The notes under the pieces: generated by a model
The model's database searches: none
Told to the model about the DNA's origin: nothing
What the model saw: only the letters and a program-made list of their open reading frames with translations
Assembly: GCF_001592435.1 (NCBI RefSeq)
Contig: NZ_CP014750.1
Coordinates: 992,001 to 1,056,000 of the forward strand
From: Thermococcus peptonophilus
Lineage (GTDB): Archaea > Methanobacteriota_B > Thermococci > Thermococcales > Thermococcaceae
DNA: 64,000 nt
Direction: 5' to 3'
Position numbers and translations under genes: made by a program
In this document: positions 1 to 64,000 of the stretch, piece by piece
Position numbering within the stretch: position 1 is the stretch's first letter
How the letters are laid out: each line of letters opens with the position of its first letter

Positions 1-1
1 G

Positions 2-994
<993 letters not shown>

Positions 995-1034
995 AAGCTT
1001 TTAACTTCTTCCCTATTTTCTATTCTGGTGATGG

Positions 1035-1637
1035 ATGATGGCGGATATAATAACTGAGCTTGCGAACTATACCCCATATGTTTTCCTTGTAGCGGTGCTG
1101 GTTTTCCTAGCGTACATCTGGGCCAACAGGACGAAGTTTAAGAGCGTTAACACAATAGCCATAGCCGGCATTACTGCCGCTCTCGTGGCCGTGGCAACGA
1201 ACGTTATTAAAGTTCCAACGCCGGCAACAGGAGGGTACATAAACCTCGGCGACACTATGGTCATGTTCACGGCGATGCTCTTCGGTCCTGTTATCGGAGC
1301 GTTTGCGGGTGGCGTTGGTTCGGCACTCGGCGACGTCATGGGCGGCTATCCTGGATGGGCGCCGGTAACACTCGTCGTTAAGGGCATCGAGGGACTTGTA
1401 GTTGGATACGTGGCAAAGAGGATGCCAGGGAACTCGGGACTCATCGTTGGTGGAACAATAGGTGGGCTTCTGATGGTCACCGGCTACTTCCTTTTTGAAG
1501 CCTACGCCTTTGGGGTCCCGGCCGCACTTGAAGAAGTACCTGGCAACCTCCTTCAGGCAGTTACGGGAGTTCTCGTTGGTACGGTACTCACGAATGCAAT
1601 AAAAAAGAGATATCCAGAAGTGGAGGCGCTAATTTAG
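1035..1637 (+). CDS. ECF transporter S component (vitamin/cofactor uptake)
   Basis: This 200-residue membrane protein has about six hydrophobic segments. Residues 40-125 show the pattern of energy-coupling-factor S components: an alanine-rich helix, then G-G-Y-I-N-L-G-D-T, A-M-L-F-G-P-V-I-G-A-F-A-G-G-V-G-S-A-L-G-D and G-Y-P-G-W-A-P-V-T-L-V-V-K-G. S components bind a vitamin or precursor in the membrane and use a shared ATPase module encoded elsewhere; no ATPase or T component is adjacent. GGTGAT at 1028-1033 lies just upstream of two consecutive ATGs (1035 and 1038), so either could be the start. The ligand is not predictable. The stop overlaps the 3' end of the convergent gene at 1634 by 4 bases. 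Confidence 0.8.
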   Translation: MMADIITELANYTPYVFLVAVLVFLAYIWANRTKFKSVNTIAIAGITAALVAVATNVIKVPTPATGGYINLGDTMVMFTAMLFGPVIGAFAGGVGSALGDVMGGYPGWAPVTLVVKGIEGLVVGYVAKRMPGNSGLIVGGTIGGLLMVTGYFLFEAYAFGVPAALEEVPGNLLQAVTGVLVGTVLTNAIKKRYPEVEALI

Positions 1638-1918
1638 ACATCGAGCTTTTTGAGCTCGTTCCACACTTCTTTTTCTTCGAGTAGGGGTTCAACGGAAACC
1701 CTTCGTGAAGCCTTTTTTATCTGGCCCAGATAGTTTGAATCCGCAATGACTGCATCGTAGCCCAGCTCTTCAATCCTGTATATCTTGAGGTTCATCTGTT
1801 TTAGGGCATCTTTTGAGTACTCTATGAACTGCGGGCCTGCCAGCATTATGTCGGGGTTCATTCCTTCGGCTCTTAGCTCCTCTATTATCCTCTCTATCAC
1901 TTCAAGTATCTCACTCAT
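1634..1918 (-). CDS. DUF1884-type A-domain encapsulin-like shell protein
   Basis: The product is a 94-residue soluble protein. It has an N-terminal helix ([13 protein letters not shown]), then [30 protein letters not shown] and K-K-A-S-R-R-V. This order matches my recollection of P. furiosus PF0899 and Pfam DUF1884. That family has been described as encapsulin shell proteins reduced to the HK97 A-domain ('family 4'), found next to a few enzymes, among them deoxyribose-phosphate aldolase. The ATG at 1918 overlaps the deoC stop as ATGAGTGA, so translation is probably coupled and the start is secure; an ATG at 1927 is also in frame. The genetic link to DeoC is visible; the shell role is inferred from the family. 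Confidence 0.7.
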
Positions 1919-2585
1919 CGGGAGCACCTTTGACTATTTTTACCCCACTGGAGGTACCAATCCTGTTGGCGCCGGCCTCTATCATGGCCAGGGCCTGCTC
2001 GTATGTCCTTATCCCCCCAGCCGCCTTAACGCCTATCTCAGGTCCAACGACCTTTCTCATAAGCCTGACGTCCTCAACCGTTGCTCCCCCGGTTCCAAAG
2101 CCCGTTGATGTCTTCACGAAGTCGGCACCAGCTTCCTTCGCCAGCTCACAAGCCTTAACTTTCTCTTCCTCCGTAAGGTAGCAGGTCTCGATGATTACCT
2201 TGACCTTGGCCCCCCTCTCGTGGGCAACCTTGACAACTTCTGCGATGTCGTTCTTGACGTACTCGTAGTCCTTATCCTTGAGGGCACCGATGTTTATCAC
2301 CATGTCAAGCTCATCTGCACCGTCGTCAAGGGCCTTTTTTGCCTCGAAGACCTTGACTTCGGTAGGAGTCGCACCAAGCGGAAAGCCTATGACGCTCGCG
2401 ACCTTGATGTTCGCGTTCTTCTCCCTCAGGTAATCTTTGGCAAGTTTGACTCTGTAGGGATTGACACAGACCGCATAGAACCCATACTCAATGGCCTCAT
2501 CGCAGAGCTTGATTATGTCCTCCTTGGTGGCGTATGGCTTCAGGTTCGTGTGGTCAATATACTTTGCGATCTCTCTCTTGTTCAT
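1911..2585 (-). CDS. deoC: Deoxyribose-phosphate aldolase
   Basis: DeoC reversibly cleaves 2-deoxyribose 5-phosphate to glyceraldehyde 3-phosphate and acetaldehyde; it is cytoplasmic and works in deoxynucleoside catabolism. The 224-residue product is the usual length for this TIM barrel. It opens with [12 protein letters not shown], has the Schiff-base lysine in [10 protein letters not shown] and the phosphate-binding [10 protein letters not shown] near the end. I chose the ATG at 2585 because a GGGGGAT ribosome-binding site lies just before it; an in-frame ATG at 2612 has none. The downstream DUF1884 gene overlaps its stop codon, forming a two-gene operon. Confidence 0.95.
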
Positions 2586-2656
2586 GGTTATCCCCCTTCT
2601 GGATTTAAACACTACAAGTATTTAGGGTTTTCCCGCTAAAAATGAGTAGAATCCCA

Positions 2657-2980
2657 TCAAAACTGGGCATTCTCTGAATCCACAGCCTTCCTGAAAGCCA
2701 GTAAAAACCGGTTTGAGACGTCTTCGTTTCCAAAATCAGGCTTTAGCTCGCCCCTGATAACTTTTTCCAGTACTTCAACTGCATTGTCCCAGTTTTCCTC
2801 CAGTGTTTTCCCCTTGGGGATTGGATTCCTGAGAACGTACCAGCGGGAGGTTTTCTCATCGTACACGATTATTCTTGGGATGTAGTCTATTTCCATGAAC
2901 GTGTTGTCAAGGGTAAGCTCTATTCTGAAACCCGGAATTTCTAGGTAACCTTCCTCCCGGAGTTGTTTCTCCCAGTTCAT
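2657..2980 (-). CDS. Conserved hypothetical protein, 107 aa
   Basis: I do not recognise this family. The protein is soluble and slightly acidic. The first half reads like a small beta-sheet domain with paired hydrophobic strands (F-R-I-E-L-T-L-D and I-P-R-I-I-V-Y-D), followed by a helical segment containing [11 protein letters not shown]. The start is ATG at 2980, with GGGGAT about seven bases upstream; a GTG codon at 2983 directly precedes it. The gene stands alone, 71 bases downstream of the divergent deoC start region, and is divergent from enolase. There is no signal peptide or membrane segment. Confidence 0.6.
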
Positions 2981-3089
2981 CACACTTATCCCCGATGGCA
3001 GTTGGAATAAGCATTTTAAAAATTCGTCCTCTGGTTTCGACCATCAGAATTATAAGAAGAAGCCAGAAATATCACCCGAGGTGATTAGG

Positions 3090-4382
3090 ATGGAGAACCC
3101 GTTTGAGATAACCAACGTTATAGCGAGGGAAATCTTGGACAGCAGGGGAAACCCAACAGTTGAGGTTGAGGTCTACACTCCGATAAGCATGGGCAGGGCT
3201 GCAGTTCCCAGTGGGGCTTCAACCGGAACCCACGAGGCGCTTGAACTCCGCGACGGTGGAAGCAGGTACCATGGGAAGGGCGTCAGGAGAGCCGTGGAAA
3301 ACGTTAACAAGATAATCGCCCCCGAGATCATCGGAATGGACGTCACCTGGCAGAGGGACATCGACACCCTCATGCTCGAGCTCGATGGGACGGAGAACAA
3401 GAGCAACCTTGGTGCCAACGCCATGCTCGGCGTTTCTCTGGCAGTTGCCAAGGCCGCCGCAAACGCCCTCGGACTGCCGCTCTACCAGTATATAGGCGGA
3501 ACCAACGCCTACATCATGCCGGTTCCGATGAGCAACGTCATCAACGGCGGCGTTCACGCCGGCAACGAGCTGGACTTCCAGGAGTTCATGATAATGCCGG
3601 TTGGAGCGGACTCCTTCAGGGAGGGAATAAGATGGGTTTCCGAAACCTATCACGTCCTCAAGAGGGTCATAGCCGAGAAGTACGGGAAGAACGCGGTCAA
3701 CGTCGGCGACGAGGGAGGCTTTGCCCCCCCGCTGAAGGAGCCTCATGAGCCGCTCGATCTCCTCATAGAGGCCATAGAGGAGGCTGGATACAAGCCAGGG
3801 AACGAGATAGCCTTTGCACTCGACCCAGCATCAAGCGAGTTCTTTGACAAGGAAAAAGGCAAGTACATAGTTGCCGGCAAGGAGTACGACAAGGGGGAGC
3901 TCCTTGAGCTCTACAAGGAACTTGTCTCAACGTATCCGATACTCTCGATAGAGGACCCGTTCCACGAGGAGGACTGGGAAGGCTTCGTCATGATAACCAG
4001 AGAGCTCGGAAACAGGATACAGATAGTCGGCGACGACCTCTTCGTCACCAACCCGAAGCGCATTAGAAAGGGTATTGAGATGGGCGCCGCTAACGCACTC
4101 CTCCTCAAGGTAAACCAGATAGGAACGCTGAGCGAGGCCATAGACGCCGCTTACACCGCCTTCAGGGCTGGCTACGGAGTCGTCGTTTCCCACAGGAGCG
4201 GAGAGACGGAGGATGCAACAATAGCCGACCTCGCTGTGGCACTCAACGCCGGTCAGATAAAGACCGGTGCCCCAGCAAGGAGTGACAGGAACGCCAAGTA
4301 CAACCAGCTTATAAGGATTGAGGAGGAGCTTGAGGGCATAGCGGTCTATCCTGGAAAGAAGTTCAGGAACCCGTTCCTGTGA
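3090..4382 (+). CDS. eno: Enolase (phosphopyruvate hydratase)
   Basis: Enolase interconverts 2-phosphoglycerate and phosphoenolpyruvate in the cytoplasm, and serves both glycolysis and gluconeogenesis. The 430-residue product has the full family layout: [11 protein letters not shown] at the N terminus, the acidic metal-binding positions in A-L-D-P-A-S-S-E-F and [15 protein letters not shown], the catalytic lysine in [10 protein letters not shown], and the signature [17 protein letters not shown] at 3078-3085 points to the ATG at 3090 rather than the in-frame GTG at 3081. Its last 20 bases overlap the convergent padR gene. Confidence 0.97.
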
Positions 4383-4878
4383 CGGACTTTTTCTCTCTTC
4401 CCTTTTCCGCTTTCTCCTTAAGCTCCAGCAGGCTCTTCTTTTTGGCTTCAAGGATTGAAATGACTCTATCCAGAAGCTCAACGTAGCCATCAATTGCCTC
4501 CACTGCTATATCCTTCCCGTATCCCATCTGCTTGAGCTTCTCCCTCAGCATCTCGTGGTACTGAACTGCAATATAGAGGGACTGGAGCGCAAGCTCGTTC
4601 GCCTCCTTTAAGTAGTTCCAGCCCTTCTCGGTGAGAGTGTACTTCACCAGCTTCCTTTTTCCGTGGTATTCTTCCCTCGGTTCTATCAGGCCCTCTTCGA
4701 CCATTTTATTCAGCATGGTGTACAGGTTACCGTGGCTCGGCTTCCAAGACCCCCTGCTTACCTTCTCTATCTCCTTGAGGATTTCGTAACCGTGTGTCTC
4801 ACCTTTAAGGCCGATTATTAGCAGTATCAGGTTTCGCATTGGGACTGTGAACATGTTTCTCACGAGTGAGTCTGACAT
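4363..4878 (-). CDS. PadR-family transcriptional regulator
   Basis: The 171-residue protein has a PadR winged helix at residues 15-85: L-I-L-L-I-I-G-L, then H-G-Y-E-I-L-K-E-I, the recognition segment [18 protein letters not shown], and the wing [13 protein letters not shown] long coiled C-terminal dimerisation region (about 90-165) follows and ends in a basic tail. GGGGTGG sits four bases before the ATG. The gene is divergent from a large RND/MMPL exporter, and a perfect palindrome lies between them (4906-4922). PadR proteins commonly repress adjacent exporter genes, so it probably controls both transcripts. Confidence 0.88.
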
Positions 4879-4905
4879 CGTACCACCCCGAAAGGTTTAT
4901 AAGAC

Positions 4906-4922
4906 ATGTCTAAATTAGACAT
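4906..4922. promoter_or_regulatory. Palindromic operator between padR and the exporter
   Basis: ATGTCTA (4906-4912) and TAGACAT (4916-4922) form perfect 7-base arms around AAT. The palindrome is just downstream of a TATA-like TTTATAAG (4896-4903) that would serve the rightward exporter, so a bound dimer would cover the region between the TATA box and the start of transcription. PadR binding is inferred from position. Confidence 0.6.
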
Positions 4923-4990
4923 ATTTGAATTAAACAGATTTGCTAATGATATGTTTGGAAAAGCCACTTAAAAAGATTAAGGTGATGGTG

Positions 4991-7900
4991 ATGGCCTGGA
5001 ACGACTGGATAGCGAAGCACCCCAAGATCGTGCTGGCGGCGTGGATAGTCCTCATACTCATCATGGCACCGCTCGCAGGAAAACTGAGCGAGCTTACCGA
5101 CTACAGTACTGAGCAGATGGTGTCCCACGAAATCGAGTCTATCAAAGTCCAGGACATCATGAGTGAGGAATTTTCAAAGGCCCAGAACCCAAACATGACG
5201 TACCTCCTCATCACGAACATCACCGTGAACAACGAGAACGCGAGGAAGGCCTACTATTCTTTTAAAAACCGGGTTGAGGGCAAATACGCCTCCAACGTGA
5301 CATCATACTATGATGCCCTAGACATGCTCTGGGACATGGACTACGAGCTTACCCTCAACATAACTAGAATGACCGCCAACATGACCGGCGTTCTCTACAG
5401 GAGTGTCAAAGGTGCCCAAGACGGCTATGGGACACTGCTGAATCAGCTACTCCTCCTAAAAAACACGACTGATACAATGAAGACCAGCCTCGTTGCGACA
5501 GCTCAGGGGTATCTTGCCCTCAAGAGCAACCTAACGTCCATTTACACCCAGCTCAATATGACTTCAGGACTGCTCCAGATGGCAGATGGCATCTACGTCC
5601 AGCTCTGCACTCAGAACCCGAACATGACAACCCCGGAAAGGACACAGGCACTCCAGAACGAACTGATTGCCAAGCTACCCGAAAGCCAATGGGCCATTGT
5701 TCCTGAGGTTGTGCAGGCGGTTACCTCTGCCGATCCCTACTGCACGGGAACACTCCTCTCCGACAAGGGACTCCTTGAGAACACCACGGTTGAACTCGTA
5801 TACGGCATGATAACGAGTGCCGGAACTTCCTTCCCATTTGAGATTCCCAAGGAGGTTCTCTTCCAGCTCTACGAAAGCGGCGGTGACGAGACTGCAATCG
5901 ACACCATGGCACAGAACATGCTCAAGGCCCAAATAGCAGAGCAGATGAACGGCCTTGCTCCAAGCCCCGAGGCCCTTGCCGATATCATTGTGAGCGAGGT
6001 TGCCAAAGATCCTTATGGGGTAGTAAGCGGTGAAAAGCTCGAGGACGCCACAGTTAGGGTGGTCCTTGCCCTGTCTCCCCAGAAGACGGAGGAAACTGAG
6101 AAGATAGTCAGGGAGCTATACAGCGGTGCCGATCCAAGGGAGCTCGCAAAGGAGCTGTTCATGAGGGGAATGCAGGAGCAGATGAAGAACCAGACGATCC
6201 CAGAGGAGTTCGCTGGAGTTATAAACGACCTCATTGAACAGGTCATCCAGAACTACCCGATGAGTGAGGAGGAACTCGAAGAACTCGTGAAGGACACAGT
6301 TAAGTCCTTGGTATCTGACTACGCCAAAAACAACCCCTATGGGGTTGAACTCAACTTCGACCAGAATCTCCTAGTGGATATCGCCTTCAAGTTCAAGGAC
6401 AACCCCGAGGCAATAACCAGAGAAGATGTCAGGCCCCTGGCTGAAGAGCTCTGGCCCGTCTTTAGGGAAAAGGCCGGAACCTACCTGAGCATGCTGAAGA
6501 GCGACGACAACACGACGCTCCTGATAACGTTTGTCCCGTTCGGAAGGCCCGGCCCGAGCGGTGACGAGTTCAAGTACCTCGCCCAAAACGCGACTGAGGT
6601 CAAGAAGATAGCACTTGAGGAGTTCGGAAAGTACTTCCCGGACGTCAAGGGCGCCCTTGGGGGTACACCCGTCCAGATGCACGAGATGACGGAGTATGGA
6701 GAGAAGGACAACCAAAAGACGAGCCAGGCGAGTATTGTTGGCGCGCTCATTGTGCTCTTCATACTGATGGGTGGGGCCCTGCTGGCTACGTTCCTTCCCT
6801 TCACCGGTGTCGCCACCTCTGCACTCACGGCCCTCGGAATAGCCTACCTCCTGGCCAGGGGAGGCTTCTTGAACATAGGAAGCTGGGCGGAGATGCTGAC
6901 CATAACGACCGCCCTCGGTCTTGGAATTGACTACTCGACCTACTACGTTCACCGCTTCAAGGAGTACATAGCTGAGGGCTACGACCATGAGAAGGCCGTC
7001 GCAGAGGCCCTTAGGAGGGCAAAGGACGCCGTTCTGGCGAGCGCCTTCACCGACATCATAGCCTTCGCCAGCTTCGTTCTGGCATGGGAGTTTCCAATAT
7101 TCCAGCAGATGGGCATAATCGCGCCTCTTGCCGTTGTTACTGTCCTCATAGCGAGTCTTACATTCATTCCCGCAATAACAGCACTCATCGGCGACAAGAG
7201 CTGGTTCTGGTGGCCGAGGCACATAAAGCATATCAAGACCATGGATGTCCACGAGAGGAGCAAAATAGCGGAGTGGGTCATAAAGCATGCCAAAGCCATC
7301 CTGCTCATCGGTCTGCTAATAGCAGTCCCGGCAACATACACGTTCTTCACCTTTGAAGGCACCCATGACATAAGCCTCTTCCTACCAGAGGGCAGTGAGA
7401 CCCTAACCTTCATGCATCTGAGCCAGGAGAAGTTCGGTGCCTCAGTAATGTCCCCTAACTACGTGATCATAGACCTTGGACATAAGATAACCGACGACGA
7501 CCTTAAGCTGATCGACGAGATAACGGGGCATATAGCGGAGATGACTGGCGTCAAGGCAGTCTATTCACCGACGAGGCCGTACGGTGAACCGGTCAGCAAC
7601 CTGACACTGTCGGCCATTAAATCCCTGGGTGGGGAGAGGTTCATCTCAAAGGGAGAGACTATGATCATGATACAGATTGACCCGGTCTACGCTCCAACCG
7701 ACGAGAAGGCAAAGGAGCTCGTCAAGAGCCTCAGAACTTACATGTCCGAACTTGAGAAGGAGGGCAAGATAAAGGAGGGCCTCGTCGGCGGCGGAGCGGC
7801 CCTTTCTATGGATCTCAGCGACAGGATCAGCGACATCTTCTGGCACAGGATAATCCCAGTGGCGCTTGTGCTGATGTTCATATCCCTCATACCAACCCTC

Positions 7901-8374
7901 AAGGGACTTCCAGCTGTGATCTCCACAATGATAACGATATTCCTCGGCGTCATGACGAGCATCTGGGTCTCAACGTGGCTCTTTGGCAAGGTCTTCAATC
8001 AGGAGGTCATGTGGTTCCTGCCGCTGATGGTCTTCGTCGTGCTCATGGGAGTCGGCATCGACTACAACAGCTTCTATCTCGTGAAGGCCAGGGACGAGTT
8101 CGAGCGCAGGGAGCCGGAGGAGGCGCTGATAGTCGCCGCCGGAACCATGGACACCCTCGTTATAGGACTGGCGGTAGTCCTTGCAAGCACCTACGGGGCG
8201 CTGATGCTCAGCTCAACTTGGGGCACCAGGGAAATAGGCTTTGCCCTATCAGCTGGAGTACTGCTGACGGCCACGATGGCCGTGTACTTCATAGGGCCAG
8301 CTTTCATGAGCCTCTTCGGCGAGAAGGCCTGGTGGCCGCTGTTCAAGAAGGGCAAGGAAGCCGAGAGGAAGTGA
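4991..8374 (+). CDS. RND/MMPL-superfamily exporter
   Basis: The product, about 1127 residues, is a duplicated transporter of the MMPL/HAE3 type. One N-terminal membrane helix is followed by a very large, asparagine- and threonine-rich extracellular domain (roughly residues 35-560, with many N-x-T/S sites), a block of membrane helices (about 580-760), a second external domain and a second helix block. Each half has the conserved G-x-G-I-D-Y segment (L-G-L-G-I-D-Y-S-T-Y-Y and M-G-V-G-I-D-Y-N-S-F-Y). Such proteins export lipids or hydrophobic compounds by proton antiport; the substrate is unknown. Four in-frame starts exist (4940, 4946, 4985, 4991); I prefer 4991 because GGTGAT at 4981-4986 is correctly spaced. 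It is probably repressed by the divergent PadR protein. Confidence 0.88.
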   Translation: MAWNDWIAKHPKIVLAAWIVLILIMAPLAGKLSELTDYSTEQMVSHEIESIKVQDIMSEEFSKAQNPNMTYLLITNITVNNENARKAYYSFKNRVEGKYASNVTSYYDALDMLWDMDYELTLNITRMTANMTGVLYRSVKGAQDGYGTLLNQLLLLKNTTDTMKTSLVATAQGYLALKSNLTSIYTQLNMTSGLLQMADGIYVQLCTQNPNMTTPERTQALQNELIAKLPESQWAIVPEVVQAVTSADPYCTGTLLSDKGLLENTTVELVYGMITSAGTSFPFEIPKEVLFQLYESGGDETAIDTMAQNMLKAQIAEQMNGLAPSPEALADIIVSEVAKDPYGVVSGEKLEDATVRVVLALSPQKTEETEKIVRELYSGADPRELAKELFMRGMQEQMKNQTIPEEFAGVINDLIEQVIQNYPMSEEELEELVKDTVKSLVSDYAKNNPYGVELNFDQNLLVDIAFKFKDNPEAITREDVRPLAEELWPVFREKAGTYLSMLKSDDNTTLLITFVPFGRPGPSGDEFKYLAQNATEVKKIALEEFGKYFPDVKGALGGTPVQMHEMTEYGEKDNQKTSQASIVGALIVLFILMGGALLATFLPFTGVATSALTALGIAYLLARGGFLNIGSWAEMLTITTALGLGIDYSTYYVHRFKEYIAEGYDHEKAVAEALRRAKDAVLASAFTDIIAFASFVLAWEFPIFQQMGIIAPLAVVTVLIASLTFIPAITALIGDKSWFWWPRHIKHIKTMDVHERSKIAEWVIKHAKAILLIGLLIAVPATYTFFTFEGTHDISLFLPEGSETLTFMHLSQEKFGASVMSPNYVIIDLGHKITDDDLKLIDEITGHIAEMTGVKAVYSPTRPYGEPVSNLTLSAIKSLGGERFISKGETMIMIQIDPVYAPTDEKAKELVKSLRTYMSELEKEGKIKEGLVGGGAALSMDLSDRISDIFWHRIIPVALVLMFISLIPTLKGLPAVISTMITIFLGVMTSIWVSTWLFGKVFNQEVMWFLPLMVFVVLMGVGIDYNSFYLVKARDEFERREPEEALIVAAGTMDTLVIGLAVVLASTYGALMLSSTWGTREIGFALSAGVLLTATMAVYFIGPAFMSLFGEKAWWPLFKKGKEAERK

Positions 8375-8447
8375 TTTCTTACCTTTCCCATTTTTGTCCC
8401 AAAAGGATTATATTCTTCTGGGCACTGCTTTTCTGTGGAGGGTGAGA

Positions 8448-8498
8448 ATGGAACGAAAAAAGCTCAAAATTTACATCCCCGGCATCAAATTTCCCTCG
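8448..8498 (+). pseudogene. N-terminal stub of a second radical SAM gene
   Basis: An ATG with its own GGTGAG ribosome-binding site starts a 17-codon segment, M-E-R-K-K-L-K-I-Y-I-P-G-I-K-F-P-S. Over its last 15 residues it is identical in protein to the start of the intact gene at 8660, but it differs at many third codon positions. After the last serine the frame runs into unrelated, hairpin-rich sequence. This looks like what is left of a paralogous gene after an internal deletion; the silent differences argue against a very recent duplication. Confidence 0.7.
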
Positions 8499-8659
8499 CA
8501 GGACCGGAGGGTTTCACCCCCCACGTCCTTGCTAACCCCATTCCTCCGAACGGGGGGCTCCGCCCCACATAAACTGGGAAACGCAGTTTCCCAGACCATT
8601 CCTTCTTTTTTGAACACCGGAGGGGCTCTGCTCCCTGCAACGTTTTAGAGGTGAGCTAA
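8499..8659. other. Hairpin-rich non-coding filler between stub and intact gene
   Basis: I see no credible coding here. The stretch contains a perfect 9-base stem CTGGGAAAC / GTTTCCCAG (8574-8582 and 8586-8594) with a 3-base loop, a GGGGC / GCCCC stem (8554-8566), and a purine-rich GAGGTGAGCTAA leader just before the radical SAM start at 8660. The perfect stems resemble those in the gene-free stretch after tRNA-Gln, though the sequence differs. Confidence 0.5.
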
Positions 8660-9499
8660 ATGGTAGAGACCAGAAAAAAGCTCAAGATCTACATTCCCGG
8701 AATTAAATTCCCCTCAGTCTCACTCACCGGAAACACCTGTGCCCTGAACTGTGCCCACTGCGGAAAGCACTACCTCGAAGGCATGAGAAAGCCCGAGCGC
8801 GGTGAGTTGTTGGACTACTGCCTCAAGCTCGCTAGAGATGGATACAACGGCTGTCTCCTGAGCGGTGGCATGGATGGGAGACTTAAAGTTCCACTCGACT
8901 TCTATGCGGAGGAGATAAGGGAGATCAAAAGGAGGACTAATCTGAAGCTCAACGCCCACGTTGGCTTTATCGACGAGAGTGACCTGGAGTGGGTTAAGTA
9001 CGTTGATGTCGTGTCCCTTGACTTCGTTGCCGATGATGACGTGATAAAGCGCGTTTACAAGATAGACAAGACCGTTGAGGACTATCTGAGGATTCTTAAC
9101 CTGCTAACAGAAGCCGGTGTAAGGGTCGCTCCACACATAACCATCGGCCTCGACTTCGGGAAGATTCACTGGGAGTACAAAGCCATAGACCTGCTGGTAA
9201 AATACCCAATAGACGTGCTCGTTCTCGACGTTCTCATCCCGACGAAGGGGACGGAGATGGAGAACGTTCCAAAGCCGAGCGTCGAGGAGAGCCTTGAAGT
9301 CGTTAAGTATGCGCGCGAGAGGTTCGATGGTGAGCTGAGCATAGGCTGTATGAGGCCGCTCGGAAGGTGGAGGCTGGAGTTTGATAAGGGGGCCATTTTG
9401 GCCGGCGTTGACAGACTGACGAATCCGCCCAGAAAAGTTATCGAATGGGCAAAAACGATAAGGGACGTTGAGATAATCTACGAGTGCTGCGTCATGTAG
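8660..9499 (+). CDS. Radical SAM enzyme, lipoyl-synthase-like (LipS type)
   Basis: The 279-residue protein is a compact radical SAM barrel. Cysteines 27, 31 and 34 (C-A-L-N-C-A-H-C) form the C-x3-C-x2-C motif that holds the 4Fe-4S cluster, L-S-G-G-M near 75 matches the SAM-binding glycine motif, and the tail ends E-C-C-V-M, so further cysteines could hold an auxiliary cluster. It looks like the short BioB-like archaeal proteins. From memory, T. kodakarensis makes lipoate with a two-protein synthase (LipS1/LipS2) of this kind, one gene of which lies near enolase; the assignment here is inference. A lipoate ligase-like gene at 33202 would fit. GAGGTGAGCT precedes the start, and a paralogue stub lies upstream. 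Confidence 0.65.
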   Translation: MVETRKKLKIYIPGIKFPSVSLTGNTCALNCAHCGKHYLEGMRKPERGELLDYCLKLARDGYNGCLLSGGMDGRLKVPLDFYAEEIREIKRRTNLKLNAHVGFIDESDLEWVKYVDVVSLDFVADDDVIKRVYKIDKTVEDYLRILNLLTEAGVRVAPHITIGLDFGKIHWEYKAIDLLVKYPIDVLVLDVLIPTKGTEMENVPKPSVEESLEVVKYARERFDGELSIGCMRPLGRWRLEFDKGAILAGVDRLTNPPRKVIEWAKTIRDVEIIYECCVM

Positions 9500-9561
9500 G
9501 GCTCACCGAACCTCGCATCATCACAAATCAGAAAGGAGAACGCCGATCATCGCCCCTCGCT

Positions 9562-10014
9562 TCACAGCTCTTCCTTCACTGTAACGAACGAGACCATTGT
9601 AACTGTCTGCTCGATTCCCTTTATCTCCCTTAGCTTATCAACAACGATCTTACCGACCTCCTCAGCGTTTGGAGCGCGGACCTTTATTATCATGTCCCAC
9701 TCTCCAGAGATTATGTGGACTTCATAGACACCATCGAGGGCCGCTATCCTCTCGGCAACCTCCCTCTGGGTGAGGCCTGAATCAGGGTCGTAGCGGGCCA
9801 GGATGAATGCAGTAGTCCCCAGGTCAAGCTTCTTGTAGTTAGGCTTCACCGTGAACTTCTCTATGATACCCTCGTCCACGAGGCGCTTTATTCTGTAGTG
9901 GACTGTAGTCCTCGGAATCCCGAGCTTCTTGCTGAGGCTGGCTATGTTCTCCCTGGCGTTCTCCTTCAGTTCGTTCAGCAGTTTAACGTCTATGGCATCC
10001 AATCCCCCCGTCAT
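9562..10014 (-). CDS. Lrp/AsnC-family transcriptional regulator
   Basis: The product, about 150 residues, has the standard layout: an N-terminal winged helix (L-L-N-E-L-K-E-N-A-R..I-A-S-L-S-K-K-L-G-I-P-R-T-T-V-H-Y-R-I-K-R-L-V-D-E-G-I-I) and a C-terminal RAM ligand-binding domain with the glycine-containing turn V-Y-E-V-H-I-I-S-G-E-W-D. Such proteins act as DNA-wrapping octamers that sense amino acids. I chose ATG 10014 because GGGGAT lies four bases upstream; ATGs at 10032 and 10026 are in frame but lack a ribosome-binding site. It is a single gene; its target is not evident from the sequence. Confidence 0.9.
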   Translation of the reverse strand: MTGGLDAIDVKLLNELKENARENIASLSKKLGIPRTTVHYRIKRLVDEGIIEKFTVKPNYKKLDLGTTAFILARYDPDSGLTQREVAERIAALDGVYEVHIISGEWDMIIKVRAPNAEEVGKIVVDKLREIKGIEQTVTMVSFVTVKEEL

Positions 10015-10069
10015 CGCTATCCCCATTGTCATTTGTTCAACAAAAATCCGGACTAATTGAAGTCTCTAC

Positions 10070-10624
10070 TTATTTAAGGTTTTCCTTCAGCCAGTTGGCA
10101 AATTCCCTCAGCGCCCTGCCGCGATGTGATATACGGTTTTTTTCCTCCGTTGTCATTTCGGCGAACGTCCTGTCGAAGCCTTCAGGTATGAAAATCGGGT
10201 CGAACCCGAAGCCGCCGCTTCCCCTGGGTTCCGTTGCTATTTTGCCGTCCACACGGCCTGTAAAGATGTGTAGCTCGCCGTCCCAGTAGGCTATCACGCT
10301 CTTGAAATAGGCCCTTCGGTTCTTCTCACCATGAAGGAGTTTAAGAATCCCCTGGTATCCGATCGTTTTGTAAACGTAGGCAGAGTAAACGCCTGGGAAT
10401 CCTTTTAGAGCTTCAACGAAGAGCCCTGAATCGTCGAGAAAGAACGGTCCATCGACCCTCTGCGCCAGCCACTTAGCCCCGTATTCGGACACTTCCTCAA
10501 GGGTGTCAGCCTGTATCTCTGGATAGCTTACCTTTAGCTGGTAAACTTCGACTCCCAGCGGTTCAAAGTACTTTCTTGCTTCCTCAACCTTTCCGGGATT
10601 GGACGTCACAAAGGCCAGCCTCAT
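10070..10624 (-). CDS. XTP/dITP diphosphatase (HAM1/RdgB family)
   Basis: This enzyme hydrolyses XTP, ITP and dITP to monophosphates and keeps deaminated purines out of nucleic acids. The 184-residue length is typical. The N terminus has the S-N-P-G-K nucleotide-binding motif (residues 8-12), followed by the conserved [18 protein letters not shown] and, near the end, [23 protein letters not shown]. All landmark residues are intact. It is cytoplasmic and transcribed leftward, downstream of the adenosine kinase-like gene with a 45-base gap, so the two may share a transcript. Confidence 0.95.
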
Positions 10625-10669
10625 ACGACCACCGAAAAGAGAAGGAGAAACGGCATAAAAGGTTTGATG

Positions 10670-11158
10670 TCAGTGTATTGTGTAGCCGATCTTTTCAACA
10701 AGCTCCCTGCGCTCCTTTCTCTGCTCCTCTGTCTCGATCTTGTTCGCGGCCTTGCCGTCCACGACGCCCAGGACGCTCCTTCCAAGATCCGTCTCGGCCA
10801 CTATGACCTGGAACGGGTTCTCACTGGCCCCGTAAACCATCGCAACTGCAGGGTGGTTCTTGATGGTGTTGAGGACGTTTATTGGGAATGCGTTCCTCAT
10901 GAGGATGACGAAGACGTGGCCGGCTCCTATCTTCACGGCGTTCTTGGCGGCGAGCTCCTCAAGCTCCTTGTCGTTTCCCGTGAAGCGGGTGAGCTGTGGC
11001 TTCGCCTCGTTCATCGCGATCCCGAACTTTATCCCCGGAACTGCCGTCAGAAGAGCCCTAGCGAGGTCATCAACCGTGAAGATTGAGAAGTTGCCCTGCC
11101 CGATTATGACTTCAACCCCCTCGGGCTTTTCAATATCAATTACCTCTATCCTCACCAT
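10670..11158 (-). CDS. Adenosine-specific kinase-like protein (DUF355)
   Basis: The 162-residue protein matches the archaeal family annotated as adenosine-specific kinase (DUF355). Recognisable segments are V-I-I-G-Q-G-N-F-S-I-F-T-V-D-D-L, G-I-K-F-G-I-A-M-N-E-A, G-A-G-H-V-F-V-I-L-M-R-N-A-F-P-I-N-V-L-N-T-I and V-Y-G-A-S-E-N-P-F-Q-V-I-V-A-E-T. The kinase label in databases comes from one structural study; the true substrate is less certain. The ATG at 11158 follows GGTGAT with the right spacing; ATGs at 11167 and 11164 are inside that signal. It is divergent from the regulator at 11225 and probably cotranscribed with the pyrophosphatase gene downstream. Confidence 0.85.
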   Translation of the reverse strand: MVRIEVIDIEKPEGVEVIIGQGNFSIFTVDDLARALLTAVPGIKFGIAMNEAKPQLTRFTGNDKELEELAAKNAVKIGAGHVFVILMRNAFPINVLNTIKNHPAVAMVYGASENPFQVIVAETDLGRSVLGVVDGKAANKIETEEQRKERRELVEKIGYTIH

Positions 11159-11224
11159 CGACATCACCAGAAGAGTTTTAATAGATTGGAGAATATAACC
11201 TTTCCGGGCCGGTGGTGTTAGAAT

Positions 11225-12145
11225 ATGGGGGATATAAGATTTGAGGAGATAGAGTTTTTGGTGGAGTTACTGAGTAAGTATCCCCTAGAAAGCCTTAGGA
11301 GCATAGCTAAAAAAGAGGGACTGGACTACTACAAGTTGAAGCGCATCTATGACAAGTATTATAGAAAGTACCTCACGGTAAGTGCAATGTACAATATAAG
11401 GCTCATAGGTCTCAAGAGCTTCGTTGCTTTTCTTGCAGTATCCCCTGAGAGTCTTCTCGAGACCGCCGTAAAGCTGACTAGAAATCCTTTTGTCAGGTAT
11501 GTAAACCCTGCATTTGGCTTCAAGAATGGTTTGTCTCTGTACCTTCAAATCCCACACGACCAAGTGGAACTTATAGATCAAATGCTTGGAAAGTACTCGG
11601 ACGACTTCGAGTACTACGAAGTGAGGGCATACACGAAGGAGAAACTCTCAGATGAATGGGGAAACTGGGATCTCGGCTATGAATATGCCATTTTAATGGA
11701 CATCCTCAAGTGGGACGCTAGAACACCCATCACTGAAATCTCAGAAAAACTCGGCAAGTCAAGACCCACCGTCAGGTACATGATAAACCGGCTGAAAGAA
11801 AGGAACATACTGATCGACTTTGTCCCCCTCCCAGACATGAACGTCTCAGATAGAGGGGTTATCGGAATCACTAAGGAGTTGGATGAAGAAGTGCTCAAAA
11901 GATTTAGAGACTACGAGATTTCCGTCGGTATTATTCCCGGGTGGGGCTATTTCTTGGAGTGGTTCTTCTCCTCAAAGGAGGATATGGGGGCGAAGATACT
12001 GGAGTTCAGCAGGTACGTTGAGAAAATCCTTGTTGAGTACTTTGATCCGACGTTCAAGGAACTTAACGACAGAAATTCTAGGACGGCTTTTCAGAGGATG
12101 GTGAAAAAAGACGGGAGCGGTTATAGATCAATATTGGAGTTCTAA
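11225..12145 (+). CDS. Two-winged-helix, Lrp-like transcriptional regulator
   Basis: The 306-residue protein has two helix-turn-helix regions. The first spans residues 10-50 (E-F-L-V-E-L-L-S-K-Y-P-L-E-S-L-R-S-I-A-K). The second spans about 155-200 (D-I-L-K-W-D-A-R-T-P-I-T-E-I-S-E-K-L-G-K-S-R-P-T-V) and is typical of the Lrp/AsnC type. The part between looks like a small alpha/beta ligand-binding domain. Thermococcales carry several such large Lrp-like proteins with no known targets. Its 3' end overlaps the convergent SPASM gene by 4 bases. The start at 11225 is an ATG after GGTGTTAG. Confidence 0.8.
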   Translation: MGDIRFEEIEFLVELLSKYPLESLRSIAKKEGLDYYKLKRIYDKYYRKYLTVSAMYNIRLIGLKSFVAFLAVSPESLLETAVKLTRNPFVRYVNPAFGFKNGLSLYLQIPHDQVELIDQMLGKYSDDFEYYEVRAYTKEKLSDEWGNWDLGYEYAILMDILKWDARTPITEISEKLGKSRPTVRYMINRLKERNILIDFVPLPDMNVSDRGVIGITKELDEEVLKRFRDYEISVGIIPGWGYFLEWFFSSKEDMGAKILEFSRYVEKILVEYFDPTFKELNDRNSRTAFQRMVKKDGSGYRSILEF

Positions 12146-13083
12146 AGCCTGAGAAAGTGAAGCGGGCAGTACTCCATCCCATCTATCTCCCCAGTCGCTT
12201 GGTACTCAAGCGCCCTGCAGTCATGGCAGATGTACTTAAACGGACAGCTGGAGCACGCTGGTATGCTGTCCTTGGTCATCCTCCAGAAGGTTCTGAGCCG
12301 TTTTCTCCGGGTTACGCGCTTGAGGGGTTCCTTTTTGAGGTCGCCAACAACGTAGTTCCTGAGCAGAGGGCAGGGGAGCACATAGCCATCGGCAGTAACG
12401 GCAACAGTTCCGGCGAGGCAGTCGTGATACTTCTCAGTGGTTGGGTTCAGTATACGCCTGAGTTCTATGGTGTTAAACCTCACCTTTTTAATGGAGCCGG
12501 GATAGAGTACATCCACGTACAGATCTCCAGGAAAGTTCTCTCTTACGACATCATCTAAGTACTCCTGCTCCACAACGGCAAGAACCCCGTGAAGCCATGG
12601 ATACTCGGAAAGCTCCTCGGGCTTAACATCCGGATACTTTACCTCTGCTATGAATCGGATCCCCTCTCCGGGAGTAACCCTAGGGAGGTCTTCAAACATA
12701 ACAACCGCGTAAACTTCCGGGATTTCTATCTCAACAGCGAAGTTCGCCAGCGCCAGAAGAAGCTCAATGCTGTCGTAGTTGGTCAACCAAAGCTCCTTAC
12801 CGCCCATTTTTCTGAACTCAAGTATAGCTCCCTTAAATTCTTCCAAGCTAAGGGGCTCCCTCCGAAGGATGAACCGGTTATTTCCTATGCACCCAATCGA
12901 CCTTGGAATCCCGTAGATTTCGAAGAATTCACCTTTTCCAGTGCCGAGTTGGAGGATGAGCCTCCCTACCTTCCCAGTGTGTTTCTTGTTGCTCCAAGGA
13001 GGCTTGCCAATAACTATGGTCTCAGAATTCGTGGGCATCTCAATTGGAAGAGCAATAGACTCGGCCCTTTCCATGATTCTCAC
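12142..13083 (-). CDS. SPASM-domain protein lacking the radical SAM cysteine motif
   Basis: The 313-residue protein has a C-terminal SPASM/twitch region: a cysteine in D-C-L-A-G-T, then G-Y-V-L-P-C-P-L-L, C-S-S-C-P-F-K-Y-I-C-H-D-C and M-E-Y-C-P-L. That pattern normally binds auxiliary Fe-S clusters in peptide-modifying radical SAM enzymes. The N-terminal half keeps the barrel-like order of strands (L-W-L-T-N-Y-D-S, A-V-V-M-F-E-D-L) but shows no C-x3-C-x2-C; residues 55-75 have one cysteine only. It may therefore be a partner or a degenerate enzyme without SAM chemistry. The start is taken as ATG 13083 (ATG 13074 is also possible). No peptide substrate gene is obvious nearby. Confidence 0.65.
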   Translation of the reverse strand: MRIMERAESIALPIEMPTNSETIVIGKPPWSNKKHTGKVGRLILQLGTGKGEFFEIYGIPRSIGCIGNNRFILRREPLSLEEFKGAILEFRKMGGKELWLTNYDSIELLLALANFAVEIEIPEVYAVVMFEDLPRVTPGEGIRFIAEVKYPDVKPEELSEYPWLHGVLAVVEQEYLDDVVRENFPGDLYVDVLYPGSIKKVRFNTIELRRILNPTTEKYHDCLAGTVAVTADGYVLPCPLLRNYVVGDLKKEPLKRVTRRKRLRTFWRMTKDSIPACSSCPFKYICHDCRALEYQATGEIDGMEYCPLHFLRL

Positions 13084-13169
13084 CGAAAAAAGATTAGCTT
13101 CTGAGTATATATACTTTATCTATTCCGATTTTGCAAACTACTAAAAAAAGTAAGCAAAAAGTGGAAAGA

Positions 13170-13595
13170 TTACTCTTTCACTGCCCTGTCTCCCTCAAGC
13201 CAGAAAGTCCCCTCAGGAGTTACTTCCTTCTTCCATATTGGAACCCTGTGTTTTACCTCATCAATTGCCCATTCACAGGCCCTGAAAGCTTCTTTCCTGT
13301 GCTTGGCGCTCGCCACGATCAGTATCGTGTCCTCGCCGACCTTCAGCTCACCGTACCTGTGCCATATCACCATGTCTAGAATCGGGAACTTTTTTAGGGC
13401 TTCTTCTCTTATCCTCTCCATCTCCGCTTCGGCCATTTCCGGATAGGCCTCATATATGAGCTTCTCGACCTTTCTCCCAAGGTTTTCGTTTCTTACCTGG
13501 CCGAGGAACACCACGTAGGCGCCAGCCTCTGGAACTCGGAGTACTGAAATCGCTTCATCAACACTGAACTTCTCTTTAGTAAGTCTAACTTTCAT
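13170..13595 (-). CDS. moaE: Molybdopterin synthase catalytic subunit MoaE
   Basis: MoaE, with MoaD, adds two sulfurs to precursor Z to make the pterin dithiolene; in Thermococcales the cofactor carries mainly tungsten. The 141-residue product has family segments G-A-Y-V-V-F-L-G-Q-V-R-N-E-N, L-I-Y-E-A-Y-P-E-M-A, the active-site part I-W-H-R-Y-G-E-L-K-V-G-E and A-S-A-K-H-R-K-E-A-F-R-A-C-E-W-A-I-D-E-V-K-H-R-V-P-I-W-K-K-E (lysine near residue 125). GGGGTGAT sits four bases before ATG 13595. moaD and a moeB-like gene lie 1 kb away on the same strand, separated by a lipoprotein gene on the other strand. Confidence 0.93.
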   Translation of the reverse strand: MKVRLTKEKFSVDEAISVLRVPEAGAYVVFLGQVRNENLGRKVEKLIYEAYPEMAEAEMERIREEALKKFPILDMVIWHRYGELKVGEDTILIVASAKHRKEAFRACEWAIDEVKHRVPIWKKEVTPEGTFWLEGDRAVKE

Positions 13596-13677
13596 CAAAA
13601 TCACCCCTCCGTTATTGTCCGAAACTCAATTAAACTTACCGATGGACAAAAGTGTAGCACTTAGAGGGTGGGATACC

Positions 13678-14517
13678 ATGATTGGAAAAAGGGTTATGGG
13701 CCTCTTAGTGGTCCTCATGACCGTTGCGTCGGCCGGTTGCTTGGGAGGAAAGACAACTACTGGTACTACCACTGAAACCGCGGACTCAATTCACCCCGGT
13801 AACATAAACAGTACAAAAACGAATACTGACACCAGTACCCCATCTTCCAGGGGGAAGATTGAAGAAGTTGACCTTGAGAGCATAGTCGAGAAAATAGAAA
13901 CCTACTCGTACCATCAGGACGCCGTTATGAAGCTTGACGTGACAACAACCGAGGGCAACATCACAATGAAGACCAACGTTAGCATGCTGATAACCGAGAA
14001 TGGATACGTTGACATTGTGGAGAAAAAGGCTTTGGTGAACTCCACGATTACGATTCTTCCAGATAACCTGACAGAGAATATGCTCCAGATTGTAATAGGA
14101 AACAAGACTTACCTAAAGACCGGCTTTGGAGTCAATGAGATTGAGTTTACGACCCTATGGGATTATCATCCCCTAAAGATAGTTGAGAGAGTGATCAAGG
14201 ATAAGCCACTCGCTAAATACACCGAGAACGGGACTACTGTGTTCGTATACTCGCCATCGGAGGACGTTATCCTTCCTTTAGCTGAGGCCTATCTTAGTCC
14301 AGGCGATTCAAACGTGACGATAACTGACGCAGTCTTGGAGATTCGCATTGCCAACGGCACGATCTCCCAAGTAAAGCTGGTGTATTCGCTCTTGGTGAGA
14401 ATCTCAAGTGATGGCCCATTTGGGCATGTGAATGTAGTTGAGGCCGGAACCTGGAAAAGCATAGTCAAAATAACATCAATAAACGAGAGGAGGGAAGTGA
14501 GGCCCCCGACTACTTAA
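13678..14517 (+). CDS. Secreted lipoprotein of unknown function
   Basis: The 279-residue protein starts M-I-G-K-R with a hydrophobic stretch and a lipobox A-S-A-G-C-L-G-G, so it is predicted to be lipid-anchored outside the membrane at the cysteine about 22 residues from the start. A threonine-rich linker follows (about 25-60), then a beta-rich domain with repeated Y-V-D-I-V, T-I-T-I-L-P and several N-x-T/S glycosylation sites. The start at 13678 follows GAGGGTGGGAT and gives a clean signal peptide; upstream in-frame starts would bury it. No family is recognised. It overlaps the convergent moeB-like gene by 8 bases and lies between moaE and moeB/moaD, with no evident functional tie. Confidence 0.75.
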   Translation: MIGKRVMGLLVVLMTVASAGCLGGKTTTGTTTETADSIHPGNINSTKTNTDTSTPSSRGKIEEVDLESIVEKIETYSYHQDAVMKLDVTTTEGNITMKTNVSMLITENGYVDIVEKKALVNSTITILPDNLTENMLQIVIGNKTYLKTGFGVNEIEFTTLWDYHPLKIVERVIKDKPLAKYTENGTTVFVYSPSEDVILPLAEAYLSPGDSNVTITDAVLEIRIANGTISQVKLVYSLLVRISSDGPFGHVNVVEAGTWKSIVKITSINERREVRPPTT

Positions 14518-15208
14518 GTTCCACTATTTCAAAGAGGTTCAAGGCTAAGTCTATCAGAAGGAGTTTGTTCAACAGAGGCTCTCCAATGCCCGTCAGCAGT
14601 TTAATGACTTCCATTGCCTGTATGGAACCAACTACTCCCGCCGTGGCACCTATTATTGGGAACTTTTCTTCTTTTTCATTAACTTTCGGAAAAATCTCCC
14701 TGAGGCTCTTTGTGATGCCAGGGACTATCGTCGTCACCTGCCCGTGCATGCCTTCCACCGCACCGTGAACGAGCGGGATTCTTTTTCTGTGAATGTATTC
14801 ATCGAGCAGGTAGCGGGTCTGGAAGTTGTCCAGGCAGTCAACCACGATATCAACATCCTTAAGGACTTCATTGATGTTCTCCGCAGTGAGTCTGCCCGTG
14901 TAGGCCTCTATCTTTATGTCAGAGTTAAAGCGTTCAAGCTTCCATTTAGCTGATTCTGGCTTTGGCCTCTTCCCAACGTCCTCCTCCCAGTGGAGTATCT
15001 GCCTGTTGAGGTTGCTCAGCTCTGGGGTCTGCTCGTCGATGAGGAGAACGGTGCCTATTCCAGCGGCAGCCAGATAATACGCTACAGGACTTCCGAGGCC
15101 TCCAACACCGACGACCGCGACTTTTGCACCCTTCAGTTTTTCCTGTCCTTCCTTTCCGAATATCATTATCTGCCTGTCGTACCTCTCAAGCTCCCTCTCA
15201 GTCAGCAT
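14510..15208 (-). CDS. HesA/MoeB/ThiF-family adenylyltransferase (E1-like)
   Basis: These enzymes adenylate the C-terminal Gly-Gly of MoaD/ThiS/SAMP proteins. The 232-residue product has the nucleotide motif V-G-V-G-G-L-G-S-P-V-A-Y-Y-L, R-Y-D-R-Q near the N terminus, S-N-L-N-R-Q-I-L-H and the D-x-x-D-N motif in D-C-L-D-N-F-Q-T-R. Unlike most MoeB proteins it has no C-x2-C zinc pairs and only one cysteine, so zinc and a thioester cysteine are both absent. It is the downstream partner of moaD: its ATG lies one base after the moaD stop, and the moaD Gly-Gly codons (GGTGGT) double as its ribosome-binding site. The coupling suggests it activates that MoaD. Confidence 0.88.
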   Translation of the reverse strand: MLTERELERYDRQIMIFGKEGQEKLKGAKVAVVGVGGLGSPVAYYLAAAGIGTVLLIDEQTPELSNLNRQILHWEEDVGKRPKPESAKWKLERFNSDIKIEAYTGRLTAENINEVLKDVDIVVDCLDNFQTRYLLDEYIHRKRIPLVHGAVEGMHGQVTTIVPGITKSLREIFPKVNEKEEKFPIIGATAGVVGSIQAMEVIKLLTGIGEPLLNKLLLIDLALNLFEIVELK

Positions 15209-15209
15209 C

Positions 15210-15476
15210 TTAACCACCACTTACAGGCGGAAATATCGCGATTACGTCCCCGTCCTTCAACACCTCGTCGAACCTTACGTAGCGCCCGTTTCTGGAGACG
15301 TTAACGTCGGCAAGGTCGTCATCTTCGGCAAAAACTTCGTTTTTAAGGACCGGATAGCGCTCCTTCAGGATTTCAATGAGGTCTCTCACGGTTATCCCGT
15401 CGGGAACTTCCAGTTCTTCCTCGCTCTTGCCCACGAGGGAACGGTAGCGAGCGAAGTACCTGACTTTTATTCTCAC
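15210..15476 (-). CDS. moaD: MoaD/ThiS-type ubiquitin-like sulfur carrier (SAMP-like)
   Basis: The 88-residue beta-grasp protein ends in P-P-V-S-G-G, the terminal Gly-Gly that an E1-like enzyme adenylates and that becomes a thiocarboxylate or, in archaea, an isopeptide bond. Family segments are F-A-R-Y-R-S-L-V-G, the D-G-I-T-V-R-D-L-I helix start and G-D-V-I-A-I-F-P-P-V-S-G-G. It is first in an operon with the moeB-like gene. Role: sulfur donor in pterin-cofactor synthesis, or protein modifier; sequence cannot separate these. Confidence 0.92.
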   Translation of the reverse strand: MRIKVRYFARYRSLVGKSEEELEVPDGITVRDLIEILKERYPVLKNEVFAEDDDLADVNVSRNGRYVRFDEVLKDGDVIAIFPPVSGG

Positions 15477-15666
15477 CTTTTCATCACCGGGAATAGATGG
15501 TAGGCAGAGTTAAAAAGGATTGCCGAAGTTTGAGCTATTTCGATTATCCATGTGGCCTAGAGTTCCTGCCTGTATACTGCGTCAGATCCCCGTTTTCTCT
15601 TTAACTTCCCTTCGAACTCTTTGGGAGTCAGATATTTAACTTCACTTGATTTTCCCATGTGGGGAC

Positions 15667-15957
15667 TTAGTAAATGGGAAGATGTAAATTATGGATTGTG
15701 AATATAAAGTAAAGGGCAAAAAATAAAGAGCTTTTCAAGCCAGCTTGGATTTGGAATGCTGATGAGAACTTCGCGATCAGTACATCGAGAAACACGAGGA
15801 ACAGTGTTACGAATAAGTATGCACTCAACACACCCAACCCAAGAAACAAGAGTTTGGAATCTTTGCGAATAAAACCATCAATCAAAAAAGGAAATATCAT
15901 AAGGAGTGATACCGTTAGTATCATCTTTGTACTGGAGAATTCTAAGACAATTTTCAC
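15667..15957 (-). CDS. Small membrane protein, 96 aa
   Basis: Starting at GTG 15957, preceded by a strong GGAGGAGGGT, the frame encodes a protein with three hydrophobic segments (M-I-L-T-V-S-L-L-M-I-F-P-F-L-I, L-L-F-L-G-L-G-V-L-S-A-Y-L-F-V-T-L-F-L-V-F-L and S-L-F-F-A-L-Y-F-I-F). A longer open frame extends upstream to 16167 but has the composition of non-coding sequence. It is the last gene of the leftward membrane-protein cluster (15.6-22.4 kb). No family is recognised. Confidence 0.5.
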   Translation of the reverse strand: MKIVLEFSSTKMILTVSLLMIFPFLIDGFIRKDSKLLFLGLGVLSAYLFVTLFLVFLDVLIAKFSSAFQIQAGLKSSLFFALYFIFTIHNLHLPIY

Positions 15958-16291
15958 CCGATACCCTCCTCCATTATTGTTCTCTCCTTCACAGGGATTT
16001 TCCTTTACGTTTTCAAATTTTCTCTGGTTCGAGATAGATTTTTTGTTTATGTATATTAAGCTTGGTGGTAATAGAGGGAAGAAACTATGATGTAGATTGT
16101 ATAGTGTTAGTGTCCACGGTACTAGGTTCAGAACATGCCCAATACGCCAGAAACCTCGGTAGTCCAAAGTATTGTACTTTGTATCTATGATAGTTCCCTC
16201 GCGTTGAATGGACTGCTAAAGCGATTGAAGCTATTACTACTGTTAACAGGATATAATACAACATCAGATACAAACAAAGCCTCGTTCAGAG

Positions 16292-16780
16292 TCATTTCCA
16301 TAACTCCCGTATTGATGCCTCCACTGTGGTAAATACCTCCTGATACTTCCAGCTAAGCAATACATAACCTCCAAGGGGCAAAGTCACCAATGCGATGCTC
16401 TCACCTCTACCGCAAACTGATGTTGAAACAACACTCAGAATCACTGCATCCAAGACAATCAACCAAGTATTAAGATGGAGAGACAACTTTTTGGAGAAGT
16501 TCGGCTTATTTTTGACATGTATATCCAAGATTAAAGAAAGAAGAACAACGGTTATCAATATGAATCCTGCAAGGAGAGCGTTTTCCAGAGACAACGATTC
16601 CAAAATTCCGATATATACAAACAGCAACAAGTAGGGGAATAACAAAACATATAGGCCCAACTCTGGAAGTTTATCTTTGAGATCATCAGTTAGGGGCCGC
16701 ATCCTAGCGAACTTTAACAATAAGACTACGTCGAGGTAGGTAAAAAGGAAAAGGAGTAATGAACCACATACATCTAGCAT
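16292..16780 (-). CDS. Membrane protein of the surface-gene cluster, 162 aa
   Basis: This protein has about five hydrophobic helices; M-L-D-V-C-G-S-L-L-L-F-L-F-T-Y-L-D-V-V-L-L-L begins the first. ATG 16780 is preceded by GGTGGTT; the in-frame GTG at 16789 belongs to that signal. The ribosome-binding region resembles those of the neighbouring cluster genes at 17606 and 18723. It appears intact, unlike several neighbours. Between it and the next gene (16085-16291) there is a short hydrophobic open frame that I do not consider a gene. Confidence 0.55.
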   Translation of the reverse strand: MLDVCGSLLLFLFTYLDVVLLLKFARMRPLTDDLKDKLPELGLYVLLFPYLLLFVYIGILESLSLENALLAGFILITVVLLSLILDIHVKNKPNFSKKLSLHLNTWLIVLDAVILSVVSTSVCGRGESIALVTLPLGGYVLLSWKYQEVFTTVEASIRELWK

Positions 16781-16960
16781 TTCAACCACCTGTTAATCAC
16801 TCATCGTTTCCAGCTCCATATAGTTTGGGGGATGCTGTCCAGAGCTCTGCTAACTGAACCTTCATCGTCCGTATACATTTTCATATTTTTCCCATCGATG
16901 GCCTCTATTTCTCCCCGGAACCAATGTGTAATTACAGCGTAGCTCAAGGCGAGATGTGTC

Positions 16961-17606
16961 TTATACCCCAACAAGAATTACCATAGGGATGTACAGTAAC
17001 ACAATGCACATGACAACGGAAAACTCACCGTTATGTATCACAATGTAAAGGGGAGCTAGACATACAGCACGGCAAGCAAACCCAACAATGGATACAAATA
17101 TGCCCGTGTAAAAGTACGGAAATTGCTTTTGAAGGCATTGATAAGATACAACGTTCCAAGAATAGAAACAACTAATTAGGATTGTTCCAATAATTGGATT
17201 TAGTCACATAAATACTGAATATGATGCATATATATGTAAAAGGGTACACAAAAGCCCATGTATACAAACGAACAATCCCTTCCAAGTTGTTTCTACGAAT
17301 GGCTTCTCTACTGCCGAGGATCATCAGTTGAGATATCAAGAGGAAAGGGGCGATAACAATCAAAAGAAAATTTGAAAAACCCTCTAGACTAATTTCCACT
17401 CTAACCACCCCGATTAGATTGTTGTCAGTCTCATTGCTCCCAGGGGAGCAGGCGCTCGTATATTGGAATACATGTTTAGGATAAAACCTGCTAGGGGTAA
17501 CAACTGTTCCCACATCAACATTTAGTTCAAGCCACGAATTAATTGCAATGTATGTGCTGTTGTATTCAGTCCCCTGGTGCAGAAAGATGAGAGTATTCAC
17601 TACCAT
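16961..17606 (-). pseudogene. Membrane protein gene, frameshifted (paralogue of the 18723 gene)
   Basis: The frame from ATG 17606 runs to a stop at 17172 (144 aa, ending in a helix with F-S-I-Y-V-T-K-S). Removing one base near 17200 lets reading continue in another frame as I-I-G-T-I-L-I-S-C-F-Y-S-W, through two more membrane helices, to a stop at 16961. The upstream region and first codons match those of the gene at 18723 (M-V then T-E-Y-N-S-T-Y-I-A-I-N-S-W versus A-E-Y-N-R-S-Y-I-A-V-I-S-W), but about 30 codons of the first helix are missing. It is therefore probably a decaying duplicate. Confidence 0.55.
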
Positions 17607-17684
17607 TTTTGGATCATCACCTCTTCAGTATCCCTTACTGATTTTCCTGTGGAGAAATTGCAGGACTTTAATAGTTAGACAACT

Positions 17685-18006
17685 TCATAGCAAGGTGACT
17701 ACTGTCAAAATGAGCACTTTTAAAATCACTGACCACTGCCGTTCCACCACAAGGAAGAATGTAATAAAACCAAAAGCCACAATAGAAGCAATCCAGTCTA
17801 ATATTGACACATACAGCTTATTGGGAACATCTACAAGAGTATAAAAAAGAGCTAATAGCTAATAAAAATACAAACCATCCATAAACTATTCCGAGCTTTA
17901 TTGTTCCATATACATATTCAATTAGTGCAAACTTAGAGGGCGGGAGCAACAAAAGCCCCGTGAGTAGAATGTTAAAAAGCAAAAATTTTTTGGAGGGAAA
18001 TATTAT
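17685..18006 (-). pseudogene. Membrane protein gene remnant, frameshifted (paralogue of the 19145 gene)
   Basis: The open frame below the stop at 18007 has no good start codon and encodes N-I-L-L-T-G-L-L-L-L-P-P-S-K-F and G-W-F-V-F-L-L-A-I-S-S-F. A run of six Ts near 17838 then breaks the frame; with one T fewer, it continues T-L-V-D-V-P-N-K-L-Y-V-S-I-L-D-W through another helix pair to a stop at 17685. The 3' flank (GAGGTGATGATCC before the next ATG) parallels that of the gene at 18741-19145, so this and the 17606 gene appear to be a second copy of the 19145/18723 gene pair. Confidence 0.5.
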
Positions 18007-18160
18007 CTAGTGTCTTAGAGGTTTTCTTGAAGATTCTTCGAACTTGATTCATCATATTCATCCCATAATCTCAAGGAGTACTTCCAGCCTCGGCTTTTCA
18101 CTGGAAAGCTTTTGATGGAACAACACTCATGCTCATGGAATTCACCCAACTGGTTGAGGT

Positions 18161-18723
18161 TTACGTTATTCTTGGCGGCTTCCACAATCTCGGAAGATCG
18201 AACTTGAGCCATAGGATAAAAACCAAGGCGTAAACTATAAGGAAAGACACCAGGTCTTTCTGAAGACCAAACTCCTCAATCAAAGCGCCGATAGAGAAGG
18301 CAACCCACGGGATTTTAAGAAGGTAAAAAGCTTTTCTATTTTCCCGTGACCAATTATAAGCACTAAATAGAACACCCAATAGCTAACTAGGAGGGAAAGA
18401 ATCCATCCCGCTCCATAGAACTTTAGGATTAACAATATGCCGAGTCCTAAAAGATATCCCATCAGTACATCACCAACGCTCTCATCCCTTTCATGTTTTA
18501 CCCTAGGGTGCACATACTCCAAATAGAACAAATAGGAAAACAAGGCAGATAACACAAACCACGAAATGACTGCAATATATGATCTGTTGTACTCAGCTCC
18601 TGCTACAAAAGCTGATGAGAATACCAGAATTGCCAACACTGGATGACATGATTTCGTCTTAATTCCTACAATCACTCCAAAGAGGAAGGAAAGATAAAGA
18701 AGCAAAAGGGAAACACTTACCAT
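18161..18723 (-). pseudogene. Multi-helix membrane protein gene with a frameshift
   Basis: From ATG 18723 (GGTGGTGAT upstream) the frame encodes several membrane helices and an A-G-A-E-Y-N-R-S-Y-I-A-V-I-S-W loop, then runs into nonsense and stops at 18280. One extra A in the AAAA run near 18313 would carry it into the frame that reads L-K-I-P-W-V-A-F-S-I-G-A-L-I-E-E-F-G-L-Q-K-D and one more helix, ending at 18161. The shape of that second part resembles the end of the 16961-17606 remnant, which supports one original gene of about 185 residues. Confidence 0.55.
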
Positions 18724-18740
18724 TTTGAATCACCACCTCT

Positions 18741-19145
18741 TTAGTATTCTTTTTGTTTTCCACTTAGAATAGTATACACACTGAGTGTACTAATTACTGT
18801 GATGGGGAGTATAAAAAACCAAAAGCATTGATTTGGACTGTCTTCCAAAAATATTGCAAACGGAAGAACTAATAAAATCCAAATCCCAAAAAGTTGCCGT
18901 GCTACTCCACGTTTTCCAGAGAGAAATTCATGAAGGATATCCATTCCCATCAGCGCATATGGATCTTTGTAGGATCTATCATTTAGTTTATTAAGAGTTA
19001 GATACACGAAGACCACTATGAACATACCTAAGAATGTGAGAATTATAGATTTGACAGTTTTATTATACCCACATTTTACGTTCTCTAAGACAAAAAGAAG
19101 AATAAATCCTAAAAGATAAATCCCAAGGATAAACTTCTTCCTCAT
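18741..19145 (-). CDS. Membrane protein of the surface-gene cluster, 134 aa
   Basis: The intact frame encodes four hydrophobic helices (residues 5-22, 32-52, 86-104 and 110-126) and a polar loop D-R-S-Y-K-D-P-Y-A-L-M-G-M-D-I-L-H-E-F in the middle. GGAGGGATCACT precedes the ATG. It follows the secreted-protein genes by 12 bases and precedes the 18723 gene by 17, so it belongs to the same leftward transcript. No family is recognised. Confidence 0.6.
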   Translation of the reverse strand: MRKKFILGIYLLGFILLFVLENVKCGYNKTVKSIILTFLGMFIVVFVYLTLNKLNDRSYKDPYALMGMDILHEFLSGKRGVARQLFGIWILLVLPFAIFLEDSPNQCFWFFILPITVISTLSVYTILSGKQKEY

Positions 19146-19157
19146 AGTGATCCCTCC

Positions 19158-20750
19158 CTATGTGTGTTCCAGTATATATGGCTTAATCAGACCGTTCCAC
19201 AGAAACGCCCAGGGATCCAAACCTAACTTCCCATTAACCTTAAGACCTAAGATTCTTACGGATCCAATTGAAATGCTGATTGCAGTGTTTGGATCCGTAA
19301 TGGCTGCTATGCCGCTCAGTACATAATCTGCTACAACGGTTTTAGTGTCCATAGTAATTTTTACGTGTTGTGAAACTGAGTTAAAGTAATGGTGCCAAAC
19401 TTTTCTGTCAATACTGTATCCAAGGGTATACTCAAATTTTATATTTGTATATTCGCCATTCTTGAGTACTACTTCAGTTGCATCACTTCCACTTATCGGG
19501 ATGTAAGAACTTACGTAGATTGGCAGTGAAAACACTATTCTTCTAGTTTCCCAAGGTTTTATCGTGAATTCTTGTGGACTTATGAGCCACTTCTCTACTC
19601 CAAGACTCCCTAGGGGAATCTTTTCCAGTTGACCAAGAGAGTAGTCCTCTACTGAGATATGCTCAATATATACTTCTTGATTTCTCAGATTATGTAGATA
19701 AACCTCACATGAAACTGTAGCTCTGTAAGCATAGTCACTAAAATCAAATTTTATATCTTCACAAGATGCTTTTGACATTATAAGTTGACTGTTGCTATTT
19801 ACCTCAACGTATTTGCTTGCCATTTGGTATCCGCCGATTTTCAGTGTTAGAGTCGTGTTCTGAGTTATGGGTCCTATGGTTGCGGTTATTCTTGCAGTCT
19901 TGTTGGCGTAAATGGTTAAATCACCATCCGATATTGAGTAGTTCATCCCGTAGTAGTCCTCGCGAGGCCACCAAACGTTTCCAGTGTTACCAACTAATTC
20001 AATCGGCCATGTTTGCTTGTAGTTCTCTGAGTTCTTCACAGTGATGTAAACCGTCACATTATTACCAGCTTCAACAGGATTCGGAACAACCTCAAACCAG
20101 GCGGAGAGACCATTCACCACGCGCGAAACTTCAATGCTCCCGTCCTCACTGTCCTCTAGGGCCTCTTTCCCGTTCTTCTCGTCTACACTGTAAAGCTTAA
20201 CCTCATACGAGTGCTCCCCAGCCTCGGCACCCCAGTGGAGGGAAAACTCTCCCGTAGAGCCCGCTGAAACACTACCGGCCACCGAATCAGCCTCCGAGCC
20301 ATCAATGTAAAGCGTCAGCTTCACATTCTTGTCATCCGTGTAGTTGTTATAAACCTTGACTTGGAACGTCACGGTGTCCCCATCCTTTGGCGTTTCTGGA
20401 CTGAAACGTGCGTCCTTGATTTTGAGAGAACCACTGGAGTCATCGTTTCCGCCGTTATCTCTATTTACGACAACAAGTCTTCCCCCGCTGGTTCTGTTAT
20501 ATGGGCCAAAATAGAAGGTGACATGATAGCCATACTCCCCGTGTTCTGGACACGTTATTGGACCAATGGTGTCCTCGCCATAAGATCCAGCAGGAGAGAC
20601 AGTGTGACCCTTTATTGGTCTTCTTCCTATGCATGGAATAGTGAAAGTGTAGTCACCCTCAACGTCCTTAGAGTTGTCGTTGAGCACGGTAATAGTGAAG
20701 TATACCGGTTCATCGACTTTAACTTGGCTCTTTGAGGGCTGTACGGTCAC
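19158..20750 (-). CDS. C-terminal part of a frameshifted secreted protein (CARDB-like repeats)
   Basis: The frame encodes 530 residues of beta-sandwich repeats with CARDB/Ig-like strands (for example F-T-I-T-V-L-N-D-N-S-K-D-V-E-G-D-Y, V-T-F-Q-V-K-V-Y-N-N-Y and V-T-V-Y-I-T-V-K-N-S-E-N-Y) and many N-x-T/S sites. It has no signal peptide and no ribosome-binding site at the ATG 20750. The frame stays open upstream to 20858, overlapping the end of the preceding gene. Dropping one A at 20836-20837 joins the two as P-P-Y-P-G-E-P-K-T-K. It is therefore probably the second part of a secreted protein of about 1080 residues. Confidence 0.65.
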   Translation of the reverse strand: MTVQPSKSQVKVDEPVYFTITVLNDNSKDVEGDYTFTIPCIGRRPIKGHTVSPAGSYGEDTIGPITCPEHGEYGYHVTFYFGPYNRTSGGRLVVVNRDNGGNDDSSGSLKIKDARFSPETPKDGDTVTFQVKVYNNYTDDKNVKLTLYIDGSEADSVAGSVSAGSTGEFSLHWGAEAGEHSYEVKLYSVDEKNGKEALEDSEDGSIEVSRVVNGLSAWFEVVPNPVEAGNNVTVYITVKNSENYKQTWPIELVGNTGNVWWPREDYYGMNYSISDGDLTIYANKTARITATIGPITQNTTLTLKIGGYQMASKYVEVNSNSQLIMSKASCEDIKFDFSDYAYRATVSCEVYLHNLRNQEVYIEHISVEDYSLGQLEKIPLGSLGVEKWLISPQEFTIKPWETRRIVFSLPIYVSSYIPISGSDATEVVLKNGEYTNIKFEYTLGYSIDRKVWHHYFNSVSQHVKITMDTKTVVADYVLSGIAAITDPNTAISISIGSVRILGLKVNGKLGLDPWAFLWNGLIKPYILEHT

Positions 20751-20829
20751 TGTAACCTTGGCCGGATTTATGTCCTCTTTTAGATCTATCGTGGTTGAAT
20801 ACTGAAGGATTATCTCCTTTGTCTTTGGT

Positions 20830-22398
20830 TCACCTTGGATATGGGGGATCCCTTATGGAATTTGGGGTTGGCCCGCTGTTTGAGGTGTATGTTATCTTAA
20901 CTTTCCCACTGACAATAACCTGGTTACTCCCCCTAACTTTATCACTGATTGAAGAGGTCCAATCAACCTCACCGTCGTCAGGATGAATCATGCCGATTTC
21001 TCCGCTGTCGCTCAGCCCGGTGCCATGAACTGAGATACGGACATCGGTGACGACGTTGTTTTTAGCTTTCATACTAACAACGACTTGATACTGAATGAAG
21101 GAGTCCGTTACTTCAACAGGTATCACACTGACACCAGCATTGAGGATTCCCTCTTGAGTGTATGGATCAAGGGTTTTCCTTTCAACCTCAGTAGGCTTTA
21201 GAGTTGTTGGAGCCTCTGAAGTGCTCTGGGTGCTCAGACTTCCACCGGAAGACGAAAGGGTCCCAATGGGCTGTTTTGGAGGCTCTATCGAAATCGGAGG
21301 TAATGAAGGCTTGATTTTCAGAGGCTTTTCAGTCACGCTCTCCGAGACGTAAACTTTGAGAGCCTCCTTCAGCTCATCAACCTTTTGATTGAGAATCCAC
21401 CAGAGTTCTGGATTATCATTTCCCTGGTTCATTGCCATAACGATGACATAGACCTGTCTTGTTAGGTTGTAAGTCCTCAAAGCGGCTGGCCAGTAGTAAG
21501 TGTCTGTTACTGTAACTTTCTTGAGATTCCTCCAGTCATCATAATCTGAAGATGTTTTGATGACAGCGAAGCCATTGGAGTAAAAATCAACTCCGGTCAC
21601 GGTTTCATGTCTCAGAATCAGACTCCCATTCCTCAGCAACTCTGCACGGGCTTTAAATGATGAGTGAGAAGTTAAGAGGGCATATGTCCTGGAGGATAGG
21701 ACCTCAATTGATTCCTCAAGTTCAGTACTGTTCCTTTCAAGGTAAGCTTTGTAGAAGTTCACCCACTCTTCAGCAAGAAGGGGGTTGATGCTAACATCTT
21801 GGGGCAGGTTTCCAGTGAAGTTTTCAGTGCTTCCCCACTTCCACTTCTCAAGTCCGAAGGTCTCATAGTGAGCGTACTTAAAGCCGACCTTAACAAAAGC
21901 CGTTGAGAAGTTCTCAAGAAACTCGCTCATGTTGAAATCTCCCGTTATATTGTCCGCGTTTTGGATTATATAGTTTTGAAGAGCCTGAATCTCCCCATCA
22001 CTCCACCCCTGCTCTCTGAGAGTTTTTACGGTCTCACTTGGAAGTCCTTTTTGCTTAATCTCCTGTGCCATTCCCCTAAGCTCTTCTTCTGTATAGTAGA
22101 GTTTTACTCCCGAGGAATCCAGTTCCTCAAGTGCTTCCCAAACAAGAGCAGAAATTTGAGCGGCGTTTTTCTCGCCTTCTCTGGAGTTAGTTATCAGCTC
22201 TTGAGCGGCTGTAGTATTGCCCTCTTGGGCCTCTAAAACCAACATGGCTTCTCTGTTTAAGATGTCCCAAAATGCGTTGTAAACTGAGGTCGTGTCTTCA
22301 GAGTCGGTGGCTGCTGCAACATAGCTCATGGAGACCGCCGAGCTTATGGTTAGTCCAAAAACCACTACTGTCAACAGTATACAGAGGATCTTTCTCAT
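20830..22398 (-). CDS. N-terminal part of a secreted surface protein
   Basis: The 522-residue frame starts with a clear signal peptide (M-R-K-I-L-C-I-L-L-T-V-V-V-F-G-L, cleavage near S-A-V-S-M-S). A helical, glutamate-rich domain (about 30-250) follows, then a beta-rich part, a proline/serine/threonine-rich linker (about 375-400) and the start of an Ig-like repeat. It ends abruptly at D-P-P-Y-P-R by the frameshift described for the next gene. It is the first gene of the leftward surface cluster; the small membrane proteins downstream may help secrete or anchor it. No family is recognised for the N-terminal domain. Confidence 0.7.
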   Translation of the reverse strand: MRKILCILLTVVVFGLTISSAVSMSYVAAATDSEDTTSVYNAFWDILNREAMLVLEAQEGNTTAAQELITNSREGEKNAAQISALVWEALEELDSSGVKLYYTEEELRGMAQEIKQKGLPSETVKTLREQGWSDGEIQALQNYIIQNADNITGDFNMSEFLENFSTAFVKVGFKYAHYETFGLEKWKWGSTENFTGNLPQDVSINPLLAEEWVNFYKAYLERNSTELEESIEVLSSRTYALLTSHSSFKARAELLRNGSLILRHETVTGVDFYSNGFAVIKTSSDYDDWRNLKKVTVTDTYYWPAALRTYNLTRQVYVIVMAMNQGNDNPELWWILNQKVDELKEALKVYVSESVTEKPLKIKPSLPPISIEPPKQPIGTLSSSGGSLSTQSTSEAPTTLKPTEVERKTLDPYTQEGILNAGVSVIPVEVTDSFIQYQVVVSMKAKNNVVTDVRISVHGTGLSDSGEIGMIHPDDGEVDWTSSISDKVRGSNQVIVSGKVKITYTSNSGPTPNSIRDPPYPR

Positions 22399-22426
22399 GG
22401 GATCGCCAATTTTACAACTTTTGATT

Positions 22427-22436
22427 GTATATAAAA
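22427..22436 (-). promoter_or_regulatory. TATA box of the surface-protein cluster
   Basis: TTTTATATAC on the minus strand is centred about 33 bases before the ATG at 22398. Transcription would start about seven bases before the start codon, giving an almost leaderless message. No second TATA element of similar quality is seen inside the cluster, so this is probably its main promoter. Confidence 0.5.
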
Positions 22437-22511
22437 ATTTTTCTATTGTAATTCTGTTATACTGTCAGAGAAAGTTAACAAAGAATGGGAGGGAAACAAT
22501 AAAACTCTAAA

Positions 22512-23027
22512 TCACCAGGGTACGCTCTTCCAACCCATTTTGTAGGCGAAGTAGTTGGCCCCCCAGTGAATGAACGGGGACACGACCAGAAGGAATATTA
22601 TCTGTCCGCTGGAAAGGGTTTTTACAGGGTAAGCGAATGCCAGAGCGCTTATTAGGAAGCCTAACTGGTCAAGTCCTACAGCAGGGTAGCCCCTCGGAAG
22701 GTTTGCCCGCCTCTTGATGAAGCTTCCGACGAGATCACCAACAAGAGCGCCGAATGACAGCAGAAATGCAAGCTTCACAGCGGTCTCGAGGCTCCCATAG
22801 AAACCGGGTGTTATAAAGTACTGAACTACCCCGACTAGAGTCCCTATCAGGACGCCTCCTATAAACCCTCTCCGGGTTTTGCCGTCTCCCAAAAGTCTCC
22901 TGCCGTCTCTCCAGACCCTCCCACCGTCTATTGGTCTGCCGCCCCCAACGAGGACTGGAGATGCGTTGGCAAAGTAAGCAGGGAGTATGTACCAGAACGC
23001 CCAGAAAACGGATGAGGGCCATCCCAT
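22512..23027 (-). CDS. carS: CDP-archaeol synthase
   Basis: CarS transfers CMP from CTP to digeranylgeranylglyceryl phosphate, making the activated lipid for polar head-group addition; it is an integral membrane enzyme. The 171-residue product has about five helices and the conserved cytoplasmic stretches N-A-S-P-V-L, D-G-G-R-V-W-R-D-G-R-R-L-L-G-D-G-K-T-R-R-G-F-I-G-G and G-D-L-V-G-S-F-I-K-R-R-A-N-L-P-R-G-Y. Length and motifs are as expected. It is divergent from the LEA14-like gene at 23101 and has no obvious partner. Confidence 0.93.
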   Translation of the reverse strand: MGWPSSVFWAFWYILPAYFANASPVLVGGGRPIDGGRVWRDGRRLLGDGKTRRGFIGGVLIGTLVGVVQYFITPGFYGSLETAVKLAFLLSFGALVGDLVGSFIKRRANLPRGYPAVGLDQLGFLISALAFAYPVKTLSSGQIIFLLVVSPFIHWGANYFAYKMGWKSVPW

Positions 23028-23100
23028 TTAACCACCCAAATTATGGCCGGCAGAATTGCTTATAAGGATTAAGGCAGTTAAGATATAAGGTGAAGAAGCC

Positions 23101-24015
23101 ATGAAGAAAGTTGTTGCAGTTTTTCTCCTGATAGTTCTGATCCTTGTCTTATGGGGAGCTTACATCGCCTACGCCGTAATGACAATTACCCCAGTTCTTA
23201 CGGCAAAGTGGGGCAACGTGAATGAGGAGAACGTTGAAGTAGTAGTTGATGCCGAGCTTGGAAAGGTGCTCTTTATCCCAGCTTCCGTTGAGAACCTTTC
23301 AATACAGTTCAACGGCGTTGAAGTGGCCTCCCTTAAGGAATTTGACTACTCTCCCACAAAAACAAACGCAAGAATCGTGATGGGTATTGATCCAAATGAA
23401 CTTGTAAGGGCACTTGAAAGGTACTTTGACAACAACCAGCACGGTGAGGCGAGCATCGAGATTAGGTTAGGACTTTTTGGTCTGTTTCACCCTACGCTTA
23501 ACTTCTCTCAGGAACTCCAGCAGGATATCCTCGGTCAGCTGGACTTCAAAGCCGAGAGCAGGCCTGTCTTTGGAGGCCTACTCTACACCCCATCCGTTGA
23601 AGGAACAAAGGTGGTGTGGCTGGGGGCTGAGAACGGCCTCTGGAACCTGAAAACCTACGCAACGCTGAAGAATCCAAACTCGTTCCCCATTCCCGTCTCA
23701 AACCTCGAGTTTGAGATTTTTGTAAACGGTATAAAAGTAGGGGTTGGAAACGTCAGCCAAGGGGTCACAATACCGGCTGGAGGCGTTGCGACGGTTCCCA
23801 TCGATACTAAGATATATTCGGAATACCTCCCGAAGGTTCTAGTAACCCACATAAAGAACGGAGAGAAGAGCCTTGTTGAGGTAAACTTCTACATAACAGT
23901 GAGCGCGGGAGGTAAGAGCGCCAGGATGAAGCTCACAAGCGAGAAGACTGTAATACAAACGGACATAATGGCCACCATAAACGAGGCCCTTTCGAATATC
24001 CCTCTTAGGGAATGA
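23101..24015 (+). CDS. LEA14-like (WHy-domain) membrane-anchored protein
   Basis: A single N-terminal membrane helix (residues 4-26, V-A-V-F-L-L-I-V-L-I-L-V-L-W-G-A-Y) anchors the protein. About 275 residues outside carry two beta-sandwich units; the second (about 180-280) shows the LEA type 2/WHy pattern L-K-N-P-N-S-F-P-I-P-V-S-N-L-E-F-E-I-F-V-N-G-I-K-V-G. Such domains are linked to desiccation and stress protection in plants and occur widely in Thermococcales with unknown roles. The ATG at 23101 follows AAGGTGAAG. It is a single gene. Confidence 0.8.
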   Translation: MKKVVAVFLLIVLILVLWGAYIAYAVMTITPVLTAKWGNVNEENVEVVVDAELGKVLFIPASVENLSIQFNGVEVASLKEFDYSPTKTNARIVMGIDPNELVRALERYFDNNQHGEASIEIRLGLFGLFHPTLNFSQELQQDILGQLDFKAESRPVFGGLLYTPSVEGTKVVWLGAENGLWNLKTYATLKNPNSFPIPVSNLEFEIFVNGIKVGVGNVSQGVTIPAGGVATVPIDTKIYSEYLPKVLVTHIKNGEKSLVEVNFYITVSAGGKSARMKLTSEKTVIQTDIMATINEALSNIPLRE

Positions 24016-24054
24016 CTTTTAAACCACTTTTCTCCCCTTATTTTCGGTGGGAGC

Positions 24055-24582
24055 ATGAGAGAGAAATTTGACGTGAGAGCCATCCATGAGTTTCTCAACA
24101 GGCTCTGGGAGGACGTATTCACGCTCAATCAGAAGCTTAAGGAAGAACTCCCAAAGTTCGGCTTTAAGGTGGAAGATGTGGAGGAGGTCTTTGGGGCTTA
24201 CATTTTCCTTGACGGCGAGTGGAGACAGATGAGCTACCCTCATCCTGCCTTTGAGGTGAAGCCGCAGATTGAAGTCGGTGCAACCCCTGAAAGCTATTAC
24301 TTCGTCGTCGCCGTCCCGAAGGAGAAGGTGAGCGAGGACTTTCTTGAAGCATTTCTTGAGGCCTTTCCGAAGAGCTTCATCTACGGAAGTGAAGACTTCC
24401 TCAACGACGTCTACAACTGCATGAGGGACAGCCCCCTGCCGGAGGAGATCGTCAAGAGAATACAAGAAAGTCCTGAAAAGGTTTTCCAGTTCGAGGCCAA
24501 CTTTGACGATGTTGAAAAGCTTAAAGAGGGACTTTTTAAGGTTATAGAACTCGGAAATCGCTTTGAAATCTTTGACCTTTGA
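24055..24582 (+). CDS. DUF3201-type protein
   Basis: The product is a 175-residue soluble, acidic protein. It begins with a long helix (F-L-N-R-L-W-E-D-V-F-T-L-N-Q-K-L-K-E-E-L), then an alpha/beta domain including G-A-Y-I-F-L-D-G-E-W and Y-Y-F-V-V-A-V-P-K-E-K. It matches my memory of the Thermococcales-restricted DUF3201 family; no function is known. GGTGGGAGC precedes the ATG. Its stop lies nine bases before the start of the RNA methyltransferase gene, so the two are likely cotranscribed. Confidence 0.7.
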   Translation: MREKFDVRAIHEFLNRLWEDVFTLNQKLKEELPKFGFKVEDVEEVFGAYIFLDGEWRQMSYPHPAFEVKPQIEVGATPESYYFVVAVPKEKVSEDFLEAFLEAFPKSFIYGSEDFLNDVYNCMRDSPLPEEIVKRIQESPEKVFQFEANFDDVEKLKEGLFKVIELGNRFEIFDL

Positions 24583-24591
24583 GGTGTGTCT

Positions 24592-25743
24592 ATGGGCTAC
24601 GAGGAAGCCTTTCCAGCCGAGCTCAGGGATTACTACAGAAAGCTCTTCGGGAACGAGGCGGAAGAGATCATGGCATCATTGAGAACTCCAGTCGAGAAGT
24701 ACTATATCAGAGTGAACACCCTCAAGACGAGCAGGAGCGAACTGATGAGGCGGCTGAGGAGAGAAGGCTTAAAGCCCAAGAGAAGTCCTTACCTAGCGGA
24801 GGGAATATACTTCGAGAGGGAAGGGCCGAACTTCGACGATGATTACGATCCAGGCCTCAAGAAGGTTGTCGCGAACAAGTTTGCCAGCGAGAGCGTCTAT
24901 CAGGGAGCAATGCTCTACGCACCGGGAGTTCTGAAGGCTGATAAGGGTATAAAGCCTGGCGACGAGGTCGAAATTAGGGATCCGAGGGGACTTCTGGTCG
25001 GAATCGGCATCGCGAGGATGAGCGGGAAGGAGATGGTAACCGCCACGAGGGGTCTGGCGGTTGAGGTAACACTGCCAAAGTTCAAGCTCCCAAGTTTGAG
25101 CGAGCTGGAGAGCTTCAAGGAGGGTCTCTTCTACGCTCAAAGTTTGCCCTCGATGGTAGCTTCAAGGGTTCTCGAGCCAAGTGAGGAAGACCTCATCATC
25201 GATATGGCCGCGGCCCCTGGAGGAAAGACCTCACACATAGCCCAGCTCATGCAGAACCGGGGCGAGATAATAGCCATCGACAAGTCCAGGAACAGGCTAA
25301 AGAAGATGGAGGAGGAACTCAAGAGACTCGGCGTGAAGAACGTTAAGCTCATTCATATGGACGCTAGGAAGCTTCCCGAGCTTGGGATTGAAGCCGATAA
25401 GATACTCCTTGACGCCCCCTGCACCGCGCTCGGAATAAGGCCCAAGCTCTGGGAAACTAGGACGCCAAAGGACATTGAGGCAACCGCGAGATACCAGAGG
25501 GCCTTCATCTGGGCCGCGATAAAGTCCCTTCGGAAGGGCGGGACGCTGGTTTACTCTACCTGTACAATCAGCTACGAGGAGAACGAGGCCAACGTCAAAT
25601 ACATGCTCCAAAAAGGCCTGAAGCTTGAAGAGCAGAGCATTTTTATAGCGTCCCACGGAATTAACATGGAGGGCGTCCAGAGGTTTTATCCGAACAGACA
25701 CCTGACTCAGGGCTTCTTCATAGCAAAGCTCAGGAAGGTGTGA
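24592..25743 (+). CDS. m5C RNA methyltransferase (NOP2/Sun family) with PUA domain
   Basis: The 383-residue protein methylates C5 of cytosine in RNA using SAM. An N-terminal RNA-recognition part is followed by a PUA domain inserted at about residues 105-165 (G-A-M-L-Y-A-P-G-V..G-D-E-V-E-I-R-D-P-R-G-L-L-V-G-I-G). The Rossmann fold then has the SAM motif D-M-A-A-A-P-G-G-K-T-S-H-I-A, the catalytic pair A-P-C-T-A and S-T-C-T-I. The PUA placement is that of NSUN6-like archaeal enzymes acting on tRNA C72, which is inference. GAGGTG lies six bases before ATG 24592. The flippase-like gene starts 3 bases after its stop. Confidence 0.92.
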   Translation: MGYEEAFPAELRDYYRKLFGNEAEEIMASLRTPVEKYYIRVNTLKTSRSELMRRLRREGLKPKRSPYLAEGIYFEREGPNFDDDYDPGLKKVVANKFASESVYQGAMLYAPGVLKADKGIKPGDEVEIRDPRGLLVGIGIARMSGKEMVTATRGLAVEVTLPKFKLPSLSELESFKEGLFYAQSLPSMVASRVLEPSEEDLIIDMAAAPGGKTSHIAQLMQNRGEIIAIDKSRNRLKKMEEELKRLGVKNVKLIHMDARKLPELGIEADKILLDAPCTALGIRPKLWETRTPKDIEATARYQRAFIWAAIKSLRKGGTLVYSTCTISYEENEANVKYMLQKGLKLEEQSIFIASHGINMEGVQRFYPNRHLTQGFFIAKLRKV

Positions 25744-25745
25744 GG

Positions 25746-26771
25746 ATGGACTGGAAAAAGGTTTCACTTTTTGGAGTCGCGATCGGAATCATCGCCGCTC
25801 TCCTCTGGTGGGCCGGGATAGATGAGGTAATTGCCATTCTAAAGAGAGCCCGTATTAAGTACCTTGTTCTCGCGTTTTTTGTGTATATCTTGGGCCTCTT
25901 AGCTTGGGCAATGAGGTGGAAGGTTCTTATAGATGCCCTAAACATGGAGGCCCCGTTTTCAAAGATCCTGATGGCCCTAATGGCCGGCATCTTCGTAAAC
26001 AACGCAACTCCTGGGGCGCGGGGCGGAGGGGAGCCAGTGAGAACGTATTTTCTGGCCAAAGAAATTGAGAGGCCCTATGGTCCTGTGTTCGCGACGGTGA
26101 TGATGGACAGAATCCTTGACCTAATCCCAGTGGTGGGAATGCTCGCCGTTGCCACCGCGTACGTCTACTCCCTCGGTTCAAGGTCTCTGGCGATAATCCT
26201 AATTTTCCTGGATGTTGTGTTTTTCGGTCTTGTCGCCTTAACTCTGGGGATTCTTCTAAGCGAGAGGAAGACCAAGGGGGCGCTCCGCTGGTTCTTCAAA
26301 CTTGTAGAGCGCCTCCTGCCTGTAGTGGCGGAAAAGTACCGTGAGAAGTTTGAGAGAGTTGTGGAGGTCGATGTTCCCCGCTTCCAGAACGATTTCAGGT
26401 TCCTCATAACTCACAAGAGAGCTTTTTTACTCGCCACGATTTATTCTACGGTTTCCTGGCTAACGGTCGTTGTTAGGGGCTATTATGCGTTCTTAGTCAT
26501 AGGATATCCCATAAAGTTCGCGGACGTGGTCGTCGTTCAGATGGTTGGAATGGTAGTCGGAATGTTGAGCGTGATTCCGGGAGGGGCGGGCCTCATAGAG
26601 ACGGTCAATTCAGCAACCTACGTGCTCCTTGGGATTGAGAAAGAGCACGCCGTCACCGCCACACTCCTCGACAGGCTCATTTCTTACTGGATACCGACTG
26701 CGGTGGGGGCGCTGGCGACAACTCACCTCGGGGCAAAAATTCGCAGGAAAAAGAAAGGTTTAATTAGGTAA
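25746..26771 (+). CDS. Flippase-like integral membrane protein (UPF0104 / MprF-like)
   Basis: The 341-residue protein has about eight helices and the family landmarks [32 protein letters not shown] and [10 protein letters not shown]. This is the lysylphosphatidylglycerol synthase/flippase-like domain without the synthase half. In archaea the role is unknown; movement of lipid or glycolipid across the membrane is a guess. ATG 25746 is used because the preceding GGTG is correctly spaced; a GTG at 25740 overlaps the upstream gene. Confidence 0.82.
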
Positions 26772-26809
26772 CTCTCCAAGGATTAAGGAGAAGTGTCCTC
26801 GGTGGTTCG

Positions 26810-27642
26810 ATGAAGTTCGGTGTCGTCGCCAGGAGAGACAAATTAGAGGCCCTGAAGCTGGCCTACAGGGTTTATGATTTTCTCAAGGTTAGTGGTTTCG
26901 ATGTCGTGGTAGATGAAGACACGTACAAATACCTTAAGGAGTTCAACAAGGAAGATGTTCTCCCTCTGGAGGAGTTTGATGTTGACATCATAGTCGTTAT
27001 CGGCGGCGACGGCACGATACTCCGTGTGGAGCACAAAACAAAGAAGGAAATACCGATTCTCGGCATTAATATGGGCACTCTCGGCTTTCTAACGGAGGTT
27101 GAACCCCACGAGACCTTTTTTGCCTTGAGCAGGGTTATAGAGGGTGACTACCACATAGACGAGAGGATAAAGCTGAGGACATTCTTAGACGGCGAAAACA
27201 GGGTCCCAGATGCCCTCAACGAGGTCGCAATCCTTACTGGAATTCCGGGGAAAATAATCCACCTGAAGTACTACATCGACGGCGGCCTGGCAGACGAGGT
27301 GCGCTCCGACGGGCTTATCATCTCCACACCAACAGGCTCAACAGGGTATGCGATGAGCGCCGGTGGCCCCTTCGTTGATCCGAGGCTTGACGTTGTTGTA
27401 ATAGCCCCTCTCGCACCAATAGCCCTCAGCTCAAGACCTATGGTGGTTCCATCATCCAGCAGGATAGACGTGAGGAACGTCGCCATGACTAGGGAAGTAA
27501 TCCTGTCAATAGACGGGCAGTTTTACACCTACCTCTCGCCAGAAATAGAGATAACAATAGTCAGATCGCCGAGAAAAACAAAGTTCGTGCGCTTCAGCAG
27601 GGAGATATACCCCAAGTACACCATGAAGATAAAAAGCAGGTT

Positions 27643-27646
<4 letters not shown>
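26810..27646 (+). CDS. NAD kinase
   Basis: This cytoplasmic enzyme phosphorylates NAD(H) to NADP(H). The 278-residue protein has G-G-D-G-T at residues 65-69, [11 protein letters not shown], the N-E-V-A-type strand, and [23 protein letters not shown]; all catalytic landmarks are present and the length is normal. The ATG follows TCGGTGGTTCG. It is probably the last gene of a rightward run that begins with DUF3201, and its 3' end overlaps the convergent DUF835 gene by 4 bases. Confidence 0.95.
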
Positions 27647-29420
<1,774 letters not shown>

Positions 29421-30743
29421 CTACCTCATCGAGAGCCACTTCAGTACCCTCGCCGCTCTCTCGGGCGTCGGGAAGTTCTTGATGCCGTGCTCATCGAGGA
29501 GTTCGACACCATCCTTAATCAGTTCGCCCGCCATGAAGTTCACTATCACCGGCTTGCCGCACTCTGCCTCTATAACTGCCCTCGCTATCTCCTCGCTTAA
29601 TATGAATATCGGCGGCACGCAGATAACGAGGAGTGCATCAACGTTCTCGTCTCTGCAGACGACCTCGATGGTTTTCCTGTATCTTTCGTAATCGGCATCT
29701 GCAATGAGGTCTATCGGGTTCTTCACCGAGCACTGCGGCGGAAGGAAGGAGCGGAGCTCTTCAACTGTTTTCTCATCCAGCTTCGCTATCTCAAGGCCAA
29801 GCCTCTCAAGCTTATCCGTTGCCAAGACTCCCGGTCCCCCGGAGTTGGTAATAACAGCAACGCGCTTTCCAGCTCTCTGGTACATTTCGAAGGCCTTTGC
29901 CGCGTCGAACAGTTCCTCCATCTCCTCGACCTCTATCGCCCCCGCCTGCTTGAACGCCGCGTGGTAGATTTCATAGCTTCCAGCCAGGGAACCGGTGTGC
30001 GAGGCGGCCGCTTTGGCACCGCTCGCGCTCTTCCCGGCCTTGAGGACTATCACTGGCTTTTTGGAGGAAGCGTAGCGGAGGGCCTTTAGGAAACGCCTCC
30101 CGTCCTTTACGCCCTCTATGTAGAGGGCTATCGCCTTCGTGTTCTCGTCGTCGGCGAAGTACTTTAAAAAATCGCTCTCGTTTAAGTCGGCCGCGTTTCC
30201 ATAGGAGACGAAGGCGGAAAAGCCGATCCTTTCGTCGTTTCCCATTGCCAGCGCCGCCCCGCCGAAGGCGCCGCTCTGGCTGATCAGGGCCAGTCCACCA
30301 GGTTTAACGCGAACCTCGAAGGAGCCGAAGAACTTCCCATGAACGCCGAAGATGCCCGCACAGTTCGGCCCTATCACCCTCACACCGTGCTTTAGAGCCT
30401 TCTCCACAAGCTCCCTCTCAAGCTTCTCGTTGCCGACCTCAGAAAATCCCGCCGAGATAACCACGGCACCCCTGATGAGCGGCCCTATCTCGTCAATCAA
30501 AGCCGGGACGATTTTGGCTGGAACCGCTATTATGGCTGTATCAACTTGCTCGTCCAGCTTCTCCCTGATTTCGAAGGTTTTACCGCCGACTTCAACGGTT
30601 CCGCCCTTTGGGTTCACTGGAATTACCTTCCCCTCGAAACCTCCCTCAACGATGTTCCTCAGGATTTCGTACGCTATCGCTCCCTTCTTGAACGACCCGA
30701 AGACGGCGACGCTTGACGGGTAGAAAAAGAAGTCGAGGTTCAT
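29421..30743 (-). CDS. ADP-forming acetyl-CoA synthetase, alpha subunit
   Basis: The enzyme converts acyl-CoA, ADP and phosphate to the acid, CoA and ATP, the main substrate-level ATP step of peptide and sugar fermentation in Thermococcales. The 440-residue protein has a CoA-binding Rossmann domain (S-V-A-V-F-G-S-F-K-K-G), succinyl-CoA-ligase-like domains with G-P-N-C-A-G-I and A-L-I-S-Q-S-G-A-F-G, and the catalytic histidine in S-H-T-G-S-L-A-G. The beta (ATP-grasp) subunit is not in the window, so it is unlinked. ATG 30743 follows GGTGGTGAGG; the GTG codons at 30752 and 30749 lie inside that signal. Which acyl-CoA isoform it is cannot be told. Confidence 0.92.
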   Translation of the reverse strand: MNLDFFFYPSSVAVFGSFKKGAIAYEILRNIVEGGFEGKVIPVNPKGGTVEVGGKTFEIREKLDEQVDTAIIAVPAKIVPALIDEIGPLIRGAVVISAGFSEVGNEKLERELVEKALKHGVRVIGPNCAGIFGVHGKFFGSFEVRVKPGGLALISQSGAFGGAALAMGNDERIGFSAFVSYGNAADLNESDFLKYFADDENTKAIALYIEGVKDGRRFLKALRYASSKKPVIVLKAGKSASGAKAAASHTGSLAGSYEIYHAAFKQAGAIEVEEMEELFDAAKAFEMYQRAGKRVAVITNSGGPGVLATDKLERLGLEIAKLDEKTVEELRSFLPPQCSVKNPIDLIADADYERYRKTIEVVCRDENVDALLVICVPPIFILSEEIARAVIEAECGKPVIVNFMAGELIKDGVELLDEHGIKNFPTPERAARVLKWLSMR

Positions 30744-30810
30744 CCTCACCACCGCATACTGTTTTCAGCGGGACAAAAAAGCTTATTGGTCTGCATGAGT
30801 AAGTAGGACC

Positions 30811-32021
<1,211 letters not shown>

Positions 32022-32098
32022 GGCTTCTTTTTCCAAACTTTTGAGCAGGTTGATAGTCTTAAACTTTATAAGTTCAAACTATTGTCTCTCTATCGGGC

Positions 32099-32174
32099 AG
32101 CCCCGTGGTGTAGCGGCCAAGCATGCGGGACTTTGGATCCCGCGACCCGGGTTCGAATCCCGGCGGGGCTACCA
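32099..32174 (+). tRNA. tRNA-Gln (anticodon TTG)
   Basis: A complete cloverleaf: 7-base acceptor stem AGCCCCG / CGGGGCT, D-arm, anticodon stem CGGGA / TCCCG around the loop CTTTGGA (anticodon TTG), variable loop, T-arm with GGTTCGAATCC, and encoded CCA at 32172-32174. A TATA-like TTTATAAG lies at 32076-32083, about 20 bases upstream. No intron is present. Confidence 0.96.
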
Positions 32175-32177
32175 ATA

Positions 32178-32206
32178 CAAACTTCGCCTGCGCGAAGTTT
32201 GATCAA
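32178..32206 (-). repeat. Stem-loop repeat, copy A
   Basis: A perfect 10-base stem, CAAACTTCGC / GCGAAGTTTG, with loop CTGC begins four bases after the tRNA-Gln CCA. Read on the minus strand, it matches copies B and D including the TTGATC leader. At this position it could also terminate tRNA transcription. Confidence 0.75.
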
Positions 32207-32445
32207 GGTTCGTAGCTCTTTTCAGAATGCCAATTTCACGTGATTTTTCTCATCGAGTAGTTGTGCTTGAAAGTGAGAACTCCCAAACTAATCCTGTTAA
32301 CACGTGTTTAACTCTAAATCAACGCCCTTCGGGCGTCAAAAGAAAAAACACTTTTTGAGAAGTCTTCTAAGCATGTTCTCACTCAAAATGGGCACTTGCG
32401 GTCCAAAATCCTGAATAAAACCCTCTTGAAGAAGAGCCACAAACT

Positions 32446-32473
32446 TTGATGAAACTTTGCTCTGCAAAGTTTC
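32446..32473 (+). repeat. Stem-loop repeat, copy B
   Basis: TTGAT is followed by a perfect 10-base stem GAAACTTTGC / GCAAAGTTTC with a TCT loop. The preceding bases (CACAAAC) also match copy D, so the repeated unit is at least 35 bases. Confidence 0.75.
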
Positions 32474-32702
32474 AGCGCTGGCGGAAGATGAGTATGCGCT
32501 CTTAACGAGCTAACTTTTGAGTGGGTTTACTCACCAATCTGCTGATTTAGCAGAATTTTCTCACCGTATAGTGACCGAAGGGCACTAAAAAGAAAGTTAA
32601 AATCCCAATCAATGAGGAATTTTTAATATTAAACCCGCGCGAGCTTGCCTTCTAGCAAATCATACGCTTATTAACAGCAAGTTCAAGGGGAAGTGGAACC
32701 TT

Positions 32703-32730
32703 TTGGTCAAGCTTTGCGCAAGCAAAGGTT
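32703..32730 (+). repeat. Stem-loop repeat, copy C (degenerate)
   Basis: TTGGTCAAGCTTTGC, a 4-base loop and GCAAAGGTT correspond to the consensus TTGATSAAACTTTGC ... GCAAAGTTT with a few changes, some of which weaken the outer stem pairs. Confidence 0.6.
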
Positions 32731-33070
32731 GCTGGGGGGCTAACCCCCCACACCCCCAGAACACTCACACCGAAGTGTGATTGATTGGAAAAAGTCCCTT
32801 AGGAGGCTTCTAGCCATTCTCTTTGACCAAGTTTTGTGATTCTCGTCAAGTTTGCCCAACCGAGTTGTTTTTACTTGACTTGGAGGCCCTTTATAGGGAA
32901 CCTCCTTACAAGGATCCGCTAGTAAGGTTTCCACTCTCAGCGCCCAAAGGGCACCTACCCAAAAGGTAAACCATATTGAAAATGAGCGTTCACAGAGGTT
33001 CAACAAATCAAACAGGCTCAGAAAAAAGAAAAACCTATCTAATAGGCTTCCAATGAAGGAATCACGAACT

Positions 33071-33099
33071 TTGATGAAACTTTGCGCAGGCAAAGTTTC
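33071..33099 (+). repeat. Stem-loop repeat, copy D
   Basis: TTGAT followed by the perfect stem GAAACTTTGC / GCAAAGTTTC with loop GCAG, about 100 bases before the lplA start. It is the closest match to copy B and, with it, brackets about 600 bases. Confidence 0.75.
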
Positions 33100-33201
33100 T
33101 ATCCGCTCAGTGGTGACCGCTCTCATCACCCCTCAGGAGGGCTTGGCGTCATCATCGCTGAACTTAAAAGCCCCTTGGAGTTTTTAACGATGGTGGTTCA
33201 A

Positions 33202-33957
33202 ATGGGAACCCGCTTCATCCCGCTCATAGTTGCCAGGCCCGAAGTCCAGATGGCCATAGACGAGGCCATAATGAGGGCCAGAATCGAGGGAAAAGTTCCT
33301 GACACAGTGAGGCTTTATGCCTTCTCCCCCAGCTCAGTGACAATAGGCAGGTTCCAGAGCGTAGTCCACGACGTAAACCTTGAAGAGGCAAAAAAGCTCG
33401 GTGTTCCAGTTGTGAGAAGGATAACCGGCGGGGGAAGCGTCTTCCACGATGAGTACGGCGAGATAACTTACTCAGTTGTCATCGGAGAGGACTACCATCC
33501 GGCCCTCAAGAACGTTGAGGAGAGCTACCGCTATCTTGCAGGTCCGCTCGTGGATGCACTGAAAGAACTCGGGCTCGATGCAGGCTTTTCTGGGCTGAAC
33601 GACATAGTTGCCAACGGGAAGAAGATAAGCGGCTCGGCTCAGACCCGAAGGAGGGGAGTGATACTCCAGCACGGCACCTTCATGTACGCAACGAGGGTCG
33701 AGGTTCTCGGAAGGGTTCTCCGCGTTTCGAAGGAGAAGCTGAAGGACAAGGGAGTTTCGAGCATCTGGGAGCGGGTTACAACCCTTGAACGTGAGGGAGT
33801 AAAGCTCACCCGCTGGGAGGCCTACGAACTGCTGAAGGAGAACTTCTACAACGCCTTTGAGCTTGAAGAAGGCGAGCTGACAGACTACGAGCTTGAACTT
33901 GCTGAGAAGCTGATAGAAGAGAAGTATGGAAACCCGAAGTGGAACGAGATGCGTTAG
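33202..33957 (+). CDS. lplA: Lipoate-protein ligase A family protein
   Basis: The 251-residue protein has the biotin/lipoate ligase fold of LplA's large domain: Q-M-A-I-D-E-A-I at the start, R-R-I-T-G-G-G-S-V-F-H-D (lipoate-binding loop), the active-site lysine stretch N-D-I-V-A-N-G-K-K-I-S-G-S-A-Q and H-G-T-F-M. Such proteins activate lipoate or octanoate and attach it to the lysine of the glycine-cleavage H protein. The small C-terminal LplB-type domain appears to be short or absent. GGTGGTT precedes ATG 33202; in-frame starts further upstream lie in the repeat region. A lipoyl-synthase-like gene is at 8660. Confidence 0.88.
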   Translation: MGTRFIPLIVARPEVQMAIDEAIMRARIEGKVPDTVRLYAFSPSSVTIGRFQSVVHDVNLEEAKKLGVPVVRRITGGGSVFHDEYGEITYSVVIGEDYHPALKNVEESYRYLAGPLVDALKELGLDAGFSGLNDIVANGKKISGSAQTRRRGVILQHGTFMYATRVEVLGRVLRVSKEKLKDKGVSSIWERVTTLEREGVKLTRWEAYELLKENFYNAFELEEGELTDYELELAEKLIEEKYGNPKWNEMR

Positions 33958-34592
33958 GGAAGCTTCCAGTTTTCTCCGATTTTATACTCTTCTGCAAGCT
34001 CGTAGAAAAGCTCGTCCGTTCCAAGCTCTTCCCTCAGCCTCCTGAAGTTCTCTTCGAGGCGCGGAAGTCTACCCTTTGAGCGCCTCAGTATCTCGTTGCC
34101 AATCTCAACCGCAAAGCGGAGGTAGTCGTCATCAACGAGAACTCTGCCGTCCCTGCCGAGCGGTGTAGTGAGGTACTCGGTGGCGTTTATCTCGACGAGG
34201 TATCTAGTTGAGATGACCTTGAAGGTGGTGTACTTGAAGCCCGAGGCCAGGCCAAGCTCGTGGAGCTTCCTGGCCTTCTCAAGGCCTTCAGCAACGACAT
34301 GGAAGATCGGCGGCTGACTCTTGAGGAATATTATGCCTTCTTTCGCGTTCTTCAGGGCTTCCCTGGCCTCCTCGAACTCAATCGGCTTGTGGACTTTTAT
34401 CAGCCAGCGAGAGAGTGGCTTTGCCCCCAGAGCGGGCTCTTCAATGATGCCTATCCTTCCCGAGCAGGAGGAGGTAGTGTAGATGCCCTTAATGGAGTTG
34501 ATGAGCAGGAGGATGTCTATTATGTCTTCGTCAACCTTTCCATCTCTCATGGCTGTGAAGAGGCTTTGGAGGGCTTCCCGCTTGGCTTTCAT
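33954..34592 (-). CDS. taw3: tRNA wybutosine-synthesis methyltransferase Taw3/TYW3
   Basis: Taw3 N4-methylates the tricyclic wyosine precursor at G37 of tRNA-Phe. The 212-residue protein has the family core: D-I-L-L-L-I-N-S, T-S-S-C-S-G-R-I-G-I (conserved S-x-S-C-S-G-R), W-L-I-K-V-H-K-P, L-K-S-Q-P-P-I-F-H-V and A-S-G-F-K-Y-T-T-F-K. A GGGTGG ribosome-binding site supports ATG 34592; in-frame upstream codons to 34640 lack one. It overlaps the convergent lplA gene by 4 bases. Confidence 0.9.
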   Translation of the reverse strand: MKAKREALQSLFTAMRDGKVDEDIIDILLLINSIKGIYTTSSCSGRIGIIEEPALGAKPLSRWLIKVHKPIEFEEAREALKNAKEGIIFLKSQPPIFHVVAEGLEKARKLHELGLASGFKYTTFKVISTRYLVEINATEYLTTPLGRDGRVLVDDDYLRFAVEIGNEILRRSKGRLPRLEENFRRLREELGTDELFYELAEEYKIGENWKLP

Positions 34593-34707
34593 CTTTAATC
34601 CACCCCTGACCTTTTGATTTCCCATAATACCAGCCCACACTTGAGTTATCCACCCAAAAGGACACCAGATACCTTCTTCCGCCGATTCTGACGAAAACTT
34701 TATAAAG

Positions 34708-34998
34708 CTAACCCAAAAGCTTAAGCTGGAGATGGCCGGGGTGGTGTAGCCTGGTTAGCACAGGGGACTGTGGATCCCCTAGCCCGGGTTCAAATCCCGG
34801 CCCCGGCCCCAGAATCACCCTTCTCCCAGAATAAAACGCATTCAAAGCTTCTTCCAGCAAACGCGACATATTGATACCTTCTCTCTTCGCAAACTCCACC
34901 AAATCAGCCCGAATTCTCAACGTAACATTCTTCGTAACTGCACGCTTCTGTACACTGCCCTTGCAAATGCACGTGCAATTGCCTGTGCACGATCCCAT
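34708..34998 (-). CDS. Ribbon-helix-helix protein, apparently truncated into tRNA-His
   Basis: Residues 18-55 form a ribbon-helix-helix DNA-binding motif (V-T-K-N-V-T-L-R-I-R-A-D-L-V-E-F-A-K then G-I-N-M-S-R-L-L-E-E-A-L). The N terminus is rich in cysteine (C-T-G-N-C-T-C-I-C). After Y-S-G-R-R the frame reads straight through the antisense strand of tRNA-His, so the last 33 or so residues are not natural protein sequence. The real 3' end was probably lost or replaced at the tRNA when the island inserted. It is likely a small regulator from a mobile element. Confidence 0.55.
   Translation of the reverse strand: MGSCTGNCTCICKGSVQKRAVTKNVTLRIRADLVEFAKREGINMSRLLEEALNAFYSGRRVILGPGPGFEPGLGDPQSPVLTRLHHPGHLQLKLLG
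34734..34811 (+). tRNA. tRNA-His (anticodon GTG)
   Basis: A complete cloverleaf: acceptor stem GCCGGGG (34735-34741) / CCCCGGC (34801-34807), anticodon stem GGGGA / TCCCC around CTGTGGA, T-arm GGGTTCAAATCCC, and encoded CCA at 34809-34811. The tRNA-His identity features are present: discriminator C73 (34808) and a G at position -1 (34734). A TATA box TTTATAAAG lies at 34699-34707. The accessory island begins directly after it. Confidence 0.96.
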
Positions 34999-35063
34999 GG
35001 CCTGGCACCTCAGAAACCCTCAGACAGGCCAGCTTAAACAATTTGTGGTAAAAAAGTAAAAAA

Positions 35064-35453
35064 TCAGTCTGAATTCTCAGACCGCTCAAGAGAGAGTGTA
35101 GAGAGAACTTCCAGGCCCAAATGGGACAACACCACAGTATAATCTGCCTCCAGCTCAAAGAGGTAGCTTTCAAAAAATTTGAGCGACTCGAGCACTTCTT
35201 CTCCTACAAACCTCTCCACCTTACCTGCCTCAATAAACTCCTCCATAACCTCCTCAAAGACCCGCCTCGCATCAAAAAACCTCTCCCCTGCCCGGGCATG
35301 AAGACGGGAATAAACCCCCATCCAGTATTCCTGGGGTAGATTGAACTCCTTAAAGTACTCAATCATTACCTCGGCCATTTTCTTAAGGACGCCAACAAAA
35401 TCCAAAGGAGATGCCTCAGCCCATGTAGTTGATACCATTCCTTCAACACTCAT
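35064..35453 (-). CDS. Hypothetical helical protein, 129 aa
   Basis: No family is recognised. The product is an acidic, almost entirely helical soluble protein (for example F-V-G-V-L-K-K-M-A-E-V-M-I-E-Y-F-K-E-F, R-V-F-E-E-V-M-E-E-F-I-E-A-G). ATG 35453 has GGTGGTAGCC before it. It lies between the RHH gene and the EVE-domain gene in the island, all leftward. A role as an antitoxin-like or structural partner cannot be argued from the sequence. Confidence 0.5.
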   Translation of the reverse strand: MSVEGMVSTTWAEASPLDFVGVLKKMAEVMIEYFKEFNLPQEYWMGVYSRLHARAGERFFDARRVFEEVMEEFIEAGKVERFVGEEVLESLKFFESYLFELEADYTVVLSHLGLEVLSTLSLERSENSD

Positions 35454-35557
35454 GGCTACCACCAGTGGCCCGAGCGTTAAGACGAGAAATTAAACATAAC
35501 GGTCAAGACCCGGATAATCTGGCCAATTGAAAAACCGAGAAAAAGCACCAAAAACAG

Positions 35558-35986
35558 TCAGAGAAGGCTCTCAATGAGCTTGTAATCCTCTTCAGGGATT
35601 TTCCTCATTGCTTTGCCCATTAAGTGGCCGCTCCACCTCTTCTTGTTCGTGATAAACTTCAGCTTTGGAATGAGCGGCTTGAAGTCAACCTCCCCAAGCT
35701 TGACCGGCTTGATCCTCACCCTCAGCGGATAAGTCTCGTTCGGCACGTGGGCCTTGAAAATCCTGCTTGAATCCTCATAAGGCTCGCTCACAACCTCGAA
35801 AATACCGACAATCTTCGGTTCGAGGACTTCCTTGTTTTCGCGCTCCTGCTTGAGGTAGATGAGGAGCTTATCGCCGGGCTTTACTCTGGCAATCGTGTTC
35901 CTGTGTCTCCTTGGAACTCCCCAAACGTTCTTCTCCTTAATCACCTTCCAGTTCGCACGGTTGGTAATGCAGAGCCAGTAAGTCAT
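35558..35986 (-). CDS. EVE-domain (PUA-like) protein
   Basis: The 142-residue protein is a single EVE domain: [10 protein letters not shown] at the start, [26 protein letters not shown], and [15 protein letters not shown] near the end. EVE domains bind modified bases in DNA or RNA and are common in defence and restriction islands; fused to nucleases, they read base modification. As a free protein beside a methyltransferase-containing system it could be a reader, which is inference. ATG 35986 follows GGGTGGTC. Confidence 0.85.
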
Positions 35987-36037
35987 AAAGACCACCCGAG
36001 AACAAATTGGCAAAGAAAAGATAAAACAATTTTGGAG

Positions 36038-36325
36038 TCAAATTGGTAGGTCTTTAAGATGTCTCAACGCAAAAACGCTGCTCACTGCCCCCATGAGAAC
36101 AACAAAGACGTAAAGTCCGTTTATAAGGATATTTGCCTGCTGATAAAAGATATTTGACGGCTCAATCCCAAGGGCATTTGCCAGCTTGTCTTTGACATAC
36201 ACTACAAAGGCATACATGATGATACCTGCAATAAATGCAGCGCTTGGAAGAGCCATCTCAGTAATTATTCTGGTAAAAACTTCAAGAGCTTCCACAAGTT
36301 GTTCGAGCGGCTCCAATACGTCCAT
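36038..36325 (-). CDS. Small membrane protein, 95 aa
   Basis: From ATG 36325 (GGGGTGAT upstream) the frame encodes a short amphipathic start, then two strong membrane helices (about residues 28-46 and 68-85) separated by a polar loop with K-D-K-L-A-N-A-L-G. It directly follows a second small membrane protein gene with five bases between stop and start, so the two probably work together. Mobile elements of Thermococcales often encode such pairs, with unknown roles. No family is recognised. Confidence 0.55.
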   Translation of the reverse strand: MDVLEPLEQLVEALEVFTRIITEMALPSAAFIAGIIMYAFVVYVKDKLANALGIEPSNIFYQQANILINGLYVFVVLMGAVSSVFALRHLKDLPI

Positions 36326-36329
36326 TACA

Positions 36330-36593
36330 TCACCCCAATGATGATATGAACTCCAAAAGCGCATCTCTTACAGGGGCTACAATTGCAACAACCACAGCAA
36401 CGCCCACGAGGAACCAAGTTGCATAAAGAAGAATGGCGGATAACAGGTCATATGCTTGGATCGTTTGAGAAGCTTGGAATACAAACGGAGTAAAAGCATT
36501 ATACAGTACTTGCTCGACACTTGGAGTCTTGATGGTTACGAACAGTGTCACCAGGAGTATAACAAAGGCATGAACCGCCTTTCCAAAATCCAT
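36330..36593 (-). CDS. Small membrane protein, 87 aa
   Basis: Two hydrophobic helices (about 7-22 and 52-73, A-I-L-L-Y-A-T-W-F-L-V-G-V-A-V-V-V-A-I-V) flank a region with T-P-S-V-E-Q-V-L-Y-N-A-F. The first could be a signal or a membrane anchor. GGTGAG lies a few bases before the ATG. It is the first gene of the pair and lies just downstream of the defence operon, with about 230 bases between them that hold no gene. Confidence 0.55.
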   Translation of the reverse strand: MDFGKAVHAFVILLVTLFVTIKTPSVEQVLYNAFTPFVFQASQTIQAYDLLSAILLYATWFLVGVAVVVAIVAPVRDALLEFISSLG

Positions 36594-36824
36594 CGAAACT
36601 CACCAAGATACTTTACCATCTTAAGGTAAATAATCTTTTCGGTTCGTTAAACGTTAAGACGCTCTTCAACCCTTGTCGAGAGGTGCCATTGCTTAATCTG
36701 CTCCAAGATCCGGGTACCCAAAGACCACACTCCTTGTCTGGGGTACTCAACAGTCTCAGATTTCCAAATGATTTTATAAAAACGTTTGAGTTTTTGAGAC
36801 AATAATTAAGAAGACAAAAAGAGC

Positions 36825-39800
36825 TTAAATCACTTTCAAGACTCTGCGGACTTTTGTTTTCACATCAATCCCAACTGTTCCGGTAATGTCCACATCCTTC
36901 CCGTCAATAACAGCGTAAATTTGGGTGTCGCTCTCGAAAGGTCTGAAGATTTTGAGGATCACCGGCTTTTTCCCACCAAGGTTGGCCACGATGTAAATCC
37001 AGTACTGGTCCTTATGCCTCACAGCAAACTCATATTCTGCAGGTGTAATCTCTGCATTCAGCAAGAGCGGCTTGTGGCCTTTCACCTCAATGTACTTTTC
37101 ACCAGAGGGCTCGACCACTCGTATGTCGTAGTGCTCGTGGAGAGAAACGTCCTCGACTTTCCACTCACCGTCCGGGCCATACTGGTTCTCCAACCTCCGC
37201 TTTTCAAGCTCAATGATGATTTCCATCGCCTTCTTTTCACTCCTGAGGATATCCTCAAGCGGAACGAAGTTCCTCTCCATAAGCCTCTCGTATTCCCCTG
37301 TTGGCGCTTCAACGTCGTCTTCAGACAGCCCGTAGATATCGAGAATCTCCCCAGGAACATACTTCATGAGATTAAATGCCCGCTCGCTGACGCCCTCCAC
37401 TTGCATGAGAACATTTCCGACTTCGATTTTTATGTTCTTGAAAAGGCGCCCCCTCTTCAATCGTCCTCTGGTAAATGCGCTTTCATAATCTCTGTATTTG
37501 GAGTGAATACTGTACAATCCTTCCCGGGCAAGCTTCATAAGTTGCCCTGTGACTGTAAAGTTCTCGATGTTTGGTTTCGGCCTGCCCATTATCACGAATT
37601 CCCTGGAAAAGAGTTCTACCAAGTGTTCAAGCAGTTTGATGCCATACAAAAGCTCCCACCGCCCATTTCTCATCCTTACCAACACAGGGTACCGGTGAAG
37701 ATCACTGCCACTCTCAGGATCAATGACTCTGACGAGGTAAATATGCTCAACTCCATCCAGTCCTTTAACACCAATCCTCACTGGCTCCAGATCATCAAGC
37801 CCGTTCTTCACTACCCCAAAGAGAAGACGGGAAATATCCGGAACGTCTCTTTTATCGAGAACCTCCGTAAGGTAGCGCCTGAGAACCTCGTTTACGTGCT
37901 CCAGCTCGAACTCCTCAGGGTTCAAGATACCTTGAAGTTCCTCCCTGACTTGCTTTGAAGTATCTGCAGGAATTACCCGCTCAAGGTTTCTACGAAGGTT
38001 CTTGAGGGTCCGTATAATTGCCCCAGCGTAGCCAGAAAGTTCCCTCTTTATGGATGCCACGACAAGCTCAAATTCTGAAGGCTGCTCTTCCAGAGAGCCA
38101 CTTCCCTCCGCGTCTTCCTTCCACAATGCCTCGAAATCGCCTTCCAGCATTTGCTTACCAAACACTGGCCTACCAAGTCTCGGACCACTGCCAATGGCTT
38201 CGGTTATGTTCATAATCTTCCGATACAGGTTCTCCAGCACGTAAAGGTCCGTCTCAGCGGCGAGGAAGAGTGTGTAGGCCTTGGTCTCTCTCGTCTGACT
38301 GAGCCTCCAAACTCTACCGACTCTCTGCTCGAGCTTTATTGGGCTCCAGGGAGCCTCGTAGTTTATTACAACACTGGCAATCTGAAGGTTCAACCCCTCT
38401 GAAGCAACGTCCGTGGATATGAGAAGCTTACCGCTTTTCTCGAACTTCTCCATTTCAGAGTCTACCTCGTTGCTTCCCATCCCACCATAAAGGACTGAAA
38501 TCTCGTTTGAACCCAGCTCAAGACCGTGTTCCTCTGCGAGTACCTTCGGGAGGTTGCGCCTCAGGTAATCAAGGGTATCTTTGAACTCCGTGAACAGAAT
38601 TACTTTCTCGCCTTGCTTTATGTGGTACGCGGCAATCTCCGCCACCATTTTGAGTTTGCTGTCGTTATCCCTGATTTGCTCTCCCAGCCGGAGAATCCTC
38701 TCAAGGGCCATTACCTGCCTCTTATCGAGAAAGGCCGCATACTCATCAATTATCCTGTTGACAAAATCATCAATTTCGTCGAAATCCTCAAGCTCGATTT
38801 CGTCATACCCCAGCCCGAACACTTTCTCAACGTACTCTTTGACTTTCTGAGCGCTTCCTCTCCTCCCCGAGTTTGCACTTTCAGCAATCTTTGTGAGTGT
38901 TTTTACAGCTGCCTCGTAGCTTGAAGAGGCCCTCTTCCTGACAAGGACTGCAAGTAGAGCCACGGGGGAGTTTTCTTCAGCATTCTTGAGCATTTCAGAG
39001 AGGACGTGATCCAGCTCATTGAAAAACGCTCTTTCCACATCGCTTATATCCACAACAACGGCTCCAAAGTAACACTTCTTGAAAACCTCATAACCCTCAA
39101 GCTCGTTCACGACTTTCTTTGTCCTTCTCAGAACAAGAGTATCACGCGTCTTCCTGTAAAATGCGGGTTTGTCAAGCTTTTGATAATCCTTCGTGAGAGT
39201 GGTGTCAAGAAGGGCCAGCCTCGCAAGGTAATCCTTCGAGTCACCCCGGTGAGGCGTTGCCGACAAGAACACGACGTTGAGATTCTTACCCCGCCTTTTG
39301 ATGAGATCTTTCACGAACTTGTACCTCTGAGTGCCGAGCGTAACGTTGTGAACCTCATCAACGATGACAAGATCCCAGTCAATATCAAGGAACTTCTCCC
39401 GATGAGGGGAGCGCTTTGCAAGGTCAATCGAGACCACCGTGTAATGATCTGCAGTGTTTCTCAAGGCCCGCTCAACCTCACTTCCGTTCCTGATAACATT
39501 GGGCCGACCGCCGACCCTTCTTATCTCGTGCTTCCACTGTTCACGGAGAATCTTTGGAGTCAAAACGAGGATTCGCTTTGCCTCTCCTCTTAACTCAAGG
39601 TACCTCGCAATTGCGAGGGCCTGTATCGTTTTTCCAAGTCCAATTTCATCGGCGATGAGAATTCTTACGGGTCTCGTCACCATTGCATGATAAAGGGGCT
39701 GGAATTGGTGTTTAAACGGAGTTATCGGCGGCCCCATTGGAGACCGAAGAGACGTGTAAAAGAGCGCGGGATTGTGAATAAGCACCTCCCTTAAGAGGGC

Positions 39801-39827
39801 CTCTTTGATCTTCTCGCTCAAATCCAT
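36825..39827 (-). CDS. SNF2-type helicase with C-terminal DUF3883-like nuclease domain
   Basis: The 1000-residue protein is an SF2 helicase of the SNF2/RapA kind. Walker A is D-E-I-G-L-G-K-T (60-67), motif II D-E-V-H (157-160), motif III L-S-A-T-P-H-R-G-D; the second RecA domain has S-T-D-V-A-S-E-G-L-N-L-Q and Q-R-V-G-R-V-W-R. The last 120 residues resemble DUF3883: Y-D-I-R-V-V-E-P-S-G then Y-I-E-V-K-G (912-917), where D..E-x-K fits a PD-(D/E)xK nuclease site. It is last in a four-gene operon; its ATG overlaps the DUF3780 stop region by 10 bases with GGAGGTGG upstream. Role: the ATP-driven effector of an anti-virus system, by family and context. Confidence 0.88.
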   Translation of the reverse strand: MDLSEKIKEALLREVLIHNPALFYTSLRSPMGPPITPFKHQFQPLYHAMVTRPVRILIADEIGLGKTIQALAIARYLELRGEAKRILVLTPKILREQWKHEIRRVGGRPNVIRNGSEVERALRNTADHYTVVSIDLAKRSPHREKFLDIDWDLVIVDEVHNVTLGTQRYKFVKDLIKRRGKNLNVVFLSATPHRGDSKDYLARLALLDTTLTKDYQKLDKPAFYRKTRDTLVLRRTKKVVNELEGYEVFKKCYFGAVVVDISDVERAFFNELDHVLSEMLKNAEENSPVALLAVLVRKRASSSYEAAVKTLTKIAESANSGRRGSAQKVKEYVEKVFGLGYDEIELEDFDEIDDFVNRIIDEYAAFLDKRQVMALERILRLGEQIRDNDSKLKMVAEIAAYHIKQGEKVILFTEFKDTLDYLRRNLPKVLAEEHGLELGSNEISVLYGGMGSNEVDSEMEKFEKSGKLLISTDVASEGLNLQIASVVINYEAPWSPIKLEQRVGRVWRLSQTRETKAYTLFLAAETDLYVLENLYRKIMNITEAIGSGPRLGRPVFGKQMLEGDFEALWKEDAEGSGSLEEQPSEFELVVASIKRELSGYAGAIIRTLKNLRRNLERVIPADTSKQVREELQGILNPEEFELEHVNEVLRRYLTEVLDKRDVPDISRLLFGVVKNGLDDLEPVRIGVKGLDGVEHIYLVRVIDPESGSDLHRYPVLVRMRNGRWELLYGIKLLEHLVELFSREFVIMGRPKPNIENFTVTGQLMKLAREGLYSIHSKYRDYESAFTRGRLKRGRLFKNIKIEVGNVLMQVEGVSERAFNLMKYVPGEILDIYGLSEDDVEAPTGEYERLMERNFVPLEDILRSEKKAMEIIIELEKRRLENQYGPDGEWKVEDVSLHEHYDIRVVEPSGEKYIEVKGHKPLLLNAEITPAEYEFAVRHKDQYWIYIVANLGGKKPVILKIFRPFESDTQIYAVIDGKDVDITGTVGIDVKTKVRRVLKVI

Positions 39828-40348
39828 TCCACCTCCAGGAAGCGCCTTGCAAGATAATCAAGCTTTCTCCTGTTTTTGTACTTCCAATACGTGTTTCTGA
39901 ACCTGGAAGCCCAGAAACGCAGGGCCATCGGCTCCATTGAGAGCACGTAATCTTCAAGCTGTCCCCAGTCATTGGGATCTTTGAGGACTGACATGACAAC
40001 TCCATAAATCATGAGTCTCAGGTAGGCGTAGTCATCGCGCGTCTTAAGAACAATCCTCTTGCTTCCGCTGTACTCAAGCCGCTCCCTCTTTGACGGCGGA
40101 AGGTTCAGCCACTTGAGTAGGCTCTCATTGGCTTCCACCTTGAACCCCAGCTTCTTGGCAAAATTAAGAAATTCGGGAAGGTAAACCCTCGCCCGGGCCT
40201 CAACCTTCCCGGAAACCTTCTTTTGCTCTCCTTCCCCCGTCACATTGAACACAGGCATGAACTCCGCCAGCTTCTGCTCGCGGGTAACCGGCAGGAAAGC
40301 CTTCTTGATGTACTTAAGATTCACTTGGTACTCCACTGCTCCCTCCAT
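39818..40348 (-). CDS. DUF3780-type defence protein
   Basis: The 176-residue protein lies between the DUF499 ATPase and the helicase, the place held by DUF3780 in related defence clusters; the sequence (V-N-L-K-Y-I-K-K-A-F-L-P-V-T, R-A-R-V-Y-L-P-E-F-L-N-F-A-K-K-L-G, F-W-A-S-R-F-R-N-T-Y-W) agrees with my memory of that family but I cannot search it. It has no catalytic motif; a structural or DNA-binding part is possible. Its ATG shares one base with the DUF499 stop (TGATG), with GGAGGAG upstream. The R- and K-rich tail overlaps the helicase start. Confidence 0.7.
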   Translation of the reverse strand: MEGAVEYQVNLKYIKKAFLPVTREQKLAEFMPVFNVTGEGEQKKVSGKVEARARVYLPEFLNFAKKLGFKVEANESLLKWLNLPPSKRERLEYSGSKRIVLKTRDDYAYLRLMIYGVVMSVLKDPNDWGQLEDYVLSMEPMALRFWASRFRNTYWKYKNRRKLDYLARRFLEVEWI

Positions 40349-43300
40349 CAGCACTCCTCCTTCTCAAGCCTGAAGATCACCTTACCGTTCAGAGGCCTCA
40401 GCTTCTCAAAGAGTAGATCATCCAGTTTGACCTTTTCCTCAACGTGAAGGTTCGCATCGAGAATTGCCTTGCCTCCAAGGAACTCCTGCATCTCCTGGAG
40501 CAGGTAGGAGAGTACTTCCCTGTCAATGCCCTCGAAGCGGCCTTCCCAGAGTGGCTTTTCAATTCTCATGCTTCCGCTGAGAGTTCCCTTAATGCTCTCC
40601 GGAATCATGTTGAGGATTTCCAGACCTTCGATTTCAAGTATTGCAGTCAGGAGCATGCCCTTGTGCTCCTCCTTGAGAGTCTCGGTTTCGATTGTGCACT
40701 CCCCGAGTTGTGGAACGAGAGTAACGTCCGCGTACCTCTTCCTCTTATGGCTGTTCCCCTCGATCGTCGCCACAGTCTTCTTCTCCGGCATTATGAGTGT
40801 CCACGTGACCTCCACGGCCTTTCCGCCCTCAAGGTGCACCTCGTAGGAGTCGAGTTCGCCATGGCTTACTGAAAGCTCAACGTCGAAAGAGTCACGTCCA
40901 AGCGGTTTAATCTGCACCTTTACCTCAACGGGGGTCCCAGGCCTTGCCTTAACCTGGGGCATATCAATGCTGATCTCGAACTCTCCCTCGGTAATCTCAA
41001 TCTCTTCCCTTTTCTCCACGATGTAACCCCAGAGTACTGCATCAACGAACTCGTCCTTCACCCTGCACTCCCCGTTTTCCTCAACGATGCTCCTGAGCGG
41101 GATTCCAACGCTTGATGAAGGCGGATAAACTTCATACCACGTCTTTATGCGGTAATCCTTGTCTCCCTTTGGCACGATTATGTCCTTCTCGTTCTTGAGT
41201 AGATTGCAGACCTGCCTGTGGAGGGCGACCTCCCTCGGCAGAATGAGGTCCCTGGGCTTAACAGCGCTCGGTGGGTTTCCTTCCTCCTCAACATCCGGAA
41301 CTTCCGTGTAAACCTTCTTGAAGAAAACCTCTCCATCTCTCTCCAGACCGATCTTGAGATCGAGGATGGCTCTCTTTATTGCATCGGTGAGGTGCCTGTC
41401 CTCAATCATGGGCAGGCGGGTGTTCATGCGGATTATTGAGATGACCTCCGAGACGGAGTAGCCTTCGGGCCTCAGAATGTTAATACCAACGTCTTTGAGG
41501 AGGTCAACGAGCCAGTCGAAGTCGAACTCGTCCACAATCTTGCCGTTGCCCACGAGGGCGGAGTAAACGTTTTCGACAACCGACTTTGAGCTGGACTGCG
41601 CTGTCACGATGCGAACCTCGTCGTTCTCTGGATATGCAACCTTCCTGAAGGAGCTGACAATTTGGGACTCAAGGTCTTCAAGGGACTTTGACCTTATGTC
41701 ATTGACCATCTGCATCTGAATCTTAACGACTTCCTCACCGAACTTTCCGTATTTGACTTTGATATCATGGAGCACTTCATCACAGGCCATCACCTTTGCC
41801 GTCGTCTCAAGGAGATGTCTGAAACTGCCCTCCTCGGGGTAACATACCACGACGGTGTCCCGGTAGGTTCTCGTTCCGGTTCCGTAGAAGTAGATGATCC
41901 TCCTGAGCGTCCTCTCATCAACGTCTTCCCTCACGAGAACCTGGAGCTTGTAGTCGGGGGTGTCATGGAACTCCTGAGGGTCCTTCGTCACGAGAATATA
42001 ATTCTCCTTGAAGAATGTGACATGGTCTTCAATTTTGGCACCCCTGCCCCTCGTCGACGTGAGGCTCTTCCTTTCCTTGATCATCCTGTTTGAGTACTTA
42101 ACAAGCTCGTTCCAGACTTCACCGATCCTCATCTCAAGGAGTTCCTTCGCCTTGCTCTCGACCATCTGGGAGACGTTGGCAACGCGCCAGAACCAGAACG
42201 TCCCCTCCTTCTTGTTGAGGTAAACGAAGCGGACGCTTCCCTTAATCTCCTCCACCGTGTCCCTGATATCCGTTGGGAGCCACCTCTCGGCATCGAAGAG
42301 GTTCGGCTCGTAAACCCCGCGAGCGATTGACTCAGCAGTTGGAAAGCCCGGCAACGGCACCGGCGAGTCAAAGGGATACGTCTTGAGGAAGACGTATTTC
42401 AGAATTATCTCAGCCAACTTCGGGTTCTGGAAGTCCTTAAACTTGGCACCCTCAAGGTCGGTATCAACGATCGTGGCGTAGTCCATGAACGTCTCGTTCT
42501 TGCCAAAGAACATTCCCCGTATCTTCTCGTTCTTGAGGTTGAGGTGGTAGGGCATTATCATCGAGGGGGCGAAGCCGGTCTCGCTGTACTTCATCACCAG
42601 TTCCCTGACGACGATTCTCGTGATCCTGAGCATGTCCCTCGTCCTCTGCAAACCGGTCCTCTCGATTATCGTCCGGAGGACATCAACGTACTCCGGGTGG
42701 AATGGGTAGTTCTTCCTCAGCTCTTCCTCAAAGTGGGGAGCATGGCCGAAAACATCAGTGTTGCTTATCTCAGTCCTTATCTTCCCGAGAATCTTTGCCC
42801 TTTCGTTCTCATCAACACTCTTGAAAATCCTCTTCTTGAGAACCTCCACGAGCTCGTTGCTGGCTCCGGAGGTCCTCAATGGGGAGTAAAGCTCAGAACC
42901 GCCAACCCTCGTGACGGCACTCCAAATCGCAAGGACGACCTCCCTGTTGTATTCGCCCTCAACCTCAAAGGCCCCTTCCTTCTTCTCCATTGGAAGGGTC
43001 ATGACCATTGCACTTGACGAGCCGAGAAGGGCCGTGGAGAGCCTGTCGAAGAAGTTGTCAACGTTCTTCGCATAACGCCTGTCGTCCTCGCTTCCGGAAT
43101 TGTAAAGGTTGTCGAAGTAGTCCGCGATCTCATCCACGAGGAGAAGAACCCTCTCGCCCCGGAAGAGCTCCCTCAACGTGTCAACTTCCGGGACGGTGGC
43201 GTTCTGGTCGTCGCGCTCAACGATGTAGTATCTCCCAAGGGCATGGGCAATGTAGCCCCAGACCGTCTTCACGCTGTAAGGGCCGACCTCAAGGGGCTTG

Positions 43301-43734
43301 CTCGGCTGGCCGAGCCTTCCCTTACCGTAAACCGGGACAACCTTAACTCCACCGAGGGCTTTTATCCTCTCGGCAAGCTTCTTCATCTTCGCCTGCTTCT
43401 CCGGGTCATGGCCCCTGAGGACTTCGGGGTCGAGTAGTGCATCGGGGTCCTTGAAGGCGTGATAAACCGTGAGGAGTGTGTGGGTCTTACCGCCGCCGAA
43501 GAGGGAGTAAATGAGGAAGATGTTGTGCCTTTCACCGCCTTCAAACGTCTCCACGAGCCTGTTCAGGATTTCAAGCATCGAGTCCGTGAAGTAAGTCCTC
43601 CTGAAGAACTCTCTGGAGTCGGTGTAAATCTCGGGAGCGTTTCCACTCACGATGTCACCGAGCTCCGGCGCAACCTGCATGTCAAGGTTCTCATCCATCA
43701 CATCGTCCCAGATTTCAAAGGAACCAAGCCTCAT
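40348..43734 (-). CDS. DUF499 AAA+-type ATPase (BrxC/PglY-like)
   Basis: The 1128-residue protein has an N-terminal P-loop ATPase: Walker A G-G-G-K-T-H-T (80-86) and Walker B V-L-L-L-V-D-E-I-A-D (196-205), as in the DUF499 family related to BrxC/PglY of BREX systems. The middle is mostly helical; the last 250 residues contain beta-rich segments (E-F-E-I-S-I-D-M-P-Q-V-K-A-R-P-G-T-P-V-E-V). A long hydrophilic region near 520-640 carries R/K clusters. The ATG overlaps the methyltransferase stop as ATGA. In BREX such ATPases are needed for both modification and exclusion; the exact task here is inference. Confidence 0.87.
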   Translation of the reverse strand: MRLGSFEIWDDVMDENLDMQVAPELGDIVSGNAPEIYTDSREFFRRTYFTDSMLEILNRLVETFEGGERHNIFLIYSLFGGGKTHTLLTVYHAFKDPDALLDPEVLRGHDPEKQAKMKKLAERIKALGGVKVVPVYGKGRLGQPSKPLEVGPYSVKTVWGYIAHALGRYYIVERDDQNATVPEVDTLRELFRGERVLLLVDEIADYFDNLYNSGSEDDRRYAKNVDNFFDRLSTALLGSSSAMVMTLPMEKKEGAFEVEGEYNREVVLAIWSAVTRVGGSELYSPLRTSGASNELVEVLKKRIFKSVDENERAKILGKIRTEISNTDVFGHAPHFEEELRKNYPFHPEYVDVLRTIIERTGLQRTRDMLRITRIVVRELVMKYSETGFAPSMIMPYHLNLKNEKIRGMFFGKNETFMDYATIVDTDLEGAKFKDFQNPKLAEIILKYVFLKTYPFDSPVPLPGFPTAESIARGVYEPNLFDAERWLPTDIRDTVEEIKGSVRFVYLNKKEGTFWFWRVANVSQMVESKAKELLEMRIGEVWNELVKYSNRMIKERKSLTSTRGRGAKIEDHVTFFKENYILVTKDPQEFHDTPDYKLQVLVREDVDERTLRRIIYFYGTGTRTYRDTVVVCYPEEGSFRHLLETTAKVMACDEVLHDIKVKYGKFGEEVVKIQMQMVNDIRSKSLEDLESQIVSSFRKVAYPENDEVRIVTAQSSSKSVVENVYSALVGNGKIVDEFDFDWLVDLLKDVGINILRPEGYSVSEVISIIRMNTRLPMIEDRHLTDAIKRAILDLKIGLERDGEVFFKKVYTEVPDVEEEGNPPSAVKPRDLILPREVALHRQVCNLLKNEKDIIVPKGDKDYRIKTWYEVYPPSSSVGIPLRSIVEENGECRVKDEFVDAVLWGYIVEKREEIEITEGEFEISIDMPQVKARPGTPVEVKVQIKPLGRDSFDVELSVSHGELDSYEVHLEGGKAVEVTWTLIMPEKKTVATIEGNSHKRKRYADVTLVPQLGECTIETETLKEEHKGMLLTAILEIEGLEILNMIPESIKGTLSGSMRIEKPLWEGRFEGIDREVLSYLLQEMQEFLGGKAILDANLHVEEKVKLDDLLFEKLRPLNGKVIFRLEKEEC

Positions 43735-46700
43735 AACATTCCACCCCCAACGCTCCTCAGGAGCCTCCTCATGAGGAGAACCTCAAAGTGACCGTCCTTC
43801 TCAAGCTCGGCCTCAATCTTTCTCTCGTCAGCCTTCGCCTTCCCCCCAAGGGGCGTGAGAATCTGCCCGTAAACGGCCGCGTAGTAGTCGGAGATGAGCT
43901 TCGCCATCGTGAGGGCCTCCTCCACCTCGACGGCCCACCTCTTCCTGAGCCTCTCGATTTCCTCTTCGACCTTCGATCTTCCGAGGAGGGCGTAGTACTC
44001 AAGGAGCTGAAGAACGTCAATGCTGTTCCTCGGCTCTGGCTCCAGCGGGTTGAGGCCCTTCGCATAAAGGAACTTCTGGAACTCCTTTGGATCGAGGGCC
44101 TTCTTTCCAAGGGTGTCAACGCCGTAAAGCGTGAACTCCTTCTTGCTCTTTGAACCGGTCTCCTTCAGAACCCCAGCCTTCTTCAGCTCCTCCGGGCGGG
44201 TGAATGTGGCCAGGTTGAGAAGGATAATGTCATTGGCACTGAGCGTCCTGTTGCCGAAGAGAACCTTGTAGGCCGTGTAAAACACTCCCTCGTGTGAGTT
44301 CACGGTCTTTCCACCCTCAACCTCTGCAATTGCCTCAATAATGCCCCTTATGGTAGCTGGATAAACGTGGTCGTTGAGGACCCCCTTCGTTGAAAGTGGA
44401 CCCTTCGGCGAGAGGACTTCCGAGTATTTTGTAACATCCTCAAGCACAGCGGCCATGACGCCGTAGAGCAGGTCGAGGCCGTTGTAGCCGTACTTGATGA
44501 ACTCTTTTGCTGAGGCCTTCGCCTTCTCTTCCATCTCCCTCTTGAGGGTTGAGAGCTGGACGGGCTTCCTTTCTCCTGGGAGCTTCCTCCAGACGGCGAC
44601 GATTGAGGTGTCGAGGCTCAGCTTTCCTCTGCTTACAATGCTCGTCTCGGACTCGGTGTTAACCGGTATCGCCCTCGTTATCTGGAGCTTCGCCCTTCTC
44701 CAGCCAGCCTCGATGAGGTTCGCCCAGCTCTCCGGGTCGGTGTGGGCGTAGTAGGTGACGAGAATTCCATCATCCTTGAGATGTTCTCTCATGGCCACGA
44801 AGGCCTGGCTGAAGAGGTTCTCGAAGTGCTGGACAGCTTTCTCCTTTTTGTTTTCTTCATCCATAAAACGGCCTGGGTTTGTTGAAACCTCCTTCTTCGC
44901 GAACTCCCCCCACTGCGTCTTTATTTCGACCCACTTGGGGCCAATCTTCTTGAAGAACGCCCTCCTGTGGAACCTCGGGACGAGTTTGCCGTTCTCGACG
45001 TCGCTCAAAGCCCTCTTGAGCCAGACGTAGTAGAAGTCGGAAAGCTCCGTGTAGGGAACATCGTCAGCATAGGGTGGGTCGGTTACAATGACGTCGAACT
45101 TCTCGCCGAGGTTGAGCGAAGTTGCATCACCCTGGAGGACTTTGATGGAGTTGTCAGTGAAGTCCGCGAGGGTTTTCTGGGAGGAGGAAATGATTGAGGT
45201 GAGATAAGCAAGTCCCCTCAATATTGCAGGAAGTGTTTTAGTTACTCCTCCAAAATTACCAAACCATGGACTTTCCGTCCAATTCCAATTCATTGCGATT
45301 CCACGGGTGGACATTGTTTCTCCAATTTTCCACCAAGTGGAATCCCAACGAGTAACAACTGAATTGTAGTATGCGTATTTCAACATCGCCATGCTCAAAT
45401 ACGTCGTCACGGCCTCCGCGTACTCAAAGGCCCTCTCCTTACTCCAGCCCTCAGCAATCTTCTCCTCCTCGACCTTTTTGCCCACTTCCCTTATCAACCT
45501 TACAATCTTGACGAGGGTGAGGAGCTGGCGGGGGTTGAAATGTTTATCCCAAGTGGTAAGGCCCCAAGTTATTGTTTTTATGTCACCACCCATTCCCTTT
45601 GAACCCCAAGGAGCTACTGGTTCAGTCGGCACATCGGGGTCTCTCTTCTCAAGCATCTCCTTGACCTTCTCCTTCGCCTTCCAGAGCTTCTCGTTGTCTT
45701 CCTTTGTTGCAGGCTCGAAGGCCAAATCCTTATCCTTGACCTTCACCTTCACGAGCAGTCTCTGGCGAGCAAAGCGCTCGTCGCCCTCGTGGTACTTCCT
45801 CAGCGCGAACTTCACATAAAACTCGTTGTTGCCCTTAACCCTCTCCGTGTAGTGTCTTCCCTCCTCGTCGGCGTACTTGATCACGTTGCCGCAGGCAAGG
45901 CAGGTGAGCTGGCTCTTCCTGCTCTCGATGTTCGCGGAGGGAACCTTAAAGACTACTTCGTTCCCGCTTATCCTCACGTCGTCTTCCTTCAGCTTTCCGG
46001 CCCTTATCGCCTCCTCGACCTTCCTCACGTAGGCCTCGCCTTCAAAGGTAATCTCACCGTTCTTGGTGTCCACCTTCGCCTTCGAAACATCCCCAAGGAT
46101 TTCGTTGAGGTCAATCACCCTTATCTCGACCTCATCGCCGTTCCTTTCGGGCTTCATGTAGGCGAGCCGCTTGTAGCCCTTGCCGTCCTTAACGCGGGCG
46201 AGCCAGTAGTTGCCGATTGCCGGGGTCCACCGTCCACAGTGGGGGCACTTCACCTCCCAGGTGCCGATGTAAACGGCGACATCATCATCGTAAAGCTCCC
46301 TGATTTCGGGGTCGTTCTTGAGCTGCTCGGTTATCCAGTTGCTCCACCTCTCAACGTCCTTCACGAGGGGCTTCCCGAACTTCTTCGGGTAGTCGAGGAC
46401 GGCCTTGAGGAAGACGTAGGTAGTGGGCAGAAGCTCAACGGCGGTAACGTCCAATCCAAGGCGGAGGCCTTCGAGGGGTATTGAACCGAACCCGGCAAAC
46501 GGGTCGAGGAGCTTTTTGCCCCTGAAGTACTTCTCCCACTCTGGCGGAATCTTTGGATTAACGCGATGGGGAGTCTTTTCATTCAATCCGATCATGGTTT
46601 TGAAGCGGTTTTCATCAATATCCTCGGGCAGAAGCGCTCCGGCGATGACTGCCCTCGCTCCGATGAGGGGCTTCCTCGTCCAGTAGAAGACCATCTCCCA

Positions 46701-46793
46701 GTACGGGGGCCTTGCGGGACCTTTTTCTTTTGAACTCTTCAAATTAACCTCCCAGATTGGGAACCTGGGGCTTTCGATAAATCTCCTCTCCAT
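43731..46793 (-). CDS. DUF1156 adenine-specific DNA methyltransferase with Zn ribbons
   Basis: The 1020-residue protein starts M-E-R-R-F-I-E-S-P-R-F-P-I-W-E-V-N, the DUF1156 entry. The SAM-binding motif is D-P-F-A-G-F-G-S (97-104); the catalytic T-D-P-P-Y is at 571-575, so the methylase motifs are about 470 residues apart, in gamma/beta-like circular order. Between them lie C-P-H-C (183-186) and C-L-A-C (298-301), which suit a zinc ribbon. D-P-P-Y with N6-adenine specificity is typical of this group. An in-frame ATG 64 codons upstream (46985) would add a hydrophobic stretch and has no ribosome-binding site, so I prefer 46793. It is first in the operon and presumably marks self DNA. Confidence 0.9.
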   Translation of the reverse strand: MERRFIESPRFPIWEVNLKSSKEKGPARPPYWEMVFYWTRKPLIGARAVIAGALLPEDIDENRFKTMIGLNEKTPHRVNPKIPPEWEKYFRGKKLLDPFAGFGSIPLEGLRLGLDVTAVELLPTTYVFLKAVLDYPKKFGKPLVKDVERWSNWITEQLKNDPEIRELYDDDVAVYIGTWEVKCPHCGRWTPAIGNYWLARVKDGKGYKRLAYMKPERNGDEVEIRVIDLNEILGDVSKAKVDTKNGEITFEGEAYVRKVEEAIRAGKLKEDDVRISGNEVVFKVPSANIESRKSQLTCLACGNVIKYADEEGRHYTERVKGNNEFYVKFALRKYHEGDERFARQRLLVKVKVKDKDLAFEPATKEDNEKLWKAKEKVKEMLEKRDPDVPTEPVAPWGSKGMGGDIKTITWGLTTWDKHFNPRQLLTLVKIVRLIREVGKKVEEEKIAEGWSKERAFEYAEAVTTYLSMAMLKYAYYNSVVTRWDSTWWKIGETMSTRGIAMNWNWTESPWFGNFGGVTKTLPAILRGLAYLTSIISSSQKTLADFTDNSIKVLQGDATSLNLGEKFDVIVTDPPYADDVPYTELSDFYYVWLKRALSDVENGKLVPRFHRRAFFKKIGPKWVEIKTQWGEFAKKEVSTNPGRFMDEENKKEKAVQHFENLFSQAFVAMREHLKDDGILVTYYAHTDPESWANLIEAGWRRAKLQITRAIPVNTESETSIVSRGKLSLDTSIVAVWRKLPGERKPVQLSTLKREMEEKAKASAKEFIKYGYNGLDLLYGVMAAVLEDVTKYSEVLSPKGPLSTKGVLNDHVYPATIRGIIEAIAEVEGGKTVNSHEGVFYTAYKVLFGNRTLSANDIILLNLATFTRPEELKKAGVLKETGSKSKKEFTLYGVDTLGKKALDPKEFQKFLYAKGLNPLEPEPRNSIDVLQLLEYYALLGRSKVEEEIERLRKRWAVEVEEALTMAKLISDYYAAVYGQILTPLGGKAKADERKIEAELEKDGHFEVLLMRRLLRSVGGGML

Positions 46794-47039
46794 GTTGGTC
46801 ACACCCTTGGTGTTTAACACGGCCCGCAATAAATACCTTTTGATGATGGGCGATACATGGTGTAACGACCGAGGTCCAGCATAAAATTCATGAGGCGAAA
46901 TGCTTATTAAGGAAAGTGGCAGAGATAACATTGGTAATATTAACAACATTAACAAAACAAACTCTCTCGCCTGTTCCCCGTTCATGACCCCGGGATGGGG
47001 TGTGAAGGGGCGGCGGAGCAGGCGGTCTCTGGCGTCTTT

Positions 47040-47600
47040 TTAATGTTTTCTACCTCTTTGTCGCCGTTCTTTGTCAATGGCGCGTTTTTTGAGGTGAAGA
47101 TAATTGTCCGCGATCATTATAAGAGTTCTTCTTCTTTTCTCAAGTTTAAGCTTTGAGAAAATGTCATCTTCTTTGCGTACGTCCCCTTCCTGTTTTGCCT
47201 TTATTAATTCTCGCTTAAGCTTCCGAATGCGATTTTTTATGTCCCCCTCTTTGACAAGGGATATCTGAACATCCAGAAATCTGTCTCGCACTGCACTCCA
47301 AAGTCCATCATCCACGATGAGCTCGAGTCCCCACTTTGCGAGATATTCAACGTCCTCCCAGAAGTATTTATCAACTTTCACATAATACTTCACTTCAAGA
47401 GGATACTTTCTTTGAACTTTTTCGAGAGTTGGTTTGAAGTACTCCTTAAGATACTTCTCTCTGTCACCTTCAAGCTCTTTTACATGTTTGATCCCAGAAA
47501 ATTCATCTGTAACTCTCTCAAAATATTCGTAGGGAACACTTACAAGTGCAACTGCCCCAACTTCTTTGTCAATGGCGATTATCAGCGCCTCTTGTTTCAC
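47040..47600 (-). CDS. Hypothetical protein, 186 aa, basic coiled C terminus
   Basis: GTG 47600, preceded by GGTGG, starts a protein whose first 100 residues look alpha/beta (L-I-I-A-I-D-K-E-V-G-A-V-A-L-V-S-V-P-Y-E-Y-F) and whose last 70 are strongly basic and helical (N-R-I-R-K-L-K-R-E-L-I-K-A-K-Q and R-A-I-D-K-E-R-R-Q-R-G-R-K-H). The start with a lone aspartate after a beta strand recalls RNase H-like folds, but I cannot support an assignment. It is divergent from the DUF365 gene and upstream of the methyltransferase on the same strand, with a 246-base gap that holds a TATA-like element but no gene. Confidence 0.5.
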   Translation of the reverse strand: MKQEALIIAIDKEVGAVALVSVPYEYFERVTDEFSGIKHVKELEGDREKYLKEYFKPTLEKVQRKYPLEVKYYVKVDKYFWEDVEYLAKWGLELIVDDGLWSAVRDRFLDVQISLVKEGDIKNRIRKLKRELIKAKQEGDVRKEDDIFSKLKLEKRRRTLIMIADNYLHLKKRAIDKERRQRGRKH

Positions 47601-47691
47601 GCCACAACCCACCAGGTTTAATGAAGTCCTCCTTAAACTCTGGAGCAAATGTGTTTTAAAGATTACAATCCACATTCCATTGGTGAAGCAC

Positions 47692-48138
47692 ATGGAAGAG
47701 AAAATCGTTGGTGTTACATTCCCTGTCCCGAAGTGGTTCCTTGACAGGATTCTTGAAGGGGGCAAAACAGTCTTCGTCAAGCCTTCGACGCTGAGAGTTC
47801 AGCCGGGCATGAAGGTCGTCTTTTACGCCTCCAGGGAAGGCCAGGCCTGGCTCGGGGAGGGCGAGGTTGAGGCGATTGAGCAGTTCACGAACGTGGAGGA
47901 CATCATCAGGAAGTATGGAGATGAGCTTTTCCTCACTCCAAAGGAGCTCAGGCAGTATGAGAAGGAGCGTGAGAGGTGGCACTCTCGCGGGAGAAGGCCG
48001 AGGCCCTGGATGGTTCTCAAGCTGAAGAACGTGCGGAAGTATCCGAAGCCGGTCAAGCCGCCGAGGTTCATCGCCGTCTCTGGAAGGTACGTCAAGGAGA
48101 AGGAGTACAGGGAAATTCTGAGGAAGGCAGGCCTTTGA
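47692..48138 (+). CDS. DUF365 protein (ASCH/PUA-like)
   Basis: The 148-residue protein starts I-V-G-V-T-F-P-V-P-K-W-F-L-D-R-I-L-E-G-G-K-T-V-F-V-K-P and has G-M-K-V-V-F-Y-A-S-R-E-G-Q-A-W-L-G-E-G-E-V, the ASCH/PUA-like barrel of the archaeal DUF365 family. The end reads W-M-V-L-K-L-K-N-V-R-K-Y-P-K-P. RNA or modified-nucleotide binding is probable from the fold; no activity is known. The ATG follows GGTGAAG. An upstream in-frame start at 47566 would overlap the divergent gene and is unlikely. It is an ordinary archaeal family, so it may be part of the original chromosome inside the island. Confidence 0.75.
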   Translation: MEEKIVGVTFPVPKWFLDRILEGGKTVFVKPSTLRVQPGMKVVFYASREGQAWLGEGEVEAIEQFTNVEDIIRKYGDELFLTPKELRQYEKERERWHSRGRRPRPWMVLKLKNVRKYPKPVKPPRFIAVSGRYVKEKEYREILRKAGL

Positions 48139-48227
48139 AAGGTCATGGTTTTAACAATATCAATTCAAAAAATTTAAATCGGGGATTAAAAGATTGCATT
48201 AATGTGCCAGTATTGCGGGGGAAGGAG

Positions 48228-48851
48228 ATGGCCCAGGAGTTTCATGACGAGAATGACCTCAAAACCATTGAGTACCTTATCCTGCTTATTTTGGGGAAGG
48301 CTGGCGGCGAGATCAGTGTCCTTCACCTACAGAAGATATTCTTCTTTCTTTGGAAGTTCCACCCAGAAGTAAGAAAACTTCTTGAATTTGTACCTCATTT
48401 GAAAGGTCCATTTTCCGACGACTTGGATGATTCAATAAAAAATCCCCTTTATGTTGTAGGCTGCTGGAAATACCTACCACCAAAGAACAAATCCCAGGCT
48501 GAGAGAGCCAAGGGTGGGTATCTTGTTATCACCGACAAAGGAAGAGAAACTTATAAAAAGCTTATCGAGGGGCTGAGAAAAAAGGCTTTGGAAGATAAAG
48601 ATGCTCTTGCGTTGATTTCTGCTGTTGAACTTATTGTACCCCTTTATTCGAAGCTTTCATGGGATGAACTTCTCTTTTTGCTGTATACTGACGAGACAAA
48701 CAAAGAGTATTCAATTAAATCAGAGTTGTCAAGGGACATCCTGAAGAACGCGGAGAGCATCGTCAATCGTCTCGTTCGGAAGGGTGTAATAACCGAGGAC
48801 ATGAAAGATGCTCTCATCCAAAGGGCGAAAAACGCAAGGTGGATAATATGA
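48228..48851 (+). CDS. Winged-helix-like protein paired with a PIN gene
   Basis: The 207-residue protein begins T-I-E-Y-L-I-L-L-I-L-G-K-A-G-G-E-I-S-V-L-H-L-Q-K-I-F-F-F-L, a helical, winged-helix-like start reminiscent of SocA/Panacea antitoxins, then F-V-P-H-L-K-G-P-F-S-D-D-L and G-G-Y-L-V-I-T-D-K-G-R-E, typical of a wing followed by a helix. A second half with R-L-V-R-K-G-V-I-T-E-D-M-K is helical. Its stop codon overlaps the ATG of the PIN gene (ATGA), as in toxin-antitoxin pairs. The antitoxin role is inferred from position. The start (ATG 48228) is the first after a GGGGG stretch. Confidence 0.6.
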   Translation: MAQEFHDENDLKTIEYLILLILGKAGGEISVLHLQKIFFFLWKFHPEVRKLLEFVPHLKGPFSDDLDDSIKNPLYVVGCWKYLPPKNKSQAERAKGGYLVITDKGRETYKKLIEGLRKKALEDKDALALISAVELIVPLYSKLSWDELLFLLYTDETNKEYSIKSELSRDILKNAESIVNRLVRKGVITEDMKDALIQRAKNARWII

Positions 48852-49429
48852 AGAGCAGGGAGGCCGTAGTAGGTGACAGTTCGTTTTATATTGCATTCCT
48901 CTCCGAAGACGAAATACATGATGAGGGGTTTCTGGCATCACTCCTGAAAAGATATAACTTTTTTATGGGGAAGGTAGTGTACAATGAAATCTCAAGGAAA
49001 AACTCAGAATCTCTCAAGAGGATTAAATTGGAGAACTTGGTGGAGCTTGTAGACGAGTACGATTACTCGGCTCTTCTCAGTATAATTGGGGATAAAGTTT
49101 TCGAAAAGGGGGAATATGAGAGTGTAGCAATTGCTTATACCAAGTACATTGAGGGAAGTCTTCACTCTCTTATTATGGATGACCGAAAGGCGAGAAAGTG
49201 GGTTGAGCAGAATTTTTCTGAGCTGAAGAGATTCCTCCGATACAGCCTCAGATTCCTGGTTAATGCTTACAAAGTGGACAGAAAAATAACGAAGGACGAA
49301 GTACTTCATATTCTTTCCAAGGTCATCGCCTCAATTGAAAAAGGAGGCCGACCATTTAATCTGGGCAAAACTGGAATAACTCTTGTGGAACAGCTCCGTA
49401 AAGAGGTGGAGCAAAGTGGTGAAAATTGA
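48848..49429 (+). CDS. PIN-domain-like putative RNase
   Basis: The 193-residue protein has acidic residues in PIN-like places: V-V-G-D-S-S-F-Y-I-A-F near the N terminus, V-V-Y-N-E-I-S, G-E-Y-E-S-V-A-I-A-Y and L-I-M-D-D-R-K-A-R-K-W. These fit the four-acid Mg-dependent RNase site. A C-terminal helical part of about 65 residues extends beyond a usual PIN toxin. It starts inside the upstream stop (ATGA) with AGGTGGAT before it, and it overlaps the next gene by 11 bases. It is probably the toxin-like or nuclease member of this gene set. Confidence 0.65.
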   Translation: MKSREAVVGDSSFYIAFLSEDEIHDEGFLASLLKRYNFFMGKVVYNEISRKNSESLKRIKLENLVELVDEYDYSALLSIIGDKVFEKGEYESVAIAYTKYIEGSLHSLIMDDRKARKWVEQNFSELKRFLRYSLRFLVNAYKVDRKITKDEVLHILSKVIASIEKGGRPFNLGKTGITLVEQLRKEVEQSGEN

Positions 49430-50747
49430 ATTGCATACTGAGGTTGAGGAGAGTGTTCCAGCGGAGGATGTTCCTGGGTTTGTCATTAAAAAGATTGATC
49501 TCGGAGGAATTCATCTTGAAACTCCAGTAAGAACTCTTTATTTGGGTACTGACGTATCTGCTCGTGCTCGCAGTAAGATTCTTGACTTAAAAGAGCGAAA
49601 AGCGACACTCTTCGAGGTTAACAGGACGATTTACTTGAATAAAAGTTATGACTCAATAATCAAAGCAATCAGAGAAAGTGACGATGACAATATCAGAGAC
49701 ACATTTAAGCTGAGTGAAAAACTGGCCAATTACAATATTGCTCTTCCGATTTCATTTTCCAAGTTCCCCCAGAAGGTCTTTGGAATGGAGTACTTTGAGA
49801 GGTTCCTGGATTATCTTCATGAATACTCAACTGTACTGTTCGTTCCACATGTAAGATTTGCCCGTGAAACCGGTGCAACCGCCGTAAATTATGAGGCTCA
49901 ATCCTTCGTGAGATACGTTGATGGAGCCGTTGAAGTATTGAACGAGTGGAATACCAAGCCAATCTTTGTTCCTCTTGACATTGATTACCCCGCAGAAACT
50001 ACAAAGGAAATCATTTCACATTATGCCAAAAGGGGATATACCAACATTTGGGTGGACTTCAAAGGTCACACATTCACCAAGAGCCGCTCAGGAAGAATGA
50101 GATCTCTTAAAAGACTTATTGATGATCTTTTCGGAGAGGAAAGCAAAAATGTCATCATTTACATCTCAAACATCAAAAAGACACAGAGAGAACATCCAAA
50201 GGAAGTTAAACTCAAGCCATCAGATATCTTCGGTACCTTCGTATATGGGGATATTGTAGGTATCCCATGGAAGGGAATTGTATGGCCACCCAAAGAATCA
50301 GATGCCGACACTGAGGAATATTGGATCAAAAAAGGTTTTCCGAGCAAGGAGGAGTATGAAGAAGCAGTGTTCAAGCGAGATACCAGCATCTTCGATACAA
50401 ATTCATATTATTACCTGCATCCAGATAAAATAAATCTCCACGATTCGATCTTGGACAGACTCAGGGAAGAAGTCCTTTCAATGAATATCAGACAAAAATC
50501 TGTAGCTGAAAAAATAAGCCATTCAATAAGCAATGCCATAACACTCAGAGAGCTCAACAGACTCAAGAGTAAAGTCCTGTCTGAGGGAACAATTCAAGAT
50601 TATCTGGAAAGTAGAGAATACTTTGCCACAGCAGGCAAAACAATGCTGGCAAGTATAAGCACCAAGCCAAGGAGACACAAAACAAGTAGAAAGAAAACAG
50701 TTGAGAAACCCAGAAAAAATCTGTTTGATTTCATGGACTCCCCATAA
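49419..50747 (+). CDS. Protein of unknown family in the PIN/HsdR-N gene set
   Basis: I do not recognise this 442-residue protein. The middle (about 130-280) looks like a TIM-barrel-like alternation of strands and helices: S-T-V-L-F-V-P-H-V-R-F, K-P-I-F-V-P-L-D-I-D-Y-P, T-N-I-W-V-D-F-K-G-H, N-V-I-I-Y-I-S-N-I and I-F-G-T-F-V-Y-G-D-I-V-G-I-P-W. That repeat of strand-ending acidic residues recalls enzymes such as tRNA-guanine transglycosylases, but no motif is decisive. The C-terminal 40 residues are basic and disordered (R-R-H-K-T-S-R-K-K). The GTG start is inside the PIN gene after GAGGTGGAG. It belongs to a tight operon with the PIN gene. Confidence 0.6.
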   Translation: MKIELHTEVEESVPAEDVPGFVIKKIDLGGIHLETPVRTLYLGTDVSARARSKILDLKERKATLFEVNRTIYLNKSYDSIIKAIRESDDDNIRDTFKLSEKLANYNIALPISFSKFPQKVFGMEYFERFLDYLHEYSTVLFVPHVRFARETGATAVNYEAQSFVRYVDGAVEVLNEWNTKPIFVPLDIDYPAETTKEIISHYAKRGYTNIWVDFKGHTFTKSRSGRMRSLKRLIDDLFGEESKNVIIYISNIKKTQREHPKEVKLKPSDIFGTFVYGDIVGIPWKGIVWPPKESDADTEEYWIKKGFPSKEEYEEAVFKRDTSIFDTNSYYYLHPDKINLHDSILDRLREEVLSMNIRQKSVAEKISHSISNAITLRELNRLKSKVLSEGTIQDYLESREYFATAGKTMLASISTKPRRHKTSRKKTVEKPRKNLFDFMDSP

Positions 50748-50779
50748 CGAACCAAAATTTATTCTCTGGGGGAAGTCTC

Positions 50780-51799
50780 ATGCTCCGTTGGAATACTGTA
50801 AAGGATGTTATTAATCACATCAAAACCACCCAGAATAAAATCCCAAACGAAGAATCCACAAAGCAACATTTGGTGCTACCGATTCTTATGGCTCTCGGCT
50901 GGGATGTCTTTGACCCAGATGAAGTTATGCCAGAGGAGAAAACTGGCGAAGGCCGGCCAGACTACGCTCTTAAGCTGAATGGCAAAACAGTCGCATTCCT
51001 TGAGGTGAAGAGTGTAAAGGAGTGGGTTCTGAGGGATGGCAAAATCCGTATGGGTTACCTCAGACAGCTTGCACGTTACTGTTTTGACCGCGGGGTCCGC
51101 GTGGGAATTCTTACAAATGGCCTCCAGTGGGTGATGATAAAATCATTTGAGCCAGAGAAAGACCTCGAAGAGCGTGTTATTCTCGCCGTTGATTTAAACG
51201 CGCAGGAGCCTTCACGGGCAGCCGAGAGATTAAGGTGGCTGTCAAAAGAGAAAATCAATCAATACAATGAAATTCCTGCGGAATACCGGAAAATACCTCT
51301 CCAGAAACCTCCAGCAGGCATCGAGCCGCCCCATCCAACAGGGGAGATGCACAAATCGAGCACAGGAACCACAAAGTTCAGAACATTGTACGTTACTGCT
51401 TGGGAAGTGGATTTACCGTCTTCTGCGATTGATGTTGACCAGCTGGTAGGGAAAGACCTCAGAGGATACGTTCCCTCCCGCCTCTTCGTAAACTTCAAAG
51501 GAAAATGGCATGAGGTTTCAATTTCTCACGCTGAAAACTGGCCGAGAGCAAGGATTGCGTGGAGTAGCATAACCGCGATGGCAGTAAGGTTCCTTTATGA
51601 TCAGGGCATCAGGGATTTCCCATACGTCGGAAAGTATCTCTCAAAGGAACCTCTTTCCATAAACATACAGTATACGGCAAAGATTGGTGATTGGTACCTT
51701 TATGGTCCTGAAGGTGGCAAGCAGGCTGTCGAAACGCTTCATAAACTCGCAAAACACACTGGTACAAAAATCGCGATTGAACTACAAAAGATCCGGTAA
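50780..51799 (+). CDS. Stand-alone HsdR-N-type (PD-(D/E)xK) nuclease
   Basis: Residues 1-150 match the N-terminal nuclease domain of type I restriction R subunits: E-E-S-T-K-Q-H-L-V-L-P-I-L-M-A-L-G-W-D, then G-R-P-D-Y-A-L (D61) and V-A-F-L-E-V-K-S (E75, K77), followed by R-Q-L-A-R-Y-C-F-D-R-G-V-R-V-G-I-L-T-N-G. No helicase follows; instead residues 185-339 form a second domain with S-T-G-T-T-K-F-R-T-L-Y-V-T-A-W-E-V-D and a small C-terminal part. Such stand-alone proteins occur in defence islands. ATG 50780 follows GGGGGAAG; the gene is 32 bases after its neighbour. A nuclease effector is the best guess. Confidence 0.75.
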   Translation: MLRWNTVKDVINHIKTTQNKIPNEESTKQHLVLPILMALGWDVFDPDEVMPEEKTGEGRPDYALKLNGKTVAFLEVKSVKEWVLRDGKIRMGYLRQLARYCFDRGVRVGILTNGLQWVMIKSFEPEKDLEERVILAVDLNAQEPSRAAERLRWLSKEKINQYNEIPAEYRKIPLQKPPAGIEPPHPTGEMHKSSTGTTKFRTLYVTAWEVDLPSSAIDVDQLVGKDLRGYVPSRLFVNFKGKWHEVSISHAENWPRARIAWSSITAMAVRFLYDQGIRDFPYVGKYLSKEPLSINIQYTAKIGDWYLYGPEGGKQAVETLHKLAKHTGTKIAIELQKIR

Positions 51800-52243
51800 C
51801 TACTCCAGCCGATGTTTTTCCTTCAGCCTTTTTCTCTCAACATCCATCAAGTAGAGTGCCACCATGTCAATTGGGTAATTGGAACGAACGAGCGCCCTTC
51901 GGACTCTTCCATTGTCTTCCTGAATCCGCCTGATTACAATTGGCTCCACAAAGTCCTCATCCTTGTAGATTGATTCCACATCCTCGAATTCATCATTGAG
52001 ATATTCTGCTACCTGCCGGATTTCCCGCGAAACAGTGCCCTTATGCACCTGAAGAATCCCCGAGAGGGCCGCAATGCAGAGTTCTGACTCCGTACAGGGA
52101 GCAGAACATTTGGAGCAGACTCCCCCGTTCTGTCGCAGATATTGTTTCCACTGAGGCGCATCCTCGAGTACGGTAAGATACCGAATGACCTTGTTGGCCT
52201 TTGGGGTCACCAGTATTCGCGGATTAATACGTTCTTTGGCCAT
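51800..52243 (-). CDS. Small protein with cysteine cluster and HTH-like segment
   Basis: From ATG 52243 (GGTGTG upstream) the 147-residue protein has a cysteine group C-S-K-C-S-A-P-C-T-E-S-E-L-C (C-x2-C-x3-C-x5-C), which could bind zinc or an Fe-S cluster. A helix-turn-helix-like stretch follows at once (I-A-A-L-S-G-I-L-Q-V-H-K-G-T-V-S-R-E-I-R-Q-V-A-E-Y-L). The C-terminal part is charged and helical. It looks like a metal- or redox-sensing DNA-binding protein. It lies beside the first copy of the repeated palindrome (52361) and could bind it, which is inference. The stop abuts the convergent HsdR-N gene. Confidence 0.6.
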   Translation of the reverse strand: MAKERINPRILVTPKANKVIRYLTVLEDAPQWKQYLRQNGGVCSKCSAPCTESELCIAALSGILQVHKGTVSREIRQVAEYLNDEFEDVESIYKDEDFVEPIVIRRIQEDNGRVRRALVRSNYPIDMVALYLMDVERKRLKEKHRLE

Positions 52244-52360
52244 CGGACACACCGTTTTTATGAGCCGTGGAAGTGGGTGGTTAAATATTTCGGTTACCTT
52301 CTCGGGGCAGCACGTTCGCGGGAGACTGCCAACCCGAGTATGTTCTTTTTTGTGCATCGT

Positions 52361-52388
52361 CTCGTGTAAACTTTTTGCTTTACACGAG
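52361..52388. repeat. Plasmid palindrome, copy 1
   Basis: Perfect 10-base arms CTCGTGTAAA / TTTACACGAG with an 8-base spacer. It lies just upstream of the cysteine-cluster HTH gene and is the leftmost copy. Confidence 0.85.
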
Positions 52389-52502
52389 GCTCAGTTGAGA
52401 AGCATGATAACACTCAGATGAACCAGGCGCCTACAACCAGAATGTTGATCTTACTCCCAGATACATACTGAATAACATGCTGTGCCCATTCTCAATGCTC
52501 AA

Positions 52503-52781
52503 TTATGTTCGTTGAATAACTGGCAACTGTAGATTAAACAGAAGAATTATTGAAACCAGGCATGCAAAAAGACGGTTTCTCCAGGCTTTTTTCACAGTTT
52601 TCAGGGTTTCGTTTGTGGCAACCCTCATGATTATGAGCAGCATTGTTGGGGTACAAAGGATAAAACCCCACCAGAGAATAAGATAAAAGGCTTTCCCACA
52701 CCAGACCAGTGCGCAGTTCTGTACTCTCATAAAATTTTGACTGCACTTGCCCAGTTGGAGTAACGGCGACCATAATCTCAC
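52503..52781 (-). CDS. Possible small membrane protein, 92 aa
   Basis: The frame from GTG 52781 has two hydrophobic stretches (F-Y-L-I-L-W-W-G-F-I-L-C-T-P-T-M-L-L-I-I-M and L-F-A-C-L-V-S-I-I-L-L-F-N-L) around a basic loop, as a real membrane protein would. I see no clear ribosome-binding site, and the N-terminal part looks non-coding, so a later start (M-R-V-Q-N-C) may apply. It sits between palindrome copies 1 and 2. Confidence 0.3.
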   Translation of the reverse strand: MRLWSPLLQLGKCSQNFMRVQNCALVWCGKAFYLILWWGFILCTPTMLLIIMRVATNETLKTVKKAWRNRLFACLVSIILLFNLQLPVIQRT

Positions 52782-52811
52782 AACAAAAGTTAATCACGTC
52801 GAGCTACTGTT

Positions 52812-52835
52812 CGTGTAAAGCATTCACTTTACACG
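52812..52835. repeat. Plasmid palindrome, copy 2
   Basis: CGTGTAAAG / CTTTACACG arms with a 6-base spacer, that is the common 8-base arms with an 8-base spacer plus one more pair. Confidence 0.85.
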
Positions 52836-53400
52836 GGGAGTTGAGAGATACCAGACATCCCAATGTACACAAATGGGCTCTCATTATTTATACGCCAGAA
52901 GCTTCGGCCATATACTACCAAAGGAGAACTTCCTCTCCCCTCCAGGCCCGCTGGAAAAGGACGAACTTTTTAAAAAAGCTGTTTTGAGTGGGTTTCCCAC
53001 TCTTTGGCTGGCTGGTGAAGGGTTTTGTGGTTTTTTCGTGGTTGAGCGGGTGGCGGGTGTTGGCGGGTTTTTTATGAGACTACGAGTTCTCACGGCCCAG
53101 ATGAGACTTTTTAATTTTCACCGTGTTTTTCCGCCGAAAACGGGCTTTTCCGGGCTTTTTTCACCTTTGCCTTCGGGGTGAATGTACATTGTTGCGATTT
53201 CGTGATTTGGAAAATCGGGTTTAAACGTAAGAATTAATGAAAATGAGCGGGTGAAAAGGAGCGTTCTCCGGGCTTCTTTTTAACTGTGATTTTCCAAAAT
53301 GAAAAATCGAGAGGGTGTTTTTGGGGTTCACGATTTCGCGTTACGGAAAATCGTGGGGTTGGTGGTTATGGAAGCAGCAACTGGCATGGATTCACTCACT
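52836..53400. other. Gene-poor stretch of the integrated plasmid
   Basis: I see no convincing gene. An open frame at 52873-53181 lacks a ribosome-binding site and has low-complexity, G/F-rich translation. A TATA-like TTATTTATAC lies at 52882-52891. Around 53190-53355 the element GATTTTCC/GGAAAATC occurs several times, including CACGATTT / AAATCGTG arms at 53322-53355. Confidence 0.4.
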
Positions 53401-53424
53401 CGTGTAAAGGACTTGGTTTACATG
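53401..53424. repeat. Plasmid palindrome, copy 3
   Basis: CGTGTAAA, 8-base spacer, TTTACATG; one mismatch in the right arm. It begins the longer direct repeat also found near 59241-59345. Confidence 0.7.
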
Positions 53425-53430
53425 CCCCCC

Positions 53431-53481
53431 ACCATCGGAGGGTCTCGTCTTTCTGGGTATTGTTCGGAGGGTCGTGTAAAG
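53431..53481 (+). repeat. 51-bp direct repeat, left copy
   Basis: ACCATCGGAGGGTCTCGTCT... through TCGTGTAAAG is repeated at 59295-59345 with about 43 of 51 bases the same by eye. The two copies bracket the replication genes. A weaker match to its middle lies inside the gene at 60086 (60248-60288). Confidence 0.65.
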
Positions 53482-53497
53482 AGCATTGGATTACATG
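53473..53497. repeat. Plasmid palindrome, copy 4
   Basis: CGTGTAAA, 9-base spacer, ATTACATG; two mismatches and one extra spacer base, so a worn copy. Confidence 0.55.
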
Positions 53498-53501
53498 TCC
53501 T

Positions 53502-53525
53502 CGTGTAAACGGATTGATTGACACG
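53502..53525. repeat. Plasmid palindrome, copy 5
   Basis: CGTGTAAA, 8-base spacer, TTGACACG; one mismatch. Confidence 0.7.
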
Positions 53526-53597
53526 GCGAACGAGGGCGAGAAACGCTTCCGAAGCATTACCATGAGGAGGAAAAGGTTGTTGGAAAACGGCACTTTG

Positions 53598-53621
53598 CGT
53601 GTAAACCTTTCCCTTTACACG
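53598..53621. repeat. Plasmid palindrome, copy 6
   Basis: Perfect CGTGTAAA / TTTACACG arms with spacer CCTTTCCC. Confidence 0.8.
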
Positions 53622-53950
53622 AGATCTCGCTCAGCGGGGAGCACATCATATAAGAAGCCGTTGTTTACTTCTCGGGGAACTCCGGAAGAGTACTCAACCC
53701 CTCTCATGGTGCGGGAATAAAAACAAGCCTACCCGAGCTGGGGGGTTGAGGGCTGGGGACGGGGATAAAAATCTGAGACAAGCACACCCTCAATCCCTCT
53801 CTCACCATATATGTAATCGTTATCGCTTTTTTGGAAATCCCGAGGTGTCCCTTCTCCCCCAGTCATGGTGCGGAATTAAGAATAAAAGCGAGCCCGTTAC
53901 TTATAAGAATTGAAAGATTCATGATCTCTTTGAGTTTTTGAGCTCATGAG

Positions 53951-54021
53951 TTGCCACGGTTGCCAGAGTTGCCAAGGTTGCTGAGGTTGTCGCAGTTGCC
54001 AAAGTTGTCGAGTTGTCCCAC
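53951..54021 (+). repeat. Eight tandem 9-bp iterons (TTGCCANRG)
   Basis: Eight units in head-to-tail order: TTGCCACGG, TTGCCAGAG, TTGCCAAGG, TTGCTGAGG, TTGTCGCAG, TTGCCAAAG, TTGTCGAG and TTGTCCCAC, each nine bases except the seventh (eight). Together with an inverted array at 54138-54171 this is the layout of an iteron-type replication origin, about 600 bases upstream of the primase-polymerase gene. Confidence 0.7.
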
Positions 54022-54137
54022 CAAAAACAACTCCTGCATAATCCCCTCGGAGATCCCTTATCCGTCGAAATAACCATTTCCCCGGACCTTCACCATATTC
54101 CCATTACTGACTCATGCCCCCCACTCTCGGAAAAGTG

Positions 54138-54171
54138 CTGGCAACCTTTGCAACCTTGGCAACCAGCAACC
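54138..54171 (-). repeat. Inverted iteron array (GGTTGCNAR on minus strand)
   Basis: Plus-strand units CTGGCAACC, TTTGCAACC, TTGGCAACC and AGCAACC are the reverse complement of the 53951 iterons. The 116 bases between the arrays are AT/C-rich (TCACCATATTCCC and similar) and could be the opening region. Confidence 0.65.
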
Positions 54172-54234
54172 GCCCGTTATATGGTGGGGAAAACCCGAGG
54201 TAATAAGTAGTGGAGTGCTCACACCCCAGCGGCT

Positions 54235-54258
54235 CGTGTCAATCAAAAGGTTTACACG
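54235..54258. repeat. Plasmid palindrome, copy 7
   Basis: CGTGTCAA, 8-base spacer, TTTACACG; one mismatch in the left arm. It lies about 100 bases before the 54341 gene, close to where its promoter should be. Confidence 0.75.
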
Positions 54259-54340
54259 AAGAAATTTACGGATAAATACGATGACACAGAGATATGTTTA
54301 TATTGTCGCATAATGGGGGCCCCTTTTGTGGTGTGGTATG

Positions 54341-54700
54341 ATGTTGGATGGAATGAATGCTTCAAGTATGGGTGTTCTGGCTCAGGCCAGGGTGGATGGT
54401 AAGGTCTGCAGGGAAAGACGAGGTAGTGCCAATAAAGTGCCATCCTCAATCTCCATCAACTTCTCACGAGAGGTGGAAAGCCTGGTAGGTGGTCTGATTT
54501 CAATGAACATCCTTCCAGTAAGTGCCTCAAGAGCCACCTTCGGCAGAGATGCGGTCGTGTTTGCTCTCGGAAGTTATGATGATGCAATCAGACTCTACGA
54601 GGATGTTGCGGACGGTCGTAGAGCTTACTCAGGCAAAGTGTTGAAGGTGGGGAATCTTGACCCGGTTTACTACAGTAGAACCGGGGGTGAAGCCAGATGA
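54341..54700 (+). CDS. Small plasmid protein upstream of the primase gene, 119 aa
   Basis: The protein, read from ATG 54341 (GGTGTGG upstream; ATG 54338 also possible), has no family I recognise. Residues 30-110 look alpha/beta: S-S-I-S-I-N-F-S-R-E-V-E-S-L-V-G-G-L-I, S-A-S-R-A-T-F-G-R-D-A-V-V-F-A-L-G and D-D-A-I-R-L-Y-E-D-V. Its stop overlaps the primase-polymerase start (ATGA), so all three genes to 59153 form one coupled operon. A role in replication control is plausible from this position only. Confidence 0.55.
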   Translation: MLDGMNASSMGVLAQARVDGKVCRERRGSANKVPSSISINFSREVESLVGGLISMNILPVSASRATFGRDAVVFALGSYDDAIRLYEDVADGRRAYSGKVLKVGNLDPVYYSRTGGEAR

Positions 54701-57441
54701 GTGAACTCACCCCGGGAAAAGTTCTCGCTGATGTTTACAAAGTTATCCAAGACCACCCGGAGGCTGGCAGGCTCGCGATTGAGCTGAGGTTCTACCCGGT
54801 GATTAAGTCCGAGTGGGTGCTCTTGAACGACATTGAGGACAAGGCTCGGGACATTGATAAGGTTCTGGCGAAGCAGAACCTCATTAAGGGGAAGGAAGCG
54901 TATGTGTCAATGGCGATCCACGGTTTTGAGGCGGTTAAGAAGAAGTTGGAGAAGCTCAGGGAGAGTGTTGAGGAGGGGAAGGTTCGCAAGCTCGGGCTTG
55001 AGAACGTGCAGGGCGAGGCGAAGGGGAAGGTTCACCCGACGGTGAGCAACTACACGCTTACGCTGGTCGTGGACGTGGACATTGAGGCAGTTCACAAGTT
55101 GAAGGTTGTTGAGGACGTTGATAAGGTGTTTGAGAAGGCGAAAGAGGGCTGGCTTGCCCTTAAGCCGGTGTTCGAGGAGCTTGGTGTGTTGCCGAGGTAT
55201 GTGTTCTTCACGGGAGGTGGTCTCCAGCTTTGGTTTGTTGCTCCCAAGCTTGAGGATATTGCGGTGATTGACAGGGCGTCAGGCATTGTTCCGAACGTGT
55301 TGAATGCTTTGCTTCCGGAGGGCTTCGTGGTGGACAATATTTTCGACAGGGCGAGGATTGTCAGGGCTCCGCTGACGGTGAACCACAAGTATAAGGCTCC
55401 GAACGGGGCTCGGGTTGGTGTTAAGGGCAGGCTCATTGAGTTCAATGACGTGAGAGTGTCCCTTTCAGAGGTCCTTGATAAGCTTGAGGTGTATGCAAAG
55501 GAGAGGGGTATTCAGTTGGGCGGTCAGGAGAAGGTGAGAGGCGGTCGTGGGTTCGTGAATGTCAGGTATGTGGTTAAGAAGGAAGAGCTGGAGACGTTGG
55601 CTCTCAATCTTGCCGATGAGCTTATTCCTTGGTTTAAGAAGGTCAAGGAGAGAGGCGGGTCTTGGCACCACTTGGTCAATGCCATCGGGGCTTACGTTGT
55701 GAGGAACACGAACCTCTCGCTTGAGGACCTTATTGGGAAGGACAACCCGGACGGCACTCACGTGGTCGGGCTTTGGGAGATTGTGTTCCAGAGGCTCGTG
55801 GAGAAGAGTGCAGAGGATCCGGGTGATTGGGTGAACAGGCGGAATACGATAAAGGACGTTTACGAGAAGCACATTGCAGGTAAGCCGCTCGGCACGAGGG
55901 CTTATCTCAAGAAGTATCTCCCGGTGAGCGATGAGGAGGTTGTTGAGATTTTAATGGCCGTCAGGAGGGCCTTACTACCGTTTTTGAAGGAGGTTAAGAA
56001 GGTTGACTCTTCGGGGTTTGGTGTTGCTCCTTATAAGAAGACGGCCCCAAGGAGCTGGGATGAGGTGGATGAGGACCGGAAGAGGGCTACGGGTCGCTGG
56101 TATGTGTGGAAGCTGGCGTTCAACACGGCGGAGTACCTTTTCACGGACGAGCTCCCCAAGGCGGGCACGTTTTACATTGATGTGTGGATGAAAGAGGGGA
56201 AGCGGGAGTGGATGAAGCGGTTTTTCAATGAGGCTCTCTTCAGGTCGTTCATTGAGGACGGGCTCGGCTACAAGTATGGTGCTCCAGTAGAGAGGGAAGA
56301 ACTCTTCGAGAGGCTCGTGGAAGTATTCAACATCACCGACGAGGAGGTAAGGGGGATTTACATTGACGCAGCCCTCTCGCTCCTCTCTCCAGTAGGCATG
56401 AGGACGCCACCGTGCATTGAGGAGTTCATAATGGAGTTCGCGGCAAACGGCAGTCTTTCAGAGGACAAGGTTCGCCACCTCGCCCGGTGGATTAAGTTGT
56501 ACGCCAAACCGCTCAAGCACTCGACAACTACGACAAAGCTGGTGGGTGCAGGGTATAAGGTAGATATGAGGATGGCGGTTTGGGCGAAGTTGGTCGAGTT
56601 CTTTGCAGAGGACGATGAGGTGGCCAGAGAGCTGGTGAGGGTCTTCAAGGAGGAGTATGGGGCGGCGGAGCCTCCGTTCACGTGCATTGGGACGAAGACT
56701 TGCCAGTTCTACCTTAATGAAAAAATGTGCCCGTTCATAATCCCAAAGGAGAAGGAAATACTCGCGGTGAGCCTCATTGACGTGCAGAGGCACGAGTCCG
56801 ACGGTCTCGTGGTTATTGTCGGTGGGGACAAGGAGGTCAGGACTTTCGTTAAGAAGGGGAATGTCGAGTGGGTGAAAAAGACAGAAAGGAGAGAGAAGTA
56901 TCCGGTTGCGGAGTGGTTCATTGATGTGTTCGCTACGGAGTATCTCAGTGTCTCCCCAGACGACCTCGACGTGGACTTGGAAGAGGTTACAGATATTTTG
57001 AAGAGTAGGGCGAGGGTGGTTAAGAGCCGGCTCAACGAGCTCGAAGACATGTATGAGAAGTTTGTCGAGTGGTTGAAGAGGGAGAATGCGGTAAGGGGTG
57101 TGCTCCCCTACGAGAAGGCGGACTTTAACCACTTGTTCATAAAGGGTAATATGATTGGTATTCCGCCAGCCCTCGCGGAAGAGTTCTACCGATTCGAGTT
57201 GAACATCAAGGGCTCAGAGTTCAGGGAGATGCTTGAGAAGAAGCTTGGTTTCCACTACACGAAGAAGGCCGTAAAGCTGAGTGTGGGTGAGAAGAAGGAC
57301 GTAAGGCGGTGTTATCTCGTAAGCTTGGAGTGGTTCAGGAAGGTGGTGGGAGAGCCGAATGTGAAGGATGTGGTCATGGCAGGTGATATTGCCCTCAGCG
57401 GGCTGGTCTATTATGAGAGCGGCGAGGAGGTGGTTGAATGA
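54697..57441 (+). CDS. pTN2-like primase-polymerase with PriL-type Fe-S domain
   Basis: The 914-residue protein has an archaeo-eukaryotic primase core at about 60-260: the metal-binding V-V-D-V-D (D126, D128), T-G-G-G-L-Q-L-W-F (172-180, in place of the usual s-G-x-G-x-H), and D-N-I-F-D-R-A-R-I-V-R-A-P-L-T. Four cysteines, C573, C663, C669 and C678 (P-P-C, then C-I-G-T-K-T-C and M-C-P-F), reproduce the Fe-S ligand pattern of the PriL C-terminal domain. The fusion and length agree with my memory of the pTN2 plasmid polymerase of T. nautili (a divergent primase of about 920 residues). It is coupled to the upstream gene and to the helicase by ATGA overlaps. It probably initiates plasmid replication. 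Confidence 0.85.
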   Translation: MSELTPGKVLADVYKVIQDHPEAGRLAIELRFYPVIKSEWVLLNDIEDKARDIDKVLAKQNLIKGKEAYVSMAIHGFEAVKKKLEKLRESVEEGKVRKLGLENVQGEAKGKVHPTVSNYTLTLVVDVDIEAVHKLKVVEDVDKVFEKAKEGWLALKPVFEELGVLPRYVFFTGGGLQLWFVAPKLEDIAVIDRASGIVPNVLNALLPEGFVVDNIFDRARIVRAPLTVNHKYKAPNGARVGVKGRLIEFNDVRVSLSEVLDKLEVYAKERGIQLGGQEKVRGGRGFVNVRYVVKKEELETLALNLADELIPWFKKVKERGGSWHHLVNAIGAYVVRNTNLSLEDLIGKDNPDGTHVVGLWEIVFQRLVEKSAEDPGDWVNRRNTIKDVYEKHIAGKPLGTRAYLKKYLPVSDEEVVEILMAVRRALLPFLKEVKKVDSSGFGVAPYKKTAPRSWDEVDEDRKRATGRWYVWKLAFNTAEYLFTDELPKAGTFYIDVWMKEGKREWMKRFFNEALFRSFIEDGLGYKYGAPVEREELFERLVEVFNITDEEVRGIYIDAALSLLSPVGMRTPPCIEEFIMEFAANGSLSEDKVRHLARWIKLYAKPLKHSTTTTKLVGAGYKVDMRMAVWAKLVEFFAEDDEVARELVRVFKEEYGAAEPPFTCIGTKTCQFYLNEKMCPFIIPKEKEILAVSLIDVQRHESDGLVVIVGGDKEVRTFVKKGNVEWVKKTERREKYPVAEWFIDVFATEYLSVSPDDLDVDLEEVTDILKSRARVVKSRLNELEDMYEKFVEWLKRENAVRGVLPYEKADFNHLFIKGNMIGIPPALAEEFYRFELNIKGSEFREMLEKKLGFHYTKKAVKLSVGEKKDVRRCYLVSLEWFRKVVGEPNVKDVVMAGDIALSGLVYYESGEEVVE

Positions 57442-59153
57442 CTGCCTCGGCTCTCCCTTCTACTCCGTATGTTGTCAAGATTTATGGCCCGCCAGGGACT
57501 GGCAAGACGAGAGCTCTTAAGAACCTTGTTGAGTGGATGACAGGAATTAATCCAGAGGTTAAGGAGGAACTGATGGAGAAGGGCTTTCCAGAGGAGTTCT
57601 TGGAAAGTGTGTTCGGGAAGTATGATGTTTCAGAGATTGCGTTCGTTACGTTCCAGAATTCAGCCCTTAAGGAGTTTGTCGAAGAGAGAATCAATATGAG
57701 CCTTGAGGAAGACAGGAGGGCCGGAAAGCCGTTGAGGTATTTCAGGACGGTGCACGGGCTTTGCCAGACGCTCCTTACAGATTTCGAGGTGAGCGATTGG
57801 AAGGTGGTTTCGAGGCGCATGGGTGGACTCGGCCCGGAGAGGTGGTTCCAGATTTTCGCGGCCCAGCAGAGGAAGAAGGACCCGAGCTTCAGGTTCGACC
57901 CGGACGCGATGGGGGCGGCGAACCCGTTTGAGAAGGCGAATTATCTCTGGCAGGTGAAGAGTAGGGTAATAAACAGAGAGTACCACAAACTCGAGGGAGA
58001 GAAGATTCATCTGAGGATTTTGGACGAGCTTCCACCGAGTTTGCACGACCATTATTTCGACTGGTTGATGTTCAAGAAGGAGAAGAGGATAAAGGACTTC
58101 GATGATATGCTGATGGACGCTTATGACGCCCTCAAGGCGGGAGAGATTTATCTCCCAACCAAAGTCCTCATCGTGGACGAGTTTCAGGATTTAAGCCCGC
58201 TCCAGTTCGAGATTTTCAAGATGTTGGCAAGGGATAAGGAGTTGGTAGTCATTGCAGGCGATGATTGGCAGACCATTTTCACATGGATGGGTGCAAGCCC
58301 AGAGTTCCTCATTAATTACCCAGCGGATCTGGAGCTTATGTTAAAGCGGACGTTCAGGTTGCCCGAGAGGGTGCTCAAAAAGGCTCTCAGTTATGCAAAG
58401 GAGAAGCTCAGAAACGGTGTTTACAAGGAGATGGTGAGCACAGGAAAGAGGGGTGCAGTAGGCGGCCTTTATCGGGTTTCGACGAAGAAAGAGGCCGACT
58501 TGGACTTGTTGGCAGGGGTAATCATTGGCGAGTTGAAGAGAGGTCACTCGGTCTTTGTTCTCACGAGGACGAATGCTCAGGCGTTGCACTTTTTCGGCGA
58601 ACTTTACAAGAGGGGGTTCAAGCCGAAGACCCTTAAGAGGTCTTCCCGATGGAAGAAAAGAGTCTCAAAGGTTGGGGATTTCTTTGACGTGATCCATTCA
58701 ATTATTGAGGTAGAAAGCGGGTCCCCAACGAGGGAGGATTTCAAGAGAGTGGCGTGGGTTACAGGTCTTATCTCAGAAGAGGAGTTCGACGAAGACTTGC
58801 CGCTCGTAGAGTATATCAGACCTAATTGGAAGGGGAATATTCAGTTGGATAAAGTTCAGGAGATTTGGGGCAGATTGGCGAAGCGGTTCCTTGAGAAGAT
58901 CATCAATGACGGCATAAAGCCGATGGAGGGCATTCCAGAGGATTACGAGCTTTACGTGGACACAATCCACGCCAGTAAGGGTCGTGAAGCGGATGTAGTG
59001 TTCCTCATTAATGAGATGCCCACCCGGAACTGGAGAAAGTATCTCCGGACGCCAGAGGAGGTCGAAGCGGAAGCTCGCGTATGGTTCGTGGGAATGACGA
59101 GAGCCCGGAAGGGGTTACTTATTATCAACACGGACAAGCCGTTCACTCTTTGA
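57438..59153 (+). CDS. SF1 (UvrD/Rep-like) plasmid helicase
   Basis: The 571-residue helicase has Walker A G-P-P-G-T-G-K-T (17-24), motif II V-D-E-F-Q-D, motif III G-D-D-W-Q-T-I-F-T-W, R-T-F-R-L-P (motif IV region), H-A-S-K-G-R-E-A-D (motif V) and V-G-M-T-R-A-R-K (motif VI). It is shorter than bacterial UvrD, with reduced 1B/2B domains. pTN2-family plasmids pair such a helicase with the primase-polymerase. The ATG lies inside the primase stop (ATGA). Confidence 0.9.
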   Translation: MTASALPSTPYVVKIYGPPGTGKTRALKNLVEWMTGINPEVKEELMEKGFPEEFLESVFGKYDVSEIAFVTFQNSALKEFVEERINMSLEEDRRAGKPLRYFRTVHGLCQTLLTDFEVSDWKVVSRRMGGLGPERWFQIFAAQQRKKDPSFRFDPDAMGAANPFEKANYLWQVKSRVINREYHKLEGEKIHLRILDELPPSLHDHYFDWLMFKKEKRIKDFDDMLMDAYDALKAGEIYLPTKVLIVDEFQDLSPLQFEIFKMLARDKELVVIAGDDWQTIFTWMGASPEFLINYPADLELMLKRTFRLPERVLKKALSYAKEKLRNGVYKEMVSTGKRGAVGGLYRVSTKKEADLDLLAGVIIGELKRGHSVFVLTRTNAQALHFFGELYKRGFKPKTLKRSSRWKKRVSKVGDFFDVIHSIIEVESGSPTREDFKRVAWVTGLISEEEFDEDLPLVEYIRPNWKGNIQLDKVQEIWGRLAKRFLEKIINDGIKPMEGIPEDYELYVDTIHASKGREADVVFLINEMPTRNWRKYLRTPEEVEAEARVWFVGMTRARKGLLIINTDKPFTL

Positions 59154-59201
59154 TCTTTTCTCTCGCGTTTTGTCCCGATTCTCCCACCCCTATGGGGATT
59201 G

Positions 59202-59225
59202 CGTGTAAAGGCAAACGTTTACACG
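59202..59225. repeat. Plasmid palindrome, copy 8
   Basis: Perfect CGTGTAAA / TTTACACG arms with spacer GGCAAACG, about 50 bases after the helicase stop. Confidence 0.8.
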
Positions 59226-59240
59226 TGTACTGGCACGGTT

Positions 59241-59264
59241 CGTGTCAATCGATTGGTTTACACG
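59241..59264. repeat. Plasmid palindrome, copy 9
   Basis: CGTGTCAA, 8-base spacer TCGATTGG, TTTACACG; one mismatch. Confidence 0.75.
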
Positions 59265-59294
59265 CAGGAGTGTTATTTTCTCTCCCCCAGGAGC

Positions 59295-59345
59295 ACCATC
59301 GGATGGCATCGTTTTTCTGTGCATTGTCCGGAGGCTCGTGTAAAG
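59295..59345 (+). repeat. 51-bp direct repeat, right copy
   Basis: It matches 53431-53481 as described there, and both copies end in the left arm of a palindrome. The pair encloses the iterons and the three-gene replication operon. Confidence 0.65.
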
Positions 59346-59360
59346 GCACTGGTTGACACG
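59337..59360. repeat. Plasmid palindrome, copy 10
   Basis: CGTGTAAA, spacer GGCACTGG, TTGACACG; one mismatch. Confidence 0.75.
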
Positions 59361-59516
59361 ATCGCCTCTCCCTGCACCCTCTCCAGTGGAATTAAAGGTT
59401 TTGGTGGCTGAGAATTAACCGTAAATTTTTTAAACGTAAATTTTCATAATATTTAATGCCCGCAACATACGCGGGTGTGTTCGAAAAGGGGAAAAGAGAA
59501 GAGGAGAAAGAACGCG

Positions 59517-59705
59517 TCACTTTACGAACCGACTGATGTCGGGCATCTCCTCGTGGACGGCCCTCTGCATGTAACCCCTCCGCACAGGACCAGCAGCTCC
59601 GGTCCTCACGCGGACGTGCGCCGTCCTGAGGGGCATCTCCTCTGGGGCGAGAAGCCCCATTGCAAACTCGGAGAGTTTGGTTGCACGGTCTCGTAGCCAC
59701 CTCAT
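59517..59705 (-). CDS. Small basic protein, 62 aa
   Basis: GGAGGT lies eight bases before the ATG. The product is rich in arginine (M-R-W-L-R-D-R-A-T-K-L; R-T-A-H-V-R-V-R) with one likely helix at the start. There is no known family and no cysteine cluster. It is transcribed leftward, opposite to the replication operon, and is followed by a short stem CCCGC / GCGGG (59459-59475) that may terminate it. It might be a nucleic-acid-binding accessory protein. Confidence 0.5.
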   Translation of the reverse strand: MRWLRDRATKLSEFAMGLLAPEEMPLRTAHVRVRTGAAGPVRRGYMQRAVHEEMPDISRFVK

Positions 59706-60085
59706 CTTGTCCGACCTCCTTTTTTATTTGCTTCTTCTTCAAAAGAGCCACTTGTTCTGCAAGTCATCGCAAGGGAGTTAAAGGTTTCGATGTGAGGGCC
59801 CTCGTGTAAAGCAATTGGTTTACACGAGTGGGTGTTTACTCGGGCCCGCCGGGAGCTCCCGCCCGATATGCTCGGCAGCTCTTAAGTGTCGAAAATAACT
59901 TTAACCGTAAATTGTTTGACGAAAAACACTCACAATTTTTGACGGGTCTCACGAAAAGCAGGGGGACTCATGAAAACCCCTTGTCAAAATGACGAATGGT
60001 TTGCCTTTTTTGCCCTTTGAGTTATATTTTATTACCCTACCCACTTGTTCCCACTGGAAAAAACGAACGTGGGGGGTGCTGTTGC
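59706..60085. other. Non-coding stretch with palindrome copy 11 and promoter
   Basis: I see no gene here. TTAACCGTAAATT occurs at 59901-59913 and again at 59418-59430, and TTATATTTTATTACC (60022-60036) could serve as the TATA element for the gene at 60086. Confidence 0.5.
59801..59828. repeat. Plasmid palindrome, copy 11
   Basis: Perfect 10-base arms CTCGTGTAAA / TTTACACGAG with spacer GCAATTGG. With copy 1 it is one of two full-length copies, and these are the outermost ones. Confidence 0.85.
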
Positions 60086-60340
60086 ATGCAGGTAGTCAGG
60101 ATCGGGGACCTTACTCAAATGTCCAAGGATGTCGGCAGGATAATGACCCTCAAGTTTATGGACAATTCCGGGAAGAAGTACGAGGCTGTGGTCTTGCTCG
60201 CTGATGAGGAGACAAAGGGCGTTCTCTTGAAGAACGTGGACGAGGGCACTCTCGGTGGGCCTCGTCCTCTCAGGGTATTGTTCGGAAGAAGAAAAAAGAA
60301 CTCGATGGAAGTTATATTTCCCTGGCGGTTTTCCCGATGA
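60086..60340 (+). CDS. Small hypothetical plasmid protein, 84 aa
   Basis: The protein begins M-Q-V-V-R-I-G-D-L-T-Q-M-S-K-D-V-G-R-I-M-T-L-K-F, followed by Y-E-A-V-V-L-L-A-D-E-E-T-K-G-V-L-L, which looks like a small beta-barrel. GGGGGGTG is seven bases upstream. Its 3' part (P-R-P-L-R-V-L-F-G-R-R) is encoded by sequence resembling the 51-bp repeats at 53431 and 59295, so those may be fragments of gene copies. The end overlaps the convergent wHTH gene by 29 bases. Confidence 0.5.
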   Translation: MQVVRIGDLTQMSKDVGRIMTLKFMDNSGKKYEAVVLLADEETKGVLLKNVDEGTLGGPRPLRVLFGRRKKNSMEVIFPWRFSR

Positions 60341-60680
60341 GGGCCAGGGTTTTCTCCAGCATCACTGTCAGCTTTCGAGTAAATTCGTCGCTGAGGATGA
60401 ACGAGCCTTCTTTCCCACGTCCGAGAATACCGAGGGCAAGGAGCTTCTTCAAGGTCCGGTAGTAGTTCTTCTTCTCAGCGGGGCTTTTGTTTGGGCAGAA
60501 GAGAACCCAATCGCTGGGCCAGAGCCGGCCGTTCTCCTTGATATGGGCAATGATTTGCTCGGCAATCTCGGCCTCTTTTGGAGTGAGTAGAACCTCAAGG
60601 ATTGGTTTCTCGTAGAGTTCCACGATGTCTTTGGGGATTTGAATGTTTACGTGGTCCGGGAGCTTTGCCCTTCGGCCCAT
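60312..60680 (-). CDS. Winged-helix DNA-binding protein, 122 aa
   Basis: From ATG 60680 (GGTGGTCCC upstream) the protein has V-L-L-T-P-K-E-A-E-I-A-E-Q-I-I-A-H-I-K, then K-N-Y-Y-R-T-L-K-K-L-L-A-L-G-I-L-G-R-G-K-E-G-S-F-I-L-S-D-E-F, a recognition helix and wing. It starts with a basic R-R-A-K-L segment. The ATG lies 34 bases downstream of the duplicated TATA/inverted-repeat region (60714-60730), so autoregulation is likely. It may be the copy-control or maintenance regulator of the integrated plasmid. Confidence 0.65.
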   Translation of the reverse strand: MGRRAKLPDHVNIQIPKDIVELYEKPILEVLLTPKEAEIAEQIIAHIKENGRLWPSDWVLFCPNKSPAEKKNYYRTLKKLLALGILGRGKEGSFILSDEFTRKLTVMLEKTLALIGKTAREI

Positions 60681-60713
60681 TGGGACCACCTTTTCAGGTT
60701 TGTTACCTCTTTG

Positions 60714-60730
60714 GGTGTATTATATACCTG
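60714..60730 (-). promoter_or_regulatory. TATA/operator half, promoter of the wHTH gene
   Basis: GGTGTATTATATACCTG contains TATATA and is the reverse complement (one difference) of CAGGTATATAACACACC at 60869-60885. On the minus strand it lies at promoter distance from ATG 60680. Confidence 0.6.
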
Positions 60731-60868
60731 TGTGAGTATATAAGTGTTGCTGAGTGGTTGGTTTTGGGTGAGGTGTAGGTACCTGTGTGGGTAGATATTG
60801 GGGGGTGTATGCGGTTTGGGGTAGCTCATTGACCAAAGCCAATCCAAAAAGAATTTTTTCCACCCCAA

Positions 60869-60885
60869 CAGGTATATAACACACC
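60869..60885 (+). promoter_or_regulatory. Second TATA/operator half, facing right
   Basis: It mirrors the 60714-60730 element, with 138 bases between. Copies of CTGTGTG/GGTGTAGGTACCTGTG lie between them. No rightward gene follows directly; the next gene (60925) is convergent, so this may drive a short RNA or be only a binding site. Confidence 0.5.
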
Positions 60886-60924
60886 AAACCACAACAAAAT
60901 GGAGAAGAACGAAAAATGAACCTT

Positions 60925-61608
60925 TCACTTCCCAAGGTAGTCCTGAAGCTCTTGTGCTTTGATCGAGATTGCTGCCCCGTACTCGTCAAAGTTCACAGAC
61001 TTCACGACTGTGAAGGTAATTTCCCCCTTTTCGAGTTTGATGTCAAAGACCCTGCTCGCAATCTCCCTCAGCTCTTGAACACACTCTTCACTGATGACAC
61101 GAGTATTAACGAAAATAATCCCCCAACTCTTCTCATGCCCAATCATGGGACGAGAAACAGTGCCGAGTAAGACTTCAAGGTCCCAAGGGCTCTTGGCCAT
61201 TCTCAAAAGCTTGTCCATCCCCAATCCAACCCTGACAAAGTACTCGTGCTCATTCGCAAGTTGTTCGAGAGTTTTGTGGTACTTGGTTCTCATAACGGCA
61301 GGATCTTCAGTAAGATCGATCTTCCCAAGAACGTTTCTGTCACTTATGATGCCGCCAATTTTTATCACTCTCGCCTCATCGATCAGATCGGTTGGAACTC
61401 CCGCGAACTTCAAGTGGTTCCTGAACATGTGAAGATGGTCCAGCACATCCAAGATAACTACTGGGATGTTCTCTCTCTTTAAGTACCTCAAGATCATATG
61501 TAAGATTAAGTGAATTGGCTCGTCCGAAGTGTACTCAACGAGAACTACCTCGCCCCGCTGGATTGTCTTGAGGTACTCGCCAAGACTCAACTCGAACTTC
61601 TCTGACAT
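60925..61608 (-). CDS. DUF257 family protein
   Basis: The 227-residue protein matches the Thermococcales-specific DUF257 family, a RecA/KaiC-like alpha/beta fold without a Walker A: G-E-V-V-L-V-E-Y-T-S-D-E-P-I-H-L-I, I-P-V-V-I-L-D-V-L-D, V-I-K-I-G-G and W-G-I-I-F-V-N-T-R-V-I. No activity is known. ATG 61608 follows GGGGAGAG; an in-frame start at 61668 lacks a signal. It marks the return to chromosomal sequence, although DUF257 genes also lie near mobile regions. Confidence 0.8.
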   Translation of the reverse strand: MSEKFELSLGEYLKTIQRGEVVLVEYTSDEPIHLILHMILRYLKRENIPVVILDVLDHLHMFRNHLKFAGVPTDLIDEARVIKIGGIISDRNVLGKIDLTEDPAVMRTKYHKTLEQLANEHEYFVRVGLGMDKLLRMAKSPWDLEVLLGTVSRPMIGHEKSWGIIFVNTRVISEECVQELREIASRVFDIKLEKGEITFTVVKSVNFDEYGAAISIKAQELQDYLGK

Positions 61609-61782
61609 GGCTCTCCCCTCATTGTAGACCTTGCAAGAGGTGTTAAAAAATTTATGTCTTTTTACCAATCATTTTACAAAATTACCGATAAAAACAGGAC
61701 GATCTTTAGGGATTTCTGAAAAATATTCTAGCATCGCTGGAAGTTTTAAAACCTTTTTTATTCCCAGCAGTAAACCCACAGT

Positions 61783-62469
61783 CTAAAACGCAAACTCCTC
61801 CACCGAGAACTCCCCCATAACCCTCTCGAAGTCGTTCTCCGGGGCGTAGGTGAAGCTGCACTTGGGGCACTTCAAGATTCCCTTCTCCTCGTGGAGTGGC
61901 GAGAAGCAGACGGGACAGCGATACTCCTCACGGTGGAGCTTATCATAAACCTCATCGCGCATCACAACCAGGTTGAGCTCGCTCTCCCAGTCCTCATGGA
62001 GCATGCCCCAGTAAGGGGTCTCGACTGGATAGAAGTCCTCCAAGATGAGAGCATTTATCCCTATTCCCTTCACTCCAGGTGGGAGCTTTTCAGCCGGTTC
62101 AATCGAAACGACGTACTGGTCGTAGAACTCGATGTGTTCAGCTCTGATTGTTAATCCTCTTGAGAGCTTCGAGCGGAGCGGGATGAGCTGGAGGAAAAGG
62201 GCTTCCCTCTCAACGTCCCAGCTCGCGCTTATTGAAACGCTCCCCTTCGTGAAGAACTGGGTTATGAAGCGGTCGTCCTTCTCCTCGCCAGCTAAATGAA
62301 AGCCCAGCTTGGCCATCGCCCTGCCTAAAAAGTTAGGCCTCGGGAGCTTCTGGTAGTTTATCAGATACTCTCCTATCCAGCCAGCTAAGGGCATGGAATA
62401 GCCTATGAAGGCCTGCTTCTGAACGCGCAGGTAGGCAACGCTGGGGAGGAGCTTGAACTGATTGAACAT
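61783..62469 (-). CDS. Zinc-ribbon protein, 228 aa, unknown function
   Basis: The last 40 residues form a zinc ribbon with C-P-V-C and C-P-K-C (Y-R-C-P-V-C-F-S-P-L-H and I-L-K-C-P-K-C-S-F). The remaining 180 residues are beta-rich (A-L-F-L-Q-L-I-P-L-R-S, I-R-A-E-H-I-E-F-Y-D-Q-Y-V-V-S-I-E-P) with no known family. ATG 62469 is chosen; a TTG codon lies just before it. It precedes no obvious partner and is downstream of polC on the same strand with a gap of about 70 bases. Confidence 0.7.
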   Translation of the reverse strand: MFNQFKLLPSVAYLRVQKQAFIGYSMPLAGWIGEYLINYQKLPRPNFLGRAMAKLGFHLAGEEKDDRFITQFFTKGSVSISASWDVEREALFLQLIPLRSKLSRGLTIRAEHIEFYDQYVVSIEPAEKLPPGVKGIGINALILEDFYPVETPYWGMLHEDWESELNLVVMRDEVYDKLHREEYRCPVCFSPLHEEKGILKCPKCSFTYAPENDFERVMGEFSVEEFAF

Positions 62470-62543
62470 CAATGGATAAACGGCGTTGTCATATATATGC
62501 TTAACGGAAACCTAACCCAAGAAAAGGAAGAACTAAGAAGATA

Positions 62544-64000
62544 TTACGAGCCGAAGAACTCGTCCAGGCTTATGCCCCTCTTTTTCTTCTTTTTGGGCTT
62601 CTTATCTTCAGCCTTCTTAGCGCTCTCGGCCGTTTCTCTTATCTGCCCCTTCTTAGCGGCCGCTTCGAAACTGGTAAGAGCCTTGACCTTCCCTGAGCGC
62701 TTTAGCTTTTCTTCCTCTTTCTTTTTCGCGGGTTCTTTGTCTTTTCCAGAGGGTTTTGAGGCCAAACTCCTAGACTTTTTGCCAGCTTTTCCGTTCTTTC
62801 CGTTGAACTCGTCGAGGTAGCCGTTCCTCCCGTTGGAATGGCCGGTTCTCTCCTTGATCATCCTCTCGCAGATGTCAGCCGAAAAGCCCATGAGGGTCCT
62901 CTGCCTCTCCGGAAAGATGTTCTCGAAGAGCGTTTTTATGTCCTTCTCGGTTATGCATATCCTCTGCCTCGTGTAGTCCTTGACGTTATACTTCGTAACG
63001 AGCATCTTGGCCGTGGGCAGGTACTTCTCTATGGCTCCTTTGCTGACGGTGAGGACTATCTTTCCGCCGCACTTGGGGCACTTACCGGCTAAGGGCGGCC
63101 TCCGGTATTTGGTGTTGCACTTTACACATCTGAACTCCTGCCTCGTGAAGCTCCTCAGGTTGCCTCTAAGGTCTGGAACGAGGTGGGAGTTGATAATGGT
63201 CTCAGCCACGTGGTGCTCATCAACGGCCCTTATGCGCTCCGCCAGAGCGAGCTGTCTGGCGACCTTCTCCTCCATGTCGCCGAGCTGTTTGTACAGGCTC
63301 ATCTTCGGGCCGAGACCGATATCATCTGTGTCGTGGGTGAACTTTATCCCCTCGTACATCTCGGGCTTTCCTAAGCGGTCCTCAACCCTTTCGATGACCT
63401 TCACTTCTTTTGGAGACTTCAGCTCGTATGTGGCCTTGTAAAACTCGAGAGGATAGTACCTCACAACGTCCATGTTGTGGACCTCGCTGTCGACTTCCCT
63501 CGGGTCAAGACGGGTGGTAACGACCAGAGGGGCATCCATCTTTCCGCCGCGCTTTTCTGGGAGATAGTACTTGCTGAAATTGAGGAGGGCGTCGAGGAGG
63601 AGCATAACGGCGTCTTCGTCGCCGTCACAATTGCGTCTTTTTGCGGCGTGGTAATACGGGTGTGCATAGCCAACGAGAACGTCTGAAAAGCCGATTATCC
63701 TCCCAATGATTCCAGCCGAGGTGTGTGGAGCAAGACCTATGACGAGGTGACCCACAAGGTCTTCCATCTTCTCGGCGTTGTAGAACCTCGGCAGGCCGTA
63801 GAACTTCTCGAGGAGGTCATCAATGAAGCGAGCAACCTTGAGTAAGTATCTCCCAGCCTCGTAGGGTAGAATAACGTCCTGGACCTTCAGCTCGAGTATC
63901 TGGTCGTCCCTCTCGAGGGGCTTGCCCTCGAAGTCGTGAGTGTAGCCGAGCCCCTTCAGTTTCTCAACGCTAGTTCCTATCTCCTTCGGCTTGAAGTGGG
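62544..64000 (-). CDS. polC: DNA polymerase II large subunit DP2, C-terminal part
   Basis: The frame is open to the right edge, so the 5' part of the gene lies outside. The visible 485 or so residues include the end of the polymerase domain ([20 protein letters not shown], with the catalytic acidic residues), a zinc ribbon (F-R-C-V-K-C ... K-C-P-K-C-G-G), a lysine-rich linker and a PCNA-binding PIP box near the terminus (I-S-L-D-E-F-F-G-S). DP2 with DP1 forms polymerase D, the replicative enzyme of Euryarchaeota. No intein is visible in this part. Confidence 0.96.

Follow-up and report, generated by a model that had tools for sequence, protein, structure and literature searches.

What are eleven palindromes doing on both sides of a plasmid-type replication operon in the chromosome of Thermococcus peptonophilus? 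Plasmid regulation in hyperthermophilic archaea is poorly known, and the array raises the question of which protein, if any, reads these sites. The window analyzed here (64,000 nucleotides of contig NZ_CP014750.1) was searched with a tolerance of ≤3 mismatches to the palindrome, which returned 10 sites (5 exact and 5 with a single mismatch, mostly the C/A variant CGTGTCAA) against 0.12 expected by chance; zero shuffles gave 10. The array comprises 10 intact copies of CGTGTMAA-N8-TTKACACG plus one degenerate copy with an N9 spacer and spans 52363 to 59826. Seven copies lie between a cysteine-cluster HTH gene and the replication operon (copies 1 to 7, at 52361 to 52388, 52812 to 52835, 53401 to 53424, 53473 to 53497, 53502 to 53525, 53598 to 53621 and 54235 to 54258) and four follow the helicase gene (copies 8 to 11, at 59202 to 59225, 59241 to 59264, 59337 to 59360 and 59801 to 59828), bearing out the two-sided clustering reported in a preliminary description of this DNA. 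All eleven copies in that description proved real, with the correction that its starts for copies 1 and 11 count an extra CT (from the CG, they start at 52363 and 59803), and the perfect 10-base arms of these outermost copies were confirmed. Its constant spacing held for 10 of the 11 copies (N8) and failed at 53473 (copy 4, 9-bp spacer and two right-arm mismatches), while a spacer said to end “often” in TTGG does so in four of the 11, a fifth ending in CTGG. The copies do avoid coding sequence, as was claimed: credible genes contain none of the 11 and all are intergenic, an outcome with a chance of ∼5 × 10−6 for random placement in an element that is ∼67% coding. Most copies stand away from recognizable promoters, including copies 8 to 10 behind the operon.

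The array is restricted to the element. No good match was found in the rest of the 1.9-Mb genome, where only two other places resemble the palindrome, with three mismatches each. Among 61 genomes of the genus searched, the motif was present in two, this one and G004, where the array surrounds a homologous pTN2-type replication operon. Pattern searches elsewhere gave single copies without clusters in viral contigs (IMG/VR) and seven single matches at chance level in unrelated bacteria across GTDB. An origin by chance, or as a repeat of the chromosome with no connection to the element, is so improbable given the number of sites, their restriction to the element and the G004 array around the same operon that we regard it as ruled out.

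The element is an integrated plasmid in a chromosome of Thermococcus type. On the forward strand, a small protein gene (54338 to 54700), occupying the place of the RHH gene in pTN2-like plasmids, is followed by genes for a pTN2-type primase-polymerase of 914 amino acids (54697 to 57441; 52 to 59% identity to those of pTN2, pP12-1 and pCIR10) and then an SF1 UvrD/Rep-type helicase of 571 amino acids (57438 to 59153; Pfam UvrD-helicase, 5 × 10−23; 64 to 72% identity to pTN2-family helicases), these last two aligning over nearly their full length. The primase-polymerase had no match in phages and viral contigs; a protein scan of genome contigs also gave no match, although relatives turned up in a separate genome search. 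Other small proteins of the window had no convincing match in pTN2-like plasmids, and an Rfam search of 51500 to 61200 matched no RNA feature. As in pTN2, pP12-1 and pCIR10 (PMC3543421), the operon is preceded by a large, repeat-rich non-coding region with 9-bp repeats: a GTTGCCAAG-type iteron array at 53950 to 54012 on the forward strand, in the layout seen in all three plasmids, and opposed GGCAACCTT-type repeats at 54140 to 54166 on the reverse strand, as the second half of a putative origin (pP12-1 also has two opposed arrays). These separate iterons likely mark the origin. The palindromes themselves flank the operon and the putative origin, and might be imagined as iterons or replication-control sites to which the primase-polymerase or the helicase binds directly; we consider this very improbable and rejected them as origin iterons, since the palindrome is absent from the circular plasmids pTN2, pP12-1 and pCIR10 despite the common operon (a pTN2-family search, raised in the preliminary description, was thus negative) and the 9-bp arrays, shared with those plasmids, are the other candidate origin motif. 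Those plasmids differ from this element, which is integrated, in a further respect: the cysteine-cluster HTH protein was not found in them.

That protein (147 amino acids, 51800 to 52243, reverse strand) is encoded beside copy 1, next to a gene for an HSDR_N-type protein. Its family is rare, with seven members found, all on mobile elements, and the window protein is only 19 to 30% identical to the distant ones. Residues C43, C50, E54, C56 and R105 are invariant in the family alignment, and the window protein has the C..C..E.C pattern and recognition-helix region of the family; its profile match to the ArsR-type winged helix 2p4w is weak (E = 0.0011), and a single-sequence structure prediction was unusable (mean pLDDT 38.7). 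All seven family genes have a palindrome ≤120 bp upstream (shuffle P from 0 to 0.04 each). In the window this is copy 1, 117 bp upstream of the gene start and ∼75 bp upstream of its likely TATA box. Four loci chosen by the protein alone (Methanocaldococcus jannaschii ECE1, pTBMP1, a T. profundus plasmid and the G065 locus) each proved to have a palindrome shortly before the HTH gene.

At least 10 dispersed copies, with a sequence of their own in each case, occur in three separate lineages: this element, the circular 28.6-kb element G089:C12 (TCRGTATG-N8-CATACYGA, 10 copies, one shortly before the TATA box of the HTH gene) and ECE1 (TGAATTGA-N8-TCAATTCA, 11 copies, all 11 intergenic by the available gene table and one beside the HTH gene's TATA box). 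The latter two resemble this element in their 10 to 11 dispersed 24-bp palindromes and the same rare protein, whose promoter has a palindrome as well; they differ from it in arms and gene content, G089 having a distant primase-polymerase and helicase in common with it. Only the HTH protein and a generic methylase are common to G089 and ECE1. In pTBMP1, the T. profundus plasmid and G065, the protein is accompanied by one to a few palindromes, and eight pTN2/pEXT9a-type plasmids in which the HTH protein was not detected had no multi-copy palindrome either. With three independent multi-copy lineages, this presence/absence association alone is borderline. Sequence comparison further indicates that related HTH proteins go with similar palindromes: CGAATTGCTTTTAAAGCAATTCG of pTBMP1 pairs with TGAATTGACTTTAAAGTCAATTCA of ECE1 (HTH proteins 42% identical), and AGTATTCCGTTCGGAATACT of G065 pairs with TCAGTATGCTGATCGGCATACTGA of G089 (50% identical). 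The link to the cysteine-cluster protein, offered tentatively in the preliminary description, is thereby strengthened by the promoter palindromes and dispersed arrays of its relatives.

We therefore lean, with some reserve, toward the palindromes being binding sites of the element's own cysteine-cluster winged-helix protein, which would act as an element-wide regulator. Against this reading stand the distance of most copies from recognizable promoters, the small number of palindromes that go with the protein in pTBMP1, the T. profundus plasmid and G065, the low identity of the window protein to distant family members and the weakness of the winged-helix matches. The sequences themselves show the array and its confinement to the element, the protein family, the palindromes upstream of its genes and the way in which protein and palindrome vary together; from these we infer binding and a regulatory outcome. 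The protein would bind CGTGTAAA-N8-TTTACACG as a dimer, its cysteines perhaps holding a metal or Fe-S. Occupation of the copies in its own upstream region would set its own level, and occupation of those scattered through the non-coding DNA that flanks the replication operon would control plasmid activity, most likely by repressing transcription and replication of the operon or by setting their level. Copy 7 lies ∼35 bp upstream of the operon's likely TATA box. A mobile-element repressor with many scattered sites has a counterpart in L5-type mycobacteriophages, whose repressor has >20 stoperators across the genome, both in promoters and in short gaps between genes (PMC9283540), though stoperators are asymmetric 13-bp sites oriented with transcription, whereas the sites of this archaeal plasmid are 24- to 28-bp palindromes.

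Clustering near the putative origin, in non-coding DNA and not at promoters, could suit centromere-like partition sites, with the cysteine-cluster protein binding the array and loading a segregation complex. The model for this is the winged-helix protein AspA of the Sulfolobus plasmid pNOB8, which recognizes a 23-bp palindrome preceding the aspA gene and spreads over the DNA (PMC5120986), and in ECE1 a ParA gene lies ∼170 bp from one site. We judge a partition role unlikely, if still worth weighing: the palindrome upstream of a winged-helix gene is shared with the AspA-ParBA system, but there aspA overlaps parB and parA, and a single site nucleates spreading, whereas here a scan of element proteins found neither ParA nor ParB, the HTH gene shares no operon with partition genes, copies are many and dispersed, and the protein has a cysteine cluster. 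Several G089 copies 10 to 60 bp before gene starts also fit operators better.

Two other proteins were weighed as binders. The small protein at 54338 to 54700 invites comparison with Orf56, the RHH protein that represses the replication operon of pRN1, where a small regulator gene likewise precedes the primase-polymerase gene of the Orf56/Orf904 operon (PMC3543421, PMC4234260); the binder that we prefer is a cysteine-cluster winged helix encoded outside the operon. Copy 7 lies just upstream of the small gene's promoter, and the protein resembles the palindrome in that clear instances are limited to this element and G004. That the palindromes are its operators is nevertheless highly doubtful, because no homologue was found in G089 or ECE1, which both have palindrome arrays, because a single operator would do for such a role, and because the RHH fold had no Pfam match and the structure model (single-sequence prediction, pLDDT 34.9) was unusable. 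The winged-helix-like protein at 60312 to 60680 (reverse strand), which had been put forward as a second candidate binder, was rejected: 27 of 94 family genomes have it, against 2 of 61 genus genomes for the motif, and its promoter has different repeats.

The comparison with G004 also bears on the history of the array. The two elements are ∼93% identical in DNA, with sites kept in position and spacers mostly kept (the copy 1 spacer is that of G004, degenerate copy 4 is conserved, and copies 8 and 9, recovered like copy 3 by the motif search, are identical). The segment from 53502 to 54258, with the putative origin and copy 6, is inverted between them; both junctions lie inside palindromes (copies 5 and 7), with the crossover within a common CGTGTAAAC. 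Homology to G004 stops exactly at 52386, at the edge of copy 1, and restarts exactly at 52812, the left edge of copy 2. Copy 10 is a deletion junction, the left flank of one G004 site being joined to a right flank partly resembling that of another. Of 11 breakpoints, 5 fall at palindrome sites (binomial P = 0.0023). Because inversion and deletion junctions lie inside them, the palindromes are also rearrangement points, whether by chance or by site-specific recombination.

Junctions within sites are a hallmark shared with dif/pdif sites of Xer recombination, 28-bp inverted repeats with a short spacer that occur several per plasmid at rearrangement boundaries (PMC2958812; Acinetobacter dif modules), and the outermost copies, with 28 bp of arms, spacer and arms, have the size of archaeal dif. 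On this model, two protein-binding arms around a variable spacer would allow segments to be inverted, deleted and exchanged. We hold it distinctly improbable as the function of the array. Any repeat in non-coding DNA may turn into a breakpoint, the G089 and ECE1 sites are palindromic over almost their whole length, with no variable spacer, and the 8-bp spacers here vary, differing between recombined copies. Tyrosine recombinases normally reject differing spacers. The element of the window has no recombinase, whereas that of G004 has one of 393 amino acids, together with a 55-bp tRNA-His direct repeat for integration, a second copy of which was not found in the window. Both tyrosine recombinases of the genome are distant, one at 238 kb that is presumably XerA and one of 407 amino acids at 1165 kb, not closely related to that of G004.

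The comparisons indicate a cysteine-cluster winged-helix family common to elements of Thermococcales and Methanocaldococcus, each with a palindrome code of its own, and ECE1, pTBMP1, G089, G065 and this element offer candidate pairs of protein and DNA site. It is very unlikely, in our estimate, that the sites both bind a master regulator of the element and serve as genuine recombination sites, the plasmid using its operators to invert the origin segment and to exchange modules; if true, such dual sites would be the archaeal equivalent of dif modules, and their recombination partner would be new. The exact match of junction to site gives a handle on how such plasmids shuffle the origin region.

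The window covers positions 992001-1056000 of contig C1 in a Thermococcus-type genome of 1.9 Mb (G000). When searched with up to three mismatches allowed, it yielded 10 copies of CGTGTAAA-N8-TTTACACG between 52363 and 59826 (expected 0.12). The palindrome array reported in the preliminary description is therefore real, and its constant spacing holds for these ten copies but fails for the eleventh, at 53473, which combines an N9 spacer with a weaker right arm. None of the 11 palindromes lies inside a credible gene, confirming the described avoidance of coding sequence, and the rest of the genome holds just two further places within three mismatches of the motif. Symmetrising the copies gives (Y)(T)CGTGT(A/C)AA as the consensus; G2-T5 and A7-A8 are invariant or nearly so, and the spacer varies. 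Three partial copies of a ∼40-bp sequence (CACCATCGGAGGGTCTCGTC..GGTATTGTTCGGAGG) were also seen, two immediately before palindromes (53430-53472 and 59294-59336) and one inside a small ORF (60250-60290).

The palindromes lie on a pTN2-type replicon that has integrated with a defence island on one side and the chromosomal core on the other. Its rep operon (54338-59153) comprises genes for a small protein, a primase-polymerase of 914 aa and an SF1 helicase of 571 aa; the latter two are 52-59% and 64-72% identical, respectively, to those of pTN2, pP12-1 and pCIR10. Upstream of the operon, 9-bp repeats form two arrays in opposed orientation (53950-54012 and 54140-54166), arranged similarly to those of pP12-1, and pTN2 and pCIR10 have comparable arrays. 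Because these arrays occupy the repeat region to which the origin of this plasmid family has been assigned (PMC3543421), the palindromes were ruled out as origin repeats. The surrounding ∼1.9 kb of non-coding DNA (52390-54230) is ∼93% conserved with a second genome, G004, and gave no Rfam match.

In a pattern search of 61 genus genomes, only the window genome and G004 carried the motif. Copies in G004 surround a homologous operon (primase-polymerase 86% identical, DNA ∼93% identical), and the spacers of orthologous palindromes are mostly kept. Differences between the two elements fall chiefly in non-coding DNA, and many stop at palindromes: homologous sequence stops precisely at the right edge of copy 1 (52386) and begins again at the left edge of copy 2 (52812-52813). 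The segment 53502-54258, containing the putative origin, is inverted relative to G004, with both junctions within palindromes and the crossover placed inside a common CGTGTAAAC. The left flank of copy 10 (59337) is that of G004 site 24446 and its right flank resembles the one at site 24552, the arrangement expected after a deletion between direct copies. Five of eleven block ends coincided with palindromes (simple binomial, P = 0.0023), but BLAST alignments may run on into palindromes that resemble one another and so make the pattern look sharper; the evidence that rearrangement breakpoints fall at palindromes is good but not decisive. The archaeal integrase Int-pTN3 inverts DNA at short homologies of ∼100 bp (PMC5495485), whereas the palindromes span 24 bp. 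An outlying palindrome of G004, at 31698, is followed within a few bp by a TATA-like sequence that precedes a 127-aa gene.

The possible binder named in the preliminary description is the cysteine-cluster HTH protein (51800-52243, minus strand). It weakly matched proteins of pTBMP1 of T. barophilus and of a G089 contig originally taken for its distant primase-polymerase; tblastn added a T. profundus plasmid and ECE1, the Methanocaldococcus jannaschii extrachromosomal element, and a protein search of genomes added a Pyrococcus-type chromosomal locus in G065. C43, C50, E54, C56 and R105 are invariant in the family, whose profile weakly matches ArsR-type winged helices. The G089 contig (C12), a circle of 28,590 bp with a terminal overlap of 127 bp, encodes a pTN2-like primase-polymerase and helicase and large membrane-type proteins; beyond the HTH protein and a generic methylase, G089 and ECE1 have no proteins in common. 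The G089 contig holds 10 dispersed copies of TCRGTATG-N8-CATACYGA, six of them exact matches found nowhere else in 94 genomes. A second palindrome of GGTTGCAT-N6-ATGCAACC type adjoins two of the ten sites. ECE1 (1-50000) has 11 copies of TGAATTGA-N8-TCAATTCA (palindrome TGAATTGACTTTRAAGTCAATTCA). In the PLSDB gene table every one of them falls between genes, one of them ∼170 bp ahead of a ParA gene.

Only the HTH protein led to ECE1, pTBMP1, the T. profundus plasmid and the G065 locus. In all seven family genes an unusually good palindrome stood at most ∼120 bp upstream. At sequence level, this protein-first retrieval worked as a prediction that palindromes would lie upstream of HTH genes, and it favours the proposed binder; we infer palindrome binding itself, dimerisation and a role for the cysteines. 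Look-alike palindromes accompany the more similar HTH proteins, those 42% identical (pTBMP1 and ECE1) and 50% identical (G065 and G089). Multi-copy palindromes occurred in none of eight pTN2-/pEXT9a-type plasmids where the HTH family was not found. The family does not always come with arrays: pTBMP1, the T. profundus plasmid and G065 each have only one to a few copies.

The other candidate first suggested, the 60312-60680 protein (minus strand), is not supported, being present in 27 of 94 family genomes against 2 of 61 genus genomes for the motif, and having different repeats in its promoter. On distribution, the 54338-54700 protein is a conceivable though unlikely binder of the palindromes, since its clear matches, like the motif, are confined to the window genome and G004. 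The Cys-cluster protein would control its own gene via the upstream palindrome and reach further copies across the element. Several G089 palindromes lie 10-60 bp ahead of gene starts, many in ECE1 are upstream of genes, and those in the window surround the putative origin and rep operon, copy 7 (54235) being ∼35 bp upstream of a likely TATA box. This placement suits a protein that regulates transcription and replication across the element, the most likely role; a partition role like that of AspA (PMC5120986) is possible. Each ingredient taken singly has precedents, in phage repressors with dispersed operators, in the palindrome of AspA and in dif sites. No description of such palindrome arrays was found in the open-access papers searched. 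Two features appear new: a Cys-cluster winged-helix family that is carried by plasmids, has palindrome arrays specific to each element and spans elements of Thermococcales and Methanocaldococcus, and the way palindromes coincide with rearrangement junctions around a putative origin.

Window 34822-61785 is an island, since only a few kb, with a few local genes, separate the tRNA-His region from the core (61785 in the window) in G012. The defence island (36825-46985), with a DrmD/HmaA-like helicase, a DUF499/HmaC-like ATPase and an HmaB/DUF1156-type methylase, resembles the Hma system (PADLOC) and is common to the window and G004 (73-84% DNA identity). In G004 (C1), 55-bp direct repeats of the tRNA-His 3' end (6809-6863 and 37458-37512) enclose an integrated 30.7-kb element with the sister replicon, a tyrosine integrase adjoining the second repeat. 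Also in G004 (C1 53578-53682), the last 35 codons of the HTH gene survive as a remnant next to the HSDR_N gene that neighbours it in the window, which suggests that the element formerly occupied this place in G004 as well. The DNA polymerase II large-subunit gene, uninterrupted in the window (63637), has an intein-like insertion in G012 (C1, near 1718494) between ..AAKRRNC and CDGDEDAV.

Follow-up and report, generated by a model that had tools for sequence, protein, structure and literature searches.

Two opposed arrays of short iterons in the genome of Thermococcus peptonophilus very probably form the iteron portion of a replication origin of the pTN2 type, as judged by comparison with related plasmids; they are most likely read by the winged-helix domain at the C-terminus of a PolpTN2-type primase-polymerase whose gene lies just downstream. 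The arrays lie within the 64,000-nucleotide stretch of DNA that we analyzed (the window), and their architecture recurs throughout the pTN2/pEXT9a plasmid family; between two of these plasmids the units of both arrays have changed in concert, and in this one natural case the primase winged helix has changed as well. We consider it probable that the element's origin has these arrays as the part to which its initiator binds, with the winged helix of the primase as the most likely protein to bind them.

The left array (53950-54020, plus strand), identified by direct reading, step count and self-match at lag 9, consists of eight direct units of the type GTTGYYN, which read in order GTTGCCACG, GTTGCCAGA, GTTGCCAAG, GTTGCTGAG, GTTGTCGCA, GTTGCCAAA, GTTGTCGA and GTTGTCCCA at steps of 9, 9, 9, 9, 9, 9 and 8 bp. 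The right array (54137-54170, minus strand), also read directly, holds four inverted units, which from 54170 down to 54137 run GTTGCTG, GTTGCCAAG, GTTGCAAAG and GTTGCCAGC at steps of 7, 9 and 9 bp, and the two enclose a spacer of 116 bp (54021-54136; 51% AT), a candidate opening region that is not AT-rich. The original prediction, made from this sequence alone, had described eight direct and four inverted units flanking 116 bases, which direct reading and shuffle scores bear out; its consensus TTGCCANRG captured a genuine repeat in too strict a wording, as TTGCCA occurs in only about half of the units and GTTGYYN fits better. The array pair is far beyond chance: the left array is the maximum of 9-bp self-match in the 64-kb window (38/54, against at most 30 in 60 shuffles), and the paired opposed-array score of the element is 60, compared with no more than 49 in 100 dinucleotide-preserving shuffles (z ~10) and with 47-50 for control segments of chromosome within this window. 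Among 94 genomes of the host's family, the triple-unit word GTTGCCANNGTTGCCANNGTTGC occurs in two, in the window element and in a sister element in genome G016. An Rfam search of 51000-61500 returned no match at the gathering score. A diverged tandem duplication (53644-53726 and 53803-53885, 159-bp spacing) with CATATA-like boxes lies in the left flank.

As the original prediction had it, the arrays stand upstream of a primase-polymerase/helicase operon, whose products we identify as a PolpTN2-like primase and an SF1 helicase. The primase-polymerase gene (54697-57441, plus strand; 914 aa) has an intact open frame, and its product is 52-59% identical to the primases of pTN2, pP12-1 and pCIR10, with D126/D128 and cysteines C573, C663, C669 and C678 invariant in the alignment. 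Its C-terminal winged-helix region, the proposed iteron reader (57103-57351, plus strand), was placed by alignment to the winged-helix region of PolpTN2 and by a low-confidence model; the AlphaFold prediction of the C-terminus (pLDDT 43, poor) gives the order helix-strand-helix-helix-hairpin, which is not at odds with a winged helix. A PDB sequence search with the primase found no relative, nor did scans of viral contigs and genome contigs. The helicase (SF1, UvrD-like; 57438-59153, plus strand; 571 aa; Pfam UvrD-helicase 5e-23) is 64-72% identical to the helicases of pTN2-like plasmids, and a domain search identified no sequence-specific DNA-binding domain in it. Ahead of the primase gene lie a TATA-like GTTTATATTG (54296-54305, plus strand), which by its sequence is a putative rep-operon promoter, and a 124-aa ORF (54326-54700, plus strand) that is 98% identical in G016; by eye this ORF has a weak ribbon-helix-helix (RHH) look, for which neither profile search nor fold prediction (AlphaFold pLDDT 33, too poor) gave support.

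We analyzed whole the eight plasmids with primase matches: pTN2, pP12-1, pCIR10, pEXT9a, pAMT7, pMETVU01, pIRI33 and pIRI48. In each of these pTN2/pEXT9a-family plasmids, and in G016, two opposed arrays of 8-10-bp iterons are the best-scoring such feature, and the pair sits upstream of the primase-helicase operon in G016 as in 8/8 plasmids. The plasmids score 63-77 against shuffle maxima of 47-52 and the G016 element 57 against 47; opposed arrays, with scores of 57-77, are present in 10/10 replicons with a pTN2/pEXT9a-type operon (window, G016 and the eight plasmids). The step is about 9 bp in 7/8 plasmids and 10 bp in pIRI48, whose primase aligns to that of the window over its N-terminal half only. 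The array word is GTTGCCA in the window and G016, CTTGTCA in pCIR10 and pP12-1, GTGGYYR in pTN2, ACCCCA in pEXT9a, pAMT7 and pMETVU01, CTACR in pIRI33 and GTTAACCGAT in pIRI48; although the words differ between plasmids, the right array of any one replicon is the inverse counterpart of its left array. The window shows the same module, with inverted arrays of 8-10-bp units, no more than about 300 bp in extent, before the operon. The original prediction knew of no pTN2-type origin of this form and proposed a search of related plasmids for homologous arrays; these are present in all eight, and the opposed layout proves to be the rule in the family. Its reading of the segment as a likely origin is thereby supported, since the family-wide arrays occur where an origin has been predicted in print for several plasmids (Krupovic et al., 2013; PMC3543421). 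The more distant G089 and G011 elements have no clean opposed arrays, and at lag 9 the available part of pTBMP1 (G086:C2) reaches no score above 51. Plasmid pMETVU01 (L009) carries two opposed-array modules, at 4403-4565 and 4746-4900, with different words and similar flanks (CCTAATAG ... CTATTAGG).

BLAST and MAFFT comparison with G016:C1 revealed that the block containing the arrays (53502-54258) is inverted there relative to the rep operon (G016:C1:22559-23376 compared with window 53430-54268), with breakpoints inside CGTGTAAA-type palindromes at both block ends. The inversion keeps the arrays and leaves the TATA-like GTTTATATTG outside the inverted block, a configuration that an orientation-independent origin fits better than does an operator acting at a fixed distance. 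Identity between the window and G016 is 100% in the right array, 98% in the right flank, 94% in the spacer and 89-93% in the left flank, and the G016 left array is without one irregular unit. The helicases are 99.5% identical and the primases 86%, a contrast that suggests recent exchange within the operon. The G016 replicon lies inside a 30-kb insertion at tRNA-His (G016:C1, about 6776-37512) that has a 3' tRNA duplication and an overlapping integrase gene, integrases having been recognised by eye and not by profile. Also present on this insertion are a type I restriction-like system and a pair of genes resembling those of tyrosine integrases, one of which starts in the tRNA copy.

A comparison of two plasmids bears on which protein reads the iterons. 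The first module of pMETVU01 is homologous to the sole module of pIRI33 (80% identity across 262 bp), and between them unit position 5, a purine in pIRI33 and C in pMETVU01, differs in 12/12 units across both arrays, while positions 3 and 4 differ in 0/12; such an in-step change across two inverted arrays is expected if one shared protein reads all units. In an alignment of the four pEXT9a-type primases (pEXT9a, pAMT7, pMETVU01 and pIRI33), those of pIRI33 and pMETVU01 keep an identity of 93-100% in each window of 30 columns over columns 121-480 and drop to 67% at columns 511-540, where pMETVU01 is still 93% identical to pEXT9a and pAMT7. From column 121 on, 13/16 of the differences found in pIRI33 only fall in columns 498-548, a stretch of 51 residues in the winged-helix region (Fisher p ~3e-12; 0/20,000 random placements as tight), a region that was chosen after seeing the data in a co-variation carried by one plasmid. 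The three ACCCCA plasmids thus share their primase winged-helix region, and the CTACR plasmid pIRI33 departs from them there. Synonymous change is also raised in this segment of pIRI33, which was therefore probably exchanged as a block rather than altered by stepwise selection. The second module of pMETVU01 has CTACC units, yet its primase carries a winged helix of the ACCCCA type, which means that a single reader does not account for all modules. Of the homologous genes found, only those for primase and helicase accompany the arrays in every replicon. The fuller proposal, that the primase-polymerase is its own origin-recognition protein, that its winged helix reads the 9-bp iterons and that word and winged helix change together, we regard as evenly poised. 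Stand-alone copies of the primase winged helix occur just upstream of the primase in pAMT7 (L008; 6196-6453) and pMETVU01 (5174-5542); they match it with E ~9e-17, have a very similar GYTTQKLxRDLRKL helix and might regulate copy number.

Other proteins could account for the arrays, either as readers of an origin or in a different role. Were the helicase, a stand-alone winged-helix protein, the product of gene 3 or the small ORF before the primase to read them, the arrays would still be an origin, and the stand-alone paralogues of the primase winged helix, the two array modules of pMETVU01 and the presence of gene 3 (coiled-coil plus wHTH) in 8/8 plasmids all lend something to this reading. We think it unlikely, because apart from the helicase, which has no identified sequence-specific DNA-binding domain, no such candidate was detected in all array-bearing replicons; for gene 3, phmmer with gene-3 proteins found nothing at a meaningful E-value in the window or the G016 element, both of which keep the arrays. 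A role in autoregulation or partition rather than initiation, with the arrays as operator or centromere for an RHH protein, appears less likely still. RHH proteins wind along short tandem repeats, plasmid omega and ParG proteins binding heptad repeats, and in pCIR10, pP12-1, pIRI48, pIRI33 and pEXT9a an RHH-like gene is found a short way downstream of the arrays. An RHH gene should then accompany the arrays wherever they occur, but none was detected in pAMT7 or pMETVU01, which bear arrays of the pEXT9a type (ACCCCA); in addition, the block in G016 lies the other way round with respect to the putative rep promoter, and the array word changes along with the winged helix of the primase. As the RHH gene and gene 3 each go undetected in some array-bearing replicons, both fail as readers by occurrence.

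A third class of explanation concerns the arrays themselves. Nine base pairs make three codons, and short ORFs would give tripeptide repeats; a minus-strand ORF (53919-54077) does run TTLATATTSATLATLATVATH through the left array. This reading is barely credible and we rejected it, since steps of 7, 8 and 10 bp contradict a frame in most replicons; moreover, we saw no common ORF or strand, the same units also occur inverted, and the architecture persists although the words vary. A host Orc1/Cdc6-ORB origin was likewise rejected: TTCCASTGGAA is absent from the window, and cdc6 lies with the chromosomal oriC. We find it doubtful, if less so than the readings above, that the arrays of the integrated copy are the remains of an origin that has ceased to fire. 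The spacer without AT richness, the failure to find an integrase homologue or att copies beside the element, the missing gene 3 and the chromosomal oriC only about 16 kb away would agree with decay, but the operon frames are intact, the right array and spacer match G016 more closely than does the left flank, and the one-unit loss in G016 is ordinary iteron slippage. We retain the reading of the arrays as the initiator-binding part of an origin, with the primase winged helix as its candidate reader.

The original prediction had also called the element an integrated plasmid, which is borne out only in part. The pTN2-like replication module stands: a PolpTN2-like primase-polymerase adjoins an SF1 helicase. 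The search beside the element found neither an integrase homologue nor an att duplication, with no convincing repeat and only a 15-residue tRNA-overlap match at tRNA-His. Gene 3 was tested for and not found, and we accordingly assign to the element a pTN2-like replication module but do not count it among the pTN2-family plasmids. The chromosome of G016 holds a truncated remnant of the element's 185-aa ORF (51800-52357) where the window's left junction would fall, which suggests an older insertion at that position. A minus-strand ORF at 47040-47780 shares 63% identity with a gene of pP12-1, and genes of plasmid origin may thus reach further left than 51.8 kb. To the right, the element adjoins the DP2/DP1/cdc6 cluster (62544-63767 and beyond the window, genome 1060699-1062853); the chromosomal oriC, with its ORB-like TTCCASTGGAA repeats, is about 16 kb right of the element, and cdc6 lies with it, about 14-16 kb to the right.

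From this anatomy we infer a course of initiation in which many copies of one sequence-specific protein would occupy the 9-bp units, facing opposite ways on the two arrays, and probably bring the arrays together around the spacer. The DNA would be opened in the spacer or next to it, and the SF1 helicase would be loaded. With the primase winged helix as reader, one enzyme would select the start site as well as carry out priming and polymerisation. The spacer is 62-78% AT in the eight plasmids, a common feature of these that is not known to be essential, and 51% in the window and 52% in G016, against an average of 50% for the window element. As the spacers of the window and G016 are not AT-rich, they do not mark an obvious place of opening; either the DNA opens elsewhere, for example in an AT-rich stretch left of 53950, or this lineage uses another mode, or the integrated copy is decaying. 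The GC-skew profile of the integrated copy has no clear minimum at the arrays.

The proposed origin resembles known systems in part. Bacterial iteron theta plasmids carry tandem repeats of about 20 bp by the gene of a RepA/RepE-type initiator, and the segment described here would work like such an origin, with tandem short repeats adjoining an initiator gene; it differs in its 9-bp units, its two opposed arrays and its candidate initiator, a primase-polymerase. In archaeal Orc1/Cdc6-ORB origins, inverted initiator sites flank a central stretch and are read by winged-helix proteins, a likeness that extends to the inverted sites, the central stretch and the candidate winged-helix reader here, whereas the window has no ORB-like TTCCASTGGAA and cdc6 is chromosomal. 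In the origins of SaPI and SCCmec, a helicase reads the iterons (PMC7581432). Those mobile-element origins share with ours short iterons and, as the candidate reader here, the C-terminal domain of an adjoining replication protein; in contrast to the helicase there, we propose the primase, and the proteins and layout are unrelated.

Soler et al. in 2010 reportedly gave the first prediction of the pTN2 and pP12-1 origins, and may describe repeats. Krupovic et al. (2013) predicted origins for several plasmids at this location from cumulative GC skew and unspecified repeats, in the same intergenic place before the primase-helicase operon where we find the arrays; the passages of that paper on these origins neither describe opposed 9-bp arrays nor name a reader (PMC3543421). 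The location of the origin was thus predicted before, and the shared array anatomy and the candidate reader are the new parts. A C-terminal winged helix has been predicted in PolpTN2, with the speculation that it recognizes the origin (Kazlauskas et al., 2018; PMC5862659), and the biochemistry of PolpTN2 leaves site-specific initiation unexplained (Gill et al., 2014; PMC3973330). The window primase is a full-length relative of PolpTN2; where the sections of those two papers on PolpTN2 give no DNA target, we offer a set of iterons and a natural co-variation. Given an iteron anatomy that spans the family, a specific candidate for the reader and a natural case in which word and reader have changed together, the question of how replication by PolpTN2 comes to start at one site (PMC3973330) becomes testable. 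If our proposal is true, swapping a segment of about 50 residues together with a short DNA block could create new incompatibility groups, and the exchange of word and reader suggests how plasmids of the pTN2/pEXT9a type could escape incompatibility. Such small modular origins could also serve vectors in Thermococcus and Methanocaldococcus.

Further repeats accompany the element and its relatives. Nine exact 24-bp palindromes of the form CGTGTMAA-N8-TTKACACG (0 expected) are scattered over 52363-59826, with none elsewhere in the 1.9-Mb genome; the first occupies 52363-52386 and the remaining eight start at 52812, 53502, 53598, 54235, 59202, 59241, 59337 and 59803. One of them abuts the start of the 185-aa ORF (51800-52357, minus strand), which has a weak HTH match and is likely a regulator of the element; a search of the 94 genomes found this ORF only here and in G016, with one further, weak match in G086. 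The palindromes may serve this regulator as operators, or the origin block as sites of recombination. The same type occurs eleven times in the G016 element and once in G077, upstream of an RHH-like gene. In pEXT9a (L007), additional dispersed TACCCCAAATTTACCCCATAATT-like sites lie at 7385-7730, between the origin and the RHH gene, and are possibly sites of incompatibility or autoregulation.
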